Below are positions 1 through 64,000 of a stretch of DNA of 64,000 nucleotides, piece after piece. Both the position numbers and the translations under genes were made by a program. Under the pieces are notes generated by a model. It saw nothing but the letters and a program-made list of their open reading frames with translations. It ran no database searches and was not told the DNA's origin. The DNA is from Friedmanniella luteola (GTDB lineage: Bacteria; Actinomycetota; Actinomycetes; Propionibacteriales; Propionibacteriaceae): positions 2,976,001 through 3,040,000 of the forward strand of contig NZ_LT629749.1 in assembly GCF_900105065.1 (NCBI RefSeq). Direction: 5' to 3'. Numbering within the stretch: the first letter of the stretch is position 1; every line of letters starts with the position of its first letter.

Positions 1-2
1 AC

Positions 3-431
3 CTCACCGGCTCCGAAGCAGCCGCCGAGCTCGCCCAAATCATCGCCGCCCGACCCGCCCAAGAGTGGGAGCCCGCCGTCCGCAGTGCAGCAGCTCGGTC
101 CGGCTTGCCGGTCGACCACCTCTCGCGCCAGCTACTGTCCGCGGCTCGAGCCCGAAACGTGGACCCCCTCGCAGCCTCCGAAGCTGCTCTGCAAACCCTG
201 CGCCACAGCAGCGCCAGGCCCGCCGCCTCGAACGGCCAGGACCAGCGACAAGTCGGCGCCAAACTGAGCGCGCCGACCGGTGCCAGCGCTCGTCCATCGG
301 CCGCGCGGTTCAGGGCTGCCAACTCCACTCGAAACCGTGCCTCCTCCGGGAGCGGCACCAGGACAACCCGCATGCCGGCGCCCCGGCCCGGGACGCAACC
401 ACCGCCGCCACCGACCATGGGCCGCGTCTGA
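3..431 (+). CDS. C-terminal end of an unidentified protein, cut by the window edge
   Basis: An open frame runs in from the left edge and stops at a TGA. The visible part is about 142 residues. It starts with a helical, Ala/Glu-rich stretch (LTGSEAAELAQIIAARP), continues through SGLPVDHLSRQLLSAARA, and ends in a low-complexity Ser/Arg/Pro tail with a run of prolines. Frame and composition look coding. No domain is recognisable. Because it borders a conjugation block on the opposite strand, the tail of a relaxase or mobilisation protein is possible, but that is a guess from position only. Confidence 0.4.
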   Translation, partial: LTGSEAAAELAQIIAARPAQEWEPAVRSAAARSGLPVDHLSRQLLSAARARNVDPLAASEAALQTLRHSSARPAASNGQDQRQVGAKLSAPTGASARPSAARFRAANSTRNRASSGSGTRTTRMPAPRPGTQPPPPPTMGRV

Positions 432-651
432 TATACCGTCAGCCGACCCATGCGAGGAGCGGATGACCCCGGCCACGAAGCGACCCAGCCAGGCTGCAAG
501 TTCAACAGCCGCTAGACCGGGTGCTGCTCTACCTCCGAGCGCGCCGCACTATCCGATCGGGTTCGATGCAGCTCGGACGCCACAGCCGTCGCTGGTGATA
601 CGTGACCGTGCGGGCTACCGGAGCCTCGAAGGTTAGGCGGACCGCCGGCTC

Positions 652-1005
652 CTACCGTGACTGCCGCCTTCTGAGGCTGCGCCTCTCGTCCTCGGTGAGT
701 CCGCCCCAGACGCCGTGGTCGACGCCTGACTCCAAGGCCCACTGGAGGCACGGGTCCTTGGCCGGGCAGCCACGACAGACCTTGCGGGCTTCCTCCACCT
801 GCCGCATCGCCGGACCGGTTGATCCGATGGGGAAGAAGAGCTCCGGGTCCTCGTAACGGCACGCGGCTTGGTCGTGCCAAGTCGCGCCATCATGCGCCGA
901 AGCGAGCCGCGGGGCCTTCGGCTCGCCAAGGCCACCCGACCTCTGGCCTGGCAGCCGGGCGCGGGCCGATTCGGCATTCGCAGTGGAGCTAGGTGCTGTG
1001 GTCAC
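652..1005 (-). CDS. WhiB family iron-sulfur transcriptional regulator
   Basis: A 117-residue protein with the WhiB signature. Four cysteines (C49, C77, C80, C86) are spaced to hold a [4Fe-4S] cluster, in the contexts AACRYEDPELFF and CRGCPAKDPC. They are followed by the GVWGGLTEDER turn and a basic Arg-rich tail that contacts DNA. WhiB proteins are actinobacterial regulators that work with the primary sigma factor and respond to redox or nitric oxide. The start is GTG with a GGGAGG motif about 8 bases upstream. It sits at the end of the conjugation block on the same strand and may regulate the element. About 30 N-terminal residues are disordered and not family-typical. Confidence 0.93.
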   Translation of the reverse strand: MTTAPSSTANAESARARLPGQRSGGLGEPKAPRLASAHDGATWHDQAACRYEDPELFFPIGSTGPAMRQVEEARKVCRGCPAKDPCLQWALESGVDHGVWGGLTEDERRSLRRRQSR

Positions 1006-1454
1006 GGGGGAACCTCCCTGGCAGCTGGGGACGGCATGGAGGAGGTCATGGCCCGCCCATGGCAGGTAACGGCGAACCCCGATGCCCGCCTAGTGAAGGG
1101 TGCGCTACCCACCCCGAAGAAGGCTGAACCCCGAAACAACCGATCGCGCTGCCTCTTGGCGTCCCTGACCCTTGCCCCTACGTCTGGTGCTGCATCGGAT
1201 CAGACATCCGACGCTGGCTTCCGGACAAGGCCAAAGGTTGGGTGGTGTCACGTTCGTCTCACAACTGTTCTTCCGTCGCCTCGGGGCTGGAGATGGCCAC
1301 TGATCCCGGTCGTGAACCGTCGACGACAGCGGCATGTTCACTGACCGGCGCTGGAGACACCACGTGGGTAAACTCCGCGCGCTCCAATGGGCGGCGGGTA
1401 GCCCTCAAGGGGGCCCGGGGCCTCATCGGTGACTCCAGGCCTGTGAGGTTCAGG
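1006..1454. other. intergenic region with no recognisable gene
   Basis: About 450 bases between the WhiB gene and the last gene of the conjugation operon, both on the minus strand. It should hold the WhiB promoter and the operon terminator. I could not pick out convincing -35/-10 boxes or a strong hairpin. The open frames here look like compositional shadows. Confidence 0.4.
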
Positions 1455-2051
1455 TCAGAGCCGCCCGCCTGTGGCAGTCTGCGGGAAGGTCCAGGTGCTG
1501 GTGTCGCTTTCGAACCGGCCCTGCCGCTCGGCACGGCTTGATTCGGCTTGGTAGCGGCTGTGGCGGCCTTGGGCAGGCCAGGGTTGGTGGCTGTCGGCGC
1601 AGTGTTCGCGTAGCTGGTTGTTCATGCGGTCGGTGAAGGCGGGCAGGGTGTAGCGGTGCCAGTCCTCGAGGAGGTCGCTGGTGAGGGCTTGGCCGGCGTG
1701 GTGGCGTTGGTCGGCGAGAACGGCGATCTGGTGAACCAGGTGGGGGTGGTGGGGCCAGCAGGCGGGGATAGTCGCGTGGGCGTCCCACACCTGTTGATGG
1801 TTGTGCCAGCTGACGACGGCGTCGAGCCATGCCCAGAGTTCGAGCCGTAGGTCGCGGTCGGTGCAGCGGGCGGGGTCCCAGGGGCGGGGCAGGTCGTCGA
1901 GGCCGCTGAAGGTGGACAGCCGCTGGAGGCTGCTGTTGGCGGCCACTTCGAGGTCTTGGTAGGCGTCCTGGATGAGCCGGCCGGGCCGAGGAAACGGCAG
2001 CACCATCGGCGTCGAATCCCGCGGTCGGGTGCCGGGCGGCTGCATGCTCAT
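1455..2051 (-). CDS. conserved hypothetical protein of the conjugation operon
   Basis: A 198-residue soluble protein with no signal peptide or membrane helix. The conserved-looking core is rich in Trp and His: LELWAWLDAVVSWHN, then PACWPHHPHLVHQIAVLAD, then LEDWHRYTLPAFTDRMN, ending near HQPWP. This looks like a helical protein that accompanies VirD4-type genes in actinobacterial elements. I cannot name a domain; a distant relation to DUF4913 is possible but not shown. Its ATG overlaps the stop of the coupling-protein gene (ATGA), so the two are translated together, which supports a role next to the coupling protein. Confidence 0.6.
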   Translation of the reverse strand: MSMQPPGTRPRDSTPMVLPFPRPGRLIQDAYQDLEVAANSSLQRLSTFSGLDDLPRPWDPARCTDRDLRLELWAWLDAVVSWHNHQQVWDAHATIPACWPHHPHLVHQIAVLADQRHHAGQALTSDLLEDWHRYTLPAFTDRMNNQLREHCADSHQPWPAQGRHSRYQAESSRAERQGRFESDTSTWTFPQTATGGRL

Positions 2052-3553
2052 CGGAGGAGGTCAGTCGGGTTGGGCGTGAGTCCGTGCCGTTGCGCTTCCA
2101 GCAGGGCATCCTCCGCGAGCGCCTCGGGGGCACGGTTTCGGGTCTGTCGGTCGACCAGTTGGTGACGGAGGCGATGTTGGTGGTCGAGGAGTGTGCGTCC
2201 GTGTCGGCCGTCGATGCAGCGGGTGAGGCGGGCGATGATCGGTCGGCCGTTCTCGGCGACGACGAGGGCTTGGCGTTCGGGGAGCTGGCGGATGTCCTCT
2301 GGTCGGAGGATGGCGATGTCGTCGCCGGAGGTGGTGCGGCCGCCGGTCCGTCCGGTCTGCCAACTGGTGCGAGGAACCCGGGTTTGGCCGATCAGGTCGG
2401 AGATCTCCTGGTTAAAGCCGACGTCTTTGGAGCCGCCGAAGACGACGAGCACGTTGGTAAGGCCGACCAGCGCCCGGGCTTCGTGTTCGCCGAAGATCGC
2501 GGCGAGCTGCCGCCAGGTCTGGGAGGCGTAGATGAAGGAGACGCCGAGGGCGCGTTCGTTGGCCATCCGAGTCCGCAAGGTGGGCAGAGGCGCGGTGGAC
2601 GGTAGTTCGTCGAGGCAGGCGAACAGGGGTGGGCAGAGCCGCCCCCATGGTGAGGTGTTGGCCAGCTGGAGAGCGGTGTCGAGGATGTGTTCGGTGACGG
2701 CGGTCATCAGCGGGGACGCCGACGCGTAGGGGTCGTCGCGGCCAAGCAGGTAGATGGTTCCGCCGCGGCGGAGCAGGTCGGCGATGTCAGTGGCCGGCCT
2801 ACCGGGCGTGGGGGTGCAGCGGCGGCGGGTGTCGGCTTGGAAGAACAGGTCGAGCGCCTGCTGCACGGTGGTGGTGGTGTTGCCGGCGGTGCGCGGGTCG
2901 CCGTTCAGGGCCCCGTTGAGCAGGCCGTGCCAGAACGGTGCGGCGTGGGGGTGTTCGCGGAGGATCTCGGCGGGGTCGGTGGCGGCGGTGGGGTGCGCGA
3001 CCCAGCGGAGCACGTGGTCGAGGGTGCGGCCGGTCAGGGCGGCGGCGTGGAAGTAGGCCTGGATGACTTTGGCGGCTTCGCCGGCGTAGAAGCGGGCGGC
3101 GTCGTCGCCGTGGCCGCCGGCGACGGAGCTGCGGATGGTGCCGGCGGTGAACGCCTTCGCCCGCCTTTCCGCGACAATCGGGTCGACGCAGCCGGAGACC
3201 GGGTCCCACACCAGCTCCGGCAGCCCGGGCGCCAGCCCGAACGGGTCGAGCACCACACACGGCCGGCCGGCAGTTGCACGGTTGGTCCAGCTGAGGAGGA
3301 GGTCGTCGACCTTGGTCAGGGTGACCAGCGCCGGGCCGGGTGCGCCGAGCAGGGCTGGGGTGAGCAGGTCGAGGGTCTTGCCGCTGCCCTGGGGTCCGAT
3401 CACCCCGGCGGTCCGGTCGAACGGCACCCACAGCTCCCCACCCCGCGGCTCCTGCCCGCGGCCGAGCCGCCACCCCACCTGGCTCGGGTCGAACGCTCTC
3501 CCCCGACGCACTTCCAGATTCGACTTGGCTGAGAGGTTCTGCGGGTCAGCCAC
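2048..3553 (-). CDS. VirD4/TraG-type conjugative coupling ATPase
   Basis: A 501-residue ATPase of the TraG/VirD4 family, which brings the relaxase-DNA complex to the type IV secretion channel. A Walker A motif lies near residue 50 (GVIGPQGSGKTLDLLTPA). A Walker B-like stretch follows (LFACLDELPSTAPLPTLRT). The C-terminal part has the family pattern QTWRQLAAIFG, LVVFGGSKDVGFNQEISDLIG and a final LPERQALVVAENGRP. There are no N-terminal membrane helices in the protein itself; the small membrane protein encoded just upstream may supply them. The start is GTG and overlaps the upstream gene by 8 bases. All key motifs are intact, unlike the second coupling-protein gene near 14-16 kb. Confidence 0.88.
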   Translation of the reverse strand: MADPQNLSAKSNLEVRRGRAFDPSQVGWRLGRGQEPRGGELWVPFDRTAGVIGPQGSGKTLDLLTPALLGAPGPALVTLTKVDDLLLSWTNRATAGRPCVVLDPFGLAPGLPELVWDPVSGCVDPIVAERRAKAFTAGTIRSSVAGGHGDDAARFYAGEAAKVIQAYFHAAALTGRTLDHVLRWVAHPTAATDPAEILREHPHAAPFWHGLLNGALNGDPRTAGNTTTTVQQALDLFFQADTRRRCTPTPGRPATDIADLLRRGGTIYLLGRDDPYASASPLMTAVTEHILDTALQLANTSPWGRLCPPLFACLDELPSTAPLPTLRTRMANERALGVSFIYASQTWRQLAAIFGEHEARALVGLTNVLVVFGGSKDVGFNQEISDLIGQTRVPRTSWQTGRTGGRTTSGDDIAILRPEDIRQLPERQALVVAENGRPIIARLTRCIDGRHGRTLLDHQHRLRHQLVDRQTRNRAPEALAEDALLEAQRHGLTPNPTDLLR

Positions 3554-4019
3554 GGCGTCTCCTGGTTGGGTACAGGTCGGGGCGGATGATGGGGGCGTTG
3601 CGGCGGAGCCGGGTGCGGCCGAGGAGCTGCTTGGCTTCAGACCGGCTTGCCATGCCCCGCATCCGTCCCGGCCCCCACCGGCCCAGCCCGACCTTGAGCA
3701 CCACCGAAACGGCGGTGAGAACCATCAGCTCCACCACCACGATCAAGGTCAGGACAGTGTCGGCGGTGGCCAACGGGGCGGTGGTCGCGGGGAGGCCGGC
3801 GGCGGCGTCGCCGGTGAGGAGGCCGGGCAGACTGGTGAAGAGGTCGGCCCGGTCGGGGAAGGCCCAGCCGGCACCGGCGATGCGGTTGGCGACCGCCCGG
3901 CCCAGGTGCGCCGCCAGCGCGGCGATCAGCAGAACCGCCACGACGACACCGAGGGGCAGCTCCCACGTCCACGGGTAGGGGTCACGGCGACGCGCCTGTT
4001 GGCTGGAGGTTCCGCTCAC
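3546..4019 (-). CDS. membrane protein preceding the coupling protein
   Basis: A protein of about 157 residues with two membrane helices, one near the N-terminus (WELPLGVVVAVLLIAALAA) and one mid-protein (TVLTLIVVVELMVLTAVSVV). A basic C-terminal tail contains GRWGPGRMRGMASRSEAK and ends RRNAPIIRPDLYPTRRRRG. Helices split from the ATPase in this way are typical of actinobacterial VirD4 systems, so I infer that it anchors the coupling ATPase. A GTG start at 4019 is preferred, because the 28 extra residues of the longer frame (to 4103) look non-native; neither start has a strong ribosome site. Function is inferred from context. Confidence 0.6.
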   Translation of the reverse strand: MSGTSSQQARRRDPYPWTWELPLGVVVAVLLIAALAAHLGRAVANRIAGAGWAFPDRADLFTSLPGLLTGDAAAGLPATTAPLATADTVLTLIVVVELMVLTAVSVVLKVGLGRWGPGRMRGMASRSEAKQLLGRTRLRRNAPIIRPDLYPTRRRRG

Positions 4020-4238
4020 AGCACCCTGAAGGCGACAGCACAGGCTCCGGCGGTCACCCGGCAGGTCGTGTGTTTCAGAGGTTGGCGACCCCTCAGATCT
4101 CAAGATGTAATGGTGCGTGCCTGCGGCGCAGCTGAAGCGGCCGACATCGCGCGGACCAGGCGACCCGGCCTCCCCCAGTCGACCCGGAATGCACTGCGGA
4201 ACGGCGCCGTTGACACAGCCCTGATCTAGCCTCGCACC

Positions 4239-4673
4239 GTGACCCTTGAACAGGTCGGCGCCGGGAACTGGCGGGCATGCCTAGCTCTTGAGGTGGATGA
4301 GTCGCAGCGGCGCATTGTTGCGCCGGTGGCCTACTACCTGGCTTTGTGTGCCTACGGGGAAAGTCCGTGGGGACCCCTCGCCGTCCGGGACGGGGCGGAG
4401 GTGGTCGGTTTCGTGATGTGGGGCATCGATCCGGAAGACGAGAGCTTTTGGATCGGGGGACTGCTCATCGACCGCCGACATCAGCGACGCGGTTGCGGTC
4501 GATCGGTAGTTGCTCAACTGCTCGAGCGGGCTGCCGCTGAAGGGCATCGAGAGGCGGGCCTGAGCTACGACCAGCAGAACACCGTGGCTCGGTCGCTCTA
4601 CGCGAGCATGGGCTTCGTGGAGACGGGCGAACTCGCGGATGACGAGATCGTAGCCCGCAAGCAGCTGAAATAG
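4239..4673 (+). CDS. GNAT N-acetyltransferase, diamine-acetyltransferase-like
   Basis: A 144-residue GNAT enzyme that would transfer acetyl from acetyl-CoA to an amine. The N-terminus (NWRACLALEVDESQ) resembles SpeG/BltD-type polyamine acetyltransferases. The core has the CoA loop RRHQRRGCGRSVV and the C-terminal NTVARSLYASMGF motif. The start is GTG. It lies between the two minus-strand halves of the conjugation block but on the plus strand, and probably entered as cargo. The exact substrate cannot be read from sequence. Confidence 0.8.
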   Translation: MTLEQVGAGNWRACLALEVDESQRRIVAPVAYYLALCAYGESPWGPLAVRDGAEVVGFVMWGIDPEDESFWIGGLLIDRRHQRRGCGRSVVAQLLERAAAEGHREAGLSYDQQNTVARSLYASMGFVETGELADDEIVARKQLK

Positions 4674-4797
4674 CGCTCGGGGGCCGGCCCTGCAACAGGG
4701 CCATCTGCCGGTCACCGAAGAGGCGGTGAATCTCCGGGCGCTCCGGTCGATTGCAGTCGGGAAGGCGGTGCCGTGGCTCCGGACGGTCACCGCACGA

Positions 4798-5955
4798 TCA
4801 GGATCCTGAGGTGAGGTTGGCGGCGCGCCAGATCTCGAAGATGTGGTGGGACGGGCCGTCGGCGTAGCTGAAGTGGCCGATGCCGTCGCGGGTGCTGCGG
4901 GCTTCGATGGTGGTCTTGGTGGCGGGGTTCCAGACGAGCATGACGTGGCCGATCTGGTTGGATCCGAGGTAGGAGTCCCAGAAGACGAGGTCGCCGGGTT
5001 GTTCTTGGCCGAGAGGGATGCGGGTGCCGTTGCCGGCGGCGAGCCAGCTCCGTTGGGCGGCGGCGGTGCGGGGCATTCGGATGCCGGCGCGGGCGTACGC
5101 GGTCTGGGTGAGGCTGGAGCAGTCGTAAGCGCGTGGGCCGTTGGCGCCCATCACGTAGGGTCCGCCGGCGCGGCTGGTCGCGAACCTGAGCACGGCGGCG
5201 ACCCGGCCGGCGGTGAGCGGCGGCACCGGCCGACCGCCGGTCGCGCGGGTGGTGGTGCCGCAGTGGTGGGGGTTCCCATAGACGGTGCCGCCGCCGTAGG
5301 CGGCGGCGTAGAAGAGGACGTCGTTGGTGTACCAGGCCGGCCGGTTGTACGCCCGCAACGCCCGCCGCACCCCGGCCGCTCCTTCGCTGACACCGGATCG
5401 GGTCAGGTAGTTCGCGGCCGAGAACACGCTGTCGGCGTCGCTGCCGATCTCCGCCCGCCCGTCCCGGTTGCCATCAACACCCATGGCGGCGAAGGTGGCG
5501 GGCAGAAACTGCATCAACCCCTGAGCCCCCGCCCAGCTCACCCGGTTGTTGCGGCCGTGGCCGGTCTCGGCCATCCCGACCCCAGCCAGCAGCGTCCACG
5601 GGATCCGGTACCTCTTGGCAGCGGCCCGGTACAGCCGCTCGATCCTGGCCGGAATGGGCAGTGGAGGGTTGTGCAGCGAGTCCTGCCGCGGCCGTCCGGG
5701 CGGCGGCAGCGGGAAACCGATGCCGCCCTCCCCCGCGCCGCGGGCCACCGACGGCGGCAGCACCGGACGCGGCGACTCGGTCGGCGGCTTCCCGGGCGGC
5801 GCCGCGCTGGTTGCGCCGGCCGCTGCTGCCCGGTCGCCGCACGAGATGGGGGCGACCGCGGCGGGGACGAGGACGGCCGCAACGGCGAGGACCATCGCCA
5901 GCGGCAGTAGGAACAGGACGGTCAGCGCGATCCCGACCCAGCCGGCAACCTTCAT
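4798..5955 (-). CDS. bifunctional cell-wall hydrolase: lytic transglycosylase plus NlpC/P60 peptidase
   Basis: A 385-residue exported protein with the VirB1-like job of opening peptidoglycan for the conjugation channel. A signal-anchor helix (residues about 5-30) is followed by a Pro-rich linker. Next comes an SLT-type transglycosylase domain with the catalytic Glu in AGVGMAETGHG and the AQGLMQFLPATFAAMG motif. The C-terminal NlpC/P60 domain has the catalytic Cys in RAYDCSSLTQTAYA and the catalytic His in NQIGHVMLVW. All catalytic residues are present. It sits 27 bases downstream of the VirB4-like gene on the same strand. Confidence 0.92.
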   Translation of the reverse strand: MKVAGWVGIALTVLFLLPLAMVLAVAAVLVPAAVAPISCGDRAAAAGATSAAPPGKPPTESPRPVLPPSVARGAGEGGIGFPLPPPGRPRQDSLHNPPLPIPARIERLYRAAAKRYRIPWTLLAGVGMAETGHGRNNRVSWAGAQGLMQFLPATFAAMGVDGNRDGRAEIGSDADSVFSAANYLTRSGVSEGAAGVRRALRAYNRPAWYTNDVLFYAAAYGGGTVYGNPHHCGTTTRATGGRPVPPLTAGRVAAVLRFATSRAGGPYVMGANGPRAYDCSSLTQTAYARAGIRMPRTAAAQRSWLAAGNGTRIPLGQEQPGDLVFWDSYLGSNQIGHVMLVWNPATKTTIEARSTRDGIGHFSYADGPSHHIFEIWRAANLTSGS

Positions 5956-5982
5956 GCCTCTGCCCCTCCTCGTCTTTCTGGC

Positions 5983-7551
5983 TCAGGCGTGTTGAAGGGC
6001 GTCGTTGGTGTAGGTGAGGGCGTGCTCGAGCGGGTGGAGGATGGTCTGGACCTTGTACAGCTGGTCCCCGACTCCCCACAGGGCGCGGCCTTTGCCTTGC
6101 ATCGCCCAGCCGGTGACCAGTTGTTGGGCGATCGGTCCGAGGCCGAGGAGCCGGTCGAGGTCTTCGGCGACCGCGGCGTCTTGGCCGTGCAGGACGGTGA
6201 TGTCGGCCAAATGGAGTAGGTCCTTGGCGATGGCGACGGCCTGGGAGCCGGTGTCCCCGGCGGACAGCGGGTCGGAGGGTTTGTGGCCGACGGCGATCTG
6301 GATGTCGCCGGTGCTGCGGGACAGCCGCAGGTCGGCGTCGAAGCTCTTCACCGCCTCCACCCCGAGCCGCAGCTGCTTCCACGACTCGTCCCGCACCACA
6401 ATCCGCACATCCCCCGGTGCGGCCGTCTCCCGGATGCCGCGGCCCCAGCTGTTCAAACACAGCAGCGCGATCCCGACCGCCTCGTCGCCGAGCGGTTCGA
6501 GCCGGGACAGGCTGAGCGACTGAATCGGGGCCTGCCAGTCCACCGCGATGGCGGTCGGGCCGTCGAACAGCCCGGCGAGAGCGCCGGAGACGAGCTGGCC
6601 GAGGGAGTCCCGCAGCAGCCGGGTCTCATCAAGGAACTGCCGCTCGGTCGCGTAACGGCAGTCCCGAACCAGCTGCGGGGTCGGGTTGTCGAGGAGCCGC
6701 CACAGCTGCGGGATGGTGGTCTCGGTCATCCGGGTGGCCGCATGGTTGTAGCCGGTCAGGTCGGCGAGGGCGGTCTGCACGACAACCTCGTCGGAGGGCC
6801 CGAACGGGACCCGATGCTCGCCAAGGCGTTGGGAACCGACCAGGCCGCGGACCAGGGTGAGCCAGCGGCCGAACACCACCGCCGCCCGCGACCGCGCCTC
6901 CCCTGCGGACAGGGTGTCCCAGCCGTCGGCGAGGGGGCCGAAGGCGAGCGGGTTGATCCGCACGTTCAGGCCGGGACCGATGGTGAACGGTTCGACTCCG
7001 AAGGCCCGGCAGAGCGGTTCGTACTCGTCCTTCGGGTCGCCGAGGATGAGGGCGCGGTAGCCGAAGTCCATCATCCGCAGCAGGAACGCCTTCACCGTCG
7101 CGGACTTCCCGCGGCCAGGTTTGCCGAACACGAACATGTTCGGGTTGGTGACCGGCACGTGGTCGTTGAGGACCCAGCCGAGCGGGTCGGCGTAGAAGGA
7201 GCCACCGGACAGCAGGTCGACACCCATCTGCGCCCCCGACGGCGGCAGGCCGGGAGCGGCTATGAACGGCCAGCACACTGGCGCCTGGTCCGAGGTCATC
7301 CGCCACGTCGACACCGGCGCCGACGCCGCCGCCCACCCCCGACCCGACCGCATCGCCCCCCGAGCGGGGAACGGATTGAACATCCGACCCTCCCGCCCCA
7401 CCTCGCTGGCCGGGGGTGCGGCGGGGAGGGTGTGGCCGAAGTCCGCGAGCAGCCGGGACACCGACCGACCGGCGCCCGGCGCGTACACCCGGCGCGGATG
7501 TGCGGACTGGGAGCGGACGGACCGGGTAGACGGGGGGTGGGGGCGGGTCAT
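5983..7551 (-). CDS. VirB4/TraC-like conjugation ATPase
   Basis: A 522-residue ATPase that powers assembly of the type IV secretion channel. The Walker A motif is MFVFGKPGRGKSATVKAF near residue 120. Downstream are the DPKDEYEPL and PGLNVRINPLAFG signatures and a Walker B-like RIVVRDESWKQL. The C-terminal HGQDAAVAEDLDRLLGLG and GRALWGVGDQLY stretches match actinobacterial VirB4-like proteins. I chose the ATG whose TGA-overlapping position (ATGA) couples it to the SCO6880-family gene; the longer upstream frame is Arg/Pro-rich noise. It works with the SCO6880-type protein, which supplies the membrane-proximal part. Confidence 0.88.
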   Translation of the reverse strand: MTRPHPPSTRSVRSQSAHPRRVYAPGAGRSVSRLLADFGHTLPAAPPASEVGREGRMFNPFPARGAMRSGRGWAAASAPVSTWRMTSDQAPVCWPFIAAPGLPPSGAQMGVDLLSGGSFYADPLGWVLNDHVPVTNPNMFVFGKPGRGKSATVKAFLLRMMDFGYRALILGDPKDEYEPLCRAFGVEPFTIGPGLNVRINPLAFGPLADGWDTLSAGEARSRAAVVFGRWLTLVRGLVGSQRLGEHRVPFGPSDEVVVQTALADLTGYNHAATRMTETTIPQLWRLLDNPTPQLVRDCRYATERQFLDETRLLRDSLGQLVSGALAGLFDGPTAIAVDWQAPIQSLSLSRLEPLGDEAVGIALLCLNSWGRGIRETAAPGDVRIVVRDESWKQLRLGVEAVKSFDADLRLSRSTGDIQIAVGHKPSDPLSAGDTGSQAVAIAKDLLHLADITVLHGQDAAVAEDLDRLLGLGPIAQQLVTGWAMQGKGRALWGVGDQLYKVQTILHPLEHALTYTNDALQHA

Positions 7552-9059
7552 CGGGTGGCTTTGCGGGTGAGGCTCACGCCGAGGGGCACGGTGGAAGCGG
7601 CGAACGCGACGTCGTGGGCCAGATCCAGCCGCAGCGGGGCGAACCCGGCCCGGCGGACGGCGGCGTCGAGCCGGCGGCCGTACTCGGCGACCCGGGCGGT
7701 CTTGGGGACGGTGACGGTGGCGACGGCGTAGGGGCGGGTCAGGCAGCTGCCGCGGGCCAGCTGCACGTCGACCCCGCGGGCTTTCGCGGTCTCGGCGCGC
7801 TGCCGGGCCCGCACCTTCATCCGCGCCCGGGCGCGCAGCTCCTCCCCGAGGTCGGCGGCCCACTCGTTGTTCGCGGTGCGGCGATCAGCCACCGACTGGG
7901 CGAGGATCGGGAACGCGACCAGCAGGCTGCGCCGCTCCCCCGCCTCCCCGGGGGTCAGCACCGGCGCCAACGCACCCAGAACCGCGCCTTTGGTGGGCAG
8001 CTGGAGGGTGACGCTGACCGAGTTCCAGGCGTCGTGGCTGTAGTGCCGGGCGACCGGGTCAGCACCGGATGGGCCGGCCAGCGCCCACGGCACGTCCGCG
8101 TTCACCCCGGAGTCTTGTGTGTGGGCGGCGAGGGCTTCGACGATCCCGGCCCGGTCACCGGGTGCGAACCCGGTCCGGCAGACCAGGGCGAGCTGCGGGG
8201 ACGTCAGCCACGCGACCTGGGTCATGCCGAGACCACCGCTCAGTTGCGCCTCCACCTCCCCCATCAGCCCGTACAGCACCCGCGCCCTACCCTCCAACCG
8301 GCCGCCGGCCTCCCGCGCCGGCCGGCCCATCCGAGCCTCGGGGACCACCAGGGTGACGAACGTCTCGGTTCGCACCGACGCCCCGGTCAGGCTCTGCCGG
8401 AGGTCGTCGTTCACCCGCCGCGACAGCTCCGGTCCGCCGGGCTTGCGGTGCTTACGGACCCACAGGTCGCGTTCGGCGCCGTCGTCGGGCACCGTCCGGA
8501 CAGTGAACAGCACCTCCTCGATCAGCTCGGTCCGGGCGGCTAGGTCGAGCAGTTCCGCTAGACCGTGGCCTTGACGGTCTCGATCGGCGCTGTCGGCCAT
8601 CCCGATCCCGGGATGGGTGACCTGCGCGGTGACCGCCCACGTGCTGAGCGCGTGGTTCTGCGCCACCGCCACCCGGACTTGGTGGGGGCCGTGCGGTGGC
8701 CCGTCGTGGATCTGGACGGCCTGCAGCACCCCCGGCAGGTCCGCCTCCGCCAGATCTTGGGCGGCGCCGGTCGCGGCGCGGCTCCGCCACCGCGTCCACC
8801 CGGCCCGACGGCCCAGCAGGAACGCCAGGCTGGCCAGCAGCCAGCCCGTTGCCGACCGGCCGCGGACCGGCACCGCCACCACCACCAGCGTCAACACCCA
8901 CACCCCTGCCCCGGCCAGCGCGGCGGTCCAGGCGCCGCGCTGCACCAACCCGAGCACCGGCAGCGCGGCCACCGCCAACAGCACCAGCTGCCAACCCTGC
9001 AAACCGAAGAACCAGCCAATCCGGTCCCGGTGGTACTCGCTGTACGTCGCCACCACCAC
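7548..9059 (-). CDS. SCO6880 family conjugation protein
   Basis: A 503-residue protein of the SCO6880 family, found beside VirB4-like ATPases in actinobacterial conjugation loci. Two N-terminal membrane helices (WQLVLLAVAALPVLGLV and WVLTLVVVAVPV) are followed by a long soluble region with GRLEGRARVLYGLMGEVEAQ and ending near PLGVSLTRK. It has no P-loop of its own. It resembles the N-terminal half of a split VirB4. The start is GTG, and the stop overlaps the VirB4 start by 4 bases. Confidence 0.85.
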   Translation of the reverse strand: MVVATYSEYHRDRIGWFFGLQGWQLVLLAVAALPVLGLVQRGAWTAALAGAGVWVLTLVVVAVPVRGRSATGWLLASLAFLLGRRAGWTRWRSRAATGAAQDLAEADLPGVLQAVQIHDGPPHGPHQVRVAVAQNHALSTWAVTAQVTHPGIGMADSADRDRQGHGLAELLDLAARTELIEEVLFTVRTVPDDGAERDLWVRKHRKPGGPELSRRVNDDLRQSLTGASVRTETFVTLVVPEARMGRPAREAGGRLEGRARVLYGLMGEVEAQLSGGLGMTQVAWLTSPQLALVCRTGFAPGDRAGIVEALAAHTQDSGVNADVPWALAGPSGADPVARHYSHDAWNSVSVTLQLPTKGAVLGALAPVLTPGEAGERRSLLVAFPILAQSVADRRTANNEWAADLGEELRARARMKVRARQRAETAKARGVDVQLARGSCLTRPYAVATVTVPKTARVAEYGRRLDAAVRRAGFAPLRLDLAHDVAFAASTVPLGVSLTRKATR

Positions 9060-9159
9060 TCACACTCCTTCGTCCTCGTGCCTTGTTCTCGTGACTCGTT
9101 GTTCCTGGGCTGGCCCGCCTTCGTCTGCTGCGCCTGAGCCTGCGGCGTGCCGGACTCTT

Positions 9160-10638
9160 TCAGACCGGCACGATCGGCACCGAAGCCGCTGCCCCGGCTG
9201 CGCCTTCCGCGGCCCCTGCGCCTGTTCCGCCAGCGGCCGGACCTGGTGGACGTCTTGGTGGTGAGGCCGACCCGCCGCCACCCGGTCCGCTGCCACCACG
9301 TCCAGCGGGCGACCCCTCCGACCGAGGACCTCCGCCGGCCGCTGGTGAGTCCCGATGGTCGGGCGCGCTGCCCGGCTCGTCCTGCCCCAACCCGCCATCC
9401 GTTCCGTCGTCGGCCTCGGGCCGGTCGTACTCGCTAGAGACGTCCGGATTGTTGGGGTGGTAGCTGTGATGGCCAACGCTCATCTGGTTGGTCAGGTCCG
9501 ACCCGACGGCGGTGGCGGACGCCGCCGTCTGCCGTGCGGCATCAAGGCCCGCGGCCGCGAGACCAGCGGCACCGCCGCCCGCGCCAAGGGCCAAAGTGCT
9601 GGCGGCTTGGCTGAACCGGGCGTCGGTCGCCTCACCGGACGCCGCCTCCCCCGACGACCGGCCGTCACCCCCACCAGCGGCGGCGGCGACGCCGTCGCCG
9701 GCACTGCTGCCGCTGCGCCCGGACAGGAAGCCGCCGACACCGTCGGCAGAGGCGAGGCCGGCGCGCAAGGCGGCGCCGGAACTGGTGGTCGGGTCGACGA
9801 AGGCCAGCAGCTTGAACAGCGCGAGCGGGGCGAAGCAGGCGACCACGATCAGCAGCACCCCCGGCAGTGCGGTGCCGACCGCACGTTCGACGCTGTCGGC
9901 GCGGCCATAAGCCACACCGTTGGTCATCTGCACCCCCACCCCCAGCATCAACACCATCAGCACTGGGGTGAACGCTGCGGCGTGGAACCAGCGCAGGCTC
10001 TTCCAGAACCAAGTTCGGCCGGCGTCGGCGACCAGCCCGGCGGCCATCGCCGGGGTCATCGCCGCCAGCACAATCAGCGCTCCCGCCCGGGTGATCATCA
10101 CCAGCAGGTGCCCGATCGCCGCCAGCCACAGCAGCAGTCCAAGCAGCCCGAGGACGGTGGCCACCGTGGCCTCGGTGACGTGCGCCACGTCCAGCTCGGT
10201 GAACGGCTGCCACGCCGCCCAGCTGTCCACCCGCAGCAGGTTGCGCATCAGGGCCCGGCTGATCCCGCCGCACGCGGCGACGACCGCGGCCCCGTAGACC
10301 AGCCAGCCGGCCCACACCACCACGAACTTCGCCGACCCAATCAGGGCGGTCGCCAAACTCTTCCCGTCACGGCGCAGCGCGGTCACACCGAGCTGGACCA
10401 TCAACATGACCAACACCAGCACCCCGGCCAGCCAGAAGGTGGTCGCATAGATCGCCGCGCCGGGCCCGTCCGGAGACAGGTCCGGGGTGAGTAGGCCGTC
10501 GACGAAGCGGAGCGCCAGCCGCAGCACCCACAGCCCGGCGTTCCACAACCCCAACATGGCCGTCGTCCACGCGTCCGCCGCTACCTTGCCCGCGCTGTCA
10601 GCCAGCCACTCGAACGGTGAAGGCACCTCCGGAACCAT
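9160..10638 (-). CDS. polytopic conjugal transfer membrane protein, TrbL/VirB6-like
   Basis: A 492-residue protein. The first ~330 residues hold six to eight hydrophobic helices, including FWLAGVLVLVMLMVQLGV, GLLGLLLWLAAIGHLLVM and VLLIVVACFAPLALFKLLAF. The C-terminal third is a Gly/Ala/Ser-rich soluble tail ending in AAASVPIVPV. This shape matches TrbL/VirB6 proteins, which form the inner-membrane part of the channel. The ATG at 10638 is chosen because helices begin soon after it and an AGAGGG site lies just upstream; the longer frame adds a Cys/Gly-rich stretch that does not look native. Confidence 0.8.
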   Translation of the reverse strand: MVPEVPSPFEWLADSAGKVAADAWTTAMLGLWNAGLWVLRLALRFVDGLLTPDLSPDGPGAAIYATTFWLAGVLVLVMLMVQLGVTALRRDGKSLATALIGSAKFVVVWAGWLVYGAAVVAACGGISRALMRNLLRVDSWAAWQPFTELDVAHVTEATVATVLGLLGLLLWLAAIGHLLVMITRAGALIVLAAMTPAMAAGLVADAGRTWFWKSLRWFHAAAFTPVLMVLMLGVGVQMTNGVAYGRADSVERAVGTALPGVLLIVVACFAPLALFKLLAFVDPTTSSGAALRAGLASADGVGGFLSGRSGSSAGDGVAAAAGGGDGRSSGEAASGEATDARFSQAASTLALGAGGGAAGLAAAGLDAARQTAASATAVGSDLTNQMSVGHHSYHPNNPDVSSEYDRPEADDGTDGGLGQDEPGSAPDHRDSPAAGGGPRSEGSPAGRGGSGPGGGGSASPPRRPPGPAAGGTGAGAAEGAAGAAASVPIVPV

Positions 10639-10649
10639 CCCAGCGCCCT

Positions 10650-11528
10650 CTACCGGTCCTCGACCGGAAGATCGGACCAGACAAGCTCGGCCCAGGGGCG
10701 CCAACCCGCACGTCGGCTGGCCTCGCTGCCCGGCCACGTCGACGGCGCCACCGCCGGCGGCGCACCGGGGGCAACCATCCACCGCCCCAACTCTGCAGTT
10801 CCGTCACGGGTTCGGTCGGTGGCCGACGGCGGCCGGTCGGGGTGCCACTGCTGGCGTTCACAGTGGCCGAAGCCCATCCGCGCCTCCACGACGACGGTGG
10901 CGCGCACCTCGAGCAAGACGCAGGCCAGCACCCAGTCCGGGCCGTCCGTCCCCTTCACCAGCCCCGCCGCCGGGACCGCCGCCACCTCACCGGCTGCGCC
11001 GAGCTCCGTGCTCGCGCCGGCCGCGGTAAGGAACGCCCGCACATGCCCGGTCAGCTCCCACCCCTCCGCCGGCACCGCTCCCGGCAGCACCCACGCCTCA
11101 TGGATGGCAGCTGTCCTGGGCAGCGACATCTGCTCCAGCACCCTCGCCACGAGGGCGGCGAGCTGGCCGACCGCACCCTCCGGGGTGCGCGGGAACCCCG
11201 AGGGCACCCCCGCCGGTCCCACCACCGACGCCGGCGGCACCTCGACGACCCCGGCGGTCTGCGGCACCGTCGTGGTGGGTCGGCTATCGGCGGGCCGGAC
11301 CGAGGGCATCGGCTCGGCGGCGATGGCGTCACGCCTGCTCGAAGCAGTGCTGCTGCTGGTCTGCGGCGATGCTGCTGGCAGGACCTGCTGCTCGGTGAGC
11401 TCGCGGCCGACATCAGCCGGCGGTGGTCCCAGCTCCACCACCAGGACCACGGTGACGATGGCCAAGGCGAAGGCCGCCAGGAGCAACCGGCGGTGCTGAC
11501 GGCGCCGCGTGATGGGTGGGGGCGTCAT
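10650..11528 (-). CDS. membrane-anchored conjugation-operon protein, unknown function
   Basis: A 292-residue protein with an N-terminal signal anchor (LLLAAFALAIVTVVLVVEL), a disordered Ser/Thr/Pro linker of about 70 residues and an outer globular domain beginning near FPRTPEGAVGQLAALVARVL. The domain ends with a hydrophobic strand set (WVLACVLLEVRATVVVEARM) and a Trp-rich tail. The single helix plus extracytoplasmic domain recalls VirB8-like proteins, but I see no diagnostic motif. Its ATG overlaps the stop of the two-helix gene in a 4-base ATGA coupling. Confidence 0.6.
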   Translation of the reverse strand: MTPPPITRRRQHRRLLLAAFALAIVTVVLVVELGPPPADVGRELTEQQVLPAASPQTSSSTASSRRDAIAAEPMPSVRPADSRPTTTVPQTAGVVEVPPASVVGPAGVPSGFPRTPEGAVGQLAALVARVLEQMSLPRTAAIHEAWVLPGAVPAEGWELTGHVRAFLTAAGASTELGAAGEVAAVPAAGLVKGTDGPDWVLACVLLEVRATVVVEARMGFGHCERQQWHPDRPPSATDRTRDGTAELGRWMVAPGAPPAVAPSTWPGSEASRRAGWRPWAELVWSDLPVEDR

Positions 11529-11854
11529 TGGGGCGCCGCAGCGGAAGGCTGCGGGTTTCCGCTGGTGTTGATGCAGCCGGAGGCGAGGATGGACTGGAGC
11601 ATGCCGGGCAGGACCAGGTAGGCGATGGCGGCGATGAAGACGACGACGATGCTGATGACGCCGACCCGGGAGGCATGGGTCATGTTGAACAGCCGCCCGG
11701 CGACGATCGCCCCCACCGCCACGATCACCGCAACCAGGAACAGGATCCCGACCCCCCAGAGCACGTATCCGGTGATCTGGTCGACGTAGACCTGCGCGTT
11801 ACCCGGCGCCACCGGACACACCTCCAATGGCACCAACCCGATGTGGGCAGTCAT
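11525..11854 (-). CDS. small two-helix membrane protein, VirB2/TrbC-like candidate
   Basis: A 109-residue protein with two membrane helices (VLWGVGILFLVAVIVAVGAI and VGVISIVVVFIAAIAYLVL) joined by a short RLFNMTHASR loop, and with two cysteines flanking the helices (VCPVAP and ASGCINTSG). Size and topology fit the pilin-like VirB2/TrbC slot of a type IV secretion locus. This is a topology argument, not a motif match. Start and stop are fixed by ATGA overlaps with both neighbours. Confidence 0.6.
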   Translation of the reverse strand: MTAHIGLVPLEVCPVAPGNAQVYVDQITGYVLWGVGILFLVAVIVAVGAIVAGRLFNMTHASRVGVISIVVVFIAAIAYLVLPGMLQSILASGCINTSGNPQPSAAAPQ

Positions 11855-12720
11855 CGCTGATTCCCTTCGCCAGCCGCGAGAAGTGAGTGGATCTGCCGGG
11901 CGGCTTCGAGCAGCGGCGCCGGTAGCGGCGTGGAGTCCAAACCGTGCAGCGCCAGCCGCCGGTCGTGCGGAACCACGACCAGCCGGCCTGCCGCCTCGAG
12001 CCGCCGGAGACCGGCGCCCCGGCTGCCTTTCAGCGCGGTCGGCCACCTGCGGTAGGCGGGGCCGACAACCGCCGCGACCGCGACCGGACCCAGAGCCGAC
12101 AGCACCACCTCCAGCTGACGCAGCCCCGGCACCGTCGCGACGGCTACCGCCACCGCCGGTGCGTCGCCACGAATTTGGTCGGTCAGCCAGCAGATTGTGT
12201 CCAGCAGCTGCTCCGTCCGCCACCCGGCGTCCAGGACGGTCAGCGCAAGCTGGTCGCCCGATGGCGGCGAGGGCACGTCCTCTGGTCGGATGACCCCGCT
12301 GCTGGTGCGCTGGATGATGACGTCGCCGCGGGTCCCCTCCGCCCAGCCTGACGGCTTGACGCCGAGCTCGGCGGTGGTGGCGGCCGCCAGACCCGACGCG
12401 GTGGACGGGCAGCATTCGACCACCCGGGCCGGCCCGTCGGCGGTGCTGGCCAGAGCCAGCGCCACCGTCGACGCGCCGCACGACCCGACACAGCCGGCCA
12501 CCGTGACCACCCGCTCCCCATCCTTGGGTGTCCATAACGCCTTCCGCTGCTGGGGCGAAGCTGAGGCGTCAATCGACGATGGGATCTGGAACTGGCCGTC
12601 CGCGACCGCCTCCCAGGCGCGGCGCAGCTCCGCCACCCCCACTGCCACCGGCCGAGGGCCGTGCCCTCGCCGCCCGCTCGAGCGCCGACCCTCGAGCGGT
12701 GGCGTAGCCCGGCCGGTCAT
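11851..12720 (-). CDS. ParA/MinD-like protein with a degenerate P-loop
   Basis: A 289-residue protein with the fold pattern of MinD/ParA/CpaE ATPases: VVTVAGCVGSCGASTVALAL, ADGPARVVECCP, LALTVLDAGWR and a final VVVPHDRRLALHGLD. The Walker A lysines of the family (KGGVGKT) are replaced by Gly-Ser-Cys-Gly-Ala-Ser, so nucleotide hydrolysis is doubtful. Such proteins accompany conjugation and Tad loci in actinobacteria. It is translationally coupled at both ends. I infer a structural or positioning role. Confidence 0.6.
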   Translation of the reverse strand: MTGRATPPLEGRRSSGRRGHGPRPVAVGVAELRRAWEAVADGQFQIPSSIDASASPQQRKALWTPKDGERVVTVAGCVGSCGASTVALALASTADGPARVVECCPSTASGLAAATTAELGVKPSGWAEGTRGDVIIQRTSSGVIRPEDVPSPPSGDQLALTVLDAGWRTEQLLDTICWLTDQIRGDAPAVAVAVATVPGLRQLEVVLSALGPVAVAAVVGPAYRRWPTALKGSRGAGLRRLEAAGRLVVVPHDRRLALHGLDSTPLPAPLLEAARQIHSLLAAGEGNQR

Positions 12721-13040
12721 GAGGCACGCCCGTCGAGGGCGCGACGCCGGTACGCCAGCGCCGCCTGCAGCTCCGCCGGCGTGAACGCCGTCAGCGCCCG
12801 ACGGGCCGCCTGCACCTCTCGCAGCTCGGTCATGCAGCCGTCCAGCCGGTAGATCGCCTCGTCCTCTCGGCTGGCCACCTCGAACAGCCGAGCGATCTCC
12901 GCCGTCGACCGCCCCACGTCCTCGGTCACGGTCGTGCCGGAACCGACCATCGGGCGCTCGGTCGACTTCTCATCTGTCACGCTCGGCGTCACCTCCACCA
13001 ACCGAAGGGGCGCCACACCTGCTCGGTGGTCACCGGTCAT
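12717..13040 (-). CDS. small conserved hypothetical protein, probably coiled
   Basis: A 107-residue protein. The C-terminal two thirds are predicted helical (TAEIARLFEVASREDEAIYR, then MTELREVQAARRALTAFTP). It has no signal peptide or known motif. The ATG at 13040 is chosen because it forms the same 4-base ATGA overlap with the upstream gene as the rest of the operon. Function unknown; co-transcription with the conjugation genes is the only clue. Confidence 0.55.
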   Translation of the reverse strand: MTGDHRAGVAPLRLVEVTPSVTDEKSTERPMVGSGTTVTEDVGRSTAEIARLFEVASREDEAIYRLDGCMTELREVQAARRALTAFTPAELQAALAYRRRALDGRAS

Positions 13041-13888
13041 GCCGCGAACCACTCTTCTTCGGCACACGCCTCACTCAGGGCGGTCATCGTCCGGCGCGCT
13101 CGACGGCGCACCGTCACCGACGACACACCGAACGCCTCCCCCACCGCCGCCGACACCCGGTCCCCCATCAGCCCTGAGCGGCTGCGCCGGGTCACCGACG
13201 AAGCACTATCGGCGGTCGCCACCAGGCACAGCAGCAGCGACCGGTCCTCCGTGGTGATCACGTTGGCCTCGCACGCCCACGCCAGGAGCGAGGCGAGCTC
13301 CTCCTCCGCCGACGTAACTGTGGGCGGCGCGGCGACGGCCGCCCAGCAGTAGCTCGCTGGGTCGAGCGATCGGGTGCGGCTCCACGTCCGGTCCGACCGT
13401 TGCAGCTGGCTGGCAACCCCGCAGTCGAGCATCACCGCCACCCGCAAACTCGCCAGAACGTTTGCGGCCACCTTGCCCAGCCGCTGCCACGGGAAAGTGC
13501 GCACCTCGATCCACAGCTGCGCTGCCACCAGCTCATCGATCCGAGGGGACAGAGTCTGCAGCCGCCGGGCCACCGAGCGGGCACTGGGCAACAACACCGA
13601 CGCCAACACCGCGGCAGCTGCCACGCTGTCACCACCCGACGTAGACGCCAACCGCGCCAACGCCTGCAACACGCGATCCGCCGCGCCAGGCTCAGCCACC
13701 CTGAGCCACGGCCGCAGCTCCAATAAGCCATCGACCGCCTGAAGACGATCGTCCTCGGTCGCCCACCCCGGCCACAGCGTCGCCGCCTCCCGCAGCAACT
13801 CGCTGTCTACACCGTCCAACCCCAGTTGCTCCGCGACACCAGTCACCTCGCCACCCCTTCCGCCCTCGGCTACGCGAAAAGGTGGCAA
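13037..13888 (-). CDS. hypothetical protein with a C-terminal helix-turn-helix, first gene of the conjugation operon
   Basis: A protein of about 283 residues, or 269 if the GTG at 13846 is used. The body is helical and Ala/Leu-rich. The C-terminus has a sigma-region-4-like helix-turn-helix: VSAAVGEAFGVSSVTVRRRA followed by RRTMTALSEA. No sigma region 2 is visible. Being first in a long operon and carrying a DNA-binding tail, it could be the operon's own regulator; that is inference. Confidence 0.55.
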   Translation of the reverse strand: MPPFRVAEGGRGGEVTGVAEQLGLDGVDSELLREAATLWPGWATEDDRLQAVDGLLELRPWLRVAEPGAADRVLQALARLASTSGGDSVAAAAVLASVLLPSARSVARRLQTLSPRIDELVAAQLWIEVRTFPWQRLGKVAANVLASLRVAVMLDCGVASQLQRSDRTWSRTRSLDPASYCWAAVAAPPTVTSAEEELASLLAWACEANVITTEDRSLLLCLVATADSASSVTRRSRSGLMGDRVSAAVGEAFGVSSVTVRRRARRTMTALSEACAEEEWFAA

Positions 13889-14204
13889 GCAGACGTCACC
13901 GAGCGCGCACCCCCGAAGACCTCAGGAAGGGGGTGCAAGAGCGGGGAACAAACAATCTGGCCTTGTCAGAGCATGTCCCCCGAACGCTAAGCGGGCACTC
14001 CCGTGGTCGACGCTGGCTTCCGGCGTCAGCGCCTGCTCTGCCCGGTGTTGCGCCTGCCGTCACCGGCAGGGCACCAGTTATGGGTGCACCCCCCGGCTCC
14101 GGTTGTCACCCTGCCCTCGGGCTGGAGGTTCCGGCGGGCCCTCAAAGTAGGACGGCCCTAGCCGTCCCGTTCCCCCACCCCACCCGCAGCGCCGCGCCGG
14201 CAAG
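13889..14204. promoter_or_regulatory. divergent intergenic region between the conjugation operon and the broken coupling-protein gene
   Basis: About 315 bases separate the minus-strand operon from the plus-strand pseudogenes, so both promoters should be here. The stretch around 13945-13975 is locally AT-richer (gggaacaaacaatctggcct) and is the best place for promoter elements of the operon. I cannot assign boxes with confidence. Confidence 0.35.
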
Positions 14205-15945
14205 GTGCCGATCGAACTCGGGGAACCGGTCGAATCCAGCCTCAAGCCCCGCCCACCCGGACCGAGCTCATGTTGTTCGACACCAACAGCCGCGGGCGCG
14301 ACGACAACGCCTGATAGAACGTGGCGTAAACGACACCGGAAACCGGGACAACCTGGTTCCCGGCCGGCGGCGGCGCCCTCGCCGCTGCCCGGCCTGGGTG
14401 TCGTGCTGGTGATCCTGGTCGTCGGCACGATCGTGGTGTGGCCGAAGGGCCAACGGCGGATGCGGCCGGACCTATCGGCCCGCCACATGGGCCGCGGCCG
14501 CGACGTCGACCACCTCACCGCCGCCGGTTCAGCGCGCATCGGGAAACGACTGGGCGCCGAGAGCCCAGGCCTGCCCATCGGAAAGGCCGTGGCCGGGCGG
14601 CGGATGCTGCATACCAGCTGGGAGGACATGGTCATCCTGGTCGCAGAGCCCCGCACCCAGAAGACGACCGCCTACGCCGTCCCTGCGCTGCTGGCCGCAC
14701 CCGGCGCCGCTCTAGCTACCAGCAACAAGCGGGACCTGTACGACACCACCCGCACCCCTCCGCGCCGAGCACGGCCGACTGTGGCTGTTCGACCCCCAAG
14801 CGATAGCCGCGCCTGGTAGTACAGCCACCGGGCCGGGCTGGTGGTGGAACCCGCTCACCTACATCGCGCCCACCGACCCGGCCACCGGTCGGGCGGCCCG
14901 GCTGCCCTCGGGACAGGTGGTGGCGTCGGAGGCCCGGGCGGACAGGCTCGCCGCGCAGCTGGTCACCTCCGCACGCCCCGCCGGCGCCCGGGTCGACGCC
15001 TACTTCGACACCGAGGCCGAGGCCGAGAACCTCATCAGCCTCCTGCTGCTCGCCGCCGCCTGCGGCGAGCAACCGCTGACCTGTGTCTACTTCCTGGCTG
15101 ACCAGCCTCGACGACGACGCCACCGACCTGCTCCGGTCCAACCGGTTCACCCTGCAGGCCCAAGCGCTGTTCGCGCTGACCCGGCTCCCCGACAAGCAGC
15201 GCGAAGGCGTGTACGGGACCGCCCGCTCACTGCTGTCCTGGCTCCGCAACCGCGACGTCCACCCCTGGATCACCCACGACCTCGCCCGGCCGGCGTTCGA
15301 CCCGGTCGCGTTCGCCGGCTCGACTGACACCCTGTACGCGCTCACCAAGGAGGGTGTGGGCTCGGTCGGCCCGCTGGTCGCCGCCCTCACCATGGCCGTC
15401 CTCGACGCCGGACGCCCTCGAAGACGCAGCGACCCGCTCACCTGGTGGCCGGTTGGTGGTGCCGTTCGTCGGTGTCCTCGACGAGGCGGCGAACATCTGC
15501 CGGATCCGGCACCTCGACGCCTACTTACTCCCACTTCGGGTCCCGCGGCATCATCCTGCTCACGATCCTGCAGTCCTGGGTCCAAGGCGCCGAAGCGTGG
15601 CGCGACGAAGGGCATCGAGAAGCTGTGGTCGAGCGCGAACGCCCGCATCTACGGCGGTGGTGTCGACGACCCCGCCTTCCTCCGCCGGCTCTCCGACCTC
15701 ATCGGCACCGCCGAACGGCTGCACCGCACCGCCAGCATCGGCCACGGCAGGCGCACCATCACCCGCACCACCCAAGACAAGCCGATCCTCACCCCCGCCG
15801 AGCTCCGCGAGCTCCCCCAAGGCCGAGCGGTCGTGTTCGCCTCCGGCACCCCCGCCGTCCTCACCCACCCCATCCCCTGGCGGGAAGGAGCCACGCCACC
15901 ACCATCCACACCGCACTCACCCAACCCGGCGAGGCAGCGGCGTGA
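14205..15945 (+). pseudogene. second VirD4/TraM-type coupling ATPase, destroyed by frameshifts
   Basis: Continuous homology to a coupling protein can be followed only by changing frame at least five times, near 14755, 15105, 15405, 15528, 15600 and possibly 15890. Recognisable pieces in order are a membrane helix (GVVLVILVVGTIVVW), RHMGRGRDVDHLTAAGSAR, VAEPRTQKTTAYAVPALLAA, NKRDLYDTTR, LRAEHGRLWLFDPQAIA, LVVPFVGVLDEAANICRIRH, SHFGSRGIILLTILQSWVQG, ANARIYGGGVDDPAFLRRLS and LPQGRAVVF. Even the P-loop is altered: Glu stands where Gly is expected. The last frame ends in a GTGA overlap with the next gene, so the ancestral operon structure survives. Confidence 0.88.
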
Positions 15946-16447
15946 CCACCACCGAGCCCGGCGTCGACCTGGACGACGGCTTCTTTGACCTCGACGACGC
16001 CCCCACCCCACCGGCGCCGAGCCGCCGCCGCCGGCCCGGCGGGCCACGGCGGCCGCAGCCGCGGCGGCCGCAGCACCGGATGCGGGAGCAGGCCAAGCCG
16101 GCGGACTTCTACCCCGACGTCGCCGCCTTCGTGGCCGGGTTCCTCGCCCCCACCTACGCCCGCGATGGCACGACCAAGACACCGAACGCCGCTGGTGCTC
16201 CCGCTGGTGACTCCACACCGAAGCCATCGTCCGCCTCGAAGCCCTCTGGAAAGCCTGAGAAACCCTCCGCCTCGACCCCACAACCGGCGCCAGCACCTAG
16301 CTCCGCGACCACGCCGACCCCACCATGGCCATGCTCACCCACCCGGCCGGACAGTTCGCCCGCTGCAAACCCGGCCGCCACCACAACCAGCCGCCACTCG
16401 TCCTCGACCCACCACCACCCGGCGTGTTCAGCGACCCCACGCCCTAG
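15942..16447 (+). pseudogene. DUF4913-like conjugation protein with a frameshift and three Trp-to-stop codons
   Basis: The N-terminus is open (VTTTEPGVDLDDGFFDLDD, then FYPDVAAFVAGFLAPTYARD). Near 16160 the homology moves to another frame, RWHDQDTERRWCSRW, and continues through LHTEAIVRLEALWKA, ETLRLDPTTGAST and LRDHADPTMAMLTHPAGQFA. In that frame there are three stops (TGA, TGA, TAG), each where the family pattern has tryptophan. All three are G-to-A changes of TGG on the plus strand. The gene therefore cannot make a full product. Its GTG start overlaps the stop of the coupling-protein pseudogene. Confidence 0.8.
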
Positions 16448-16572
16448 AACAACCGGACAAGGTGTCCAGGCCTGCGCCGCTCAGGAGACCTGGCCAAGCC
16501 GCCGAGCCGGCTGACAACTTGGCTGCCCCTCACCTGCCGGTGGCTGGGCACCACACCCCTGCCGACCCCGCG

Positions 16573-16674
16573 TAGCTGCCGATCCTGAGCAGGATGGTGG
16601 ACCAGTCAAGGGTGCCGCAGGCATCGCGCAGCGACGGCGCAGCCGCCCTTGAGGAGCCCACCAGCCTGTCCAAC
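16573..16674 (+). repeat. structured repeat, copy A (four-way junction with three GCA triloops)
   Basis: A stem CAGGATGGTGG/CCACCAGCCTG (one mismatch) encloses a second stem TCAAGGG (16606-16612)/CCCTTGA (16646-16652). Inside are three mini-hairpins with no unpaired base between them: TGCC-GCA-GGCA, TCGC-GCA-GCGA and CGGC-GCA-GCCG. All loops are GCA. It begins TAGCTGCCGATCCTGAGCAG like copy B. Weaker similarity continues about 18 bases past the end. It lies downstream of the DUF4913 pseudogene. Confidence 0.85.
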
Positions 16675-16858
16675 ACTCGACGCGGCGGGGCACATCGAGA
16701 ACCCGATATGGTTTCCGCTTGAGGGCAGGCTATGGGGTCGGATGGGTGTGCCGTAGAGGAACGTTGAGCGAGACGCGGCACCTGGCGGGTGTCGGAGAGC
16801 TTGATCGCAAGGAAGCATTCTCGACTCGACGAGCGGCCGCTGTAGTGCTTGGCTCTAC

Positions 16859-18340
16859 TCATACATGAAGATGCCGAGACCCTGTCAGGCGACTTGAGTC
16901 ACCGCTGGCGCTCTGCGTCGTAGGAAGTAGGACGGTCACGGTCATCGCGGGTCCGTGCTCGCAGGTCGATGGGGTGGGCACTCCGGAGCTCTGGTGGTGA
17001 CCGGCGGAGCAGAGCCGGAGCTCGCCGCCGGCGCGCGTCACGGCGGCCGCCACCAGGGCCAGCCCAAGGCCGAACCCAGGGCGAGAGCGGGACTCGGCGG
17101 CGCGGCTGAACCGCCGAGTGGCGGTGGCGAGCAGCTGGGCGTCCATGCCGGGACCCGCGTCCTGCACCTGCAGCCGCCCGACCGCCCCGACCCGGTCGAC
17201 GTGCACGTGCACCGGCGGCTGCCCGTGCAGCAGGGCGTTATCCAGCAGGTTCCCGACAACTTGCGCGAGCTCGACCTCGCCCACGGCCACCTCAACGGGC
17301 GCCGGAGCCTGGAGATGAAAGCGGGGCTCCGGGCGCGGCGGCTCGCCGTCGGCGGTGCGGTTGCGCTCGTGAACCGCCTGCCCGGCGACGTGCGCCAGGT
17401 CGACACTCCTGTCCTCGTAGAGGCCATGGGTCTCCGCGCGGAGCAGCTGCTCCGCCAGCCGGGTCAGCCGGTCCAGGTCCGTCCGGACCTCGCGCAGAAT
17501 CTCTTCGTGCTCAGTGACGGTGCGTGGTCTGCGGAGCGCGAGCTGGACGCGGGTGGTGAGCAGGGTGAGCGGGGTGCGGAGCTCGTGGCTGGCGTCGCGG
17601 ACGAAGTCGCGTTCCCGTTCGAGGGCGGTTTCGAGGGCGTCGAGCATGGTGTTGAGGGTGCGGCCGAGTCGGGTGACCTCGTCGTCGCGCTGCTCGGAAA
17701 TCCCGAGCCGGACGCCGGGGACTCCGTGGACGATCTGGTCGGCCTGAGCGCGGTAGCGCTCCACGGGACGTAGCGCGGATCGTGTCAGCAGGTAGCCGAC
17801 GGCTGAGGTGAGGACGAGCGCGCCGAGGCCGGCGATGCCGAGCTGGAGCAACAGCTCGAGCAATGCTTCGTCGCGGTGGTCGCGCCGGACGGCGACCACG
17901 AGCACCTTTGCTGGTCCGCCAGTGTTCGGCAGGGGGACGCCGTAGGCGCGGAGCGGGTGGTTCTTGATCGGGAGCAGGGCGCCGATGTCGCGACGCACTG
18001 GAGCGGTCAGGGCCTGGCGTGCGTCGGCGGTATCGAGGAGTGGTTCCGGGCCGGCGGTGGGGCTGGCGGTGAGGACCTGGCCTTGTGCGTCGAGGACTTG
18101 GTAGATCTCGCTGCGGTCGCTGGCGGAGGCGTCGGTGCGGAAGGCACCGGTGTCGGTGATGAGTGGGGTGAGCCGGGTGCTGATCTCGGTGAGGTCCTCG
18201 TTGACCTGTCGGTCGAGGGCGAAGTGGACGCGCCAGTAGACGAAGCCGCCAGCGGCGAGCAGGACCAGCAGCATGGTGGCGGAGAACCCGGCGACCAGTC
18301 GCACTCGCAGGGGCAGCCGAGCCAGTCTGCTCGCGGTCAT
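16859..18340 (-). CDS. sensor histidine kinase of the ABC-linked two-component system
   Basis: A 493-residue membrane kinase. An N-terminal helix (GFSATMLLVLLAAGGFVYW) and a second one near residue 180 (LGIAGLGALVLTSAVGYLL) frame an outer sensor domain, followed by HAMP. The H-box is DASHELRTPLTLL, the N-box VVGNLLDNALLHG, G1 QDAGPGMD and G2 FGLGLALVAAA; all are intact. The ATG overlaps the stop of the regulator gene (ATGA). It phosphorylates the OmpR-type partner and presumably senses a stress or peptide handled by the neighbouring ABC transporter. Confidence 0.93.
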   Translation of the reverse strand: MTASRLARLPLRVRLVAGFSATMLLVLLAAGGFVYWRVHFALDRQVNEDLTEISTRLTPLITDTGAFRTDASASDRSEIYQVLDAQGQVLTASPTAGPEPLLDTADARQALTAPVRRDIGALLPIKNHPLRAYGVPLPNTGGPAKVLVVAVRRDHRDEALLELLLQLGIAGLGALVLTSAVGYLLTRSALRPVERYRAQADQIVHGVPGVRLGISEQRDDEVTRLGRTLNTMLDALETALERERDFVRDASHELRTPLTLLTTRVQLALRRPRTVTEHEEILREVRTDLDRLTRLAEQLLRAETHGLYEDRSVDLAHVAGQAVHERNRTADGEPPRPEPRFHLQAPAPVEVAVGEVELAQVVGNLLDNALLHGQPPVHVHVDRVGAVGRLQVQDAGPGMDAQLLATATRRFSRAAESRSRPGFGLGLALVAAAVTRAGGELRLCSAGHHQSSGVPTPSTCEHGPAMTVTVLLPTTQSASGDSSRLTGSRHLHV

Positions 18341-19020
18341 CGTGGGTCCGGTTCGACGCGGTAGCCGGCGCCTCGCCGGGTGGTGATGGTGCTGGTGTCG
18401 AAGGGCCGGTCGATCTTGGCGCGCAGGCTGGCGACGTGGACGTCGATGACGTTGCTGCGTAGGTCGGTGTCGCCGTCCCACACCTCGTCGAGGATGGTGT
18501 AGCGGCTGACGACCTGGCCGGCTCGTTCCAGCAGCAGCTGCAGGATGGCGAACTCGCGGGCCGACAGCTCGATCTCCTGGCCGGCCCGGGTGACCCGGCG
18601 GGACAACGGATCGAGCGCGAGGTCGCCAACCTGCAACGGCTGCTCGGTGTCGTCGAGGTGCGCGCGGCGGTGCAGGGCCCGGATCCGGGCCAGCAGCTCC
18701 TCGAGCTCGAAGGGCTTCGCGAGGTAGTCGTCGGCGCCGGCGTTCAGTCCGTCCACCCGGTCACTGAGGCTGGTGCGAGCGGTCAGCATCAGGATCGGGG
18801 TGCGAATCCCGTACTCGCGGAGCCGCCGGCTGATGGTGGCTCCGTCGAGGCCGGGCAGCATCCAGTCGAGCAGCAACACGTCGTGGTCGCGGCCGGTGAG
18901 GGCGGCCTCGTAGGCGGAGGGGCCGTCGTGGTGGGTCTCGACCTGCCAGCCCGCCTCGACGAAGGCCTGCTCGAGCAGGTCGGCGAGCCGGATGTCGTCC
19001 TCAGCCAGCAGGATCTTCAT
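18337..19020 (-). CDS. OmpR-family response regulator
   Basis: A 227-residue regulator. The receiver domain has the acidic pocket AEDD, phospho-acceptor D52 in LLLDWMLPGLDG and K102 in AKPFELEELL. The C-terminal winged helix has the OmpR/PhoB pattern LSAREFAILQLLLERAGQVV and a wing ending ITTRRGAGYRVEPD. It is coupled to the kinase gene and lies 71 bases after the last gene of the ABC transporter set, on the same strand. It likely controls that transporter. Confidence 0.95.
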   Translation of the reverse strand: MKILLAEDDIRLADLLEQAFVEAGWQVETHHDGPSAYEAALTGRDHDVLLLDWMLPGLDGATISRRLREYGIRTPILMLTARTSLSDRVDGLNAGADDYLAKPFELEELLARIRALHRRAHLDDTEQPLQVGDLALDPLSRRVTRAGQEIELSAREFAILQLLLERAGQVVSRYTILDEVWDGDTDLRSNVIDVHVASLRAKIDRPFDTSTITTRRGAGYRVEPDPR

Positions 19021-19091
19021 CGGGGTGCCGACCTCCTCTCGGGCCACGACCGTAACGGGCGGGACCGCTCGACGGCCTGCATTCAGCACGG

Positions 19092-19595
19092 TCAGGCGTC
19101 GGGGTCGAAGCAGACGTCGAAGGCGTTGACCGGGTTGGGGACCTCGCGGCCGTTCGTGTCGGTGATGGTGAAGCTGCCGAGGAGCTTGGCGGGGGCGCCT
19201 GCGGTGTAGCAGCTGTTGGCGTGAACCTGCAGCTCGAACTTCGCCTCTTCCTGCAGAGTGCCGGTGCTGTCGACGAAGTTGACGAGGCAGAGCCAGTCGG
19301 GTCCGGCGCCGACGTCGGGCACGTTCGCGCCGCCGCGGTCGCAGGTGCTGGTGGTCTTCATGGAAGCGGGGCTGATGCCGGGGTGGCCCAGGATCTGCTG
19401 CTGCTGGATGTAGAGGTTGCTGAAGGCGGGGTTGAGCGAGTTCTCGACGCGGGTCTTGGTGATCTCGGGCTTGCCGAGCATGACCAAGGCCAGAGCGACG
19501 GCTAGCGCGGCGACGAGGGCTATGGCGGCTCGGAACAGCGTGGCGGGTCGAGGGGTGGCCCATCGGCGGGCCGTGGTGGTGCTGGACATGGTCAT
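19092..19595 (-). CDS. membrane-anchored extracytoplasmic protein of the ABC operon
   Basis: A 167-residue protein with one N-terminal signal anchor (LFRAAIALVAALAVALALVM) and an outer domain with three cysteines in TCDRGG, WLCLVNF and DVCFDPD and a fourth in ANSCYTAG. The outer part looks beta-rich (EAKFELQVHANSCY, KLLGSFTITDTNG). Recognisable relatives do not come to mind. Because its start overlaps the permease stop (ATGA), it is part of the transporter operon and could be a ligand-binding or sensing accessory. Confidence 0.6.
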   Translation of the reverse strand: MTMSSTTTARRWATPRPATLFRAAIALVAALAVALALVMLGKPEITKTRVENSLNPAFSNLYIQQQQILGHPGISPASMKTTSTCDRGGANVPDVGAGPDWLCLVNFVDSTGTLQEEAKFELQVHANSCYTAGAPAKLLGSFTITDTNGREVPNPVNAFDVCFDPDA

Positions 19596-20482
19596 CCTTC
19601 GGTGAGGTCGCGGTTGCGCAGCGAGCGGTAGGCCAGGACGAGGCAGAGGGCGGTCCAGGCTGCGCAGACCGCGAGCCCTTGGACGAGGGGTCCGTAGAAC
19701 GGTGTGGCGGTGAGCAGTCCGTGCCAGGCGTCGAGCGGGGTCGTGAGCAGGAGGCGTCGGAGCAGGCCGATCCCTCCGACCGAGCCGAGCAGGCTCATCG
19801 CCAGACCGAGCACCACGGGCCCGACGACCCCGAGTGCGGGGTTGCGGGTGCGGACCGACAGCAGGATGGACAGGGCGGTGAAGCCGATGAGCACTGGGAA
19901 TGCGGCTGCCCATGCGGCGATGACGAGTCCGAGTGCGGTCGATGGCGTGATGGTCTGCCCGGTCAGGCCCGTCAGCGGCTGCCGGCCGACGAGCAGGACG
20001 CCGGAGGCGATGGCGGACACCGCGAGGGCCGAGTAGGCCACGGCGGCGAAGGTGAGCGCCGCGAGTGTCTTGGCTCGGAAGATCTGGGCACGGCTGACCG
20101 ATCGGGTGAGAATGGTCTTCCAGGTCCCTTGTTGGTCTTCACTGGCGAAGATGTCGCCCGCCACCAGGCTGGTCAGCAGCGGGAGGACCCACTGGCTGAT
20201 GAAGCCCAGCAGCAGGAGTGGGACCGCGAAGCCGCTGAGGTGGATCAGCTTGCCGTAGAGCGTGTCGGCGGGAGGTCGTTGGCCGCGCAGGATCAACACG
20301 ATGATCGGCGGCGCGATCAGGCAGCCGATGATCATGGCGCGGACCCGGATCAGGGCGGCGAGCTTGACGAGTTCCCAGTGGTAGGCAGTCCGGGTCCCGG
20401 CGCGCTGCAGCTTGGCTGCGACGCGACGAGGACGGCTTGAGTCGGGGTTCGCGGTGCTGGGCTCCGTGGCGGTGGTGGTCAT
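19592..20482 (-). CDS. ABC-2 type transporter permease
   Basis: A 296-residue permease with about six membrane helices, among them IIGCLIAPPIIVLIL, VPLLLLGFISQWVLPLL and LGVVGPVVLGLAMSLLGSVG. The first cytoplasmic loop has the family-typical AGDIFASEDQQGTWKTILTR. Proteins like this, together with an ATPase of the CcmA/BcrA type, export bacitracin-like or lantibiotic peptides. Both ends are 4-base overlaps with neighbours. Confidence 0.88.
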   Translation of the reverse strand: MTTTATEPSTANPDSSRPRRVAAKLQRAGTRTAYHWELVKLAALIRVRAMIIGCLIAPPIIVLILRGQRPPADTLYGKLIHLSGFAVPLLLLGFISQWVLPLLTSLVAGDIFASEDQQGTWKTILTRSVSRAQIFRAKTLAALTFAAVAYSALAVSAIASGVLLVGRQPLTGLTGQTITPSTALGLVIAAWAAAFPVLIGFTALSILLSVRTRNPALGVVGPVVLGLAMSLLGSVGGIGLLRRLLLTTPLDAWHGLLTATPFYGPLVQGLAVCAAWTALCLVLAYRSLRNRDLTEG

Positions 20483-21438
20483 CGGGTCGCCTCCTCGAGG
20501 TCGGTGTGGGCCGGTGTGGCGGTGGTCGCGGGGGCGGATTCGGTGAGCATGAAGAACAGCGATTCCAGGGGTGCCTCGCCGAGGGTGAGGCTGCGGATGG
20601 CCAGCCCGGACCCGACGACGTCAGCGACGTAGGCGTCGATCGCCGTCTGCTGGCCATGTACCGCCAGCTGGCCGTCAGCGGCGCTGACACTGACATCCGC
20701 CCGCCCGGCCAGGGCGAGCGCGGCGGTGTCGTCGTTGGTGCGGAGCAGGTGGGCCTGGGGAGGCGCCTGCCGGCGCAGGTCGGCGATCGTCCCGTGGTAG
20801 GCCACTGACCCGCGCTTCATGATCGTGACGTTGTCGCATATCTCCTCGACCTCGTCCATGTCGTGGCTGCTTAGCAACACCGTCAGACCGGACGCCGCGA
20901 GCCGCTTCACCAGCGCTCGCATGTCCCGGATCCCGGCCGGGTCCAACCCGTTGGCCGGTTCGTCCAGCACCAGCAGCCGTGGGTCTCGCAGCAGAGAGGC
21001 GGCGACGCCGAGCCGCTGCCGCATCCCGAAGGAGTAGCCGGCGACCTTGTCGCCCTCCCTGCCGGTGAGGTCGACCACCTCGAGGACCTCCTCGATCCGG
21101 TCGGCTCCGGAGCCGCCGTCCAGACCGGCCAGCAGCTGAAGGTTCCGTCGGCCGCTGAGGTAGGGATAGAAGCGGGGGCTCTCGATGAATCCGGCCACGC
21201 CGTCGAGGGCGGCCGTCCCGTGCTCCGCCCAGGTCCGGCCGAAGACCTCGAGCTGGCCCGCGTCGGGGCGGATCAACCCGAACAACATCCGCAGGAAGGT
21301 CGTCTTCCCGGCCCCGTTCGGGCCGAGCACCCCGTACACCTCGCCTTGGGCGACGCGCATGGAGATGCCGTCGACGGCGGTCAGGGCGCCGTACCGCTTC
21401 GTCAGACCTTCGGCCTGCACGGCCAGGAGTTCACTCAT
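20479..21438 (-). CDS. ABC transporter ATP-binding protein, BcrA/CcmA type
   Basis: A 319-residue ATPase: Walker A LGPNGAGKTTFLRML, Q-loop region, signature YSFGMRQRLGVAASLL, Walker B LLVLDEPANGLDPAG and H-loop VLLSSHDMDEVEE. The C-terminal ~90 residues are the extra domain seen in drug and peptide exporters. It is first in the operon transporter - accessory - regulator - kinase. The short direct repeat just upstream may be the operator for the regulator. Confidence 0.93.
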   Translation of the reverse strand: MSELLAVQAEGLTKRYGALTAVDGISMRVAQGEVYGVLGPNGAGKTTFLRMLFGLIRPDAGQLEVFGRTWAEHGTAALDGVAGFIESPRFYPYLSGRRNLQLLAGLDGGSGADRIEEVLEVVDLTGREGDKVAGYSFGMRQRLGVAASLLRDPRLLVLDEPANGLDPAGIRDMRALVKRLAASGLTVLLSSHDMDEVEEICDNVTIMKRGSVAYHGTIADLRRQAPPQAHLLRTNDDTAALALAGRADVSVSAADGQLAVHGQQTAIDAYVADVVGSGLAIRSLTLGEAPLESLFFMLTESAPATTATPAHTDLEEATR

Positions 21439-21462
21439 GTCCCGGACGCTAGGCCGACCACC

Positions 21463-21478
21463 ATGAAGGGACGATGAA
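21463..21478 (-). promoter_or_regulatory. possible OmpR-type operator: direct repeat ATGAA-N6-ATGAA
   Basis: Two ATGAA units start 11 bases apart, 25-40 bases upstream of the ABC ATPase start codon. A spacing of one helical turn is what paired OmpR-family regulators use. Only two half-sites are visible, so this is a candidate. Confidence 0.35.
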
Positions 21479-21497
21479 ATTAAGTTTGCGGCGGCCT

Positions 21498-21531
21498 GTT
21501 AGGGCTCGGCCGCGCTGCGGCCCGGCCTAAC
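21498..21531. terminator. strong GC-rich hairpin
   Basis: GTTAGG and CCTAAC flank an inner perfect GGCCGC-gct-GCGGCC stem. No T-run follows. It sits 60 bases upstream of the ABC operon start. It could be a bidirectional terminator, an operator, or the scar of a mobile-element end, since the neighbouring resolvase is broken. Confidence 0.4.
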
Positions 21532-21788
21532 GCGTGTCAACAGAGCCAAGGGATGGCATGTCGCAGGACCTTAACCTAAGCCGCACTTCATCCGCGCACC
21601 TTCAAGGACCCGCCTCGCCTCGCAACTGCCGACATCAGCGCAGGTGTGAAGCGGCCCGTAAGCCGACCCGTCAACGGCACACCAAACAGCCACTCCCCCG
21701 GCGTGCCGCCCACGCTCAGCCCGTTGTGCCGCAACACTGGTTCGGTGATGCGTGTCAGTTACCGGAGGACTTACGGCGCAGGTATGCC
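21532..21788. other. gene-free stretch before the broken resolvase
   Basis: About 260 bases without a convincing gene, part of a 350-base gap together with the operator and hairpin upstream. It should hold the promoter for the resolvase and ApeA-like pair. No clear promoter boxes were found. Confidence 0.3.
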
Positions 21789-22392
21789 GTGCTGATCGGC
21801 TATGCATGGGTCTCCACTGACTGGCCAGGACCTCACCGCCCAACGCGACGCCCTCGCCGACCTCGGCGTTCAACCCGACCGGGTCTACGCCGACCACGGC
21901 CTCAGCGGCACCAACCGTGACCGGCCCGGACTCCGCCAGGCCCTCGCCGCCTGCCGCAACGGCGACACCCTGGTCGTCACCAAGCTCGACCGGCTCGCCC
22001 GGTCCCTCCCCGACGCCCGCGCCATCGCCGACGAACTCACAACCAGCCAGGTCAAACTCAACCTCGGCGGCTCCGTCCACGACCCCACCGACCCCGTTGG
22101 CCGGCTCCTCTTCAACGTGCTTGCCATGGTCGCGGAGTTCGAGGCCGACCTTGCCCGCATGCGCACCCGGGAAGGCATGAAGGTCGGCCGCGCCAAAGGG
22201 CGCCTTCGCGGCAAGCAACCCAAACTCAGCCCCCGCCAGGAGGCCCACCTCGTCAGCCTCTACCACGCACGCGAGCACACCGTCGGCGAGCTGTTCCGGG
22301 TCACCCGGTCCACGGTGTATCGGGCAGTGCGTCGAGCGTCTCCGCAAGAACTCAAAGTCGGTTCCGGTCTCGAGCCGCTAGGTCCAAAATGA
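21789..22392 (+). pseudogene. serine resolvase/invertase, frameshifted after the catalytic motif
   Basis: The frame from the GTG reads VLIGYAWVST, the start of a serine recombinase. One extra T near 21829 then shifts the frame, and the rest continues elsewhere: GQDLTAQRDALADLGV, TLVVTKLDRLARSLPDA, VAEFEADLARMRTREGM, and a C-terminal helix-turn-helix (TVGELFRVTRSTVYRAV). The catalytic Ser is cut off from the body, and the conserved Arg two residues before it is Trp. The stop overlaps the ATG of the next gene (ATGA). Confidence 0.8.
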
Positions 22393-23735
22393 GCGGCGAC
22401 ATCCTAGAGACGATGGCTGCGGGCATGACAGGTCGGTTTTGGTGGCTACGCAACGGTGTTCCACAGCAGCCCCCCACGAACGGCCACATCCGCCGGAACG
22501 AGGACGGCTACTGGGTCGTCGAGGTCGAGGGTTGGCGCTCAATGGAGAACGGCACGGAGTCCGACGACGAGCGCTACCCGGATTCCATGATGGGAGTGCT
22601 TGGTAAGGGCACAGTCTTCCTATCTGACCGACGGCGGCTCACCGACTTCTCGTTATGGTCCGGCCAGCGAATTCATGTCGTCCGTTCGACCTTCGAGACC
22701 GCTGCCACAGGCCTCGACGTGAACACTGTGGAAGCCGACGGCATCATCGAGGCCGAGATTCTGTTCCCGAACCAGAACCCCTGGGACCGGTCAGAGCGAC
22801 CTGACTGGCGCTATCGCGATGCGGACGAGCCGCTTGGACGAGGCGCATCGCTGGACCTTCCTACAGCCGAGGCTACGAGGCTGGCCATCGGGGATGGAGT
22901 CACTCTGACTGTGCGGCCGACGTGGTGGTCAGACCGAGACATCGAACAGATCCGGATCAATCCAGCTCTGAGCCTGAAGCTCTCGGCCGCCGAACCCAGG
23001 CCAACGGCCGAACTAGTCGAGGCGTTCGAGTGGATGCAGGACCTGATCGGGCACTGCTGGGGCGGCCGGGTCCTTCCCGTCCCCGGGGCCAGCAAGGTGA
23101 ACTCGGTCCAGGTGGAGCCGGGGCGCTTCTGGTCTCAGCGCCTGTTCAAGCACCACCACGTCCAACTGGCTGACCTGTCTCACCCGTTCCCCGCAGTGCA
23201 CCTTCCCGACCTAGGCGGTCCGCGAGCATTTGTTCGGTGGGTAGCCCTCTGCCGACACTTCTCCCGAGCTACGCGAGCAGTGTCCGAGGGTCTCTACGTC
23301 GGGGCGAGCGCCGAGACGAGGCTGCTCAACGCCATGGCTGCCATCGAGTACTGGGTGAAGCGCCACGAAGGCCGACCCGACTGGGCGAAGGTCTGGAGTA
23401 CGGGACCCGTCAATCCGATGCACGCCCTCATTCGCCACCTCAAGCCAGCGTTCAAGCCGTGGGTCCGTGACGGAGCGCCGTTCAGCCAGCGGATCTGGAA
23501 CGACTACAACTGGCTAAAGCACAACCCCGAGTTCGAGGTCGACTACACGCTAGTCCGAAGGTTCACCTGGGCGGCCGAGACGATGCTGCTCGCCGACCTC
23601 CTCAACGAGGTCGCAGGCACAGCCGTCCCCGGCAACCGACTCGCGGCGCACCGCTGGCAGCTGCGCGAGACGGTGCAGGAGCTGTTGCGCGACAAAAGCC
23701 GCTCGGCTCCGCCTTCGAGATGGACATCACCGTGA
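22389..23735 (+). CDS. ApeA-like protein (N-terminal ApeA domain, C-terminal helical HEPN-like region), putative phage defence
   Basis: A 448-residue protein. The N-terminus (GRFWWLRNGVPQQPPTNGHI, then EDGYWVVEVEGW) follows the ApeA N-terminal domain pattern: a Trp-Trp-Leu turn, a Pro-rich bend and short strands. The C-terminal third is all helical, with RLLNAMAAIEYWVKRH and IWNDYNWLKHNPEF as the most HEPN-like parts. The canonical Arg-x4-6-His RNase motif is not clear, so catalysis is uncertain. ApeA proteins act in abortive infection against phages. It is translationally coupled to the broken resolvase and is followed by a possible nuclease gene. Confidence 0.55.
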   Translation: MSGDILETMAAGMTGRFWWLRNGVPQQPPTNGHIRRNEDGYWVVEVEGWRSMENGTESDDERYPDSMMGVLGKGTVFLSDRRRLTDFSLWSGQRIHVVRSTFETAATGLDVNTVEADGIIEAEILFPNQNPWDRSERPDWRYRDADEPLGRGASLDLPTAEATRLAIGDGVTLTVRPTWWSDRDIEQIRINPALSLKLSAAEPRPTAELVEAFEWMQDLIGHCWGGRVLPVPGASKVNSVQVEPGRFWSQRLFKHHHVQLADLSHPFPAVHLPDLGGPRAFVRWVALCRHFSRATRAVSEGLYVGASAETRLLNAMAAIEYWVKRHEGRPDWAKVWSTGPVNPMHALIRHLKPAFKPWVRDGAPFSQRIWNDYNWLKHNPEFEVDYTLVRRFTWAAETMLLADLLNEVAGTAVPGNRLAAHRWQLRETVQELLRDKSRSAPPSRWTSP

Positions 23736-23971
23736 CGGCGACCCACCTTGCGACGATGGCCTGCCGCCGCTAGCGCGACTGGCCGGTTGGACTGCCGATG
23801 GAGGAGCCGATGATGCCGACCCTAAGAAGCTAGCGGCAGTACCGACGTCGACGCCAGGCGCCGTAGCACCTAGTGCCGACCTCGGATCTGCCCGAGTCGG
23901 CCCGTCGCCGCCGCCCGAGGGGTGTGGAAAGACATCTGTATATGACACGGCGCCCGCGCTGAAACGTAAAG

Positions 23972-25132
23972 TTGCTCCGACGACGGGAGCGGACCATCGA
24001 CTGGGTCGGCCAGAAGCCCACGAACCACCAGGGCTGGGTGACGGTGGCCGCCCAGCGGATCCGTGATGTCCTCGAGCAGGAATACGCCGTCCTCCGGCGC
24101 GAGGTCGAGGCGCGACTCGCCGAGTACTACTTCGAAAGCAGCAGCGACCGATTCAACATCTACCCCCACATCACCACCGCCGCTCTGCGGCAGCTCACTG
24201 ACTCCGGTGAAGTGGTCGCAGAGGAAGGTGCGACCCGCGGAAGCTCCGTAATCCCCACCATCCACTTCTCGGAGACCAAGGGGCGAGCTACCAACATCAA
24301 CCGCGCTGCAGCCAGGAAGCGACTGCTCTACGCCCGGTTCCGGAGCTGGTCGCAGGCCAGCAGCCGGTACCCGCGCGGCCAGATTGGACCGGCAGGTGAG
24401 GCCGCCCTGCGGGCGGCTGTGATCCGCTCGCAACAGGTCAACCCGTTCTTCGCCGACGCTGGCGAGGTCGCCGAACAGTTCGGGTACCGCTTCGATGGCC
24501 CTCTCGACAGCGGCGGGTTCGTCCTGTCCCCCGGTCCGACAGCCATGCCCGTTCCTGTCGCAGTGCTGATCGAGATGAAGAACCTGCGTACCTGGCTCTA
24601 CGCGAAAGATCCAGAGGTGTGGCAAGTGCTACGCAAGGCTCAGCGCCTTCAACTCCACGACCCCAGCCTCAACGTCTTCCCGGTACTGGTCTGCCGACGC
24701 GCTCACGCCCAAGTCCGATGGATGGGCCAGCAACTAGGGTTCATGGTCATCGAGACCAAGGCCAACTTCATCGGCACAGTCGACGAGCGAGACGCTCGAG
24801 AGGTCCGCACGGAACTGCAGTTCATCGACCTCAAGGTGGGAGCAGAACCGAGCAAGGCAATGATCAAGACCTTCGCCGCCACGATCCCCCGGTGGGCAGC
24901 CCACTACGCCAGCACATGGCGTACCCGCTGCCACGACCCCTCCTTCGCCGACCCGATGGCCGTCCTGGCCAGCTCCCGCGACGATGCTGAGCGGGATGAT
25001 GCGATGGAAGAACTACTCGAAGCATCCGAGGCGCTCGATCTGCCGGGTTGGCGGCTCAACGACTACCGACCAAGTCGCGACGACCAAGATGACGTGGACG
25101 AAGACGACATCGATGAGGACGTACCCGGCTAG
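23972..25132 (+). CDS. hypothetical protein with a possible PD-(D/E)XK nuclease core
   Basis: A 386-residue soluble protein. The N-terminal half has a winged-helix-like segment (ITTAALRQLTDSGEVVAEEG, then SVIPTIHFSET). Mid-protein, PVPVAVLIEMKNLRTWLYAK contains a strand with Glu-x-Lys, as in PD-(D/E)XK nucleases, and NVFPVLVCRRAH and LGFMVIETKANFIG could be the next core strands. The C-terminus is very acidic (DDQDDVDEDDIDEDVPG). The start is TTG, since a stop lies just upstream. It follows the ApeA-like gene at 236 bases and may be its partner. Function is inferred. Confidence 0.5.
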   Translation: MLRRRERTIDWVGQKPTNHQGWVTVAAQRIRDVLEQEYAVLRREVEARLAEYYFESSSDRFNIYPHITTAALRQLTDSGEVVAEEGATRGSSVIPTIHFSETKGRATNINRAAARKRLLYARFRSWSQASSRYPRGQIGPAGEAALRAAVIRSQQVNPFFADAGEVAEQFGYRFDGPLDSGGFVLSPGPTAMPVPVAVLIEMKNLRTWLYAKDPEVWQVLRKAQRLQLHDPSLNVFPVLVCRRAHAQVRWMGQQLGFMVIETKANFIGTVDERDAREVRTELQFIDLKVGAEPSKAMIKTFAATIPRWAAHYASTWRTRCHDPSFADPMAVLASSRDDAERDDAMEELLEASEALDLPGWRLNDYRPSRDDQDDVDEDDIDEDVPG

Positions 25133-25195
25133 CACACCCTCAGATAAAGGACGTTATCTCACGGTCTTGTCGGTGCCGGCAGCTAGCGTGCTGCA

Positions 25196-26037
25196 GGTGA
25201 CGCTGCCCCCCCTCGAGGTGCCTCTCGACCTGGCTGTCCGCCCGTTCGGGCGGAGCCGCTGGACCGGCTGTCCGGCTCGAGCGCCGATGACCCGTTCCTG
25301 CGGCTGGCCGCTGGCTGGCTGGTCGGGCACCCGGCGAACACCGCGACCACCTGCCGCCGCGACCTCGAGGCCTGGGCGAGGTGGTGCACCCATCTCGGGG
25401 TGCACCCGCTCGCCGCGGAACGGTACCCTGTCGACCTGTGGGTCCGTCACCTCACCACCACCCCGCAGCCCCGGACCGGCCGACCGGCGGCGCCGGCGAC
25501 GGTGGCGCGGAAGCTGTCGGCGCTGTTCGGGTTCTACGACTACGGCGTCCACGACGCCCAGGTCCTCACTCACTCCCCCGCCGCCTCGGTCCGCCGGCCG
25601 CGGGTGTCGGACGAGTCGCAGGCGGTCGGGCTGACTGCCGATGAGCTCCGTCTTCTCCTTATATATGCAGCACAGACTCACCTAGGTCGCTGGCGCTGGT
25701 CTCGCTGCTCACCTTCTGCGGGTTGCGGATCTCCGAAGCGCTCAACGCTGAGGTCCGCAACTACGGCCACGACCACGGCCACCGCGTCCTCAAGGTCATC
25801 GCAAGGGCGGCAAGACCGCCCGCGTCGCCCTCGCCACCGGTCGTTCGGGCCCTCGACGACTACCTGGCCGGCCGCACCACCGGCCGCATCTTCGTTGGCC
25901 GCGATGGCGAGAGCCGCTACAGCTACAAGACGGCTAACGAGCAGATCGCCCGGCTCTGCCGCTCCGCCGGCCTCCCCGCCGGGGTCACCCCGCACAGCCT
26001 CCGACACTCCCACGCCACCGAGTCACGGTCCCGCTAG
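25196..26037 (+). pseudogene. tyrosine recombinase, frameshifted and truncated by repeat copy B
   Basis: The N-terminal SAM-like part is in one frame (FLRLAAGWLVGHPANTATTC, then ATVARKLSALFGFYDYGVHD and LTADELRLLL). The catalytic part continues in another (LLTFCGLRISEALNAEVRN, with the first catalytic Arg; then AGVTPHSLRHSHATE, with the His-x-x-Arg box). Frame is lost near 25680-25700. Right after SHATE the frame runs into TAGCTG, the first bases of the structured repeat, so the segment with the final His and the nucleophilic Tyr is missing. The start is approximate. Confidence 0.8.
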
Positions 26038-26136
26038 CTGCCGATCCTGAGCAGTGGGGTGGGTCGGTCAAGGCTGGACGGAGTCCACCGCGTAGCGGCG
26101 CGGAGCGGTCTTGAGGGGTCCACCCCACTGTTCAAC
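26035..26136 (+). repeat. structured repeat, copy B (four-way junction with GGA/GTA/GGA triloops)
   Basis: Outer stem CAGTGGGGTGG (26052-26062)/CCACCCCACTG (26120-26130) is perfect over 11 pairs. Second stem TCAAGGC (26068-26074)/GTCTTGA (26108-26114) has one G-T pair. Inside are three contiguous hairpins: TGGAC-GGA-GTCCA, CCGC-GTA-GCGG and CGC-GGA-GCG. Length is 102 bases, the same as copy A; with copy C it shares nearly all of the junction sequence. Its first bases supply the stop codon of the truncated recombinase. Confidence 0.9.
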
Positions 26137-26236
26137 GCTGATCCAGCGGGGCCAGCGTTCTGCCGTTACAACGGCACACGTAGCCACAAGCCGGTCTGAC
26201 AAGGTGTCCATGCGACCGACCCCCGGAGGAGTAGTG

Positions 26237-26866
26237 ATGTCTGACGACCACACGACCATGGACATGGCCAAGAACGAGCGGTCGGACTTCTTGCGCCTGA
26301 TCGAGGGGTTGACTCCCGCCCAGTGGGACGCGCCGACCCTCTGCGGCCGGTGGAGTGTGCGAGAGGTTGCCGCCCATGTCCTGAGCTATGAGGAGCTCAG
26401 CCCGGCCTCTGCCGCTGCCCTCTTCATTCGTGGCCGGTTCAACTTCGCCAGGATCAACGATCTTGCCCTTCAACCCTTCCAAGCCTCGACGTCGCAGCAG
26501 CTGACGGATCGGATGCGTGAACACCAAGTGCCGCAGGGGCTCACCAGCGCCCTCGGCGGCGGAATCGCCCTCGCCGACGGGATGATCCACCAGCAAGACA
26601 TTCGTCGCCCCCTGCAGATTCCGCGGGTAATCCCGCCGGCGCGCGTCCTGAAGAGCCTGCAGATCGCGCTGCGGGCACCGACCCTTCCGAGCCGTCGGCG
26701 AGCTTCGCGGGTCCGACTCGTCGCAACGGACACTGACTGGTACCTTGGTCACGGCCCCAAGGTCCTGGGGCCTGCCGAGGCTCTGCTCATGTTGGTGGCC
26801 GGTCGCTCAGCAGCGGCCCGCGACTGTTCGGGCCCCGGCTTGCGTCACTTGTTCGAGTCGGAGTGA
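26237..26866 (+). CDS. maleylpyruvate-isomerase-family (DinB-like) mycothiol-dependent enzyme
   Basis: A 209-residue protein of the DinB/MDMPI superfamily. The N-terminal helical bundle has the family pattern LTPAQWDAPTLCGRWSVRE followed by VAAHVLSYEE, where the His is a metal ligand; a second candidate set is in LADGMIHQQDIRRPL. Members use mycothiol in isomerisation or detoxification reactions; the substrate here is unknown. The ATG has a GGAGGAG site 6 bases upstream. Its 3' end overlaps the convergent methyltransferase remnant by 60 bases. Confidence 0.8.
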   Translation: MSDDHTTMDMAKNERSDFLRLIEGLTPAQWDAPTLCGRWSVREVAAHVLSYEELSPASAAALFIRGRFNFARINDLALQPFQASTSQQLTDRMREHQVPQGLTSALGGGIALADGMIHQQDIRRPLQIPRVIPPARVLKSLQIALRAPTLPSRRRASRVRLVATDTDWYLGHGPKVLGPAEALLMLVAGRSAAARDCSGPGLRHLFESE

Positions 26867-27421
26867 CCGCAAACTCGTGGCGAAAGGCTGTCCAGATTGC
26901 CGTCGGCGGAATAGAGCCCAGGTGAACTGCTGCGTCGTTCCCCAAGGGGTGGCGTGGTCTTCCTGCTCGGCGTGTTCGAGAACGAATCCGTCAGTCCAAA
27001 CACGGTTGAGCCCGGCAGGGTCGTAGCGGGCGGTGGGGAGTCCCGAACAGGTGGTGGGCCCCTGCGGTTCGAAACTTCCGAGCACTAAGGCCCCGCCGGG
27101 GCGGAGGGATCGGGCCACCAGCGTGGTGCAGCGGAGCCGAGCGGCCGGGTCGACCAGGAAGTGGAAGACAGCCCGGTCGTGCCAGACGTCGAACGTCCGT
27201 GTCGGCTCCCAGTCCAACAGGTCGGCCCGGATCAGCCGTACCGGGGAGTTCTCGGGCAGGCGGTCGCGGACCCGGGCTAGCGACGCCTCCGATATATCGA
27301 CCACGGTCACGTCGGCATAGCTTGCCTCTAGAAGGCGGTCCACCAGCTGCGATGCACCGCCGCCGGCGTCGAGGACTGCCCAGGGCCAGCCGTCATCCGG
27401 ATGCTCGACGAAGGCCAGGAC
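26807..27421 (-). pseudogene. class I SAM-dependent methyltransferase, N-terminus lost
   Basis: From 27420 leftward the minus strand encodes a normal methyltransferase core: AVLDAGGGASQLVDRLLEA (SAM-binding motif I), VTVVDISEASLARVRDRL, LIRADLLDWEP, VWHDRAVFHFLVDP, RSLRPGGALVLGSF and GLPTARYDPAGLNRVW. Upstream of AFVEHPDDGWPW the frame turns into Glu/Gly-rich antisense of a different gene, so the first ~30 residues are missing. The C-terminal 30 residues run over the end of the neighbouring gene and look non-native. Confidence 0.7.
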
Positions 27422-27580
27422 TGCGATGCCGTCGTCACCCAGCCCGCCGCCGTCAGCCGCGCCCTCGACCGGGCGGGCTTCGCCATCATCGCCACCGGCC
27501 TCAAACAGTGCCTCGCCGAAGACGGCGCCGAAAGCCTCGACACCCAGAAGATGGAGAAGCTCTTCCTCTCCCTCGCCTGA
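27392..27580 (+). pseudogene. C-terminal remnant of a CsoR/FrmR-type (DUF156) metal-sensing repressor
   Basis: The plus strand reads VIRMLDEGQDCDAVVTQ, then AAVSRALDRAGFAIIATGLK and QCLAEDGAE, ending KLFLSLA. This matches helix 2 to the end of a DUF156 repressor. Helix 1, with the DNA-contacting Arg-rich segment, is absent. The remnant begins where the methyltransferase remnant ends, so one recombination event probably truncated both. The cysteine pair typical of the family is retained. Confidence 0.65.
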
Positions 27581-27642
27581 ACCGCTGCCGCCGCGGCCGA
27601 ACAACGGGAGCATCGTCCGGCAGCTGGTTCATGTGAGAGAAT

Positions 27643-27666
27643 CTTCGTATGCTTGAAGATACGAAG
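27643..27666. promoter_or_regulatory. inverted repeat overlapping the ArsR start codon, probable operator
   Basis: CTTCGTAT and ATACGAAG form a perfect 8-base inverted repeat with an 8-base spacer. The ATG of the ArsR gene lies inside it. ArsR/SmtB repressors bind imperfect inverted repeats at their own promoters, so autoregulation is likely. No ribosome site precedes the ATG, which suggests a leaderless or very short 5' end. Confidence 0.65.
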
Positions 27667-28029
27667 AGTAGAACGCTGTCGGAGGTGAGTGAGCGGACCG
27701 ACGAGCAGATCGTGGAGCTGGCTGTTGAGGTGTTCACCATGCTGGCCGATGCCACCCGCGTCCGCATCGTGCTGGCACTCCAGGACGGCGAGCTCTCGGT
27801 GAACACCCTCGCCGAGCTGGTGGGCAAGTCACCGACGGCGGTGTCGCAGCACCTGGCCAAGCTGCGGCTGGCGCGTATCGTCGCCACCCGCCACGAGGCC
27901 AATCGCGTCTACTACCGGCTGGCCAACGAGCACGCTCGCCGACTTGTCGCCGACGCCATCGACCAGGCCGAGCACTCCGTTGATGACCACCCCGGTCATC
28001 ACCGACGCACCATCAACGGGGGCGGCTGA
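27649..28029 (+). CDS. ArsR/SmtB-family metal-responsive repressor
   Basis: A 126-residue winged-helix repressor. The recognition region is ELVGKSPTAVSQHLAKLRLA, followed by the wing RIVATRHEANRVYYRL. The C-terminal helix carries a likely metal site, DAIDQAEHSVDDHPGHH, with Asp and several His, as in the alpha-5 site of SmtB/KmtR-type sensors of zinc, nickel or cobalt. The cation exporter follows one base after its stop. Metal binding should release the operator and induce export. Confidence 0.88.
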   Translation: MLEDTKSRTLSEVSERTDEQIVELAVEVFTMLADATRVRIVLALQDGELSVNTLAELVGKSPTAVSQHLAKLRLARIVATRHEANRVYYRLANEHARRLVADAIDQAEHSVDDHPGHHRRTINGGG

Positions 28030-28030
28030 C

Positions 28031-29089
28031 GTGACTGCCCCCCACCACGAGCACCCGCATCCTCACCAGCACTCCCACTCCGACGAACCGCACACCCATG
28101 GCCACGACCACGGACACGAGCACGGGCACGAGCACCCGGCGGGGGTTAAGGGGTTCTTCTACGGCCTGTTCGTCCCGCACAGCCACGACTCGGCTGACTC
28201 GATCGACGACGCCCTGGAGGCCAGCGAGGCCGGCATCCGGGCGGTCAAGCTGAGCCTGCTCGGGCTCGGGGTGACCGCGGTTCTGCAGCTGATCGTCGTC
28301 GTGATCAGCGGCTCGGTGGCGCTGCTGGCCGACACCATTCACAACGCCTCCGATGCACTGACGGCGGTGCCGTTGTGGATCGCGTTCGTCCTCGGGCGGC
28401 GGGCTGCGTCGCGCCGCTACACCTACGGCTACGGGCGGGTCGAGGACCTGGCGGGGCTGTTCATCGTGGCCATGATCGCCCTGTCCGCTGTGGTCGCCGG
28501 CTACGAAGCGGTGCGACGGTTCGTGGAGCCGCAGCCGGTCACCAACCTCGGCTGGGTCCTCGCGGCCGGCCTGGTCGGTTTCGCTGGGAACGAGCTGGTC
28601 GCGGTCTACCGGATCCGGGTCGGTCGACAGATCGGGTCGGCCGCCCTGGTGGTCGATGGCGTGCACGCCCGCACTGACGGGTTCACATCGCTGGCGGTGG
28701 TGCTCGGGGTGATCGGCATCTGGTTGGGCTTCCCGCTCGCGGACCCGCTCGTCGCGCTGGCCATCAGCGTCGCCATCTTCGTCTTGCTGTGGGGCACGGC
28801 CCGTGACATCGGCCGCCGCCTCCTCGACGGCGTCGACCCCGCCCTGGTCCGCACAGCCGAAGACACGGTAGCTGCAATCCCCGAGATCGCCGGCGTCAAC
28901 GCCATGAGGATCCGCTGGATCGGGCACCGGCTCGACATCGAAGCGACCGTGACCACCGACCCAGCGATGCCGGTCGGGCGCTTCCACGAGCTCGAGCACG
29001 ACCTGACCGACGCACTCCACCAACGGCTGCCCAGTGTGCACAGCGTCCGGCTCGTCCCAGCTTCACACCTGCACAACGCCCATCAGTAG
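28031..29089 (+). CDS. cation diffusion facilitator metal exporter with a His-rich N-terminus
   Basis: A protein of about 352 residues. The N-terminus is a His-rich metal-loading tail (HGHDHGHEHGHEH). Six membrane helices follow, with CDF motifs: GSVALLADTIHNASDALTA carries the Asp and His/Asn of the transport site in helix II, and VVDGVHARTDGFTSLAVV carries the helix V His/Asp pair. The C-terminal cytoplasmic domain (GVNAMRIRWIGHRLDIEATV) is the ferredoxin-like dimerisation fold. The GTG at 28031 is preferred because a GGGGGCGG site precedes it and it follows the repressor stop at once. Likely substrates are Zn, Co or Ni. Confidence 0.9.
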   Translation: MTAPHHEHPHPHQHSHSDEPHTHGHDHGHEHGHEHPAGVKGFFYGLFVPHSHDSADSIDDALEASEAGIRAVKLSLLGLGVTAVLQLIVVVISGSVALLADTIHNASDALTAVPLWIAFVLGRRAASRRYTYGYGRVEDLAGLFIVAMIALSAVVAGYEAVRRFVEPQPVTNLGWVLAAGLVGFAGNELVAVYRIRVGRQIGSAALVVDGVHARTDGFTSLAVVLGVIGIWLGFPLADPLVALAISVAIFVLLWGTARDIGRRLLDGVDPALVRTAEDTVAAIPEIAGVNAMRIRWIGHRLDIEATVTTDPAMPVGRFHELEHDLTDALHQRLPSVHSVRLVPASHLHNAHQ

Positions 29090-29193
29090 CGCGGCGGCCG
29101 CACCCAGCAGGTCGACGCTGCCGCGAACGCACCCGCTGGTCACCGCCGGTCCACTCCGCGTGCGCAAGGCTGCCGGCAAGCGTCCTCCACGGC

Positions 29194-29898
29194 TTAACCG
29201 GTGCGGTGGCCGAAGACGATGACGTTGCTGAGGTAGGAGTCGACGGGGTCGTACGGGCCGCCGCAGGTGACGAGGCGGATCTCGGGGCGGTCGAAGTCGC
29301 CGTAGTAGACCTCATCGGTGGGGAAGTCGTCCTTGGGGTGGACGGCGACCTTGTCGACGGTGAAGGTGACCCGGGTCTTGTCCTTCCGGGTGACGTGGAT
29401 CTTGTCGCCCTTCTCGACCGCGCCGAGCTGGTAGAAGACCCCCGGGCCGGTCTTGCTGTCGACGTGCGCGCCGAGGACGGCGGGTCCGAGCTGGCCGGGG
29501 GTGGGGCCGTCGGCGTACAGGCCGACCTCGTCGGCGCTGCCCGGCACGTCGAGGGTGCCGTCCTTCGCGACTTCGAGGTCGACGAAGCTGGTGGAGCGGA
29601 TGCCGACCGCCGGGATGTCGAGGACGGTCGGTGCCGAAGCGGGCAGGAAGGCGCCGATCGTGGTCCTCGGCTCCGCGGGCGAGGCAGACGTGGTCGGCTT
29701 CGGAGGCGCGCTGCTCGCGGCCACCGACGGCGTCGGCACGGAGGTGGTGCTGGCCCTGGGCGCGGGTTGTGCGGTGGCGGGTTGGGGCGGGCCGTCGCGT
29801 CCCTGCAGCCCTAGCGTCAGGACGACGACCCCGACGAGGATGAGGACGACGGTGGCCGCCGCAGCAACGAGACCGCTGCGACGACCCCCGTCAGCCAT
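29194..29898 (-). CDS. class F sortase
   Basis: A 234-residue exported transpeptidase. An N-terminal anchor (GLVAAAATVVLILVGVVVL) is followed by a Thr/Pro/Ser-rich linker and the sortase barrel from about residue 90. The catalytic His is in AVLGAHVDSKTGPGVF and the catalytic Cys in IRLVTCGGPYDP; an Arg near the C-terminus (VFGHRTG) may be the third residue. Sortases join surface proteins to the wall or to each other. The gene just upstream encodes a possible substrate, 12 bases away on the same strand. Confidence 0.9.
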   Translation of the reverse strand: MADGGRRSGLVAAAATVVLILVGVVVLTLGLQGRDGPPQPATAQPAPRASTTSVPTPSVAASSAPPKPTTSASPAEPRTTIGAFLPASAPTVLDIPAVGIRSTSFVDLEVAKDGTLDVPGSADEVGLYADGPTPGQLGPAVLGAHVDSKTGPGVFYQLGAVEKGDKIHVTRKDKTRVTFTVDKVAVHPKDDFPTDEVYYGDFDRPEIRLVTCGGPYDPVDSYLSNVIVFGHRTG

Positions 29899-29910
29899 GA
29901 CGTCCGACCC

Positions 29911-30654
29911 TCAGGCCTGGGTGCGGAACCGGCGGACCGCGACGAACCCGCTGCCGGCAGCGGCCAGGAGAGCGCCACCACCGAGGGCGAGCATCGTGGT
30001 GTTCGGTCCGGCGGCGGTCGCGCCACCCCCGGTGGCCATGCCGCCGTTCGGGGCGCTGCTCAGCACCCCGCACAGGACCGGGTCGGTGGCCTCGGTCGGC
30101 AGGTCGGGGTTCAGGTCGCTCTTGGTGTCCCCGCTGTACTTGCCGTCGCCGTCGTAGTCGACGCCGTGGATGACCACCGCCGACTCACCGGACAGGATGT
30201 CGTCAGCGACGTCCTTCGACACCTTGATGCTGCCGCGCTCGTAGCTGATCTCGCCGCCCTTCGCGGTGTCGAACCGGTCGACCGCGAGGCCGCTGTCCGG
30301 GCTGGTGTCGCCGGTCTCGGTGAGGGAGACCACGATCTCCCCGTAGGCCGGCACGCCCTCGCTGGTGTTGAGGTGGCCGTCGTCGTTGGTGTCATCGCCG
30401 AGGGTCGGGCACTCGTGCCGTGCTTCCTCGCCGTAGTGGATGTGGGCTGCGTGCGGCTGGTCGGCCAGCAGCCCCATGGCCGCCATGGTGACCGCGAGCG
30501 TCGTGCCGTCGACCTTCACCATGGCTGTGCCACTGCCATCGACCCCGTTGCCCTCGATCGCCTTCAGGTTCGCGTGCACGCTGCCCGTCGCCGCCAGCGC
30601 GGGACCAGCCCCGAACGCCACCAGTGCCGCCGCCCCACACGCCACCCCAGCCAT
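29911..30654 (-). CDS. CHRD-domain surface protein with C-terminal membrane anchor (start region carries an amber codon)
   Basis: A 247-residue exported protein. After a signal sequence ending ALAATGSV comes a CHRD-like beta domain (TTLAVTMAAMGLLADQPHAA, HIHYGEEARHECPTLGDD). A Gly-rich ATGGGAT stretch, a membrane helix and a VRRFRTQA tail resemble a cell-wall sorting signal. The best ribosome site (GAGGAAAG) serves an ATG at 30672, but its fifth codon is TAG; the frame only reopens at the ATG at 30654. Starting there removes the positive charges a signal peptide needs. It may be a recent loss-of-function allele. It pairs with the sortase gene. Confidence 0.7.
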   Translation of the reverse strand: MAGVACGAAALVAFGAGPALAATGSVHANLKAIEGNGVDGSGTAMVKVDGTTLAVTMAAMGLLADQPHAAHIHYGEEARHECPTLGDDTNDDGHLNTSEGVPAYGEIVVSLTETGDTSPDSGLAVDRFDTAKGGEISYERGSIKVSKDVADDILSGESAVVIHGVDYDGDGKYSGDTKSDLNPDLPTEATDPVLCGVLSSAPNGGMATGGGATAAGPNTTMLALGGGALLAAAGSGFVAVRRFRTQA

Positions 30655-30880
30655 TCTCTAAACGTTCCGCATCTTTCCTCCTCGAAAGAGTGGAGGCTCC
30701 GGCGTTGCACCCGGATGGTCCGAGTCACGGCCCCACCGTGCTGAGTTCGACACCGATGACGGCAAGGTTTGGGTGGCGCGATCTTTCTATTCGAATGGGC
30801 CCTTTGGTGGCTAGGGCTGTGGAGGACGCGAGACAGCCGATGACCTTGGTGTCCTGACGTTTTCCTGGGAGAGTTGGCCG

Positions 30881-31012
30881 ATGGAGCTCTCGGACCACAC
30901 CGACCCGACACTGGCCAGAGTTGTGGTGACTGCCCTAGTCACAGCGGTTGTGTTGTGCTTGGTGGTCTTGCTACTGCTTACTGCGCTGAGCGACCACGTC
31001 GTCCACAACTAG
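30881..31012 (+). CDS. small single-helix membrane protein, 43 residues
   Basis: A short frame, MELSDHTDPTLARVVVTALV followed by a run of hydrophobic residues and ending LSDHVVHN. One membrane helix spans residues 13-35. A GGGAGAG site lies about 9 bases upstream of the ATG. It sits in the gap between the CHRD gene and copA, ending 20 bases from the copA stop on the opposite strand. His and Asp on both sides of the helix could touch metal ions, but this is speculation. Confidence 0.5.
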   Translation: MELSDHTDPTLARVVVTALVTAVVLCLVVLLLLTALSDHVVHN

Positions 31013-31032
31013 GTACCCCGCCCTTCCTGGGC

Positions 31033-33315
31033 TCACTTGCGTGCGTTGAGGGGTCGGAAGCGGCGGAGCCTCAGGCTGTTGGAGACGACGAAGACCGAGG
31101 AGAAGGCCATCGCGGCGCCGGCGAGCATCGGGTTGAGCAGGCCGGCAGCAGCCAGCGGCAGGGCGGCGACGTTGTAGGCAAACGCCCAGAACAGGTTGCC
31201 CTTGATCGTGCTCAGAGTGCGGCGGGCGAGCCGGATGGCGTCGGCCGCAGCGCGGAGGTCACCGCGGACGAGGGTGAGGTCGCTGGCCTCGATGGCCACG
31301 TCAGTGCCGGTGCCCATGGCCAGGCCGAGGTCGGCTTGGGCAAGGGCGGCGGCGTCGTTGACGCCGTCGCCGACCATGGCCACCACCTTGCCCTCGGCCT
31401 GCAACCGAGAGACGACGTCGACCTTGTCCTGAGGCAGGACCTCGGCAATGACCTCCTCGATGCCGACCTGGCTAGCCACGGTGCGGGCAACGGTGGCGTT
31501 GTCACCGGTGAGCAGGATCGGGGTCAGGCCGAGCCGGCGCAACTGCTGGACGGCTTCAGCCGAGGTGGGCTTGACCGCGTCGGCAACGACGAGGACCCCG
31601 CGGGCTCGTCCGTTCCAGCCAACCGTCACCGCGGTCCGGCCGTCGACCGATGCAGCAGCAACAGCTCGATCGAGGTCTTCGGGCCATAGCTGTTCCTCGT
31701 CGTTGACGAAGCTACGGCGCCCGACCTTGACCGTGCGGCCCTCGACCCGACCCTGCACGCCCTGGCCGGCCACGTTGGCGAACTCGGTGACGGCGGGCAG
31801 TGCTCCGGTGCGCTCGGTGGCACCGGCGGCGATGGCACGGGCAATCGGGTGTTCGGAGGCGTCCTCGACCGCGCCGGCGAGCCGGGCGATCTGGTCGGGG
31901 TCCTCGCCGGGGGCGGCGATGACGTCGAGCAGGGTCATCTGGCCGGTGGTGACGGTGCCGGTCTTGTCCAGCAGGACCGTGTCGACCCGACGGGTGGACT
32001 CGAGCACCTCGGGGCCCTTGATGAGGATGCCGAGCTGGGCGCCGCGCCCGGTGCCGACCATCAGGGCCGTGGGTGTGGCGAGGCCGAGGGCGCAGGGGCA
32101 GGCGATGATCAGGACGGCAACGGCGGCGGTGAACGCCGGCGAGAGGCCGGCGCCGGTCCCAATCCAGAATCCGAGGGTGGCCATGGCGAGGGCGATGACG
32201 ATGGGGACGAAGATCCCCGAGATGCGGTCGGCAAGCCGCTGCACCTGAGCCTTGCCGTTCTGGGCGTCCTCGACGAGCCGAGCCATCTGGGCCAGCTGGG
32301 TGTCAGCGCCGACTCGGGTCGCAGCGACAGTGATCCGGCCACCGGCGTTGACCGTGCCTCCAATAACACTGTCACCAGGCACGACCTCGACAGGGACGGA
32401 CTCCCCGGTGAGCATCGCGGCGTCGACGGCGGACACCCCGTCCTCGACGGTGCCGTCGGTGGCGATCTTCTCTCCCGGACGGACAACGAACCGGTCACCC
32501 ACGACCAGCTGAGCGGTCGGGATCCGCTGCTCGCGGCCGGCGCGCAGCACCGACACCTCCTTGGCGCCGAGCTCCAGCAGAGCGCGCAGCGCGGCGCCGG
32601 CTTGGCGCTTGGACCGGGCCTCGAAGTAGCGGCCGGCGAGCAGGAAGGTGGTGACGCCGGTGGCGGCTTCGAGGTAGATGTTCCCGGCGCCGTCGCTGCG
32701 GCTGATGGTCAGCTCGAACGGGTGCGTCATGCCGGGGGTCCCGGCGGTGCCGAGGAACAGCGCATACAACGACCACCCCAGGGCTGCCAGGGTGCCGAGG
32801 GAGATGAGGGTGTCCATGGTGGTGGCGCCGTGCCGAAGGTTCGTCCACGCAGCCTTGTGGAACGGCCAGGCTCCCCACGCAACGACCGGCGCCGCCAGGG
32901 TGAGAGAGAGCCACTGCCAGTAAGTGAACTGCCACGCCGGCACCATCGCCATCGCGATCACCGGCACGGTCAGCACGGCCGAGATGACCAGCCGCTGCCG
33001 CAACGCCCGGGTCGCGTCATCCTTCGTCGGAGCCTCAACGTCGGTGTCGTCGGAGGGCGGGGCCGGGAGGGTGGCGGTGTAGCCGGCCTTCTCCACGGTG
33101 GCCACCAACTCGTCGGGGCTCACCGTGTCGGGGAAGCTGACGCGGGCCTTCTCGGTGGAGTAGTTGACCGTCGCGGTGACGCCTTCGAGCTTGTTTAGCC
33201 GCTTCTCGATCCGGGCCGCGCAGGAGGCACAGGTCATGCCGCCGATCTCGAGCTCGACCAGCCCGGTCCCGTCCAGGACGAGCTGTTGCTTGGTTGTCGT
33301 GCTGCTGGAGCTCAT
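31033..33315 (-). CDS. copA: copper-exporting P1B-type ATPase CopA
   Basis: A 760-residue P-type ATPase that pumps Cu(I) out of the cytoplasm. It has one N-terminal heavy-metal domain with [14 protein letters not shown], eight membrane helices, the copper-selective [13 protein letters not shown] in helix 6, the phosphorylated Asp in [21 protein letters not shown], and the hinge [14 protein letters not shown]. All are intact. The ATG at 33315 has a strong GGGAGGGG site. It is last in the minus-strand set csoR - copZ - secreted protein - copA, and the CopZ-like chaperone should deliver Cu(I) to it. Confidence 0.96.
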
Positions 33316-33383
33316 CGCCCCTCCCTCGTCGTGCTTGGTCTGTGCTGTCTTGCGCGGGACTGGTGCGCGCTGCTGGTCGGCGG

Positions 33384-34382
33384 TCATCCGCCGTGGCCGT
33401 CGCCATGGCCGTCTTCAGGCTCCGCAGGGGAGGCCGACGGTTCTGCTGGCTGTGCCGGTGACGCGCTGGCCGCTGGTTCCGACGGGCGGTCGGTCGGGCC
33501 GGCGGTGACGGTGAAGGCCGCGGTGCGGACTTCGTCGCGGTGCCGGAAGTCGAGGAAGAGCCGGTAGTCACCAGCGCTGGGGACGGTCGCGTAGAAGGTG
33601 ATGGCGGGGCCGGGCTGGGTCTGGCCGTCGCTGGGAGTGCCGGCGGGATGGACGTGCAGGTAGGCGAGGTCACGGTCGCGGAGTGCGACCAGGTGGCCGT
33701 AGGCCTCGAGGTAGGGCTGCAGGTCGGTGACCGGCTGGCCGTCCTTGCTGACAGACAGCGTCAGCTCGGCTTCCCGGCCAGGTTCGAGGGCTCCGTCAAG
33801 GGTGACGGTGTAGCCGTCGACCTCCGCGGTCCGGCTGGTGGTCGGCAGCGGCTGCGGCTGGAAGTCCCCCGCCACCGACAGGTCGGCGCCCAGAGTGAGG
33901 TTGTCGTCGCGGTCGGCGGGGGTGAAGTCGGCGAAGAGCCGGTAGGCACCGGCGTTGGACAGGTCGAGCGGGACACTCCAGGTCCCGGCGGCGTCGAGCT
34001 GCGGGTGGACGTGCTGGAAGTCGGCGAGGTCGCGGCGGACCACGATCAGGTGCAGGTCCTTGCCGTGCGCGGTGGTGTACCGGGTGACCGGTTGGTTGTC
34101 CGGGCCGAGGATCTGGAAGTGGACCGGCGCCTTCGCGGTGGCGGACAGCTCACGATGGGCCAGGTCGAAGGTGTAGCCGCCCTGGGACACCATCAGCCCA
34201 CCCGGAAGGTCCTCGGTGGCTTGCTCGGTGGTGCCGGTGTCGGCGTGGCCGGCGTTATGTCCCGCTGGTTCGTCAGCGCTGGTCGTGCCGACTGGTCCGG
34301 TCAGGGTGCCGATGCCGATCGCGGCGGCAAAGACAGCTGCCAGGCCGCCGACGAAGGCAGCGACTCGGGTGGGGGTGTTCAT
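33384..34382 (-). CDS. secreted or membrane-anchored copper-island protein, two beta-type domains
   Basis: A 332-residue exported protein. A signal anchor ([20 protein letters not shown]) and a His-containing linker ([10 protein letters not shown]) precede two similar beta domains. Both repeat the pattern of a His-Val-His motif ([34 protein letters not shown]) followed by [10 protein letters not shown] or [10 protein letters not shown]. The tail is Pro/Ala/Ser-rich and ends [10 protein letters not shown]. The paired His motifs suggest periplasmic-side copper binding. It is common next to copA in actinobacteria. I know no biochemical function. Confidence 0.7.
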
Positions 34383-34407
34383 GGGTGTGCTCCTACGTCG
34401 GGGTGGG

Positions 34408-34436
34408 GTGACCGCCCGCGGGTGGCGGGCGGTCAC
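34408..34436 (-). terminator. perfect 12-bp hairpin downstream of copZ
   Basis: GTGACCGCCCGC and GCGGGCGGTCAC pair perfectly around a 5-base loop, 11 bases after the copZ stop. There is no T-run. It probably attenuates or stabilises the copZ message before the downstream genes. Confidence 0.6.
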
Positions 34437-34447
34437 ACCCGTTCAGC

Positions 34448-34660
34448 TCAGCGGCTGACCAGCTCGTAGCCGGCCTCGTCGACCGCCGCCTTGACAGCGG
34501 TCTCCTCGACCGGGGCCTCGCTGGTGATGGTGACGGCCCCGGAGGCGAGGTCGACCTGGACGTCGGTGACACCGGAGATGTTGGTGACCTCCTCGGTGAC
34601 GGCGCTGACGCAGTGGCCGCAGGTCATGCCGGAGACGGTGTAGGTGGCGGTGGAGCTCAT
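34448..34660 (-). CDS. copZ: CopZ-like copper chaperone (HMA domain)
   Basis: A 70-residue single heavy-metal-associated domain with the GMTCGHCVSAV motif (C14 and C17) and the expected beta-alpha-beta pattern ending KAAVDEAGYELV. It binds Cu(I) through the two cysteines and passes it to CopA or to the CsoR repressor. It is encoded 55 bases downstream of csoR. Confidence 0.93.
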   Translation of the reverse strand: MSSTATYTVSGMTCGHCVSAVTEEVTNISGVTDVQVDLASGAVTITSEAPVEETAVKAAVDEAGYELVSR

Positions 34661-34715
34661 GACGGTGTGCCTTCCTCTAGTGATGTGACTGAGCTGGACT
34701 CAGTAGTAGGAACAG

Positions 34716-35015
34716 TCAGGACCGGACGAGGCGTGCAATGGCGTCGGAGGCTTCCTTCAGCTTCGCCTCGGCTTCCGGGCCGCCCGCGGCGACCGCATCG
34801 AGCACGCAGTGGTGCAGGTGGTCGTTCAGCAGGCCGAGGGAGACCGACTGCAGCGCGCTGGTCATGGCCGAGACCTGGGTGAGGATGTCGATGCAGTACT
34901 TCTCCTCCTCCACCATCCGTTGAAGGCCACGGGCCTGGCCCTCGATCCGGCGGAGCCGCTTGAGGTAGTCGTCCTGGTTGGAGATGTAGCCGTGCGGGCC
35001 GCTGTGCTCATCCAT
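34716..35015 (-). CDS. csoR: CsoR copper-sensing repressor
   Basis: A 99-residue DUF156 protein with the full Cu(I) site C41, H66 and C70 (KYCIDIL and DHLHHC) and the helix 1 basic patch YLKRLRRIEGQARGL that contacts DNA. The fingerprint equals that of mycobacterial CsoR shifted by five residues. Copper binding releases the operator. A matching operator lies about 80 bases upstream of its start, and two more lie at the 35.2-kb and 38.4-kb promoters, so it should control both strands of the island. Confidence 0.95.
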   Translation of the reverse strand: MDEHSGPHGYISNQDDYLKRLRRIEGQARGLQRMVEEEKYCIDILTQVSAMTSALQSVSLGLLNDHLHHCVLDAVAAGGPEAEAKLKEASDAIARLVRS

Positions 35016-35094
35016 CGCTGTGTTCTCTCCTTCAGTCCGACACCCTGCTCAGGTGATCCGGCCGTCGCGTCCTCGTCCTGCCGACACACTACCC

Positions 35095-35112
35095 GTACCC
35101 CCCTCGGGTATC
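35095..35112. promoter_or_regulatory. CsoR operator 1 (csoR promoter)
   Basis: GTACCCCCCTCGGGTATC is a pseudo-palindrome of the CsoR type (TACCC-N-GGGTA). It lies upstream of csoR, consistent with autoregulation. Confidence 0.8.
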
Positions 35113-35177
35113 AAGAGGACCAAGGGAGATCCTGGGTAGGACGCGTTCACCAACCGGCAGGCTCGCCTGGGGCTCCA

Positions 35178-35194
35178 ATACCCCCCTGGGGTGT
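35178..35194. promoter_or_regulatory. CsoR operator 2
   Basis: ATACCCCCCTGGGGTGT matches the same pattern and lies about 50 bases upstream of the DUF6153-type gene. The 65 bases between operators 1 and 2 hold the two divergent promoters. Confidence 0.8.
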
Positions 35195-35243
35195 AGTTGG
35201 TACAGTTGAGCAGGCGATACGGCAGAGTTGAGATGAGGTGGGG

Positions 35244-35759
35244 ATGCAGCGGACGGGGACTGGACCCCTCTTGGGCTTCTTGCGGCAGGCGCGCAGGAGC
35301 TGGCTCCGCCAGCTCCTACTCGGTCTGAGTCTGGTTGTACTGACGCTGGGCATCGTTGGCATGCACCAGCTGTCGGTCGGCCACGATGTCGCAACTGGCC
35401 AGGCCAGCCGCCACGCTCACACCGAGACAGCTGCCTCCGGTCCTGTCGAGGCCGCCCCTCATGGCCATGGGTCTACCGAGGTTGCCCTAGCTGACTTGCA
35501 CCTGGCCGCTTCTGCCGCAACCGGTGGGGTTGGTGCTGGCAACGAGGGCTGCACGACCTGTGATGACCACGAGATGGCGTTCGGGTCCTGCCTGCTAGCT
35601 CTGACGCTTCTCGTGTTCAGTTGGTTCTTGCGTCCCCCGCGGCTGCGCCACCTTCCACCCTTCCTACTTCCCCGCCTGGCGCCGGCGATGATCCGGCCAA
35701 CCCTCAGTCGGCTGGTTCCTTCACTCTCCTTGACGGAGTTGTCGCTGCGGCGAACGTGA
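35244..35759 (+). CDS. DUF6153-like membrane protein of the copper regulon
   Basis: A protein of about 171 residues. It has an N-terminal helix (LLLGLSLVVLTLGIVGMHQL), a His-rich outer loop (HDVATGQASRHAHTE and EAAPHGHGSTE), a GCTTCDDHEMAF motif with two cysteines, a second helix (LLALTLLVFSWFL) and a basic tail. The Cys-x-x-Cys-Asp-Asp-His set and His runs suggest metal handling. The ATG at 35244 is preferred; a GTG two codons earlier is also possible. A CsoR operator precedes it. Confidence 0.65.
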   Translation: MQRTGTGPLLGFLRQARRSWLRQLLLGLSLVVLTLGIVGMHQLSVGHDVATGQASRHAHTETAASGPVEAAPHGHGSTEVALADLHLAASAATGGVGAGNEGCTTCDDHEMAFGSCLLALTLLVFSWFLRPPRLRHLPPFLLPRLAPAMIRPTLSRLVPSLSLTELSLRRT

Positions 35760-35885
35760 TCAGACCTGTGTAGTTGACGACCCTCTGACCACCCTCAGAC
35801 CTGCTAGACCCGCGAAGGCAGGTCTCGGGGATCGGTCAAAACTCGTATGTCCCACACAGACCCTGCACGGAAGAAGAGACCTCTG

Positions 35886-36560
35886 ATGATGAGCAAGCAC
35901 GCAATGAAGGCTGGCCTCGGCGCTCTCGCCCTGGCTGCCACCCTTGGCCTGGCGGGCTGCGGTGACGACACCGAAGCTGGCGGCATGAGCGGCATGGACC
36001 ACAGCTCCTCCGCACCGAGCTCGAGCACGGCCGCCCCATCCTCGCCTGCGCCGTCGGTGGCCAAGACGCCGGCGTCGGGGCCGCAGAACGACGCTGACGT
36101 GATGTTCGCCCAGATGATGATCCCGCACCACCAGCAGGCGGTGGAGATGAGTGACCTGATGTTGGCCAAGGCCGACGCTGATCCTCGTGTTCTCACCCTG
36201 GCTCGACAGATCAAGGACGCCCAGGCTCCCGAGATCACCCAGATGACGGGGTGGCTCGAGGGGTGGGGCTTCAAGGTCCAGCCGATGGACAACGACATGG
36301 ACCATAGCGGCATGTCAGGCAACGGCATGGACGGCATGATGAGTGACGAGGACATGAAGGAGCTCGAGGCAGCCAGCGGTGCTGACGCGTCGCGGATGTT
36401 CCTCGAGGGCATGGTGAAGCACCACGAAGGTGCGGTGGAGATGGCTCAGACCGAGATCTCCGACGGCGAGAACCCCGACGCCATCAAGCTCGCGGAGGCC
36501 ATCGTCACCAGCCAGCAGCAGGAGATCACAGTCATGAAGGACCTGCTCACCCAGCTCTGA
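35886..36560 (+). CDS. DUF305 lipoprotein
   Basis: A 224-residue lipoprotein. The signal peptide ends in the lipobox LGLAGC (Cys 25). After a Ser/Pro linker come two copies of the DUF305 ferritin-like motif: MMIPHHQQAVEMSDLML and MVKHHEGAVEMAQTEI. The paired His-His and Met-rich segments (DNDMDHSGMSGNGMDGMM) fit copper binding on the outer face. Two adjacent ATGs follow a GAAGAAGAG site. It is a usual companion of actinobacterial copper islands. Confidence 0.88.
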   Translation: MMSKHAMKAGLGALALAATLGLAGCGDDTEAGGMSGMDHSSSAPSSSTAAPSSPAPSVAKTPASGPQNDADVMFAQMMIPHHQQAVEMSDLMLAKADADPRVLTLARQIKDAQAPEITQMTGWLEGWGFKVQPMDNDMDHSGMSGNGMDGMMSDEDMKELEAASGADASRMFLEGMVKHHEGAVEMAQTEISDGENPDAIKLAEAIVTSQQQEITVMKDLLTQL

Positions 36561-36840
36561 GCCCGCCCACCCAGCAGGCATCGCCGGGATCAGACACGCG
36601 CTGGTCCCGGCGGTGCTGTCGCCCTCTCTCACGCCTTCGGGGCGCGGCCGCACCCCTTGAGTCGCGACCCTTCGCCTTGCTGGCGTCCAGTCGAGGCTGC
36701 GAGCCATCTACCGGTTCGCGTCTCTCGTCGACGACGGAGTCACCAATGACCTTGAACCTGTCCTTAGGCATTGCATCTGTGCCTGGCGTTGCCCCGGCCC
36801 GGGCAGCAGCGCGCCCTGGCCTTTCGAGGCGGCATCGACC

Positions 36841-37524
36841 ATGACAAGCAGCGCTGTCCAGGTCCGGCCGATGCGCTCGACCGACCTAGCCTCGGTGGTG
36901 GCCGAACACCAGGAGTCGCAACCCGACGGGCTCTACGCCCGACTCGGTGATCGGTTCCTGCACACCTACCATTCCGCCTACCTCGCCAGTCCGGGCACAG
37001 CTGCCTTCGTCGCTGAGCTCGACACCCGTCCGGTGGGCTTCGTCACTGGGATTGTTTCCACTGCTGCCCACCGCCTGGCGATGAAGGAGGCATGGCCACG
37101 GTTGGCCGCAGCTGCTGCACTAGCCCTGCTGCAGCGACCGGCCACGCTTCGTCCTGCTCTGCTCGGGCCGACCGCAGTTAGTTGTCTGTGCCACTCAGCC
37201 CGACTGCTGCAACCAAGCCCCCCTTGCGCGGGCACCGCCACCGCCACCGCCACCGCCACCGCCACCGGAATCGTCACTTACTTGGCCGTCACCACGACCG
37301 CCCGAGGCCGTGGCGTTGGAGACGCGCTTCTCCAGGCGTTCCTCCACCAGGCTCAACTGCGCGGCTGCACCAAGGTCACTCTGGCCACTCAGGCCGGCGC
37401 CGAGGGTGCTGCGCCCTTCTACGCACACCGCGGCTGGACTCCTGAGTCTGTGCACCGCACCGCCACTGGCCGCCCCCTGCAGGTGATGGCCTGGACCTAC
37501 CCGCCCCGAGAGGTGGCCCAATGA
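36841..37524 (+). CDS. GNAT acetyltransferase with a tandem Thr-Ala insert
   Basis: A 227-residue GNAT protein: VRPMRSTDLASVVAEHQ at the N-terminus, the CoA-binding TTARGRGVGDALLQAFL and the C-terminal APFYAHRGWTPE. Between the two halves lies a run of Thr-Ala pairs encoded by five CACCGC units and one CACCGG. The repeat changes length in steps of two residues without shifting frame. Its stop overlaps the start of the next lipoprotein gene (ATGA), which ties it to the copper island. The substrate is unknown. Confidence 0.75.
   Translation: MTSSAVQVRPMRSTDLASVVAEHQESQPDGLYARLGDRFLHTYHSAYLASPGTAAFVAELDTRPVGFVTGIVSTAAHRLAMKEAWPRLAAAAALALLQRPATLRPALLGPTAVSCLCHSARLLQPSPPCAGTATATATATATGIVTYLAVTTTARGRGVGDALLQAFLHQAQLRGCTKVTLATQAGAEGAAPFYAHRGWTPESVHRTATGRPLQVMAWTYPPREVAQ
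37233..37268 (+). repeat. hexanucleotide tandem repeat CACCGC inside the GNAT gene
   Basis: Five perfect CACCGC units followed by CACCGG. Such runs are prone to slippage; here gain or loss keeps the frame. Confidence 0.9.
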
Positions 37525-38357
37525 ACACCAAAGGCAAGCTCGCAGGCAGCCTCGCCCTGTTGTTCGCCGTGACCTTGAGCAGCTGCACGCCGTCGGAGTC
37601 AGACCAGGCCGCTAGCGGTGAAGACTTTGTCGGTCACGTGCACGGGCTTGGCGTCGATCCTGCTGACGGGGTGCTCTACGTCGCCGCCCACGGCGGGGTC
37701 TTCCGACTGCAGGACCGTCGCCTGCAGCTGGTGGCTGGCCGTGCCCAGGACACCATGGGCTTCACCGTGGCTGGCCCGAACCACTTTCTCGGCAGCGGCC
37801 ACCCCGACCCCACCGACCGAGACCAGCCCGTCCATCTCGGCCTCATCGAGTCCCGCGACGCCGCCCAGACCTGGACCCCGGTGTCACTGGCTGGGGCAGC
37901 AGACTTCCACCTCCTCGAGCAGGGTGTCGATGCGCTCTACGGCTACAACTCCCAGAGCAGCAGTGTCCTGAGGACCACGGACCAGAAGGAGTGGGACGTC
38001 GTCCTTCCCGCCGAGGTGTCCGACCTTGCGCCGCACCCGACCAAAGCCGGTCTGCTGCTCAGCATCACCGCCGACGGCCTGGTGCGCACCGAGCTGAACG
38101 GCCCGACCACCCAGCTGGCCGAACCCACCGGGCTGTACCAAATCGAGTGGCCCACCCCAGACCTGCTGGTCGGCATTAGCACCAACAACGGCCTGTACGA
38201 GAGCACCGATCAAGGCCGCAGCTGGACCCTCCGCAGCCAGCTGCCCGACGACCAGATCGACGCCTTCGACGTCAGCGGCGACTCCTGGCACCTCGCCACC
38301 GACCAGAACCTCTACACCTCCCCCGACCGCGGCATCACCTGGGACCTGCTGATCTGA
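37521..38357 (+). CDS. BNR-repeat (sialidase-like propeller) lipoprotein
   Basis: A 278-residue lipoprotein with lipobox VTLSSC. The mature part has the propeller pattern of the F510_1955-type family: EDFVGHVHGLGVDPADGVLY, then ESRDAAQTWTPVSL, YESTDQGRSWTLRSQL and TSPDRGITWDLLI. These are BNR-like Ser/Thr-x-Asp-x-Gly-x-x-Trp repeats. There is no sign of the sialidase catalytic set, so a binding role is more likely. Its start overlaps the GNAT stop. Confidence 0.75.
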   Translation: MNTKGKLAGSLALLFAVTLSSCTPSESDQAASGEDFVGHVHGLGVDPADGVLYVAAHGGVFRLQDRRLQLVAGRAQDTMGFTVAGPNHFLGSGHPDPTDRDQPVHLGLIESRDAAQTWTPVSLAGAADFHLLEQGVDALYGYNSQSSSVLRTTDQKEWDVVLPAEVSDLAPHPTKAGLLLSITADGLVRTELNGPTTQLAEPTGLYQIEWPTPDLLVGISTNNGLYESTDQGRSWTLRSQLPDDQIDAFDVSGDSWHLATDQNLYTSPDRGITWDLLI

Positions 38358-38420
38358 CCGCAGTCACCACGACCAGGGAATAGCGCTGGCCTCTTGCTCG
38401 TTGCCGCCAACAGGAGCAAG

Positions 38421-38438
38421 ATACCCCCCAGGGGTACT
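38421..38438 (+). promoter_or_regulatory. CsoR operator 3 (copB promoter)
   Basis: ATACCCCCCAGGGGTACT, the closest to a perfect palindrome of the three, ends 12 bases before the copB start codon, where repressor binding would block transcription. Confidence 0.85.
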
Positions 38439-38450
38439 AGAGGAGGGTCG

Positions 38451-40595
38451 ATGATGAACGAGCCAGCACCACACCAAGGCCACACCGCCACCCATCCCGG
38501 TGGCGCCCAGGAAGGCCACGTCGAGCCCGGCGGCCAACTCGCCGAGCCAGGACACGGGTCCCACAACGAGCACGAGTCCCAGGGCGGCGGGCATGGAGGT
38601 CATGGCGGGCATGGGGACCACGTGGCCATGTTCCGGCGGCTGTTCTGGATCATGCTGGCCATCGGGCTGCCGGTGGTCTTCTTCTCCGACATGTTCGCGA
38701 TGATCCTGGGCTACGACCTGCCCGACGCCGGCTGGGTTGCCTGGGTCTCCCCGGTCCTGGGCACCCTGATGTATGTGTGGGGCGGCAGGCCGTTCCTGAC
38801 CGGCGCTGTCTCCGAGATCCGTGCCAAGAGCCCGGGGATGATGCTGCTGGTGGCCCTGGCCATCACCGTGGCGTTCCTGTCCTCCCTCGGCTCCAGCCTC
38901 GGTCTGCTCAGCCACGAGCTGGACTTCTGGTGGGAGTTGGCGCTGCTGATCGTCATCATGCTGCTCGGCCACTGGCTCGAGATGCGGTCCCTCGCGCAGT
39001 CCGCCTCCGCGCTGGAGTCCCTCGCTGCGCTGCTGCCTGATGAGGCCGAACGGGTCGAGGGCGACCAGGTCGTCATCGTCTCCCCCAGCGACCTGGCTCT
39101 CCATGACGTCGTCATCGTTCGCCCCGGCGGCCGCGTCCCGGCCGACGGATTGGTTGTCGACGGCACTGCCGACGTGGATGAGTCGATGATCACCGGCGAG
39201 TCCCGCCCTGTTGCCCGCACCGTCGGCGACACCGTCGTCGCGGGCACGGTCTCCACCGACTCCGCGTTGCGGGTCGAGATCACCGCGGTCGGTGACGACA
39301 CCGCCCTGGCCGGGATCCAGCGCCTGGTCACCGAAGCCCAGTCGTCGTCGTCGCGAGCTCAGCTGCTCGCCGACCGCGCTGCCGGCTGGCTGTTCTGGTT
39401 CGCCCTCGCCGCCGCCGCCATCACCGCCCTGGTCTGGACGCTGCTCGGACAGCCCGACCACGCCCTCATCCGCACCATCAGCGTGCTGGTCATCGCCTGC
39501 CCCCACGCCCTCGGCCTCGCCATCCCCCTGGTGGTCTCCATCGCCACCGAACGCGCCGCCCGCGGCGGCGTGCTGGTGAAGGACCGGACCGCACTCGAGG
39601 CCATGCGCACGGTCAACACGATCCTGTTCGACAAGACCGGCACCCTCACCCGCGGCGAACCCGCCCTCACCTACGTGCTGACCGTGGACGGGCGCAGCGA
39701 GGACGAGCTGCTGGCCCTGGCCGCAGCTGCGGAAGCCGACAGCGAACACCCGCTCGCCCATGCCATCGTCACCGCAGCCGCTGATCGCAGCCTCCCTCGG
39801 CTCACCGGGGCCAACTTCCAGGCCTCGACCGCGGTTGGGGTCACCGCCACCGTCGACGGGCACACCGTCAGCGTCGGCGGACCGGCCCTGCTGCGTGAGC
39901 ACCAGCTCGAGACGCTGCCCGGATCAGAGGCGTGGAAGGCCGACGGCGCGATCATCCTGCACGTCCTGGTCGACGGCCGGACTGCCGGTGCCCTTGCGCT
40001 GGCCGACGAGGTCCGCCAGGAGTCCCGCGAAGCGGTTGCCGCCCTGCACAAGCTCGGCCACCACGTCGTGATGATCACCGGCGACGCCGAGCAGGTCGCC
40101 CAGAGCGTCGCCTCCGAGCTCGGGATCGACCAGGTGTTCGCCGGGGTCCGCCCCGAGGACAAGGGCGACAAGGTCAAAGAGCTCCAGGCTCAGGGCCGCC
40201 GGGTCGCGATGGTCGGCGACGGCGTCAACGACGCCCCGGCACTCGCGCAGGCCGACGTCGGGATTGCGATCGGCGCTGGCACCGACGTCGCCATTGCCTC
40301 CGCCGGTGTCGTGCTGGCCAGCGACGACCCCCGCTCGGTCCTGTCGGTCATCGAGCTGTCTCGGGCCAGCTACCGCAAGATGCGGCAGAACCTCGGCTGG
40401 GCCGCCGGCTACAACCTCATCTCGGTTCCCCTCGCCGCTGGCATCCTCGCGCCGGTCGGGTTCGTGCTGCCGATGGCCGTGGGGGCCCTGCTGATGTCGG
40501 CCAGCACCGTCGTGGTCGCTGCCAATGCTCAGCTGCTCCGTCGGCTCGACCTCAGCCCCGAGGCCAGCACCAAGGCGGTCCTGTCTGGGCGCTAG
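38451..40595 (+). CDS. copB: CopB-type P1B ATPase
   Basis: A 714-residue P-type ATPase. The N-terminus is His-rich (ESQGGGHGGHGGHGDHV) in place of an HMA domain. Helix 6 has VIACPHALGLAIPL, the CPH motif of CopB pumps. The phosphorylated Asp is in LFDKTGTLTRGEP; SEHPLAHA and [16 protein letters not shown] follow. CopB pumps are linked to Cu(II) or silver export. The ATG is preceded by GGAGGG and by CsoR operator 3. With CopA it gives the element two copper pumps of different type. Confidence 0.95.
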   Translation: MMNEPAPHQGHTATHPGGAQEGHVEPGGQLAEPGHGSHNEHESQGGGHGGHGGHGDHVAMFRRLFWIMLAIGLPVVFFSDMFAMILGYDLPDAGWVAWVSPVLGTLMYVWGGRPFLTGAVSEIRAKSPGMMLLVALAITVAFLSSLGSSLGLLSHELDFWWELALLIVIMLLGHWLEMRSLAQSASALESLAALLPDEAERVEGDQVVIVSPSDLALHDVVIVRPGGRVPADGLVVDGTADVDESMITGESRPVARTVGDTVVAGTVSTDSALRVEITAVGDDTALAGIQRLVTEAQSSSSRAQLLADRAAGWLFWFALAAAAITALVWTLLGQPDHALIRTISVLVIACPHALGLAIPLVVSIATERAARGGVLVKDRTALEAMRTVNTILFDKTGTLTRGEPALTYVLTVDGRSEDELLALAAAAEADSEHPLAHAIVTAAADRSLPRLTGANFQASTAVGVTATVDGHTVSVGGPALLREHQLETLPGSEAWKADGAIILHVLVDGRTAGALALADEVRQESREAVAALHKLGHHVVMITGDAEQVAQSVASELGIDQVFAGVRPEDKGDKVKELQAQGRRVAMVGDGVNDAPALAQADVGIAIGAGTDVAIASAGVVLASDDPRSVLSVIELSRASYRKMRQNLGWAAGYNLISVPLAAGILAPVGFVLPMAVGALLMSASTVVVAANAQLLRRLDLSPEASTKAVLSGR

Positions 40596-41182
40596 ACCCC
40601 AGTGGGCTGCGGCGGTCGAAGGCCGGCCAGAGTCAGCTCGACGAGGCGGTTAACCGCTGGCTGACCGTGGAGGTCGGCTGCACCAGCCAGAGCGTGCTGG
40701 CAGAAGGTGAGGAGCTCCTCCGGACCGATATCGGTCCGGAGGAGGCCTGCGTCGTTGGCTGACGCTAGAACTTCACGCAGCAGGCTCTGTTGCTGGCCGT
40801 GAGCAGCGCCCAGACTCTCGGGGCGGTGCAGCACCATCGCGAGCTCACTGTGGTGGTGCTCCCCGGCCTGCTGACACACCAATGCATAGGCCCGCAGCAC
40901 CCCGGTCAGCTCCTCGGTCGGTCCCCTTGCCCCATCGCGCGCCCGATGGAGCTGTTCGAGGTGGTGGCTCACCTGACGCTCGTGCCAGGCCAGCAGTACC
41001 GCCTCGATGTCGGGGAAGTACTTGTACAAAGTTGCTCGACCGATCCCGGCCGTCTCAGCTACGCGCGACATCGTCAGCGACAGCAGGCCGTCATCAGCAA
41101 CAAGGGACGCAGCTGCGTCCAGCACCGCGTCACGGACCTCAACGCGGTGCGTTTCGACAGTCTCTGACCACAACTTGGGCAC
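40592..41182 (-). CDS. TetR-family transcriptional regulator
   Basis: A protein of about 196 residues. The N-terminal helix-turn-helix is TMSRVAETAGIGRATLYKYF, followed by PDIEAVLLAWHERQ. The ligand-binding part has several His (GEHHHSELAMVLHRPE), suggesting it may sense a metal or small molecule. The GTG at 41182 is chosen; the longer frame to 41218 adds 12 residues. Its stop overlaps the copB stop by 4 bases, convergent. It may control the divergent pair to its right. Confidence 0.85.
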   Translation of the reverse strand: MPKLWSETVETHRVEVRDAVLDAAASLVADDGLLSLTMSRVAETAGIGRATLYKYFPDIEAVLLAWHERQVSHHLEQLHRARDGARGPTEELTGVLRAYALVCQQAGEHHHSELAMVLHRPESLGAAHGQQQSLLREVLASANDAGLLRTDIGPEELLTFCQHALAGAADLHGQPAVNRLVELTLAGLRPPQPTGV

Positions 41183-41257
41183 CGGCTCATAGTACGCACT
41201 GCAACGGCCGCGACGCATTGGCTATGGCGTGACACACTGTCTCGAAAAGGAGGACTG

Positions 41258-41509
41258 ATGATCGATGGACCGGACCAGCAGCCGAGCCGCGCTACCGGCC
41301 CACCAGACCGCGACCGTCCCACAGCAGCCAGACCTGGGATGCCGCGCTGGGTGAAGACTCTGATCGTTCTTGCCGTGGCCTTAACCGCTGTCCTGGTGGT
41401 CGCCGGACTGCTGACCGGCGGACATGGCCCCGGGCGTCACCTCGGGTCAGGACCGATGCCGACCTACACCGCGACCGTCGCCAATCAGGCAGCGACCACT
41501 CACTCGTGA
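41258..41509 (+). CDS. small single-helix membrane protein
   Basis: An 83-residue protein: a Pro/Arg/Asp-rich cytoplasmic start, one helix (TLIVLAVALTAVLVVAGLL) and a Gly/His-rich outer tail (GGHGPGRHLGSG). A GGAGGA site lies 7 bases before the ATG. It is coupled to the next gene by a GTGA overlap. Function unknown; the pattern fits a small metal-island accessory. Confidence 0.65.
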   Translation: MIDGPDQQPSRATGPPDRDRPTAARPGMPRWVKTLIVLAVALTAVLVVAGLLTGGHGPGRHLGSGPMPTYTATVANQAATTHS

Positions 41510-42012
41510 CCATGAGGCCGTGGTTGCGGAAGCTGGTCGTGACCTCCCATGTGACAACCTCGGTGGGCTGGCTAGGCGCAGTCATCATGTTCCTAGCCCT
41601 GGCTGTGCTCGCCTTGACCAGCAGCGACCCGGCAACGGTGCGCGGGGCGTACATCGTGCTGCAACCCACCGGCACCTACGTCCTGGTGCCCCTCGCCGTC
41701 TTGTCGCTGACGACCGGTGTGATCAGCAGCCTCGGGACTGGCTGGGGGCTGGTTCAGCACTACTGGGTGCTGATCAAGCTCCTCATCACCGCTGTGTCCA
41801 CCGCGGTCCTGGTGCTCTATCTCCAGACGTTCCGTCTGGTGGCTGAGGCGGCGGCCAACCCCGCCACTCCCCTGTCCGCCGTACGGAACGCCTCCCCCGC
41901 GCTGCACTCAGCCCTTGCCCTGATCGTCCTGCTGGCAGCCACCATCCTGGCTATCTACAAGCCCAAAGGCATCACTGGCTGGGGCTGGCGCCGCCGGCCG
42001 ACAACCAGCTGA
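41506..42012 (+). CDS. integral membrane protein with four helices
   Basis: A 168-residue protein with about four helices (SVGWLGAVIMFLALAVLALT; YVLVPLAVLSLTTGVISSL; LIKLLITAVSTAVLVLYL; ALALIVLLAATILAIYK). His in VTSHVTTS and LVQHYW, at the helix edges, recalls DUF2269/CopD-like proteins. It belongs with the preceding small protein at the edge of the copper island. A role in copper movement is inference. Confidence 0.65.
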   Translation: MTMRPWLRKLVVTSHVTTSVGWLGAVIMFLALAVLALTSSDPATVRGAYIVLQPTGTYVLVPLAVLSLTTGVISSLGTGWGLVQHYWVLIKLLITAVSTAVLVLYLQTFRLVAEAAANPATPLSAVRNASPALHSALALIVLLAATILAIYKPKGITGWGWRRRPTTS

Positions 42013-42059
42013 GCCCACCCCGACCCCTTCGGCTCACCTGACGGCACGCCGTCGTGCCG

Positions 42060-42332
42060 TCATTGGCCGAGGAAACGCGCGCGGCCGCCGTTGTTCGGAT
42101 CTGACCGGACCGGGGTCAAGCGTTCGGCCGACACCCATTGCTGGGTCGCGGTAGGTCGACCATCTTCGTCAACTCCCGAGGTGAGGACGAGCGCTGCCCA
42201 GCGATACGAGTGACGGCGCCACTCGAGCACGTAGCCCTGGACTGGCGCTACGCCGGCCTGGTCCGGCTGCACCCAGACATGGCGTGTGGAACGTGGTGTG
42301 GCGTAGCGCCGGTCCTTCCCCCGCTGCCCCAC
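42060..42332 (-). CDS. small conserved protein with an SOS-like box, copy 1
   Basis: A 90-residue soluble protein: KDRRYATPRSTRHVWVQPD, then GYVLEWRRHSYRWAALVLTS, VDEDGRPTATQQWVSAERL and a terminal TPVRSDPNNGGR. A paralogue at 47811-48080 is about 75% identical by eye. The strand-rich centre resembles a small SH3-like barrel. The start is GTG, only 8 bases from a palindrome of the LexA-box type. I do not recognise the family; induction by DNA damage or by conjugation is a testable inference. Confidence 0.7.
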   Translation of the reverse strand: MGQRGKDRRYATPRSTRHVWVQPDQAGVAPVQGYVLEWRRHSYRWAALVLTSGVDEDGRPTATQQWVSAERLTPVRSDPNNGGRARFLGQ

Positions 42333-42340
42333 TGTCCAAT

Positions 42341-42356
42341 TAGAACGCGTGTTCTA
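42341..42356 (-). promoter_or_regulatory. SOS-like palindrome 1: TAGAACGCGTGTTCTA
   Basis: GAAC-N4-GTTC with extra paired flanks, as in the actinobacterial and Bacillus LexA box core. It begins 8 bases before the small-protein start and directly abuts the stop codon of the gene upstream. Confidence 0.6.
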
Positions 42357-42773
42357 TTAAGTCGCTAGGACGGTGACCACCGGCAGCGCGGCGAACACCG
42401 CTCGGCCGGAGCCCACCAGGGCAGCAATTTGCTCGCCGGCGTTGTGGTGGGCCAGGTCGACGTCCCCATCACGGGCGATGACGACTACGCAGCGGCCCTC
42501 CAGCGCGTCGACGGCGGCCCACCAACCGTCAGGGGCGTACGGGTTGAGGTCGTCGAGCAGGGCCTGGTCGTCGATGATCAGCTGCAGCCGGTCTGACCTG
42601 ACCACCAGCTGGCCTGCCGCCGCAGTCGGCGGTGGTTCGCCGAAGAGTGCCCATCCGCGGTCGAGAAGCTGCGGAACCAGCACGTCGGCATCGTCAGTGG
42701 TGGCCATCAGCGCTGGCACCGGATGCTGGCCAGGGATCAGGGTCTTCGCGTACACCTGGACCACCGTAGAGAC
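42357..42773 (-). CDS. hypothetical protein upstream of small-protein copy 1
   Basis: A 138-residue soluble protein starting at GTG (VSTVVQVYAKTLIPGQHPVP). Later segments are VLVPQLLDRGWALFGE, LVVRSDRLQLIIDDQALLDD and LEGRCVVVIARDGDVDLAHH. No known domain. The stop codon touches the SOS-like palindrome. A decayed version lies in the same place next to small-protein copy 2, so the two genes form a duplicated module. The start is uncertain, because repeat copy C lies just upstream and may have cut the original 5' end. Confidence 0.5.
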   Translation of the reverse strand, partial: VSTVVQVYAKTLIPGQHPVPALMATTDDADVLVPQLLDRGWALFGEPPPTAAAGQLVVRSDRLQLIIDDQALLDDLNPYAPDGWWAAVDALEGRCVVVIARDGDVDLAHHNAGEQIAALVGSGRAVFAALPVVTVLAT

Positions 42774-42851
42774 CCGGCCTGACCGCAGCCCCGGGGACCG
42801 AGTCCGGCCTGGGGCCTGCCTGGGGTGGCCCAGTCCCCTGCCGGCCCCCCT

Positions 42852-42949
42852 TAGCTGGCGAGTGTGAGCAGCGGGGTCGGTCAAGGCTGGACGGAGTCCA
42901 CCGCGTAGCGGCACGGAGCGGCCTTAAGGGGCCCGGCCCGCTGTTCAAT
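42852..42949 (+). repeat. structured repeat, copy C
   Basis: Same architecture as copy B: outer CAGCGGG (42869-42875)/CCCGCTG (42937-42943), second stem TCAAGGC (42881-42887)/GCCTTAA (42921-42927) with one mismatch, then contiguous hairpins TGGAC-GGA-GTCCA, CCGC-GTA-GCGG and CAC-GGA-GCG. The outer stem differs from copy B at T-to-C on one arm and A-to-G on the other, so pairing is kept. Similarity continues into AGCGCGGGGCCA after the end. Confidence 0.88.
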
Positions 42950-43035
42950 CCTGGTCAGCGCGGGGCCAACCCGACCCTAGCCGCTGAAACCAGCCACCAG
43001 GCCCTGGGCCCCAACGAGGCCTCGGTGGTGTGGGG

Positions 43036-43524
43036 TTAGCGGTGTTTGCGGCCGGTGCCGGGGGTGTCGCCGCGGGGTCGAAGCTCGTCGACGATCTGTT
43101 CGGGGCTCATCTGGGTGTGGAGACATTCCAGGGCGAGGCGGACGACGGCGCTGCGGGAGACGGCTGTCTTCGGCTGGGAGGTGCGGCCGGTGTGAGTGAT
43201 GGTCTCGAGGAAGTCGTCATCGTCTTGCTCGAGGTAGACCGTCACCACCTTTAGCTCAGCCTTCGCCCTTGCCTTCGGCTCGGGTGCCGGCTTCAGGCCG
43301 CGCCTGGTCGCCGGCCGGGCTGCCTCTGTCGTCTCAGCTGCCTCCGCCTGCTCGGCTGTGGGTGCCTCGACCGCCGGCGCTGGGGCTGCGGTCGGTTCCT
43401 CCTGAGTTGTCAGCTCGGGGACGGAGGTGAGCTGGACGGGTGCGGAGCGGGCTGGGTTCCGCGGTGGGGGGATCTCCCGGGTGCGGCGGCCGCGGGCGGC
43501 GAGCTGGGACAGTCCGTCAGTCAT
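43036..43524 (-). CDS. partition partner protein with a ribbon-helix-helix-like C-terminus
   Basis: A 162-residue protein. The N-terminal half is a disordered Ala/Glu/Pro linker. The C-terminal half has a strand (LKVVTVYLEQDDDDFLETI) and the RHH-like helices AVSRSAVVRLALECLHTQ and SPEQIVDELRPR. Its ATG overlaps the stop of the ParA-type gene, so it is most likely the DNA-binding partner that loads onto a centromere site. No obvious iterated site was found next to it. It is intact although its ATPase partner is broken. Confidence 0.65.
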   Translation of the reverse strand: MTDGLSQLAARGRRTREIPPPRNPARSAPVQLTSVPELTTQEEPTAAPAPAVEAPTAEQAEAAETTEAARPATRRGLKPAPEPKARAKAELKVVTVYLEQDDDDFLETITHTGRTSQPKTAVSRSAVVRLALECLHTQMSPEQIVDELRPRGDTPGTGRKHR

Positions 43525-44195
43525 GCCGTGTACTCCTGCACGAACGCAGCCACCTGCCGCAGCGCAGCAGCGACCGGCTGCAGGGCTTTCGCCGGTGGGT
43601 CGTCGGAGGCGATGGCCATCCGCTTCTTCCGGGTGCCGACGGCCAGGGCGGCGGGGATCAGCGGGCCGACCGGACGGGGTGCCGTCGACGATCCGGCCGA
43701 GCCGGCGGACTTCGGCTGCTGGTGCGACTGGGGGGACGAAGTTCGGGATCAGTACCACCGGGTAGTCGGTGAGCTCACGGACCATGTGCTCGGTGCCGTC
43801 GAGGTCGGAGCAGCGCAACAGCACTGGGGTGACCACCACATGGGCGATGGAGAGGGCGCCGTTGAGGACTCGGTGGCACCCGGGTGGGTGTCGACCACGA
43901 CCCAGTCCCGGCCCCGCTCCCCCGCCCACTTCGACGATGCGTCCGCGGTGTCGTCACGGCTGGCTGGTTCAGCTCCAGGTCCGGGTGCCCCGGCACAAGG
44001 TCAGGCTTGTTGAACCCACGCAGCAACCGCGGCGGCGTGCCCCTCTCGAACGCCGCCAACAGCGAGGAGCTCGTCCGGTCCTCGTTGCGGTAGCCCCATG
44101 TACGGGAGGCGCTGCCACCCTCCCAACTCGAGGTCCACGAGTGGGGCGCCCAGCAGCCACGCCAGCTCATAGGCCAGCGTGGTCCTCTTTGGTTG
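43521..44195 (-). pseudogene. ParA-type partition ATPase, frameshifted and without a Walker A motif
   Basis: In order on the minus strand: TTLAYELAWLLGAPLVDLE, WEGGSASRTWGYRNEDRTSS, LLAAFERGTPPRLLRGFNKP, GRDWVVVDTHPGATES, LSIAHVVVTPVLLRCSDLDG, YPVVLIPNFVPPVAP and KKRMAIASDDPPAKALQP. Frame changes are needed near 44127, 43960, 43865 and 43680. Upstream of TTLAYELA only ANNQ survives, so the Gly-Gly-Val-x-Lys of the P-loop is deleted. The product cannot be active. Confidence 0.8.
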
Positions 44196-44204
44196 TTAGC
44201 CCTC

Positions 44205-44772
44205 CCCGAGTGCGTCGGTCGGCGTAGACCAGGGTGCGGCTGTCGTAGCGCAAGGCGGCCGAAGACGGCGACGTAGAGGGCGTCGGAGCTCCGCGGTCGG
44301 CGCCTCGATTGAGGCAGCGTCGTCGAGGTCGGCCGCCGCTTGCTGGGCCGCTGCGAACGCCGCCGAGGAACGTAAGCGCGGCCTCGTAGATCGGCCGGCC
44401 GTCGGCCTGAACGGCAACCACGCCAGCATCGTCAGGCTTTACTTCCCGCAGCAACGGACGGCTCGAGAGGTTCCAATGTCTTCACCCCGGCGGGTTCGAG
44501 GCAGAGCCCACACGGTCCAACACGATTGGCGGGCAGCGCGTTGCCTTCTCCGTTGACGAGATCTACGAAGCCCCTGCGGATCGCCGCGAGGCACGGCTGC
44601 CGCCCGCTACGCGGCGTAGCCACCTACGGAGGCCTCTCGAGCTCACCTACGTCCCCGGCCCACCGCATCACCGTGATGCTCGCGCAGGGACTGGAGAAGC
44701 GCTGACCGGTGGGCCCCCGTCTGACTTTGCGTGCCCGAGGCTGATGTCGGCAGCCCGTGCTTGGCTGGAGGC
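44205..44772. other. degenerate region with no supportable gene
   Basis: About 570 bases between the ParA remnant and the nuclease gene. Short frames on both strands lack coding character, and no RNA or repeat was recognised. It probably holds remnants of whatever preceded parA. Confidence 0.4.
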
Positions 44773-45672
44773 ATGGCTGCTGTTGAGGGGTACGACTCGG
44801 ACTTCCTGCCGACATCGGTTCCGCTCCCTGCTCCGTCTGATGGAGTGGAGTCGGTGCGTCTGTTGCCGTTCACTCACTTCTCGGTGGTCCTTGAGCTGAG
44901 CCGTCGGCTGGCGGTAGTGACGGGGGTGAATATCGACGGTGCTCGGCTGGTCGAGGTGGATCGGGGTGATGACTGGCACCTTGATCCCCGGGTGCCGGCC
45001 GATCTGCAGTGCGGGCCGGAGGTGTACGCCGGCAACGACCTGGACCGCGGCCACCTGGTCCGCCGCCGAGACCCCGTCTGGGGTGATCAGGACACCGCCC
45101 GGCAGGCGAACCTCGACTCCTTCGCCTACGTCAACGCCGCCCCCCAGGCCGCCCTGTTCAACCAGGGCGAGCTGTTGTGGGCCGGCCTGGAGGACTACCT
45201 CCTCGACCACGCGCGCGCGCAAGAGCAGCGGCTGTCGGTGTTCACCGCGCCGGTCCTCGACGCCGACGACCCGCCCTACCGCGGCATCCGCATCCCCCGC
45301 CGGTTCTGGAAGATCGCCGCCTGGACCACCACCGCCACCACCAGCGACACTGGGACTGACGGTGACCAGCAGGTGCTGGCGGCCACCGGATACCTGCTGG
45401 ACCAGTCGCCGCAGCTGGACAGAATCGATCTCAGCGACCGTCAACCGGCCACGTACACCGGGCCGCCGCCGCTTGGCGCCTACCTCACCTATCAGGTGCC
45501 GATCGTCGACCTGGCCGCGTTGACCGGGCTCGACCTCGGACCCCTCCCTACCGCCGACCGGCTCCCCGCCCCAGCACACACCGTCACCGGCCAGAGCCGG
45601 TGGCGTCACCTCAGAACGCTCAGCGACCAGATCCTGCAGGTGGGTGATGCCGGTCGACCTGTGCTGTGGTGA
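44773..45672 (+). CDS. DNA/RNA non-specific endonuclease
   Basis: A 299-residue nuclease of the beta-beta-alpha metal type. The catalytic motif is NDLDRGHLVRRRDPVWG, with the general-base His in Asp-Arg-Gly-His; the metal-binding Asn is in YVNAAPQAALFNQG. Further family strands are LSVFTAPVLDADDP and IPRRFWKIAAWT. There is no signal peptide, so it acts in the cytoplasm or is delivered. The ATG start has a GGAGG that is too close, so the true start may differ. Its 3' end overlaps the convergent ligase gene by 53 bases. Confidence 0.85.
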   Translation: MAAVEGYDSDFLPTSVPLPAPSDGVESVRLLPFTHFSVVLELSRRLAVVTGVNIDGARLVEVDRGDDWHLDPRVPADLQCGPEVYAGNDLDRGHLVRRRDPVWGDQDTARQANLDSFAYVNAAPQAALFNQGELLWAGLEDYLLDHARAQEQRLSVFTAPVLDADDPPYRGIRIPRRFWKIAAWTTTATTSDTGTDGDQQVLAATGYLLDQSPQLDRIDLSDRQPATYTGPPPLGAYLTYQVPIVDLAALTGLDLGPLPTADRLPAPAHTVTGQSRWRHLRTLSDQILQVGDAGRPVLW

Positions 45673-46564
45673 GGTCGGGGCGGAGCCGGATCAGTCGGAG
45701 CTGGTGCCGCCACCGTCCGGCCTGCTGTGCAGCGTCACCGGCGACCTCGACCACAGTGAGCTCGACCCTGAGCAGGTCGACTGGGCTGCCGCCGAAGTGA
45801 CCGGCGCCGATCCGAGCCGGCCACGGATGGTCCTCGGTCGGGGTAAGTGCTGCGGCGAGGACGGCGGCTTGGTCGGTGGTGGGTGGGCCGGTCCGGCCGA
45901 CGATCACGAGCTCGCCGGTCGCGGTGTAGCGGCCAACGATGATTGAGGTGGGCTGGTCGAGGGTGCCGGTGACCGCGCCGACGATCACCTCGGACGTCTC
46001 GTAGGTGCGGACCTTGAGCCACTGCCGGTCTCCCGCCCGGTACGGGCTGCCGGCGCCCTTCACCACTACGCCTTCGATGCCGGTGGCGGCGAGGCTGCCG
46101 TCCATCCAGGTGAGGGCTTCGGTGCGGTCGAGGGTGTGTGGGGCGAGTTGCAGCGGCGGTCGCCACTCGGTCGCGGTCAGCTCGAGCAGGGGGGGCCGGT
46201 CGGTCCAGGACAGCGGCCGGACATCCTGGCCGTGCAGGGCGAGAAGGTCGAACACGACGAACGATGCCGGCAACCGGCGGGCCTGGTCGGCGACCCGGGT
46301 CGGGGAGCCGCTGCGCTGCAGCAACGCGTCCCAGTCGCACGCACCGTCTCGCCACACGACAATCTCGCCGTCGTAGATGCCCGCTTCCAGCTGCTCACCC
46401 CCGATAGCGATCAGGTCGGGGAACCGGTCACTCAGGTTCGTGCCGTGCCGTGACCACAGCTCCACGGCGGTCTCGTTGACGAGCAGGACACCGCGCCAGC
46501 CGTCGAACTTCATCTCATACACACACCCACCGGGAAGCGCCGCCGGCTCCGGCACCTCCCGCAC
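45620..46564 (-). CDS. ATP-dependent DNA ligase, LigC/D-type catalytic core
   Basis: A 314-residue ligase with the AMP-accepting Lys in YEMKFDGWRGVL (motif I), ASFVVFDLLALHG (III), GIEGVVVKGAGSPYR (IV) and DRQWLKVRTYE (V). An OB-type domain follows from about residue 200. No nuclease or primase domain is fused. The GTG start gives MREVPEPAALPG. The residues expected before it (PVEVALPA) are present in another frame just upstream, so a 5' frameshift is possible but the catalytic core is whole. Confidence 0.85.
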   Translation of the reverse strand: MREVPEPAALPGGCVYEMKFDGWRGVLLVNETAVELWSRHGTNLSDRFPDLIAIGGEQLEAGIYDGEIVVWRDGACDWDALLQRSGSPTRVADQARRLPASFVVFDLLALHGQDVRPLSWTDRPPLLELTATEWRPPLQLAPHTLDRTEALTWMDGSLAATGIEGVVVKGAGSPYRAGDRQWLKVRTYETSEVIVGAVTGTLDQPTSIIVGRYTATGELVIVGRTGPPTTDQAAVLAAALTPTEDHPWPARIGAGHFGGSPVDLLRVELTVVEVAGDAAQQAGRWRHQLRLIRLRPDLTTAQVDRHHPPAGSGR

Positions 46565-46611
46565 CGGCCGGGAGCGCTACCTCAACCGGGACACGTGAGG
46601 GCGGGAACTGC

Positions 46612-46836
46612 TCAGCCACCGGCCACCGCCTGCTCCTCGCCATCGCGGTCGTCGCGCTGGGGGCTGTTGCAGTCGGGTTGCTGAGCTTGGTTGCGGTCGA
46701 GGCGGCTGAGCCGGACACTAACGGTGTTGCGTCGCAGGCCGAGCATGGCGGCGATCTGGCGGTGGCTGGCGCCCCAGCTGCGTAGCTGGAGCAGCTGGGC
46801 GTCGGTGACTCTCGGCGGAGCGTCCGGGTCATTCAT
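46612..46836 (-). CDS. small helix-turn-helix protein
   Basis: A 74-residue protein whose centre is a helix-turn-helix: LLQLRSWGASHRQIAAMLGL followed by RRNTVSVRLSRLDR. The tail is hydrophilic. Its start overlaps the end of the upstream hypothetical gene by 8 bases. It may regulate the surrounding genes. Confidence 0.65.
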   Translation of the reverse strand: MNDPDAPPRVTDAQLLQLRSWGASHRQIAAMLGLRRNTVSVRLSRLDRNQAQQPDCNSPQRDDRDGEEQAVAGG

Positions 46837-47386
46837 CCCGAGACACCTCCGGCCGTGCCGCCTCGTGTTGTCCGCGGCGGCGGAGCCGCTGCTGCAGGGT
46901 CCTGACCTCAGAGAACTCCGCGGTCAGCTGGTCGGCCAGACGGGCCGCCTGCTCGGGCGGCAGGTGGTCGACGTCTACGGCGCGGGCCTCGGCTGCGACT
47001 TCGCGCAGGCCAGCGACAGCTCGGGCCAGGTGGTGAGCGACGGTCCGGCGTTCCCGCTCCGCGGCTGCCGGGTCCTGAGCGGGCGGTGTGCGGCCGAGCG
47101 CCGCCTGCTGCAACCGCCCCTCGTCCAGGTCGACGCCAGGTCGCGCGGCAACCAGGAAGACTCCCCCACCCGCCTGCTGTCCCGGGTGCACCCGCACCTG
47201 ATGCAGCGTCAGCTGACCGTCGGCGGCGAGCCCGGCAGCGGTTCTTCGGGCCGCGGTCAGCTCGACCCGGGTGGCGCGACGGCCGAGATGCCGGTCCAGT
47301 GCTGCCGCAACCCCCACTAGCTCGGCGTCAGCCAGGGCGTCGAGCAGCACTAGCTGCCAGCGACCCCGAACTGTCACAGAGGCCAC
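46829..47386 (-). CDS. hypothetical protein
   Basis: A 185-residue protein. The N-terminal half has short strands (GRWQLVLLDALADAELVGVA and LTLHQVRVHPGQQAGGGVFL); the C-terminal half is a long charged helix (AERERRTVAHHLARAVAGLR, then AARLADQLTAEFSEVRTLQQ). No motif is recognised. It is coupled by an 8-base overlap to the helix-turn-helix gene, so the two probably act together. Confidence 0.5.
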   Translation of the reverse strand: MASVTVRGRWQLVLLDALADAELVGVAAALDRHLGRRATRVELTAARRTAAGLAADGQLTLHQVRVHPGQQAGGGVFLVAARPGVDLDEGRLQQAALGRTPPAQDPAAAERERRTVAHHLARAVAGLREVAAEARAVDVDHLPPEQAARLADQLTAEFSEVRTLQQRLRRRGQHEAARPEVSRDE

Positions 47387-47810
47387 CTTGCCCCAACACC
47401 AGTCGGCGGGGGGCTGCTCCTGAACTCACCCGCAGTCCTTGGCGGTTTTTTCCAAGCGGTTGCCGGGCAGCGGCCGCGGCCGCGGCCGAGGACCCTTTGT
47501 CGTAGAAGGAGCTTGTGCAGGGGGTTGATGCGGCGACGTTCCAGGAGGGTGGGCCTGGCACCACGAGGTCGAAGGCACCGACGAGGCCCTGGGCAGCGGC
47601 TAACCGAACAAGGCTGAGGCCCAAGCGGCAGGCCGCGACTACGGCCGGGCCGGGCAGGTAGAGCACAACATCTGCAACCTCGACGGCCGCATCGGGGAAC
47701 GCAACACCTACGGCCACAACCCACGCAACATCCCAGGCTGAGACCTCCAACCGCCAGCGCACTCGGAGCGCCCGCGGAGCTCACTCTCCACACCGCTCAC
47801 CTTGGCGCCG
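47387..47810. other. gap with only a possible gene remnant
   Basis: About 420 bases without an intact gene. On the plus strand near 47661-47743 a short frame reads VEHNICNLDGRIGERNTYGH before a stop; it looks like the end of a lost gene but I cannot identify it. A NotI-type GC run lies near 47470. Confidence 0.35.
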
Positions 47811-48080
47811 TCAGCTGAGGGAACGGACGCGGCCGCCGTTGTTCGGGTCTGACCGGACAGGAGTCAGGCGTTCGGCGGGCATCCACTGCTGGATTGCCGT
47901 CGGCCGGCCCTCCTCATCAACACTGGACACCAGCACGAGGGCGGTCCAGTGGTAGGAGTGGCGGCACCATTCCAGCACGTACCCCTGCGCCGGCGCGACA
48001 CCGGGCCGGTCAGGTTGCACCCAGACGTGACGGGTGGTCCGTGGGGTGGCGAACCGCCGGTCCTTCCGCCGCTGGCCCAC
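47811..48080 (-). CDS. small conserved protein with an SOS-like box, copy 2
   Basis: An 89-residue paralogue of the protein at 42060-42332: KDRRFATPRTTRHVWVQPD, GYVLEWCRHSYHWTALVLVS, VDEEGRPTAIQQWMPAERL, TPVRSDPNNGGR. The start is GTG, 8 bases from a palindrome like that of copy 1. Retention of both reading frames, while the partner gene has decayed in this copy, suggests the small protein is the selected part. Confidence 0.7.
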   Translation of the reverse strand: MGQRRKDRRFATPRTTRHVWVQPDRPGVAPAQGYVLEWCRHSYHWTALVLVSSVDEEGRPTAIQQWMPAERLTPVRSDPNNGGRVRSLS

Positions 48081-48088
48081 CCTGCTAT

Positions 48089-48104
48089 TAGAACGCCTGT
48101 CCTA
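48089..48104 (-). promoter_or_regulatory. SOS-like palindrome 2: TAGAACGCCTGTCCTA
   Basis: Same position and flanks as palindrome 1, with GTCC in place of GTTC in the right arm. Copy 2 may thus be bound less tightly. Confidence 0.5.
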
Positions 48105-48330
48105 TTACTTCGCCGACACCCTTGCCGCAGCTACGGCCTCGAACGCGGCCGCCGCCCATCACCGAAGCGAGCTGCCCGTCCCGTCGCGGCGAGCCGGATC
48201 GAGTCGCCTCCGGCACGCTCGCTACTTCTAACACACCCGGACCTGCAGGGTCGACCCCGGCCCACCAACACGTCGGGGACTGCCGGGCTCAGGTCGTCGA
48301 GGATGGCCAGATGGTCGACGCGATCCAACC
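48105..48330 (-). pseudogene. decayed paralogue of the hypothetical gene at 42357-42773
   Basis: The stop TAA abuts the palindrome exactly as in copy 1. Upstream pieces in more than one frame align loosely: DHLAILDDLSPAVPDV against QALLDDLNPYAPDG, GDSIRLAATG against GDVDLAHHN, and FEAVAAARVSAK against VFAALPVVTVLAT at the C-terminus. Nothing before about 48330 can be followed. Confidence 0.45.
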
Positions 48331-48496
48331 GAGACGCCTGAGGCGTCGGTCACCGCCGCGACTGCCCCGACCGAGTAGGCCTGCTCGCGGGAGTCCGGTA
48401 GCAGTGGCCGCTGTCGACCAGGTCGCCGCACCCCGGTGGTGAGGTGGCCCGGAACAAGGCTCAAAGCCACCCGGACCGGAGCTGCCCATACGTGGC

Positions 48497-51400
48497 TCAG
48501 CTGGCCCGCTTCCTGGTCAGCGGATGGTTGTGGAGGACCGCGCTTGTGCGGGCGGGTAGTTCGGTGGGGGCTGCACCGTCGTCGGACCGGTTGTAGACGC
48601 GGTCGTGGAGGATCTGGTTGGCCTGGTCCGGGTGACCTTCGGCGGCGGCGACGGCGGCGAGGTCGAGGAGCGGGATCTCCTCGTAGGGGGCGGCGAGAAT
48701 CGCCGTTTCGGCGGCCGCTCGGGCGACTGGAAGGTTTCCGGTCTTGAGGGCGTGGGTGGTGAGGAGGTGAGCGACGTCGACGATGGCGCAGAGGAGGTGT
48801 TGGTCGAGGCGGTCACCATCGATCATCCAGGTCCAGCCGCCGGGTCGGAGCTGGTCGAAGGGTCGGCCGGTGACGAGGGTGAGGGCGGCGCGGAGGTCGT
48901 TGATGCCGTCAGGTCCGCGGGTTTCGCCGCGGACGCGGAGGCGGCGGAACAAGTCGGCATCCAGTAGTAGGCCGTCGACTTGGTAGGTGGGGATGCCGCG
49001 GGTGCGGGCGGCGTCGCTGTCGCGGGCGTCGGGTAGGTGTTGGCGGCCGGTGCGCGGGTTGGTGCCGAGCCAGTCGCGGAGGATCTTGATGTCGGTGCGA
49101 ACGCGGGGGCCGCTGATGCCGATGGCGTCGGCAACCTCGTCAGGGGTGGCGCCGCGCGGGCGGGTGGCGAGGTAGGCGAGGAGCTCGGTGTAGTAGGGGC
49201 GCCGTTTCGCCAGCGCTGTCCCGTGGGTGCGGGCCCAGACAGGGCCGAGAAGGGTGAGCCGTGGCAGGTCGCAGTCCTTCTCCCGCCAAGCCGTGAGGTC
49301 GGCGTCGAGGGTGGGGTCGGCATCCTCGACGATGGCACGAACCCGGACCGGTACCTGGGGGGCGATGGCGGCCAGGTCGTTGATCGTGGTGGTTGCGGCT
49401 TCGAGGTACTTCTGGTCGTCGCCGTCCAGGAGGGTTGTCGCCGGTTCGGTGGGCGGGGCGGTGCGGGGCAGGGTGTGCTCTGCGCGGATCGCGCCGGCGG
49501 CGTCGGCCCACCCCCGCCAGCCCTCCTCGTCCTTGTCGACCGCGGGTGCGGGGACGGGTTGGTCGTCGGTGGTGTCGGCCTGGGCCAGGAGTGCGGCGCA
49601 GCCTTCGGCTTCATCGGTGGTGAGGCCGACGACGATCAGGTCGAGGCCGAGGTGCGGGACGGTGAGCCGTCCCTGCCCGGTGACGGCCAGCGTACGGGCG
49701 GAGGCTGGCAGCTCGGTCTGGCCGGTGAGGACGACTGCGGTGCCGGTCCGGGCGGGGTGGTCGGCGACGAGCTCAAGTAGCTGGGTGAAGGGCGGATGCT
49801 CGGACAGCTTGGGCAGCTCGAGGAGCAGCATCCGGGCGGGCCAGGCGTCGGCGTCAACCTGGTGAGCGCGGCCGGTTGGGACGTCGAGGGCTGACTCGTG
49901 GCTGCGGTCGAGCAGTCCGGCGGCGTCGGCGGTGGCGTTGGCAAGCAGGTGCTGGATGCTGTCGGCGGGGTGGGCGTGGACCCGTTCGGGGTTCATGCCC
50001 TTCACCTCCTGGGCGATGCCGAGGCAGTCCAGGCGGGCTTGCTCAGACCACGGGTTGCAGGCGATCTCGGCGGCCAGGTAGCGGGCCAGGTCGTGGCTGT
50101 AGAGGGGGTCGCCGGTGATTGCGAGGACACCGGCCTGCTCGCAGTTGAGCAGCCAGACCGCGCCGTCGTCGCTGGCGCCGATCGTGACCAGGAGGGGGTA
50201 GGGGGCGGGTTGGTCGAGCACGGTCGGCCCGACCGTGTCGAGGTCGGTGCTCGCGGGCAGTCGCCAGCTGGGCTGGTCGTCGCAGGCCTGCCATGGCGAC
50301 GTCGGCGGCGCCGGCTCTGCGAGGTGCAGGGTGAGCGCACCGGGGGTCAGCTCGACCGCGGCCAGGTCGGGCATCGGCTGGCGGGCGGCGGCCCGGGCCG
50401 CGGCGAGCCGCCGCAGCGCCTGGTCGACGAGGTCGAGGGTCGGGACCGTCTGGTCGCCGGTCAGTACAAGGGTCTTCTCGACCGGAGCCAGCAATGGGGG
50501 TGGGACGGCGATGGTGCGGCCGGGTCGGCGCGCCCGGAACTGGCAGGCGCGGCGGCGGCGCAGGGCCACCAGCAGGGAGGCAGCCAGGAGGGCGCCGGCG
50601 CCGGTCAGCCCGGTCAACGCCCACGCCGGCAACGCGGCCGTCGCCGGCTCCTCGGGCTGTCGGCTCTCGTCAGCGTGGGTCGGCCCGGCAGAGGCGGTCG
50701 GCGGCGGGGGCGAGCTGGCTGGTGTGGTCGACGGCTGCGGTGTCGCTGAAGAAGAGGAGGGACGCGTACTCGGTGCACGCGGGCTGGCGGGGGCGGCTTC
50801 GGCTTGACTGCTTCGTGGCGAGGCGTCGCGGCCGGCTCGCGGGTCTGTCGGGATACCTGCTTGATCGGCCCTATCGGGATCGGCCCTGTCAGAATCGGCC
50901 CTCTTGGGCTGGTCGGGGTGCGGCTGTTTGGCTGTGGTGGGGATGGTGAGGGTCCAGCCGACGTCGATGATGTCGGGGTCGGTGAGGTGGCGGCCGTCGG
51001 GCTGCCGGATTGGGGTCGAGGCGCGGAAGATCTCGGGGTAGCGGTCGGCGTCGCCGAGCTGCTCTTCGGCGATGTCGGACAGGGTGTCCCCCCGCTGGAC
51101 TCGCACCCGCTCTCCTCGAACGTTGGTCGCTGACGGTGGGTGGGCGGGGAGCTTGAGGGTCTGGCCGGGGGTGAGGAAGCCGGGCCGGCCGTGCAGGGTG
51201 TCGGTGTTGAGTGCGACGATCTCGGTGTAGCGGAGGCCGGAGCCGAGGCGGTCAGCGGCGATAGACCACAGCGACTCGCCCCGCCGCACGGTGTGCAGCG
51301 GGGCGGCGCCGTTGACTGCGGACCGGGCTTGGTCCGCGCGGTGGTGAGCCGGCGGGTGCTGTGGGGGTGAGCTGTGCGAGTTGTCGGCGGGGTCGGGGTT

Positions 51401-51874
51401 CGAGCTGGTGGGTTGGGCGAAGGCGACGGGCGCTGGCTGGGAGGCTAGCGGTGCGGCGAGGAACAGCAGCAGGGCGGCGCTGACCAGCTCTCGGGCCCCG
51501 ACCTGGGGCAGCCGGAAGCCTGGCACCCGGGGCGCTGCCCGTCCCCGCAGCTGGGCCACCACCTCGATAACGACCAGGACGGCGAACAGCAGCCAGGCGG
51601 CCCAGGCGGCCAGGGTGAGGCTGGCGAGGGCGAGGGTGCCGTCGTCGCGGGTGGTGGCGGCAGTCCAGATCTGGGCCGGCGACGGGACTTGGTCCGGGAT
51701 CACGTCGGTGCCGACCAGGGCGAGCAGCGCCGGTACACCGGCGACCCCAGCGAGCAGGGCCAGCGTGGCGGCCAGCCCAACCAGCCGCGCCGCTGGGCCC
51801 CGGCCTTCCGCCGGCCTGGGCGATGTCGGCGTCGGCGGTGTGGGGTCCCGCCGTGGGGGCGTGGGTCGGGTCAT
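48497..51874 (-). CDS. membrane protein with two LysM domains and a C-terminal BTAD-type regulatory domain
   Basis: A 1125-residue protein, last in the Tad operon. About three helices lie in the first 150 residues (LVGLAATLALLAGVAGVPAL; LASLTLAAWAAWLLFAVLVV; LVSAALLLFLAAPL). Two LysM peptidoglycan-binding domains follow (HTVRRGESLWSIAADRLGSG; VRVQRGDTLSDIAEEQLGDA), then a Pro/Ser linker and a helix near residue 420. The cytoplasmic part ends in a winged helix (TPDEVADAIGISGPRVRTDI) plus a helical BTAD-like region (FDQLRPGGWTWMIDGDRLDQ). It could link the wall to gene control. Its start overlaps the TadG-like stop. Confidence 0.82.
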   Translation of the reverse strand: MTRPTPPRRDPTPPTPTSPRPAEGRGPAARLVGLAATLALLAGVAGVPALLALVGTDVIPDQVPSPAQIWTAATTRDDGTLALASLTLAAWAAWLLFAVLVVIEVVAQLRGRAAPRVPGFRLPQVGARELVSAALLLFLAAPLASQPAPVAFAQPTSSNPDPADNSHSSPPQHPPAHHRADQARSAVNGAAPLHTVRRGESLWSIAADRLGSGLRYTEIVALNTDTLHGRPGFLTPGQTLKLPAHPPSATNVRGERVRVQRGDTLSDIAEEQLGDADRYPEIFRASTPIRQPDGRHLTDPDIIDVGWTLTIPTTAKQPHPDQPKRADSDRADPDRADQAGIPTDPRAGRDASPRSSQAEAAPASPRAPSTRPSSSSATPQPSTTPASSPPPPTASAGPTHADESRQPEEPATAALPAWALTGLTGAGALLAASLLVALRRRRACQFRARRPGRTIAVPPPLLAPVEKTLVLTGDQTVPTLDLVDQALRRLAAARAAARQPMPDLAAVELTPGALTLHLAEPAPPTSPWQACDDQPSWRLPASTDLDTVGPTVLDQPAPYPLLVTIGASDDGAVWLLNCEQAGVLAITGDPLYSHDLARYLAAEIACNPWSEQARLDCLGIAQEVKGMNPERVHAHPADSIQHLLANATADAAGLLDRSHESALDVPTGRAHQVDADAWPARMLLLELPKLSEHPPFTQLLELVADHPARTGTAVVLTGQTELPASARTLAVTGQGRLTVPHLGLDLIVVGLTTDEAEGCAALLAQADTTDDQPVPAPAVDKDEEGWRGWADAAGAIRAEHTLPRTAPPTEPATTLLDGDDQKYLEAATTTINDLAAIAPQVPVRVRAIVEDADPTLDADLTAWREKDCDLPRLTLLGPVWARTHGTALAKRRPYYTELLAYLATRPRGATPDEVADAIGISGPRVRTDIKILRDWLGTNPRTGRQHLPDARDSDAARTRGIPTYQVDGLLLDADLFRRLRVRGETRGPDGINDLRAALTLVTGRPFDQLRPGGWTWMIDGDRLDQHLLCAIVDVAHLLTTHALKTGNLPVARAAAETAILAAPYEEIPLLDLAAVAAAEGHPDQANQILHDRVYNRSDDGAAPTELPARTSAVLHNHPLTRKRAS

Positions 51875-52374
51875 CGTTCGACGCCCTGGACGGCGCGGAC
51901 GGTGCGGGCCTCGGCCCGGCCGGTGACCTGGAGCTCGTTGATGCCGATGATGCTGAGGAAGACGGTGGAATAGCTGGCGGTGGTAGTGACGGTGACCGCG
52001 GTTCCGCCGTGCAGACTGACGGCGCCGGAGACGTCGGCGGCGGCAAGGTAGCTCCGGGCGGCGGCGGCTGCGCGCTGTGGGTCGGTGCGGAGAGCGTCGC
52101 CCCGGATCGCAGGCGCGGGTTGCAACTGCTGTCCTGCTGCGCGGGCGGCCTGCCGGGCGACGTCGACGACGTGCTGCCGGGCATAGACCTGACCGCCAAG
52201 ATCAACCGCGAGCCCGGCCAAAATCACCATGCCTGCCGCCGCCGTGACGGCGAACAAGCTGACCGACCCCCGGTCATCCCGCCGGTTGCACCGCCTACTC
52301 CCCCATCGCCGGCCCCTGGACGGTCGGTCCGCGTACCGCCGCCGCGGCCATCCCTGGTTGGGTGCTTGGGTCAT
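51871..52374 (-). CDS. TadG-like pilus assembly protein
   Basis: A 167-residue protein with a basic start and one helix in the TadG style: DDRGSVSLFAVTAAAGMVIL followed by AGLAVDLGGQVYARQHVVD. The outer part is beta-rich (AVTVTTTASYSTVFLSIIG). TadG-like proteins are minor pilus or anchoring components. It lies 3 bases after the TadE-like gene. Confidence 0.75.
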   Translation of the reverse strand: MTQAPNQGWPRRRYADRPSRGRRWGSRRCNRRDDRGSVSLFAVTAAAGMVILAGLAVDLGGQVYARQHVVDVARQAARAAGQQLQPAPAIRGDALRTDPQRAAAAARSYLAAADVSGAVSLHGGTAVTVTTTASYSTVFLSIIGINELQVTGRAEARTVRAVQGVER

Positions 52375-52377
52375 CGG

Positions 52378-52857
52378 TCAGCCCCGTTCCCGGTAGGTGT
52401 CGATCGGGGAGGTCATGGTGGCGGTGATGGTGCGGGTGCCGGGCAGCCCGGGCAGGGTCAGGTTGGAGAGGTCGACGGCGCAGATGACGGTGGCGGTCAC
52501 CTTGGCCGGGGTGCCGACTGGGGCGGCGAAACCTGAGGCGTCCACGCGGACCTGCTGGGACCGGCAGCTGAGGTGCTGGTTGTGGAGGCTGCTAGCGGCT
52601 CCGCCGGCGCCGGCCGACTGCGCCTGGCCTGGGTTGCGGGCGAGGGAGGCGGATCGGGCGGCTTCCGCGGCGGCGGCTTGGACGGCTTGGCGGGTGACCG
52701 CGACCCGGCCGGCGTAGATGATGAGCAGCACGAACAGCAGGAACGCCGGCACGATCAGCACCGTCTCGATCGCCGCCGAGCCGCGCTCAACCTGCAGCCG
52801 CCACCGCCGCCGTCGGGCGGGCCGACGGAGAACTTGCAGGTTGGAATGCGGGTTCAT
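52378..52857 (-). CDS. TadE-like pseudopilin
   Basis: A 159-residue protein with the TadE signature: RGSAAIETVLIVPAFLLFVL followed by LIIYAGRVAVTRQAVQAAAAE, where Gly-Ser and Glu mark the prepilin-type processing region. A Cys pair in the outer part (HLSCRSQQVRV and TVICAVDL) may form a disulfide. The first four bases overlap the upstream TadE-type gene. Confidence 0.82.
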   Translation of the reverse strand: MNPHSNLQVLRRPARRRRWRLQVERGSAAIETVLIVPAFLLFVLLIIYAGRVAVTRQAVQAAAAEAARSASLARNPGQAQSAGAGGAASSLHNQHLSCRSQQVRVDASGFAAPVGTPAKVTATVICAVDLSNLTLPGLPGTRTITATMTSPIDTYRERG

Positions 52858-53282
52858 CCGGTGGTGATCCTCTCGGCGGGCAGGGTGGCGCTCTGCCGGA
52901 CCTGGGGGTGCCAGCCGGGCAGCACGGTCAGGGCGGTCCCGGTCACCGTCACGGTGACGGTCGCTGCACCGCCGGAGCGGCCGGCGGTGACCGCCGCGTT
53001 CTCGAGGACGTCGTTGCCGCCGGCCTGGGCGACGAAGTCGGCGGCGGCCAAGGCCCCGTCACCGGGGGTGCCGCCCTCGAGGGCGGCCGCGCGCGCGCCC
53101 TGGGCGGCGGCGGCGATCGCGACGGTGCGGGCGTGGTAGATCAGGGACGCCTGCAGGCCGAGGAACATCACCCCGAACAGCACCGGCAGCAGCACCGCCA
53201 GCTGCAGCGACGCCGAACCCCGCTCCCCCCGCAGCCGCACGGGACGGCGCTGCCGGAGAGGTGATGATCGTGGCCGAGGCAT
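52854..53282 (-). CDS. second TadE-like pseudopilin
   Basis: A 142-residue protein. RGERGSASLQLAVLLPVLFG is the processing site and start of the helix; it continues VMFLGLQASLIYHARTVAIA. The Glu after Ser-Ala is replaced by Gln. The outer part is a Val/Thr-rich domain (AATVTVTVTGTALTVLPGW). The ATG at 53282 is chosen by position of the basic start. Confidence 0.75.
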   Translation of the reverse strand: MPRPRSSPLRQRRPVRLRGERGSASLQLAVLLPVLFGVMFLGLQASLIYHARTVAIAAAAQGARAAALEGGTPGDGALAAADFVAQAGGNDVLENAAVTAGRSGGAATVTVTVTGTALTVLPGWHPQVRQSATLPAERITTG

Positions 53283-53298
53283 GTGTTGGCTGCCGGGT

Positions 53299-53505
53299 CT
53301 AGAGCTTGCCGACCTGGGCGACGACGTAGGCGCGGATGGCGGCGACAGCGATGGCGACGATCGCGATGATGCCGACCGACCACGCCACCTGCTCGATGGT
53401 GATGGAGCCGCGTTCCCCCTCAGCGCGCGCACGGGCGAGCGGCGCGTCGAGGTGGTCCTGCAGCCGCAGGCCGAGCAGGTGCAGGGTCACGAACAGGTGC
53501 TGCAT
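53299..53505 (-). CDS. small Flp-like pilin
   Basis: A 68-residue protein, the right size for a Flp major pilin. After a hydrophilic start comes EGERGSITIEQVAWSVGIIA followed by IVAIAVAAIRAYVVAQV. The Gly-Ser...Glu pattern before the helix fits prepilin processing. It lies 135 bases after the TadC-like gene and should be the most abundant subunit. Confidence 0.7.
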   Translation of the reverse strand: MQHLFVTLHLLGLRLQDHLDAPLARARAEGERGSITIEQVAWSVGIIAIVAIAVAAIRAYVVAQVGKL

Positions 53506-53640
53506 GACGGAGCCTTTCGGGTTGGGGCACCGGTCCCGGTGCGGGCCGGCGAGGTGTGGGACTTTCTGATCTCCTGAAGGGGTCGGACGGGATGCGGGTG
53601 GTCGTGGGCCCGCACTTTGGCTTGCGCGATGGATGGCAGA

Positions 53641-54558
53641 TCAGGTTCCGCCGAGGAGGCGGAGCAGGGCGGGGGTGACGAGGAGGGCGAGGAAGATGAC
53701 GCCGAGGATGCTCATCGGGAACGACATGCGTTCGCCGATCTCGTTGGCCTTGGTCAGTTCGGCGTTGAGCATGGCCGAGCGCATGCTGGCGGAGCGGGCG
53801 CGGAGGTTCGCGTACACCTGGGCGCCCTCCTCCCCCGACAGGCGCATGATGTCCGCGAGATCGGCGAGTTCGGGCAGTCCCAGCTCGTCGGCGAGGGTGT
53901 GCAGGGCCTCCCACGGCGCCTGGCCGGACCAGCGGCTGCGGGCCAGCTCCTCCCCCAGCCGGCGGAACACCCAGGAGTCGCCGATGTCGGCGGCCACCTC
54001 CATCGCCTGTCGGGCGCCGGAGCCGCTGTTCCGTTCCAGCGCCACCAGGTCGACGTAGGCGCCGAGCGCCCGAGCGAACTCCGCCCGCGCCTTCAAGGCG
54101 TCGTCGCGGACGTTGTAGTCAGGCAGGAAGAACATTCCGACCGCCAACAACACCGTCCCTGCCACCGGCACCCCGAACGGCACCCGGAAACCCAGCAGCA
54201 CGAACAGCCCGGACAGCAACGCCGGGATGGTCAGCCCGATGAGGGCGAACAGCACCTTCTCCCCGTAGAAGCGGGCGACCGGGATCCGCAGCACCGCCAG
54301 CTCCCGGACCGGGGTACGCACCCACACCGCCGGCGGGAACGCACCCAGCGCCCACACCCCCAGCCGCTCCTGCCCCAACACCGCCCCCGAACCTGCAGCA
54401 GCCGCGGCTACGTCGGTTGGGGTTCGGGTGGGGGTGGGTGAGAGCCGGTCGAGGGTGTCGCGGAGGTCGGGGTGGGCCGGGACCAGCCGGGCCAGGAGCA
54501 GCGCGACACCGAGGCCGAGCAGCGCTCCGCCGACCAAGGCGAGCTGCAGGCCGGTCAC
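53641..54558 (-). CDS. TadC-like inner-membrane platform protein (type II secretion F domain)
   Basis: A 305-residue protein with an N-terminal helix, two central helices (LFALIGLTIPALLSGLFVLL; VPVAGTVLLAVGMFFLPDY), a T2SF-type cytoplasmic domain (ALGAYVDLVALERNSGSGAR and LADIMRLSGEEGAQVYANL) and a C-terminal helix (ILGVIFLALLVTPALLRLL). It starts at GTG, overlapping the TadB-like stop (GTGA). Confidence 0.85.
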   Translation of the reverse strand: MTGLQLALVGGALLGLGVALLLARLVPAHPDLRDTLDRLSPTPTRTPTDVAAAAAGSGAVLGQERLGVWALGAFPPAVWVRTPVRELAVLRIPVARFYGEKVLFALIGLTIPALLSGLFVLLGFRVPFGVPVAGTVLLAVGMFFLPDYNVRDDALKARAEFARALGAYVDLVALERNSGSGARQAMEVAADIGDSWVFRRLGEELARSRWSGQAPWEALHTLADELGLPELADLADIMRLSGEEGAQVYANLRARSASMRSAMLNAELTKANEIGERMSFPMSILGVIFLALLVTPALLRLLGGT

Positions 54559-55439
54559 CGCGCCACCCCCCAGCCGGCCGAGCTGTGGGCGTGGGCGCCG
54601 AGGAACCGGGGCAGCGGGTGGCCGGTGGCCATCCGCCGCATCCACACCAGCACCCCGACGTAGGCGCCGAGGAGGGTGATGAGCAGCAGCTGGCCGAGCG
54701 GGGTGGCGTAGGGGCGGACGTAGGTGCCGGTGACCGCCAACACGGCAAGGACGACGACGGTGATAGCGGTGACCCAGCGGGCGGTCGCCCGAGGTTTGGC
54801 CCGGTCGGCCTCGATCGCCCGCCGGGCCCGGACGTCCGCCGCGACGGACTCGGCGAGGCTCTCCAGCACCGACGCCAACCCGAACCCCCGACGGCGAGCC
54901 CCCAAGATCAGGTTGGCGGCGATCAGGTCACCGGTGGTGTCGTCGAGCTCGTCGGCGAACAGCCGCAGCGCCTCCTCGGTCGACCAGCGGGCCCGCAACC
55001 GGGCCACCAGCCGGGCCACCTCCGCCCGGATCGGCTCCGGCGTCGACCGCAACGTCGCGAGCAGGGCCTCCTCCAACCCGATCCCGACCGTCAGCACCCC
55101 CGCCAACGAGCGGGTCCACTCCTCCATCGCCTCCAACCGGGCGATCCTCGCCCCCGCCGGCGGCGCCGACAGCAGCACCGGCAACCCGGCCACCGCCGCC
55201 GGCACCAACACCACCGCCACCAACCACCCCGTCAACAAGGCGACCAGCACACCAGCGGCCAGGCCCACGACCAGCAGCCAGCGGGTGCGCGGGCTGACCC
55301 GCCGCCACCGCTGGACCGGTCCGGCCCGCCGCCGGTGGGGTGGGGGTGGTCGTTCGGGGGTGCGGCGGAGACCGGCGACCAGGCCAAGCAGGCCGGCCAC
55401 GGTCACCGCGCCCCCGACCGCGGCGAGCAGCGGCGTCAC
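54555..55439 (-). CDS. TadB-like inner-membrane platform protein
   Basis: A 294-residue protein with helices at both ends (WLLVVGLAAGVLVALLTGWL and ITVVVLAVLAVTGTYV) and a T2SF domain between (RLEAMEEWTRSLAGVLTVGI, then LEEALLATLRSTPEP and GLASVLESLAESVAADVRAR). It forms the platform with TadC under the TadA motor. 4-base overlaps join it to both neighbours. Confidence 0.88.
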   Translation of the reverse strand: MTPLLAAVGGAVTVAGLLGLVAGLRRTPERPPPPHRRRAGPVQRWRRVSPRTRWLLVVGLAAGVLVALLTGWLVAVVLVPAAVAGLPVLLSAPPAGARIARLEAMEEWTRSLAGVLTVGIGLEEALLATLRSTPEPIRAEVARLVARLRARWSTEEALRLFADELDDTTGDLIAANLILGARRRGFGLASVLESLAESVAADVRARRAIEADRAKPRATARWVTAITVVVLAVLAVTGTYVRPYATPLGQLLLITLLGAYVGVLVWMRRMATGHPLPRFLGAHAHSSAGWGVAR

Positions 55440-57106
55440 AGCGTTCCCCCGCCGGCCTCGGCGTAGAAGGTGGGCAGGTCGAAGCCGTACTGCTCGAGGC
55501 TCCGGTACTCATCCGGCAGCACCCCCGCGACAGCGGGTTGGCCGGCAGCGGGCCGGAACACGTGGGTGGTGGCGTACCCCCGGTCGCGTTCCCCCGGAGT
55601 GACAGCCAGGATCTCGGCCAGCCACCGGTCCCGTCGGAACCCGCCGCTACCGGTGGGCTGGGTACTCAGGTGCAGCTGAACGACCAGGTCGATGTTCTCC
55701 GCGACCGCCCGGGTGGCGTAGTCGTGGGTGACATGCGCACCGGCCTCCATGGCGCAGGTGACCAGCTTCCGCAACGCGGCCTCGCCGTGGCGGGCGTGGG
55801 TGGTGGAGATCGACCCGGCACCGGACTCCATCGCCTTGATCATCGCCAGGATTTCCCGGCCCCTCACCTCGCCGACGATCTGGCGGGACAGGTTGAACCG
55901 GAACGAGTCATACAGCGCCTCATCCAGGGTGAACTCCCCGGCCTGGCGGCCGTCCGGGCCGCGTTCGCCCGACCCCGGCCGCGCCTCCCACGCGTGCACG
56001 ATCGGATGCCGGTCCGACATCTCGTGCAGGTGCAGCTCGTACTCGGTCTCAAAGGTGCCGATCGCTTCCCACGGCGGAATCTCCGCACACAACGCCCGCA
56101 CTAACGTCGTCTTCCCCGCGCCCTGCGGGCCCGCCACCACGATGGACAGACGCGCCTTCACTGCCGCCGCCAAGAACGAGGCGGCCACTGCAGACAAGGT
56201 TCCGCGGTGGACCAGATCAGCCAACGTCACCGACTGCAGCCGGTGGCGGCGGATCACCACCGACGGACGTGGTGTCACCCAGGCCGACGCCGCCAGCCGG
56301 GCGCCGCCGTCCAACCGCAGATGCAGCCGCGGCACCGCCGGGGAGAACGGACGAGCGTTCACCTCCGACCGCGACGCCAAGAAGACCAGGAAGTCGACCA
56401 GCTCAGCGTCGGAGTCGGCGACCGGCTCCCCCGCCACGGTGCGGCCGTCCGTGCGCTCCAGCCACACCCGGTCATGGCCGGTGATGATGATGTTCTCGAT
56501 CCGGTCGTCGTCCACCAACGGCTGTAGCCGGCCCAGCCCAAACAGGGCATGGAACACCGCCTCCCCCAACCGGTCCTGCACTGCCAGCGGCCAGGCCGGC
56601 TCCCCGGCGGACAGCCGATCCCCGGCTTCGGCCTGCAGCAGCTCCAGAATGATCGCCCGGCCCAGCTCCTGTTGCGCCGACCGGTCCAGACGCGTCCGGT
56701 CCTCCCCTAACGCCGCCGACAACCGCTCCGACGCCTGGGCCCGCAACACCGCCACCATCGACCAATCCACCCCACCCGGACCGGAAGCCGTATCGACAGC
56801 GGCGTGCGGCGCCGCCCACGACGGCAGCTGGGTCACGGGCCGCACCCCGACCGCCGGGTGAGGTGGCGGGGTGAGGGCTGCCGCTTCAGGGCGGAAGCTG
56901 AAAGCCGACCGGACCCGGCCCGGTCGTTGGACCGAACAATCTGCTGTCAGGGGTGGCGAGGCAGCTGAGGCTGGGGTGGCGAACAACGGAAGTTCAGCCG
57001 GCGCCGGCCGCACCTGGTGGCCTTGATTCTGCTGGTCTGGGTCTTGCTGGTCTCGGCGGTCGTCGCCCCGCTCCGGAGTGTCTTCACGAGCAAGGGTGTC
57101 GGTCAT
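55436..57106 (-). CDS. TadA/CpaF-type secretion ATPase
   Basis: A 556-residue hexameric motor ATPase. The N-terminal ~150 residues are a Pro-rich linker. The core begins near VDWSMVAVLRAQASERLSAA. Walker A is VVAGPQGAGKTTLVRALCAE, the Walker B/His region is GEVRGREILAMIKAMESGAG followed by SISTTHARHGEAALRKLVTC. ATP hydrolysis drives pilus assembly. The ATG overlaps the CpaE-like stop (ATGA). Related proteins are labelled conjugal-transfer-associated in some actinobacteria, which fits this location. Confidence 0.92.
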   Translation of the reverse strand: MTDTLAREDTPERGDDRRDQQDPDQQNQGHQVRPAPAELPLFATPASAASPPLTADCSVQRPGRVRSAFSFRPEAAALTPPPHPAVGVRPVTQLPSWAAPHAAVDTASGPGGVDWSMVAVLRAQASERLSAALGEDRTRLDRSAQQELGRAIILELLQAEAGDRLSAGEPAWPLAVQDRLGEAVFHALFGLGRLQPLVDDDRIENIIITGHDRVWLERTDGRTVAGEPVADSDAELVDFLVFLASRSEVNARPFSPAVPRLHLRLDGGARLAASAWVTPRPSVVIRRHRLQSVTLADLVHRGTLSAVAASFLAAAVKARLSIVVAGPQGAGKTTLVRALCAEIPPWEAIGTFETEYELHLHEMSDRHPIVHAWEARPGSGERGPDGRQAGEFTLDEALYDSFRFNLSRQIVGEVRGREILAMIKAMESGAGSISTTHARHGEAALRKLVTCAMEAGAHVTHDYATRAVAENIDLVVQLHLSTQPTGSGGFRRDRWLAEILAVTPGERDRGYATTHVFRPAAGQPAVAGVLPDEYRSLEQYGFDLPTFYAEAGGGTL

Positions 57107-57891
57107 CGCTGCACCTCCACAGGCATCGATTCGAGGGCGGCCCGGCCCGCTGCCACCTGGGCTTCGACGGCCGCCCGCGCCGTGGACAGACTTCGGGGCA
57201 GGGGCAACCGGTCGAATCGGCGCGCCGGGACGGCGCCGCGACTGAGCACCGCCGCCGACCCCTCGTCCCACGCCAGCCCAGCGGTCACCGGCAGCTGCAG
57301 CACCGCTGAGATCTCCCGCCCGCTGTAGGGGCGGCCCGCCCCCACCAGCAATAACCCCACCCCCGCCCCGCCGGCATGCTCATGCCCAGTCCTGAGGGTG
57401 TCGGCCCAGGACCGGGCCGCCGCCAACGACACCAGGTCCGACCGCACAGCCAGCAAGACCAGATCAGCTCCAGCAAGCAGCGGCTCCGGCCACCCCTCCA
57501 AGCCGAGACGGCCGCCGTCGACAATCACGTCCTGCCCCAACGCCTCCAACCCCGACAGCACCCCTGCCAGCGGGTGCCACAGTCCGGCCAGGCTCCGCGC
57601 CTGACCGTGCGCGCGCACGCCCGGCAACAGCTGCACCGTCGAGTCCGGTACGGGTACCAGCACCGAGGGCAGCGCCTCGGCCAGTCGGCCCTCCCGCTCC
57701 GCTGAAGCGAGATCCAACAGGCCGCCCGCCGGGGCCGTTGCGCCGCGGAAGTAGCCGGCCAGCACCGCCGACCCGCCCGTCGGGTCCGCCTCCACCACCA
57801 CCACCGGCCGCGGCCATCCCAGCGCCAACCCCAACGCCGATGTGGTCACCCCCGGGGACCCGGCCGCCGACACCAACACCACCACCGCCAC
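57103..57891 (-). CDS. CpaE/MinD-like protein with a degenerate P-loop
   Basis: A 262-residue protein with the MinD fold pattern: VVLVSAAGSPGVTTSALGLA, VVVVEADPTGGSAVLAGYF, DVIVDGGRLG and ADLVLLAVRSDLVSLAAARS. Ser-Pro replaces the signature Lys-Gly, and there is no Lys before Thr-Thr. It likely places the pilus machine, as CpaE does, perhaps without ATP hydrolysis. It shares this loss with the ParA-like protein of the T4SS operon. Confidence 0.75.
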   Translation of the reverse strand: MAVVVLVSAAGSPGVTTSALGLALGWPRPVVVVEADPTGGSAVLAGYFRGATAPAGGLLDLASAEREGRLAEALPSVLVPVPDSTVQLLPGVRAHGQARSLAGLWHPLAGVLSGLEALGQDVIVDGGRLGLEGWPEPLLAGADLVLLAVRSDLVSLAAARSWADTLRTGHEHAGGAGVGLLLVGAGRPYSGREISAVLQLPVTAGLAWDEGSAAVLSRGAVPARRFDRLPLPRSLSTARAAVEAQVAAGRAALESMPVEVQR

Positions 57892-57894
57892 GAC

Positions 57895-58596
57895 TCAGCG
57901 CTCCCGCGAGTCCAGCACCAGCGCAACCTTGCCGGTCGCTGCCCGGGCCGCCAGCTCAGCGGCGTCATCAAAGGGCACCTGCACATCCACCACCAGCTGC
58001 CCGGTGTCCTCGCTGCCGTGCACCCCGACCACCGTCGCGGCGATCGTCCGCGGCTCCTTCGCCGTCACCTCGCCCTGGTCGCCCGGTGTGGCCACCACCC
58101 GCACCCGGTCGCCCGCCCGCAACGGCTCCCCCGGCAACAACGCCGGCGGCAGTCCCACCCCCACCACCGACAGGTCCCGGCCCGGCACCACCGCTGCGGC
58201 GATGGCTTCGTCGGTGACCAGCCCGCCCGCCGGCAGATCCGTCGCGGCCCGCTGACCCACCACCCGGTCCAGCTGGTCGGCTCCGACCGTGCGGAGGGCC
58301 GGGTCGACCCCGACCCGCACCGCCGTCACATCGGTGCGGTCGATCACCTCACCGCGGTGAACCGTCGACGTCACCGCCAACACCTCATCGGCGTTGCTGG
58401 TCGAGGTGTACGCGTAGGCCGACACCAGCGCCCCCACTGCCACCGCCAGAGCCGACGCGACAGCGACCAGCGGACGCCGCCGCAGCTTCGGCGGCGAGAC
58501 CACCAGCCCCGCACCGCCGTCAGCCGGCGCTTGGCTCGAGCGGGCGCGGCCGCGTCCGGTCGTGGTCCTGGCCTCATCCGTCACCGACATGCGCAC
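57895..58596 (-). CDS. CpaB/RcpC-like SAF-domain protein
   Basis: A 233-residue protein with one helix (AVASALAVAVGALVSAYAYT) and an outer SAF domain: VLAVTSTVHRGEVIDRTDV, GVDPALRTVGADQLDRVVG, then ATDLPAGGLVTDEAI. It ends with beta strands (VVDVQVPFDDAAELAARAA). CpaB proteins guide the pilus across the envelope. It lies 3 bases upstream of the CpaE-like gene. Confidence 0.85.
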   Translation of the reverse strand: MRMSVTDEARTTTGRGRARSSQAPADGGAGLVVSPPKLRRRPLVAVASALAVAVGALVSAYAYTSTSNADEVLAVTSTVHRGEVIDRTDVTAVRVGVDPALRTVGADQLDRVVGQRAATDLPAGGLVTDEAIAAAVVPGRDLSVVGVGLPPALLPGEPLRAGDRVRVVATPGDQGEVTAKEPRTIAATVVGVHGSEDTGQLVVDVQVPFDDAAELAARAATGKVALVLDSRER

Positions 58597-58638
58597 TCCC
58601 CCGAGTCGTCGTCTCTTGCGGTGCTGCTGCTGCTTGGC

Positions 58639-59562
58639 CTAACCGGTGGTGAGGACCTGCGCCTCCCCCATCGTGATCACCGCCGACCGGGTGAACTGCA
58701 GCGGAATCTCTCCCGACTGCCCGATCCCCGACCACGCCACCACCCAGTACGAGGTCGCCCGCACCGTGTACACGCCCTGCCGGGTGAATCGGTGGCCGCA
58801 GTCCGGGCTCGACCGCTTCCCGAAACCGTCCGCGTACGGCGTCCCCGGCGTCCGGCACACCACCGTCGACCCGTCCCCCATCGCCCACACCACCCGGTCC
58901 ACCCGGCCCGTCGCCGTCACCGAAAACCCGCCCGCCGACACCGACCGGGTCACCGGCCCCCACGAACTCGCCGACGGCGCATCGACCCACATCCAAGTTG
59001 GCAAGCCAACCAAGCCCACCCGCCCAGGCGCCGGCTCCGGCACGATCCCCACATCCACCGCACGCAGCCGCATCGCCGCCACCGCCCGCTGCGCCAACAC
59101 CCGCGGATCCGGCGGAGCAGCCGGACCCGCCGGCGGCGTCAACGACCAACGCTGCGACAAGCCCGTACCGATAAGGCCAGGACTCAGACAGCTATAGACC
59201 GCACCATCCTCGTGGCCCTGCCACACCGCGGCGCTCCGCGGCGGCTGGGGACTCAACGCCTTCACGTAACACCGCCAACCCCGAGACCACCAGCCGTCGC
59301 TCGTCCTACAAGGGATCTCCTCGCCAGAAAAGGGCGAGGTGCATGCGGGCGACGCCGACTCTGACGAGTAAGAGGCAGGCCGGCGTCCAGACGGGTTGGC
59401 CGGTGGCGCTGCCGGAGCTGAGACCGAGACGACACAGCGTCCAGTGACCGCGTTCAGCGCTGCGCCCGATTCGCAGGTAACCGGCGGATCGGCAGACGCC
59501 GCAGAGGCGGGGAGCGCCAGCAGGACGGAGCTGACCAGCAGGCCCAGCCATCGCCTCAGCAC
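58639..59562 (-). CDS. secreted Tad-operon protein, unknown function
   Basis: A protein of about 307 residues with a signal peptide (LGLLVSSVLLALPASAASAD) and a mature part with several Cys (VTCESGAAL, GRCVVSV, SPACTS, EIPCRTSDGWW). The C-terminal half has a PKD-like pattern: VDRVVWAMGDGSTVVCRTPG followed by HRFTRQGVYTVRATSYWVVA. It may be a surface or pilus-associated protein. The start is GTG by overlap with the lipoprotein gene; a longer frame to 59595 exists. Confidence 0.65.
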   Translation of the reverse strand: MLRRWLGLLVSSVLLALPASAASADPPVTCESGAALNAVTGRCVVSVSAPAAPPANPSGRRPASYSSESASPACTSPFSGEEIPCRTSDGWWSRGWRCYVKALSPQPPRSAAVWQGHEDGAVYSCLSPGLIGTGLSQRWSLTPPAGPAAPPDPRVLAQRAVAAMRLRAVDVGIVPEPAPGRVGLVGLPTWMWVDAPSASSWGPVTRSVSAGGFSVTATGRVDRVVWAMGDGSTVVCRTPGTPYADGFGKRSSPDCGHRFTRQGVYTVRATSYWVVAWSGIGQSGEIPLQFTRSAVITMGEAQVLTTG

Positions 59563-60128
59563 GTCTTGCCTGCCTGCTCGTCCACCACGTACCACTTGCC
59601 GGAGTCACGAAGGACCTCGTACCCGTATCGGATGCGCGGGGACCGCTTGTCCGACACAGTGGACTTTCCGTCCTCGTCGACAATGTTGGCGCCACTGACG
59701 TCGAGGCATGCATTGACCCGGTACCGGCTCCCCTTCGAGAGCCGGTCGGCGGAGAGGTTCTCGACCGCCACTGACCCAACCTGGCGCACACGGTCGGCCC
59801 GGTACTCGGTGATGTTTTGGATGTACTGATCCGCGACCTCACCCCGCGCCACGGTGAAGATCTCGGTCAGATCGGACTTGGGGTCGGCAGAGAGCCGATC
59901 AAGGACCTTCCAGAAGCGCACCACGGCCGCTTGGGCGGCGGCCTCCGATGGGTCGGCCGGCGACGGCGAGGTAGGCGTTGGTGTCGGACTGGGCGAGAGC
60001 AGACTCGGCGTCGCCGTCGCTGGCGGAAGTTGCGTCTCACCAGGGCCGCCCGTGCAGGCGGCCAGGACCAGCAAGCCGGGCATGAGCGCCCAGAGAAGCG
60101 GCTGCTGCCACCGCCTGAGTCTGCTCAT
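59556..60128 (-). CDS. lipoprotein, first gene of the Tad-like operon
   Basis: A 190-residue lipoprotein with lipobox LVLAACTG, a Pro/Ser/Thr linker (SLLSPSPTPTPTSPSP) and a small alpha-beta domain (AAVVRFWKVLDRLSADPK, then SRYRVNACLDVSGANIVDED and RIRYGYEVLRDSGKWYVVDE). The fold pattern suggests an NTF2-like cone, but no active site is visible. The promoter for all twelve genes should lie in the 200 bases upstream. Confidence 0.65.
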   Translation of the reverse strand: MSRLRRWQQPLLWALMPGLLVLAACTGGPGETQLPPATATPSLLSPSPTPTPTSPSPADPSEAAAQAAVVRFWKVLDRLSADPKSDLTEIFTVARGEVADQYIQNITEYRADRVRQVGSVAVENLSADRLSKGSRYRVNACLDVSGANIVDEDGKSTVSDKRSPRIRYGYEVLRDSGKWYVVDEQAGKTC

Positions 60129-60326
60129 CGGCTTCCCCCGAAGCTCCGCCATGCTTACCTAAGTCAGCACCGTCCCGCGAGTGGTCGACACTACGAGAAG
60201 AATTCTGACGAATCTAGACCGAGAGCTGCGCATGGTCGTGAGTCCTGTGGATAACTCCGGGGCACGCGAATGCCCGACCGGCGGCAGGTCCCGTCGATAT
60301 TCGAGGCTCGCGAGGCGGCGGCAACC

Positions 60327-60614
60327 TCAAGATTTCGGCCGGTCACGTCCCTGGCCGCGTGCGCGCGACGATGCCAGGGCGAGGCGTTGGAAGTACGCCT
60401 TCTTGGCCGATACGGCCCGCTGGAGCCGCTCGACGGGATCGAGGCGACCGTCCGGGTCCACCTCCCGCTCGAACCGGGCCATGAAGGCGTCGGCCGCCGG
60501 CCGTGTACGCGCCGTCCGGTCAGCCGTGTTGGCCCAGCTGGCATGAGCGGCGAGCTTCGCTCGCAGGACACGTTGAGCCGGTGTGAGCTCGGAGCCGTCG
60601 CTGATTGCAGTCAT
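60327..60614 (-). CDS. conserved small hypothetical protein next to the integrase
   Basis: A 95-residue protein: LTPAQRVLRAKLAAHASWAN, then RTARTRPAADAFMARFEREV and KKAYFQRLALASSRARGQ. Helical and basic at the C-terminus. Similar small proteins occur widely in actinobacteria; no function is known to me. It follows the integrase stop by 22 bases on the same strand and may be co-transcribed, for example as an excision factor, but no helix-turn-helix is visible. Confidence 0.7.
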   Translation of the reverse strand: MTAISDGSELTPAQRVLRAKLAAHASWANTADRTARTRPAADAFMARFEREVDPDGRLDPVERLQRAVSAKKAYFQRLALASSRARGQGRDRPKS

Positions 60615-60636
60615 GCCGTCGTAAGGCAGCGCTCAC

Positions 60637-61605
60637 CTACAGCCGATCACCGATGGCCCGCCGGCGGTGCTCAGCACGCGCCCGCTCGTCGGCGGCACTG
60701 GCGCCGTAGCGACCCACCATCTCCCGGGAGCGCCAGCCGGCGAGCCGCATCAGGTCGTTCTCCTGGCCGCCATCAGCGAGCCACTTGTGGGCGAAGGTGT
60801 GCCGGAACCGGTGCGGGTTGATGTGCGGTATCCCTGCGTCGTCAGTGCGGCGGTCGATCATCTGCCGGATCGCGTTGTCGGTCATCGGCCCGACCCGCCC
60901 GAGCCACAGCGCTCGCAGGTTCTCGTACGGGTGCGCTCGGCGGGCCCGGATGTAGCGACGCAGGGCGTCGGCGGTCTTCGCTCCGTAGGGACAGGCCCGG
61001 TGACGCCCGCCCTTGCCCAGGACGTAGGCCGTGGATTCTTCCTGGTCGAGGTCGTCCACCGTCAGGCCGGCGAGCTCACCGGCCCGCATGCCGGTGTCGA
61101 GGAAGAGCCGGATGATCGCCAGGTCCCGCCGGTTCTCGAACGTGTTGCCCTTGCAGGTGGCGAGAAGAGCCTCCAGGTGCGCGTCGGGGACGATGGGAAC
61201 GGGCTGCTCGGGGACGGCGGGCGGCCGCATTCGCTCCATCGGTGAGCGGTCGATCTCACCGTCGTCGACGAGCCACCGGAACAGCTGCTGCAACGATCGG
61301 TAGTGCTTGGCCACGGTCGCGGGACGAACCGTGCCCTCGCGGTTGTGCGCCCGGCGCTCGAACATCGCGGCCAGGTAGCTCTCCACGTGGTCCCGGCTCA
61401 CGTGACGAGCGCGGACAGGCATGCCGTTCGCCACCAGGAAGGCGCAGAAGGCCCGGCCCACCCGCAGGTAGGAGTCGATGGTGGCCGGGCTGATGTTCCG
61501 CGCCCGCAGATGCACCTGCCAGTCACCGAGCAGAACGGGGAGCGCATCGGGGTCCGCCGCGACCTCCGGACCCGGTTTCGCCGCACGAGCAGACCTGGTC
61601 GTCAT
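60637..61605 (-). CDS. tyrosine integrase of the element
   Basis: A 322-residue recombinase with a complete catalytic set: Arg in [19 protein letters not shown], the beta-hairpin Lys region [15 protein letters not shown], His-x-x-Arg in [13 protein letters not shown], Trp in LAGWRSREM and the nucleophile Tyr in MVGRYGASA. The N-terminal SAM-like domain ([20 protein letters not shown]) binds core sites. It reads away from the tRNA, 94 bases from the tRNA 3' end, which identifies that tRNA as the attachment site. Confidence 0.95.
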
Positions 61606-61698
61606 CCACCTAATGTAGCGAATCCCTTGGTGTTGGAGCGTCGTGCTCCGGTCCGGATCCGCGCTTGACGACTATAAGACCTAGTGAGAGGCTACTTG

Positions 61699-61772
61699 TG
61701 GGGCGGGTGGGGCTCGAACCCACGACCCAGGGATTATGAGTCCCCTGCTCTGACCGGCTGAGCTACCGCCCC
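61699..61772 (-). tRNA. tRNA with CAT anticodon (elongator Met, or Ile2), integration site
   Basis: The minus strand reads GGGGCGGTAGCTCAGCCGGT and folds into a full cloverleaf. Acceptor GGGGCGG pairs with CCGCCCC; the anticodon loop is CTCATAA between GGGGA and TCCCT arms; the T-arm is GTGGG-TTCGAGC-CCCAC; position 73 is A, with no encoded CCA. CAT fits elongator tRNA-Met; a lysidine-modified tRNA-Ile cannot be excluded. The 3' half next to the integrase should be one copy of the element's attachment core. Confidence 0.93.
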
Positions 61773-61863
61773 TCGCGACGGCTCACCCTACCGGCCCGGC
61801 GGCGGAGCATGCGGGTCCGCGCCGGCGGGCGGCGCACCACCCACGTCGACCGGGGGCGGAGCC

Positions 61864-62412
61864 GTGCGGTCTACCCTCGTCGCCGTGGACGGTGGGACGG
61901 TGCGGGACGCGACACCCGGCGACGCGGCGGCGTGCGCGGCCGTCTACGCCCCCTACGTCCTGGACTCCTCGACCACGTTCGAGCTGGTGCCGCCCACCGT
62001 CCCCGAGATGGCCGGCCGGATCGCGGCGGCCCAGGCCCGGCACGCGTGGTTGGTGCTCGAGCGCGCCGACGTGGTGGTCGGCTACGCCTACGGCGGCCCG
62101 TTCAAGGCCCGGCCGGCCTACCGGTGGGCCTGCGAGGTGAGCGTCTACCTGGCGCCGGACCAGCGGGGCGCCGGCGGCGGCCGGGCGCTCTACACCGCGC
62201 TGCTCGACCGGCTCACCGGACGGGGCTACCGGACGGCGGCCGCCGGCATGACCCAGCCGAACGAGGCCAGTGCCGCGCTGCACCGCGCTCTCGGCTTCAC
62301 CACGGTGGGCACCTTCCGCCGGGTCGGCTGGAAGCACGGCCGCTGGCACGACGTCACCTGGGCGCAGTGCGACCTCGGGGCCCACCACGACCCTCCCGAG
62401 GAGCCTCGCTGA
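61864..62412 (+). CDS. phosphinothricin-acetyltransferase-like GNAT enzyme
   Basis: A 182-residue GNAT protein of the PAT/Bar group: VRDATPGDAAACAAVYAPYV, SSTTFELVPPTVPEM, ACEVSVYLAPDQRGAGGGRA (CoA loop), then LHRALGFTTVGTFRRVGWK and WHDVTWAQCDL. Chromosomal genes of this type acetylate methionine sulfone or related amino acids as often as phosphinothricin. The start is GTG; a second GTG seven codons in is possible. It belongs to the chromosomal flank. Confidence 0.88.
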   Translation: MRSTLVAVDGGTVRDATPGDAAACAAVYAPYVLDSSTTFELVPPTVPEMAGRIAAAQARHAWLVLERADVVVGYAYGGPFKARPAYRWACEVSVYLAPDQRGAGGGRALYTALLDRLTGRGYRTAAAGMTQPNEASAALHRALGFTTVGTFRRVGWKHGRWHDVTWAQCDLGAHHDPPEEPR

Positions 62413-62450
62413 CCCTGGCGGCCGGGGTCCGGTGGTGCCAGAGTGGCGGG

Positions 62451-62903
62451 GTGGCGGCGTCGATCTACGAGCGTGCCGGCGGCCAGCCGGCCTTCCTCGC
62501 CCTGGCCCGGGCCCACCACGCGCGCTGCCTGGCCGACCCCGAGCTGAACCACCCGTTCAGCCACGGTGACCTCGACCCGGAGCACGTCGAACGGCTGGGC
62601 GCCTACTGGGCCGAGGTGCTGGGCGGCCCCTCGACGTTCTCCGGCGGGCTCGGCGACCACGCCACCGTGCTGCGGCGGCACGCCGGCCACGGTGACATGA
62701 GCGACCTGGGGCGTCGCTTCGTCGCCTGCTTCGTGGCGGCGGCCGACGACGCGGGCCTGCCCGCCGACCCGGAGCTGCGCGCCGCCCTCCGCGCCTACCT
62801 GGAGTGGGCCGTCGCCGACGTCCTCGACCACGAGCAGGAGGCGGACATCCCGCCCCAGCTCCCCGTGCCGCGCTGGACCTGGGACGGGCTCAGCCCGGCG
62901 TGA
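62451..62903 (+). CDS. truncated hemoglobin-like globin
   Basis: A 150-residue protein: IYERAGGQPAFLALARAHHA, LADPELNHPFSHGDLDPEHV, ERLGAYWAEVLGGPSTFSGG, HATVLRRHAGHGDMSD, RRFVACFVAAADDAGLP and LEWAVADVLDH. The pattern fits group II truncated hemoglobins, with His in the HATVLRRHAGH stretch as heme ligand candidates. It starts at GTG, 38 bases after the acetyltransferase. Confidence 0.8.
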   Translation: MAASIYERAGGQPAFLALARAHHARCLADPELNHPFSHGDLDPEHVERLGAYWAEVLGGPSTFSGGLGDHATVLRRHAGHGDMSDLGRRFVACFVAAADDAGLPADPELRAALRAYLEWAVADVLDHEQEADIPPQLPVPRWTWDGLSPA

Positions 62904-62905
62904 GG

Positions 62906-63262
62906 TCAGCGGCGACCGAGGCGGCGCTCGCCGCCGGCGCCGCGCTCGTAGGCCAGGCCGTAGTAGGAGTAGATGCCCGGCTCGGCCGCCGACTCGAGCT
63001 CGCCGTCGGTGTCGATCGAGGGCGCGTCCTTGGCCAGCTTCTTGTCCGTCATCACCCGGATGTGCTTGGGCGCCACCCGGGCACCGATCAGCGGCACGAA
63101 GACGAGCCGGCCCCCGCCGACCAGACCCACCTTGACCGTGGCGAACACCGCCTCGTCGGTCGAGGTGTCGAAGTAGACGCCCTCCAGGCTCCCGATCTTG
63201 GAGCCCTCCTGGTCGACCACGCTCTGCCCGCGCCACTCGCGGATGTCGTCCACGTCGAACAC
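62906..63262 (-). CDS. PRC-barrel domain protein
   Basis: A 118-residue protein: VFDVDDIREWRGQSVVDQEG, KIGSLEGVYFDTSTDEAVFA, LVFVPLIGARVAPKHIRVM, with a C-terminal SYYGLAYERGAGG. PRC barrels are small beta barrels that bind RNA or proteins, or sit in photosynthetic and ribosome-maturation proteins; this one has no other domain. The GTG at 63262 has a GAGGAGA site. It is convergent with the globin gene, 2 bases apart. Confidence 0.85.
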   Translation of the reverse strand: MFDVDDIREWRGQSVVDQEGSKIGSLEGVYFDTSTDEAVFATVKVGLVGGGRLVFVPLIGARVAPKHIRVMTDKKLAKDAPSIDTDGELESAAEPGIYSYYGLAYERGAGGERRLGRR

Positions 63263-63599
63263 CAGTTCTCCTCGTCTCGCTGCAGCCCGTCGACGTCCGC
63301 CGGACGGGCGCTCGCACTCTACTGCGGTGGCGCGCCGGATCCCGGGCGGCCCGTCGGCGGCACGGGTTGTCCCCGGTTGCTTCCGAACCCGCCTGTGGTC
63401 CGCGACACTACGACCAGAAGGCACGGTCCTCGGCGCGCTCGCTCGTTGACCCGACCCGGAGAGGCTCTGCGGATCCCTGCATCCGCGGGTCGCCCGCAGC
63501 GGGAAGGTCCAGGGAAGCGGCGAACGCCATCTACGGGGGCTGAGCGGCGAGAACTGTGCGCCGGGGGCCCACCCCGCGCACCTCGAGTGAGGAACAGAC
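63263..63599. promoter_or_regulatory. divergent intergenic region before the solute-binding protein
   Basis: About 340 bases between divergent genes, so two promoters are expected. No operator palindrome or riboswitch-like structure was recognised. A GAGTGAGGAAC ribosome site directly precedes the solute-binding gene. Confidence 0.4.
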
Positions 63600-64000
63600 A
63601 TGGCGTTGAACCGTCGACAGATCCTGATGGGCGGCCTCGGCCTCGGTGCCGCGGCGGGACTCAGCTCCTGCGCCGGCCTGACGGGGAAGTCCTCCAGTGA
63701 CACCCCCAGCAGCTCCAGCTCCGGCTCGGGTGCAGCCCTGCAGGCGGAGCTGACCTTCGTCAACTGGTCCGGCGACGCCGAGAAGAAGGCGTTCGACGCC
63801 GTCATCAAGGCGTTCCAGACGGCCAACCCCGGCATCACCGTCAAGACCGAGACGGTCCCCTACGCCAGCGTCCAGACCAACCTGGACTCCCGGTTCCAGG
63901 CGGGCAACCCGCCGGACCTGTTCCGGGTCTCCTACATCGACATCGGCCAGTACACGAGCCAGGACGTCCTCCTCGACGTCTCCGGCACCTTCGACCAGGC
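63600..64000 (+). CDS. ABC-transporter extracellular solute-binding lipoprotein (cut by window edge)
   Basis: The first 133 residues are visible. A Tat-like start (LNRRQILMGGLGLGAAAGLS) ends in lipobox SSCAG. The mature protein begins with a Ser-rich linker and LTFVNWSGDAEKKAFDAVIK, then FQTANPGITVKTETVPYASV and RFQAGNPPDLFRVSY. This is the sugar-binding (family 1) pattern. Permease genes should follow outside the window. Confidence 0.9.
   Translation, partial: MALNRRQILMGGLGLGAAAGLSSCAGLTGKSSSDTPSSSSSGSGAALQAELTFVNWSGDAEKKAFDAVIKAFQTANPGITVKTETVPYASVQTNLDSRFQAGNPPDLFRVSYIDIGQYTSQDVLLDVSGTFDQ

Follow-up and report, generated by a model that had tools for sequence, protein, structure and literature searches.

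Two intact genes that lie between broken recombinase genes in the window, the whole stretch of 64,000 nucleotides of Friedmanniella luteola DNA analysed here, are probably two separately acquired accessory genes standing side by side in a decayed resolvase/integrase island, and not one dedicated system. The first (P0001; 22389-23735, + strand, 448 aa) would encode an ApeA-family sensor-effector of a Y-x3-K-H variant, and the second (P0002; 23972-25132, + strand, 386 aa, start uncertain) a plasmid-type DNA-binding nuclease. Both frames were as a preliminary description had given them. Judged from significant relatives in other genomes, both look like real genes, and they are probable defence genes on a small mobile actinobacterial island.

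ApeA-family protein with a changed HEPN motif

The ApeA-like nature proposed for the gene 1 protein was supported by profile comparisons. The beta-rich ApeA N-terminal domain 1 (22440-23147, + strand, residues 18-253), delimited by the Pfam match and the secondary structure of the model, was recognised by PF18862 (ApeA_NTD1) with 25.7 bits, only 0.2 bits above the curated cut-off of 25.5, and the same protein scored 27.2 bits in the whole-genome scan. Relatives of gene 1 were detected in six other genomes (E 2e-11 to 2e-27), and the ApeA_NTD1 cut-off was exceeded by 6/6 relatives from the order and by 10/10 of the class relatives tested. HEPN_Apea (PF18739) gave no match on the gene 1 protein up to E=10; it passed its cut-off in 4 of the 10 class relatives, two with R-x4-H and two with Y-x3-K-H. 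Its scores were 37.5 bits in L046 and 26.5 bits in L053 (cut-off 24.4), and further relatives were below this value or unmatched. The profile-profile comparison between the gene 1 family and PF18862-carrying relatives with the canonical HEPN motif reached 99.7% over 411 columns with the C-terminus covered, and gene 1 was aligned with ApeA relatives over its full length. The FWWL/Pro-rich opening and the helical C-terminus described earlier were present. Compared with ApeA (PF18862 + PF18739; ApeA/BMEI1217 family, Anantharaman 2013), gene 1 passes the cut-off for the N-terminal domain, shows the same domain order with the C-terminal helical domain aligned to HEPN, and retains E320 and H378. The model of the protein had a pLDDT of 82.3 and a pTM of 0.84; its Foldseek search against the PDB returned nothing at E<=0.001 and no useful match. 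With the gene 1 protein and L046 as queries, no ApeA was found on plasmids.

The usual hallmark by which HEPN RNases are identified is Rx4-6H, a catalytic motif that is expected of ApeA but absent from gene 1. Where canonical ApeA has R-N-x3-H, gene 1 has Y-N-x2-K-H: YNWLKH (23505-23522, + strand, residues 373-378) occupied the place of RNxxxH in the canonical relatives and was aligned to their RNDLAH, with Y in the R column. Y373, K377 and H378 were invariant in 12/12 aligned sequences. For ApeA/BMEI1217, Rx4-6H is marked 'Yes' in Table 1 of PMC3710099. A census of 394 genomes of one bacterial class yielded 31 distinct ApeA_NTD1 places, including 13 with Y/F-x3-K-H, 16 with R-x4-H, none with a mixed motif and 2 without a motif call. 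The two motif types fell on either side of one branch of an unrooted tree, and the support of this branch was 100/98, or 99 with the motif masked.

The PADLOC models that match R-x4-H relatives miss gene 1, whose protein had no match to any PADLOC model up to E=10, and all six Y-x3-K-H proteins tried (window, L046, L048, L049, L004 and L006) were unrecognised. The PADLOC candidate defence family PDC-S58 matched the canonical R-x4-H ApeA relatives in 5/5 tested, whereas the Y-x3-K-H branch showed no meaningful match to it (none for the window up to E=10, none for L046, L048, L049 and L004, and E=0.077 for L006). No report of the Y-x3-K-H motif was found in an open-access library of papers, which leaves its absence elsewhere unproven.

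It is quite possible that gene 1 belongs to a large unannotated actinobacterial ApeA branch whose HEPN active site was converted a single time, from R-N-x3-H into Y-x3-K-H or the other way round, and has been kept since. The protein would then be a working effector with a different chemistry, such as Lys and Tyr in the role of Arg, or with a non-RNase activity, and not a dead enzyme. Since the catalytic R is replaced in this clade by Y together with K beside H, cleavage would need a changed active site or would be replaced by RNA binding. A fixed substitute motif at 13/31 ApeA_NTD1 places of one class, missed by PADLOC in the six proteins tried, matters in either case: an active branch would represent a second way of building the HEPN active site and supply new candidate defence genes, and an inactive one would represent a conserved non-catalytic use of the HEPN domain. 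For the gene 1 protein, we suppose that the beta-rich N-terminal domain would sense an infection signal, that sensing would release the C-terminal HEPN domain, and that the released domain would act on RNA so that the infected cell is stopped; deoxydinucleotides are named as the ApeA trigger in a published title in the reference list of PMC13405049.

Winged-helix protein with a PD-(D/E)XK-like core

The gene 2 protein was predicted to combine a winged-helix domain (24026-24268, + strand, residues 19-99; seen in the model, with PadR/LmrR/RTP-type matches), a PD-(D/E)XK-like core (24383-24775, + strand, residues 138-268; E143, D179, E201-x-K203 and Q218, from alignment and structure matches) and an acidic C-terminal tail (25061-25129, + strand, residues 364-386; from alignment). 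The features pointed out previously were all found, namely a winged-helix-like start, a strand carrying IEMKN and an acidic end; shorter acidic tails were also observed in the relatives L011, L012 and L018. The TTG start at 23972 is weak: the relatives begin about 15 residues downstream, a position at which gene 2 offers no good start codon.

The PD-(D/E)XK assignment was supported by conserved residues and by the model, with moderate support for the fold. In the alignment of ten family members including the window, E143, E201 and Q218 were present in 10/10, and D179 and K203 in 9/10, D and K being lost in L014. In the model (pLDDT 78.8, pTM 0.77), E143 was part of helix 138-152, D179 immediately preceded strand 181-185, and E201 belonged to strand 196-202, with K203 directly after it. 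In the VIA search with this model, 10 of 50 rows fell on residues 126-315, all of which we take to be PD-(D/E)XK nucleases, and the best Z of 8.5 was little above the background of 7-8 quoted by the tool. The matches of the core included NucS, VC1899, Cdn1, AF1548 and FokI, and 2vld_B was superposed with an rmsd of 2.6 over 107. Foldseek placed MspJI first and also listed Cap4, AspBHI and NucS; against the PDB, nothing reached E<=0.001 and the best value was 5e-3, so that the fold support was moderate. No family was assigned by Pfam, NCBIfam or, up to E=10, PADLOC; one PHROG matched below threshold (0.059), and no solved structure was found by sequence. The PD-(D/E)XK core is shared by structure with NucS/EndoMS, MspJI/AspBHI, Cap4 and Card1-like nucleases, but these have other sensing domains in place of the N-terminal winged helix, and their sequence similarity to gene 2 is undetectable.

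Relatives of gene 2 were found in 10 plasmid records (30-43% identity, best E 3e-57) and also in genomes. In the neighbourhoods taken from 5/10 of the plasmid records they adjoined varied, unrelated genes, and no conserved partner occurred at the loci inspected. The accessions of five relatives had no mention in papers of an open-access library. This is an unnamed, small but real and mostly plasmid-borne family, and it is worth assay. The winged helix of gene 2 may target DNA, which the PD-(D/E)XK core may cut, in competition with or in defence against incoming DNA.

Island setting and relationship of the two genes

As described before, both flanking recombinases were broken, each being split over two frames. 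The serine resolvase remnant (21789-22392, + strand) was frameshifted near its N-terminus, so that VLIGYAWVST and GQDLTAQRDAL... are read in successive frames. PF00239 matched the second piece (21802-22392) with 2.5e-32, and the resolvase stop overlapped the ApeA start (ATGA). The tyrosine recombinase remnant (25256-26037, + strand) was also frameshifted, with PF00589 matching at 3.8e-7 on 25723-26037 and the upstream part in another frame. The G+C content was 62-66% over most of 22.2-25.2 kb versus mostly 68-72% just outside. No convincing repeats were found as island ends, and the only RNA gene in the window was a tRNA at 61.7 kb. A phage origin was also considered and rejected, neither protein being matched in phage records or viral contigs. 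The gene 2 relative L012 gave a 56-aa fragment match in two M. abscessus phage records.

The two genes are separated by 236 nt (23736-23971), in which no sigma-70-like promoter or terminator-like site was detected; the shared strand and this gap leave co-transcription possible. Outside the window, both families were together at 0/30 other ApeA loci and at 0/10 other P0002-family loci. The flanks were often short (1.5 kb per side at many ApeA loci, a 5.9-kb contig for L027, and 380 bases to the contig end for L028), so these counts could overlook a more distant partner or an infrequent pairing. No partner was conserved in at least 3 of 14 Y-x3-K-H loci except for two families with three loci each, one of resolvases and another seen in L022, L052 and L053. 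Gene 1 resembles ApeA, which reportedly acts alone, in standing as a single gene without a conserved partner.

The preliminary description had presented the two genes as a putative defence unit and had itself tied that claim to co-occurrence in other genomes; with these counts the unit fails, while both fold predictions survive. A true unit would let the nuclease cut phage DNA into short deoxynucleotides, which the ApeA sensor would detect to shut down the cell. The common strand, the gap free of a terminator-like site, the intactness of both genes between broken recombinases and the published title on deoxydinucleotides activating ApeA (reference list of PMC13405049) would fit this, as would an Mrr_cat nuclease 153 bp downstream of another Y-x3-K-H ApeA in L056 and the precedent of PD-lambda-3 described below. 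Against it stand the absent co-occurrence, the width of the gap, the plasmid relatives of gene 2 beside unrelated genes, the lack of a conserved partner for either the ApeA branch or the gene 2 family, and the solitary action ascribed to ApeA. The counts led us to reject the unit, which appears very improbable, and the pairing itself is not worth pursuing as a system. Somewhat less so, but still improbable, is a unit of resolvase and ApeA, in which gene 2 would be a bystander on a mobile element that couples the translation of a HEPN effector to that of a serine resolvase. The ATGA stop/start overlap recurs in L024, whose resolvase and ApeA are 38% and about 22% identical to those of the window; a resolvase gene and the start of a Ymh HEPN gene share 8 nt in L012; and Tn3 resolvases are known as neighbours of TA genes, including HEPN-MNT (PMC7157771). 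But an adjacent resolvase was found at only 2/31 distinct ApeA loci, the window resolvase is frameshifted, its relatives precede varied genes, and resolvases are extremely common (at least 5000 plasmid records matching). The Tn3-family transposons with TA passengers beside the resolvase (PMC7157771) share with the window an effector gene adjoining a resolvase on a mobile element; the window differs in having no visible antitoxin, an ApeA that is not a type II toxin, and a broken resolvase.

It is also unlikely, though less so, that gene 2 encodes a plasmid regulator or partition-associated protein using a nuclease-like fold only to bind DNA. The winged helix, the mostly plasmid-borne family, the divergent orientation to a ParA-type ATPase gene in L010 and the loss of D and K in L014 agree with such a role, but E143, D179, E201 and K203 are kept in 9/10 members including the window, and the distance is about 3 kb to parA for the L013 plasmid gene and about 8 kb to the ATPase gene in L012. 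Two separately acquired genes remained the preferred explanation.

The novelty claimed for pairing with a nuclease-like gene was weaker than stated, as PD-lambda-3 already offers a case of the same kind, with a HEPN-type component together with PD-(D/E)XK. PD-lambda-3 is a tested abortive-infection system of E. coli, listed under PD-(D/E)XK in a review. The PADLOC PD-Lambda-3_B model matches a Ymh HEPN protein, and on M. abscessus plasmids the gene 2 relative L012 has a gene similar to PD-Lambda-3_B as its neighbour. The window differs in that its HEPN protein is ApeA and not Ymh, that gene 2 has no PADLOC match, neither window protein matching components A and B or any other PADLOC model up to E=10, and that the two L012 genes are convergent. 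The literature cited also comprised PMC10952713, PMC9519451 and PMC13190303. Defence-type neighbours of Y-x3-K-H ApeA genes included TmtA together with the Mrr_cat nuclease in L056, a Type ISP methylase in L024 and a BrxC/D-like ATPase in L021.

Two complete reading frames in an island setting

Two complete plus-strand ORFs were located in the window, gene 1 (22389-23735, 448 aa) and gene 2 (23972-25132, 386 aa), separated by 236 nt and each present in a single copy in the 4.7-Mb genome. The serine resolvase 5' of gene 1 was frameshifted, with its N-terminal VLIGYAWVST in one frame and the remainder in the next; PF00239 matched the second piece, the stop of which shared ATGA with the start of gene 1 (22386-22395). 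The tyrosine recombinase downstream of gene 2 was broken between two reading frames, with PF00589 matching 25723-26037. The G+C content was 62-66% across most of 22.2-25.2 kb, compared with mostly 68-72% immediately outside. Given the intact ORFs, the broken recombinases on either side and the G+C dip, the two-gene observation of the preliminary description was sound and the surroundings are of the island-cargo type. The functions of both genes are predicted ones.

An ApeA lineage carrying a substitute HEPN motif

Gene 1 had been described as ApeA-like, and this was borne out by its score against PF18862 (25.7 bits; cut-off 25.5) and by its relatives at 21-27% identity in 6 other genomes among 293 of the order, 6/6 of which matched ApeA_NTD1, with HEPN_Apea sub-threshold in 4/6. 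A search profile for these proteins (A2) was found in 16/394 class genomes, host included, and PF18862 itself in 29/394. The model built from 12 sequences was confident (pLDDT 82.3, pTM 0.84); its N-terminal half was rich in beta structure and its C-terminal half was helical. The whole model gave no useful match to PDB structures with Foldseek or VIA.

The notable result of this analysis is that in one branch of ApeA proteins the HEPN motif has been substituted. Rx4-6H is given in PMC3710099 as the motif of HEPN RNases, ApeA among them. At this place gene 1 has YNWLKH, which was aligned to RNDLAH in a profile-profile comparison with five R-x4-H relatives (99.7%, 411 columns), and Y373, K377 and H378 were unchanged in all 12 aligned sequences. 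In the 31 ApeA_NTD1 places from the PF18862 search of class genomes, 13 carried Y or F-x3-K-H (including the window and one L049 ORF) and 16 carried R-x4-H, the remaining two being left unread (L079 truncated, L087 unmatched); no mixed form occurred among the places read. In an unrooted maximum-likelihood tree of 33 proteins, 17/17 K-H rows fell on one side and 16/16 R rows on the other (100/98), and the split persisted with the motif masked (support 99, unrooted), in a tree with long branches flagged by the program's own warning. PADLOC PDC-S58 was matched by 5/5 R-x4-H proteins; among Y-x3-K-H proteins, PADLOC gave no match for those of the window, L046, L048, L049 and L004, and only E=0.077 for L006. 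Loss of the R is by itself not unprecedented, because HEPN families without it, Parep1/8, are described in the same paper (PMC3710099). The unusual point is the fixed substitute motif throughout a whole ApeA branch.

In L056 (2680-12845), a TmtA-like 1716-aa frame directly upstream, the Y-x3-K-H ApeA and a 1098-aa Mrr_cat frame downstream stood in a row on one strand; a BrxC/D-like ATPase lay near ApeA in L021, and a HATPase protein with weak REase_II matches in L048. Purely by association, these neighbourhoods, together with that of L024, favour a defence role of the Y-x3-K-H branch. An adjoining resolvase was found in 2/31 ApeA loci, those of the window and of L024 from the host's own family; in L024 the resolvase overlapped the ApeA start by ATGA (10086-10092) and a Type ISP methylase gene lay beyond; a resolvase end likewise overlapped the start of a HEPN-type gene, Ymh, in L012 (4598-4605). 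L049 (7875-12603) held both ApeA types, Y-x3-K-H on the plus and R-x4-H on the minus strand, with a HU-type DNA-binding-domain frame between them. Three species of one genus shared the same 80-aa piece of an ApeA C-terminus, K-H motif included (L057 7924-8163, L058 8388-8627, L059 8059-8298), but the stretches examined yielded no full-length ApeA frame.

Family and fold of gene 2

Gene 2 had no family match in Pfam, NCBIfam or PADLOC. Ten plasmid records carried relatives of it (five from Mycobacteroides, two from Gordonia and one each from Mycolicibacterium, Mycobacterium and Saccharopolyspora), as did two contigs of mycobacterial genomes. Apart from the host, relatives were found in 1 of 293 genomes of the order, in 2 of 394 of the class and in none of 198 of the family. 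Among ten family sequences, E143, E201 and Q218 were invariant, and D179 and K203 were kept in 9/10, the exception being L014. The model from six sequences (pLDDT 78.8, pTM 0.77) placed a winged helix at residues 19-99, followed by an alpha-beta core spanning 138-268. The best Foldseek matches included MspJI, AspBHI, Cap4 and NucS, none at E<=0.001. Among the 50 VIA rows, 10 lay on residues 126-315, all of them PD-(D/E)XK enzymes: VC1899 and NucS (Z 8.5 each), EndoMS (8.3 and 8.0), Cdn1 and AF1548 (7.7 each), FokI (6.8 and 6.5), BstEII (6.7) and the R.BspD6I small subunit (6.5), where Z 7-8 is a common background level. What supports the fold is therefore that residues, topology and matched structures all agree. 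The suggested PD-(D/E)XK assignment was right. A viral model, A7KUX4, matched most of the gene 2 length (E 1.4e-4). In phage phiGD24-3 (L090 2989-3285, plus strand), a 56-aa piece of the family's N-terminus lay opposite annotated gene 91.

Association of the two genes

The proposal that the two genes form one defence unit was not supported. Profile searches of the retrieved loci for the two families placed them together in the window alone; co-occurrence was 0/30 in the other distinct ApeA loci and 0/10 in the other gene 2-family loci (L009-L013, L015, L016, L026, L027 and L028, with L010 and L015 near copies), distant linkage being less well covered because flanks were short (1.5 kb only for many ApeA loci, a 5.9-kb contig for L027, and a start 380 bases from the contig end for L028). 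The pairing of ApeA with a nuclease-like gene had also been proposed as new; a HEPN protein with a PD-(D/E)XK protein is already known in kind from PD-lambda-3, since PADLOC's B component of that system is a Ymh HEPN and PMC10952713 places the system under PD-(D/E)XK. In PMC13190303, PD-lambda-3 serves as an abortive-infection control. The Ymh protein of L012 corresponded to PADLOC PD-Lambda-3_B (241 bits).

Neighbours of the gene 2 family differed between loci: a ParA-type ATPase and a resolvase in L010, a similar resolvase in L009, pentapeptide proteins in L011, Ymh HEPN with a resolvase in L012 and L027, and a Schlafen AlbA_2 protein in L016. In the last (9974-12250), the gene 2 relative, its C-terminus apparently frameshifted, continued in frame into the AlbA_2 gene.

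Follow-up and report, generated by a model that had tools for sequence, protein, structure and literature searches.

Two copies of a small gene on an integrated element

The window, a stretch of 64,000 nucleotides from the genome of Friedmanniella luteola, contains two small genes, each preceded by a palindrome of the type GAAC-N4-GTTC (Table 1). An earlier note on this DNA had claimed two similar small GTG open reading frames, and both are indeed intact, with products that share 80% identity. The copies differ from each other at dN 0.117 and dS 1.05 (dN/dS about 0.11), and purifying selection evidently keeps the protein. Judged by sequence, the pair is an old duplication or the outcome of two acquisitions; in the reading preferred below, the two are old paralogues on one integrated element. 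In each copy the GTG start lies 8 nucleotides downstream of the palindrome, and a TAA stands directly before it (42357-42359 in copy 1 and 48105-48107 in copy 2), so that the gene strand reads TAA-TAGAACACGCGTTCTA-ATTGGACA-GTG in copy 1 and TAA-TAGGACAGGCGTTCTA-ATAGCAGG-GTG in copy 2. The arrangement described earlier, a palindrome 8 nucleotides from GTG and abutting a TAA, is thus seen at both copies, perfect in copy 1 and with one core mismatch in copy 2.

Table 1. Features of the two small-gene loci, in coordinates of the window
Feature	Position	Strand	Remarks
Small protein gene, copy 1	42060-42332	-	intact GTG open reading frame, 90 aa, pI about 11
Candidate -10 TCTAAT, copy 1	42339-42344	-	overlaps the box, 6 nt before GTG; T at -7 and A at -11, as in most of 65 homologous promoters
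LexA (SOS) box, copy 1	42341-42356	-	TAGAACACGCGTTCTA; palindromic arms perfect
Upstream gene of copy 1	42357-42770	-	open; about 137 aa when counted from the first residue taken, with an uncertain start; TAA abuts the box
Small protein gene, copy 2	47811-48080	-	intact GTG open reading frame, 89 aa
Candidate -10 TCTAAT, copy 2	48087-48092	-	register as in copy 1
LexA box, copy 2	48089-48104	-	TAGGACAGGCGTTCTA; single mismatch in the GAAC core
Likely decayed upstream-gene remnant, copy 2	48105-48330	-	pieces in at least two frames, weak similarity

Two further copies of the small gene are found in the host genome. The third, at 1375940, is intact, whereas the fourth, at 3239377, is dead, with GTT in place of the start codon and an in-frame TAG. 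All four host copies carry the box, including the dead one. The third copy is followed downstream by a HicA/HicB-like pair (about 1924-2486 of that locus).

The gene upstream of copy 1 has no match to a curated family. Fragments similar to it were identified upstream of copy 2 in shifted frames (48319-48152 and 48279-48145, with tblastn E values of 0.06 and 0.26), together with a short nucleotide match. Of the earlier statement that the partner of copy 2 has decayed while the small gene stayed open, the second half is plainly correct, and the decay of the partner is likely, at a similarity as weak as these E values. The description of the locus as a two-gene module does not generalise, since the third copy is preceded by a different gene. 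We also considered the upstream gene as a general partner of the small gene and rejected it, because its relatives occur elsewhere in the host genome and the third copy has another upstream gene. The upstream gene is outside the conserved module.

A tyrosine-recombinase-like integrase gene (60637-61605) directly adjoins tRNA-Met (61698-61772), and this junction is likely where an integrative conjugative element holding both copies has its attachment end. The element also carries coupling-protein-like and Tad-like genes and copper-resistance-like cargo; its genes, except the tRNA, were named by eye. The copper-handling cargo at 31033-40595, also read by eye, comprises two P-type ATPases, a CopZ-like gene and a CsoR-like gene. 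Between the two small genes, ParA/ParB-like genes at 43036-44450 are apparently broken by frameshifts, and a DNA/RNA non-specific endonuclease gene (44731-45672) and an ATP-dependent DNA ligase gene (45620-46564), both assigned by Pfam, lie tail to tail with an overlap of about 50 nucleotides. A 185-aa protein that starts with VASVTVRGRWQLVLLDA and is without a Pfam match is encoded at 46829-47386, and its relatives adjoin two other small-gene copies in the same genome. This RGRW-type gene was set aside as a partner of the small gene, as it was seen only at the mobile copies of this genome. On the other side of copy 2, a gene for a LysM protein of 1125 aa (48497-51874) adjoins it, and a 1004-aa relative adjoins a family copy in another genome, which suggests a shared element backbone.

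The palindrome as a LexA box

In the single contig of the host genome (4.7 Mb), the pattern YCGAACNNNNGTTC has 25 matches, compared with 5 for the reversed control, both strands being covered and self-palindromic sites counted twice. The sites precede lexA (two boxes), recA, ruvC, a radical-SAM gene, a DUF222/HNH gene and imuA'-imuB-dnaE2. The host LexA (PF01726 and PF00717) and RecA were identified by Pfam. The imuA'-imuB-dnaE2 operon (host genome 1395000-1402000), whose genes were named from sequence by eye, encodes proteins of 221, 530 and 1153 aa, the first of which has no match in Pfam. A perfect LexA box lies 10 nucleotides before its GTG start, a layout like that of the small genes. Because the host has the same box before lexA, recA, ruvC and imuA'-imuB-dnaE2, the palindrome at the small genes can be read as a LexA (SOS) box. 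Within the window alone the box pattern with up to 3 mismatches was found 5 times against 3.5 expected, which is not above chance, so the evidence for the box comes from its position and from the homologues rather than from counts in the window.

Among 68 test loci of homologous genes, the box is exact in 52, has one mismatch in 13 and is missing in 3. Of these, the 40 loci from previously unused genomes gave 36 exact boxes, 3 with one mismatch and 1 without a box. In a first set of sequences around homologues (936 kb), 66 exact GAAC-N4-GTTC sites were identified, most of which belong to the family gene (54 loci), while roughly twelve further loci have a box with one mismatch; in the second set, formed by the 68 test loci, nearly all of the 53 exact boxes in 159 kb are at this gene. 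A minority of homologues is without the box: decayed copies within the genus, the copy on a Yimella plasmid and some remote paralogues. With 65 of the 68 loci carrying the box within one mismatch, the homologues do not refute the reading proposed earlier. Chance palindromes can be ruled out, since throughout the order Propionibacteriales the box has a fixed place ahead of the gene.

The distance from box to start in the 65 test loci with a box ranges from 7 to 21 nucleotides and is bimodal, mostly 10-11 or 19-21 nucleotides. When promoters were aligned at the start codon, 50 of 65 had T at -7 and 43 of 65 had A at -11; this puts the -10 hexamer between positions -12 and -7 relative to the start codon, although the match to TANNNT is poor in about 20 of the 65. 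The box ends in TA in 28 of 31 promoters with short spacing and in 0 of 21 with long spacing (P = 1e-11, Fisher's exact test); at short spacing, the terminal TA of the box is the first pair of the -10. Because this register fits a transcription start at the start codon, we infer that the small genes are expressed from leaderless mRNAs.

A box that is kept on the promoter across species would be expected of a member of the LexA regulon, and here it is kept within one mismatch in 65 of 68 loci, at fixed spacing and with the -10 in register. The SOS/LexA reading of the earlier note is strongly supported by these comparisons, through the host LexA, the same box at SOS genes and the box in most homologues at a fixed distance, and LexA regulation of the small genes appears well supported. 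We also considered that the palindrome belongs to another repressor, for example one encoded by the element, with a convergent likeness to the LexA box. An HTH gene does occur in the vicinity of copy 2 (46612-46836) and of some plasmid copies, but the identical core precedes lexA, recA, ruvC and imuA' in the same genome and the box is retained in chromosomal homologues without that HTH gene, which makes such an owner extremely improbable.

Both the box sequence and its position on the promoter resemble those of the known Actinomycete LexA regulon (S. venezuelae, PMC9380542; mycobacterial SOS box). The ChIP-seq motif of S. venezuelae LexA is tCGAAC-N4-GNNCGa (PMC9380542), and the small-protein family is not among the genes in the main table of that study. 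The closest experimental parallel is the S. venezuelae plasmid gene pvnz_37140 (TCGAACACGTGCTCTAATCGAATTATG), which is bound by LexA and induced 15-fold by mitomycin C (PMC9380542). This is a small gene on a plasmid, and its box-TCTAAT-N6-RTG layout is that of window copy 1; unlike the small genes, it shares a transcript with a DNA polymerase IV gene. As an already studied member of the family it was rejected, since its protein is not homologous and is without the tryptophan core.

Distribution of the family

A profile search found the family in 207 of 392 Propionibacteriales genomes. At class level 54 of 395 genomes had it, a single-query search of 117 near genomes gave 25, and a phylum-wide sample of 396 genomes gave 3. 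It is near-core in Nocardioides, Aeromicrobium and Kribbella-like genera. Plasmid copies with the box are found in Nocardioides JS614 (pNOCA01, conjugative), Pimelobacter (pA-N39), Janibacter and Aeromicrobium, while a Sinomonas plasmid copy has a half box and the Yimella one has none. For most plasmid copies no listed gene lies beneath the match, and the gene table is incomplete there. Decayed copies are frequent within the same genus. At six loci in other genomes of this genus, two diverged paralogues stand in tandem behind a single LexA box, and a Pimelobacter plasmid has a similar pair.

Sixteen family members showed no family in Pfam, NCBIfam or PHROGs, the best E value being 0.05 and to unrelated families. 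Weak matches to titin among PDB sequences were judged spurious. A viral origin was considered, but no relative was found in viral contigs, searched with a four-sequence alignment, or in a phage collection. A scan of genome contigs gave a single doubtful fragment from an archaeal MAG. No description of the family was found in the open-access literature, the search being confined to journals outside subscription. The small genes probably belong to an apparently undescribed Actinomycete family of SOS effectors.

Other family copies have ordinary chromosomal surroundings in Nocardioides-type genomes, whereas element-borne copies lie beside relaxase, primase-polymerase or ssb genes. No constant neighbour gene was found across the 12-kb neighbourhoods of family copies. 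The earlier proposal of a family of conjugative elements thus holds for the window, where the integrase lies beside tRNA-Met, but the family is not transfer-specific, being largely chromosomal in Nocardioides and relatives.

These data also bear on the idea that the small protein is an element-borne SOS antagonist, which would damp the host SOS response during transfer as PsiB does. Copies are indeed present on conjugative or mobilisable elements, some of them near ssb or relaxase genes. However, the family is chromosomal in most of the Nocardioides-group genomes examined, LexA control implies that the protein appears only once SOS is under way, and the Pfam scan gave no match to any family. 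We regard this antagonist role as very unlikely. Dosage selection, also suggested earlier, gains no support from the sequence data, which equally bring nothing against it.

Predicted fold of the small protein

The conserved residues of the family are the W of [HV]xWV, PG[LV], the W of LEW, the W of the strand that follows and the final W ahead of PAxxLxP. The two window copies were modelled with AlphaFold from inputs of two sequences and one sequence, and both models show a barrel of five strands in which a short helical turn precedes the last one (pLDDT 75 and 77; pTM 0.62 and 0.61). The structures matching these models are SH3-like barrels, including the PHF1/PHF19 Tudor, PWWP, NEXT-complex and HspQ domains, with best Z scores of 6.6-7.3; all Z scores are below 8, a range in which unrelated matches are common and which is too low for family assignment. 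The SH3/Tudor-like barrel is a predicted fold, and the SH3-like guess made earlier agrees with the two moderate-confidence models from the structure prediction that it had proposed.

Tudor, chromo-barrel and PWWP domains (PHF1/PHF19, NSD2, 53BP1) share the predicted five-strand barrel and helical turn at Z scores of up to 6.6-7.3, but the sequence identity is only 10-16%, with Z below 8, and a common fold says nothing on function. HspQ (5ycq), also a small bacterial protein made of one SH3-like domain, is matched at Z 6.6 with an rmsd of 2.8 over 65 residues; it has 9% identity to the small protein and is one among many equal matches. HspQ is a specificity factor of the Lon protease and is under heat-shock control. 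The predicted pI of family members ranges from 4.9 to 11.9, which counts against one simple nucleic-acid-binding role.

Possible functions

PsiB and SulA/YneA/SidA are small proteins tied to SOS or to conjugative elements, and they differ from the small protein in regulation, distribution or predicted fold. Family members gave no Pfam or NCBIfam match that would indicate similarity to PsiB or to division inhibitors of the SulA/YneA type.

LexA-controlled inhibitors are a common class, SymE being one example, and the small protein could serve as a damage checkpoint or inhibit growth in the way of SulA/YneA, or be an SOS toxin like SymE or TisB: a harmful product very tightly silenced by LexA, whose release upon damage would pause division, replication or translation. 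The position of the box on the -10, which predicts tight repression, the small size of the protein and the frequency of decayed copies in the genus would fit such a product. However, no membrane segment is visible by eye and no known inhibitor family is matched in Pfam or NCBIfam; recA, lexA and imuA' have similar boxes, so that tight control does not imply toxicity. An inhibitor is in our judgement unlikely.

The small protein could also be an accessory of repair, replication or mutagenesis, partnering RecA/RecX, SSB or the mutasome in the manner of DinI, RecX or ImuA'. The promoter is designed like that of imuA'-imuB-dnaE2 in the host genome, the near-core status in Nocardioides, Aeromicrobium and Kribbella-like genera would suit such a role, and on some plasmids an ssb or relaxase gene is only a few kb away from the family copy. 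Against this, no repair gene is a constant neighbour in the 12-kb neighbourhoods, and no sequence similarity to the DinI, RecX or ImuA families was found. An accessory role is possible, though on balance somewhat unlikely.

The reading that we prefer, and consider probable, is that the small genes are LexA-gated SOS effectors, expressed from leaderless mRNA, whose product is an SH3/Tudor-like partner-binding protein. In the undamaged cell, a LexA dimer would sit on the 16-bp box, which overlaps the -10 or lies directly against it, and keep the promoter shut. DNA damage would lead to RecA-triggered cleavage of LexA and open the promoter, and transcription would begin at or beside the start codon to yield a leaderless mRNA. 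The product would be small, probably cytosolic and of a single domain, a predicted SH3/Tudor-like barrel with four conserved tryptophans and a variable N-terminal tail that is basic in this clade. It would most likely bind a partner, either a protein peptide or a nucleic acid, in the damage response and act as an adaptor or inhibitor. Copies of the gene travel on conjugative elements and plasmids. The sequence comparisons support the box, the promoter register, the family and the selection on it, and from these we infer the induction by damage and the partner-binding action.

More tentatively, in a version that is plausible but falls short of likely, the protein may be a so far unnamed SOS effector that is near-core in the Nocardioides group. 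It would be an SH3/Tudor-like adaptor rich in tryptophan, translated from a leaderless message under LexA control, and would turn a host machine (protease, polymerase or division apparatus) to another task once DNA is damaged; plasmids and integrative elements would have recruited it.

Few Actinomycete species have had their SOS regulon mapped, and annotation often misses small genes. A family that occurs in roughly one in two of the Propionibacteriales genomes sampled and carries a LexA box embedded in its promoter offers a ready entry point. If the proposed reading is true, the family would add a new kind of fold to the SOS effectors, and mobile elements would carry damage effectors of the host type.
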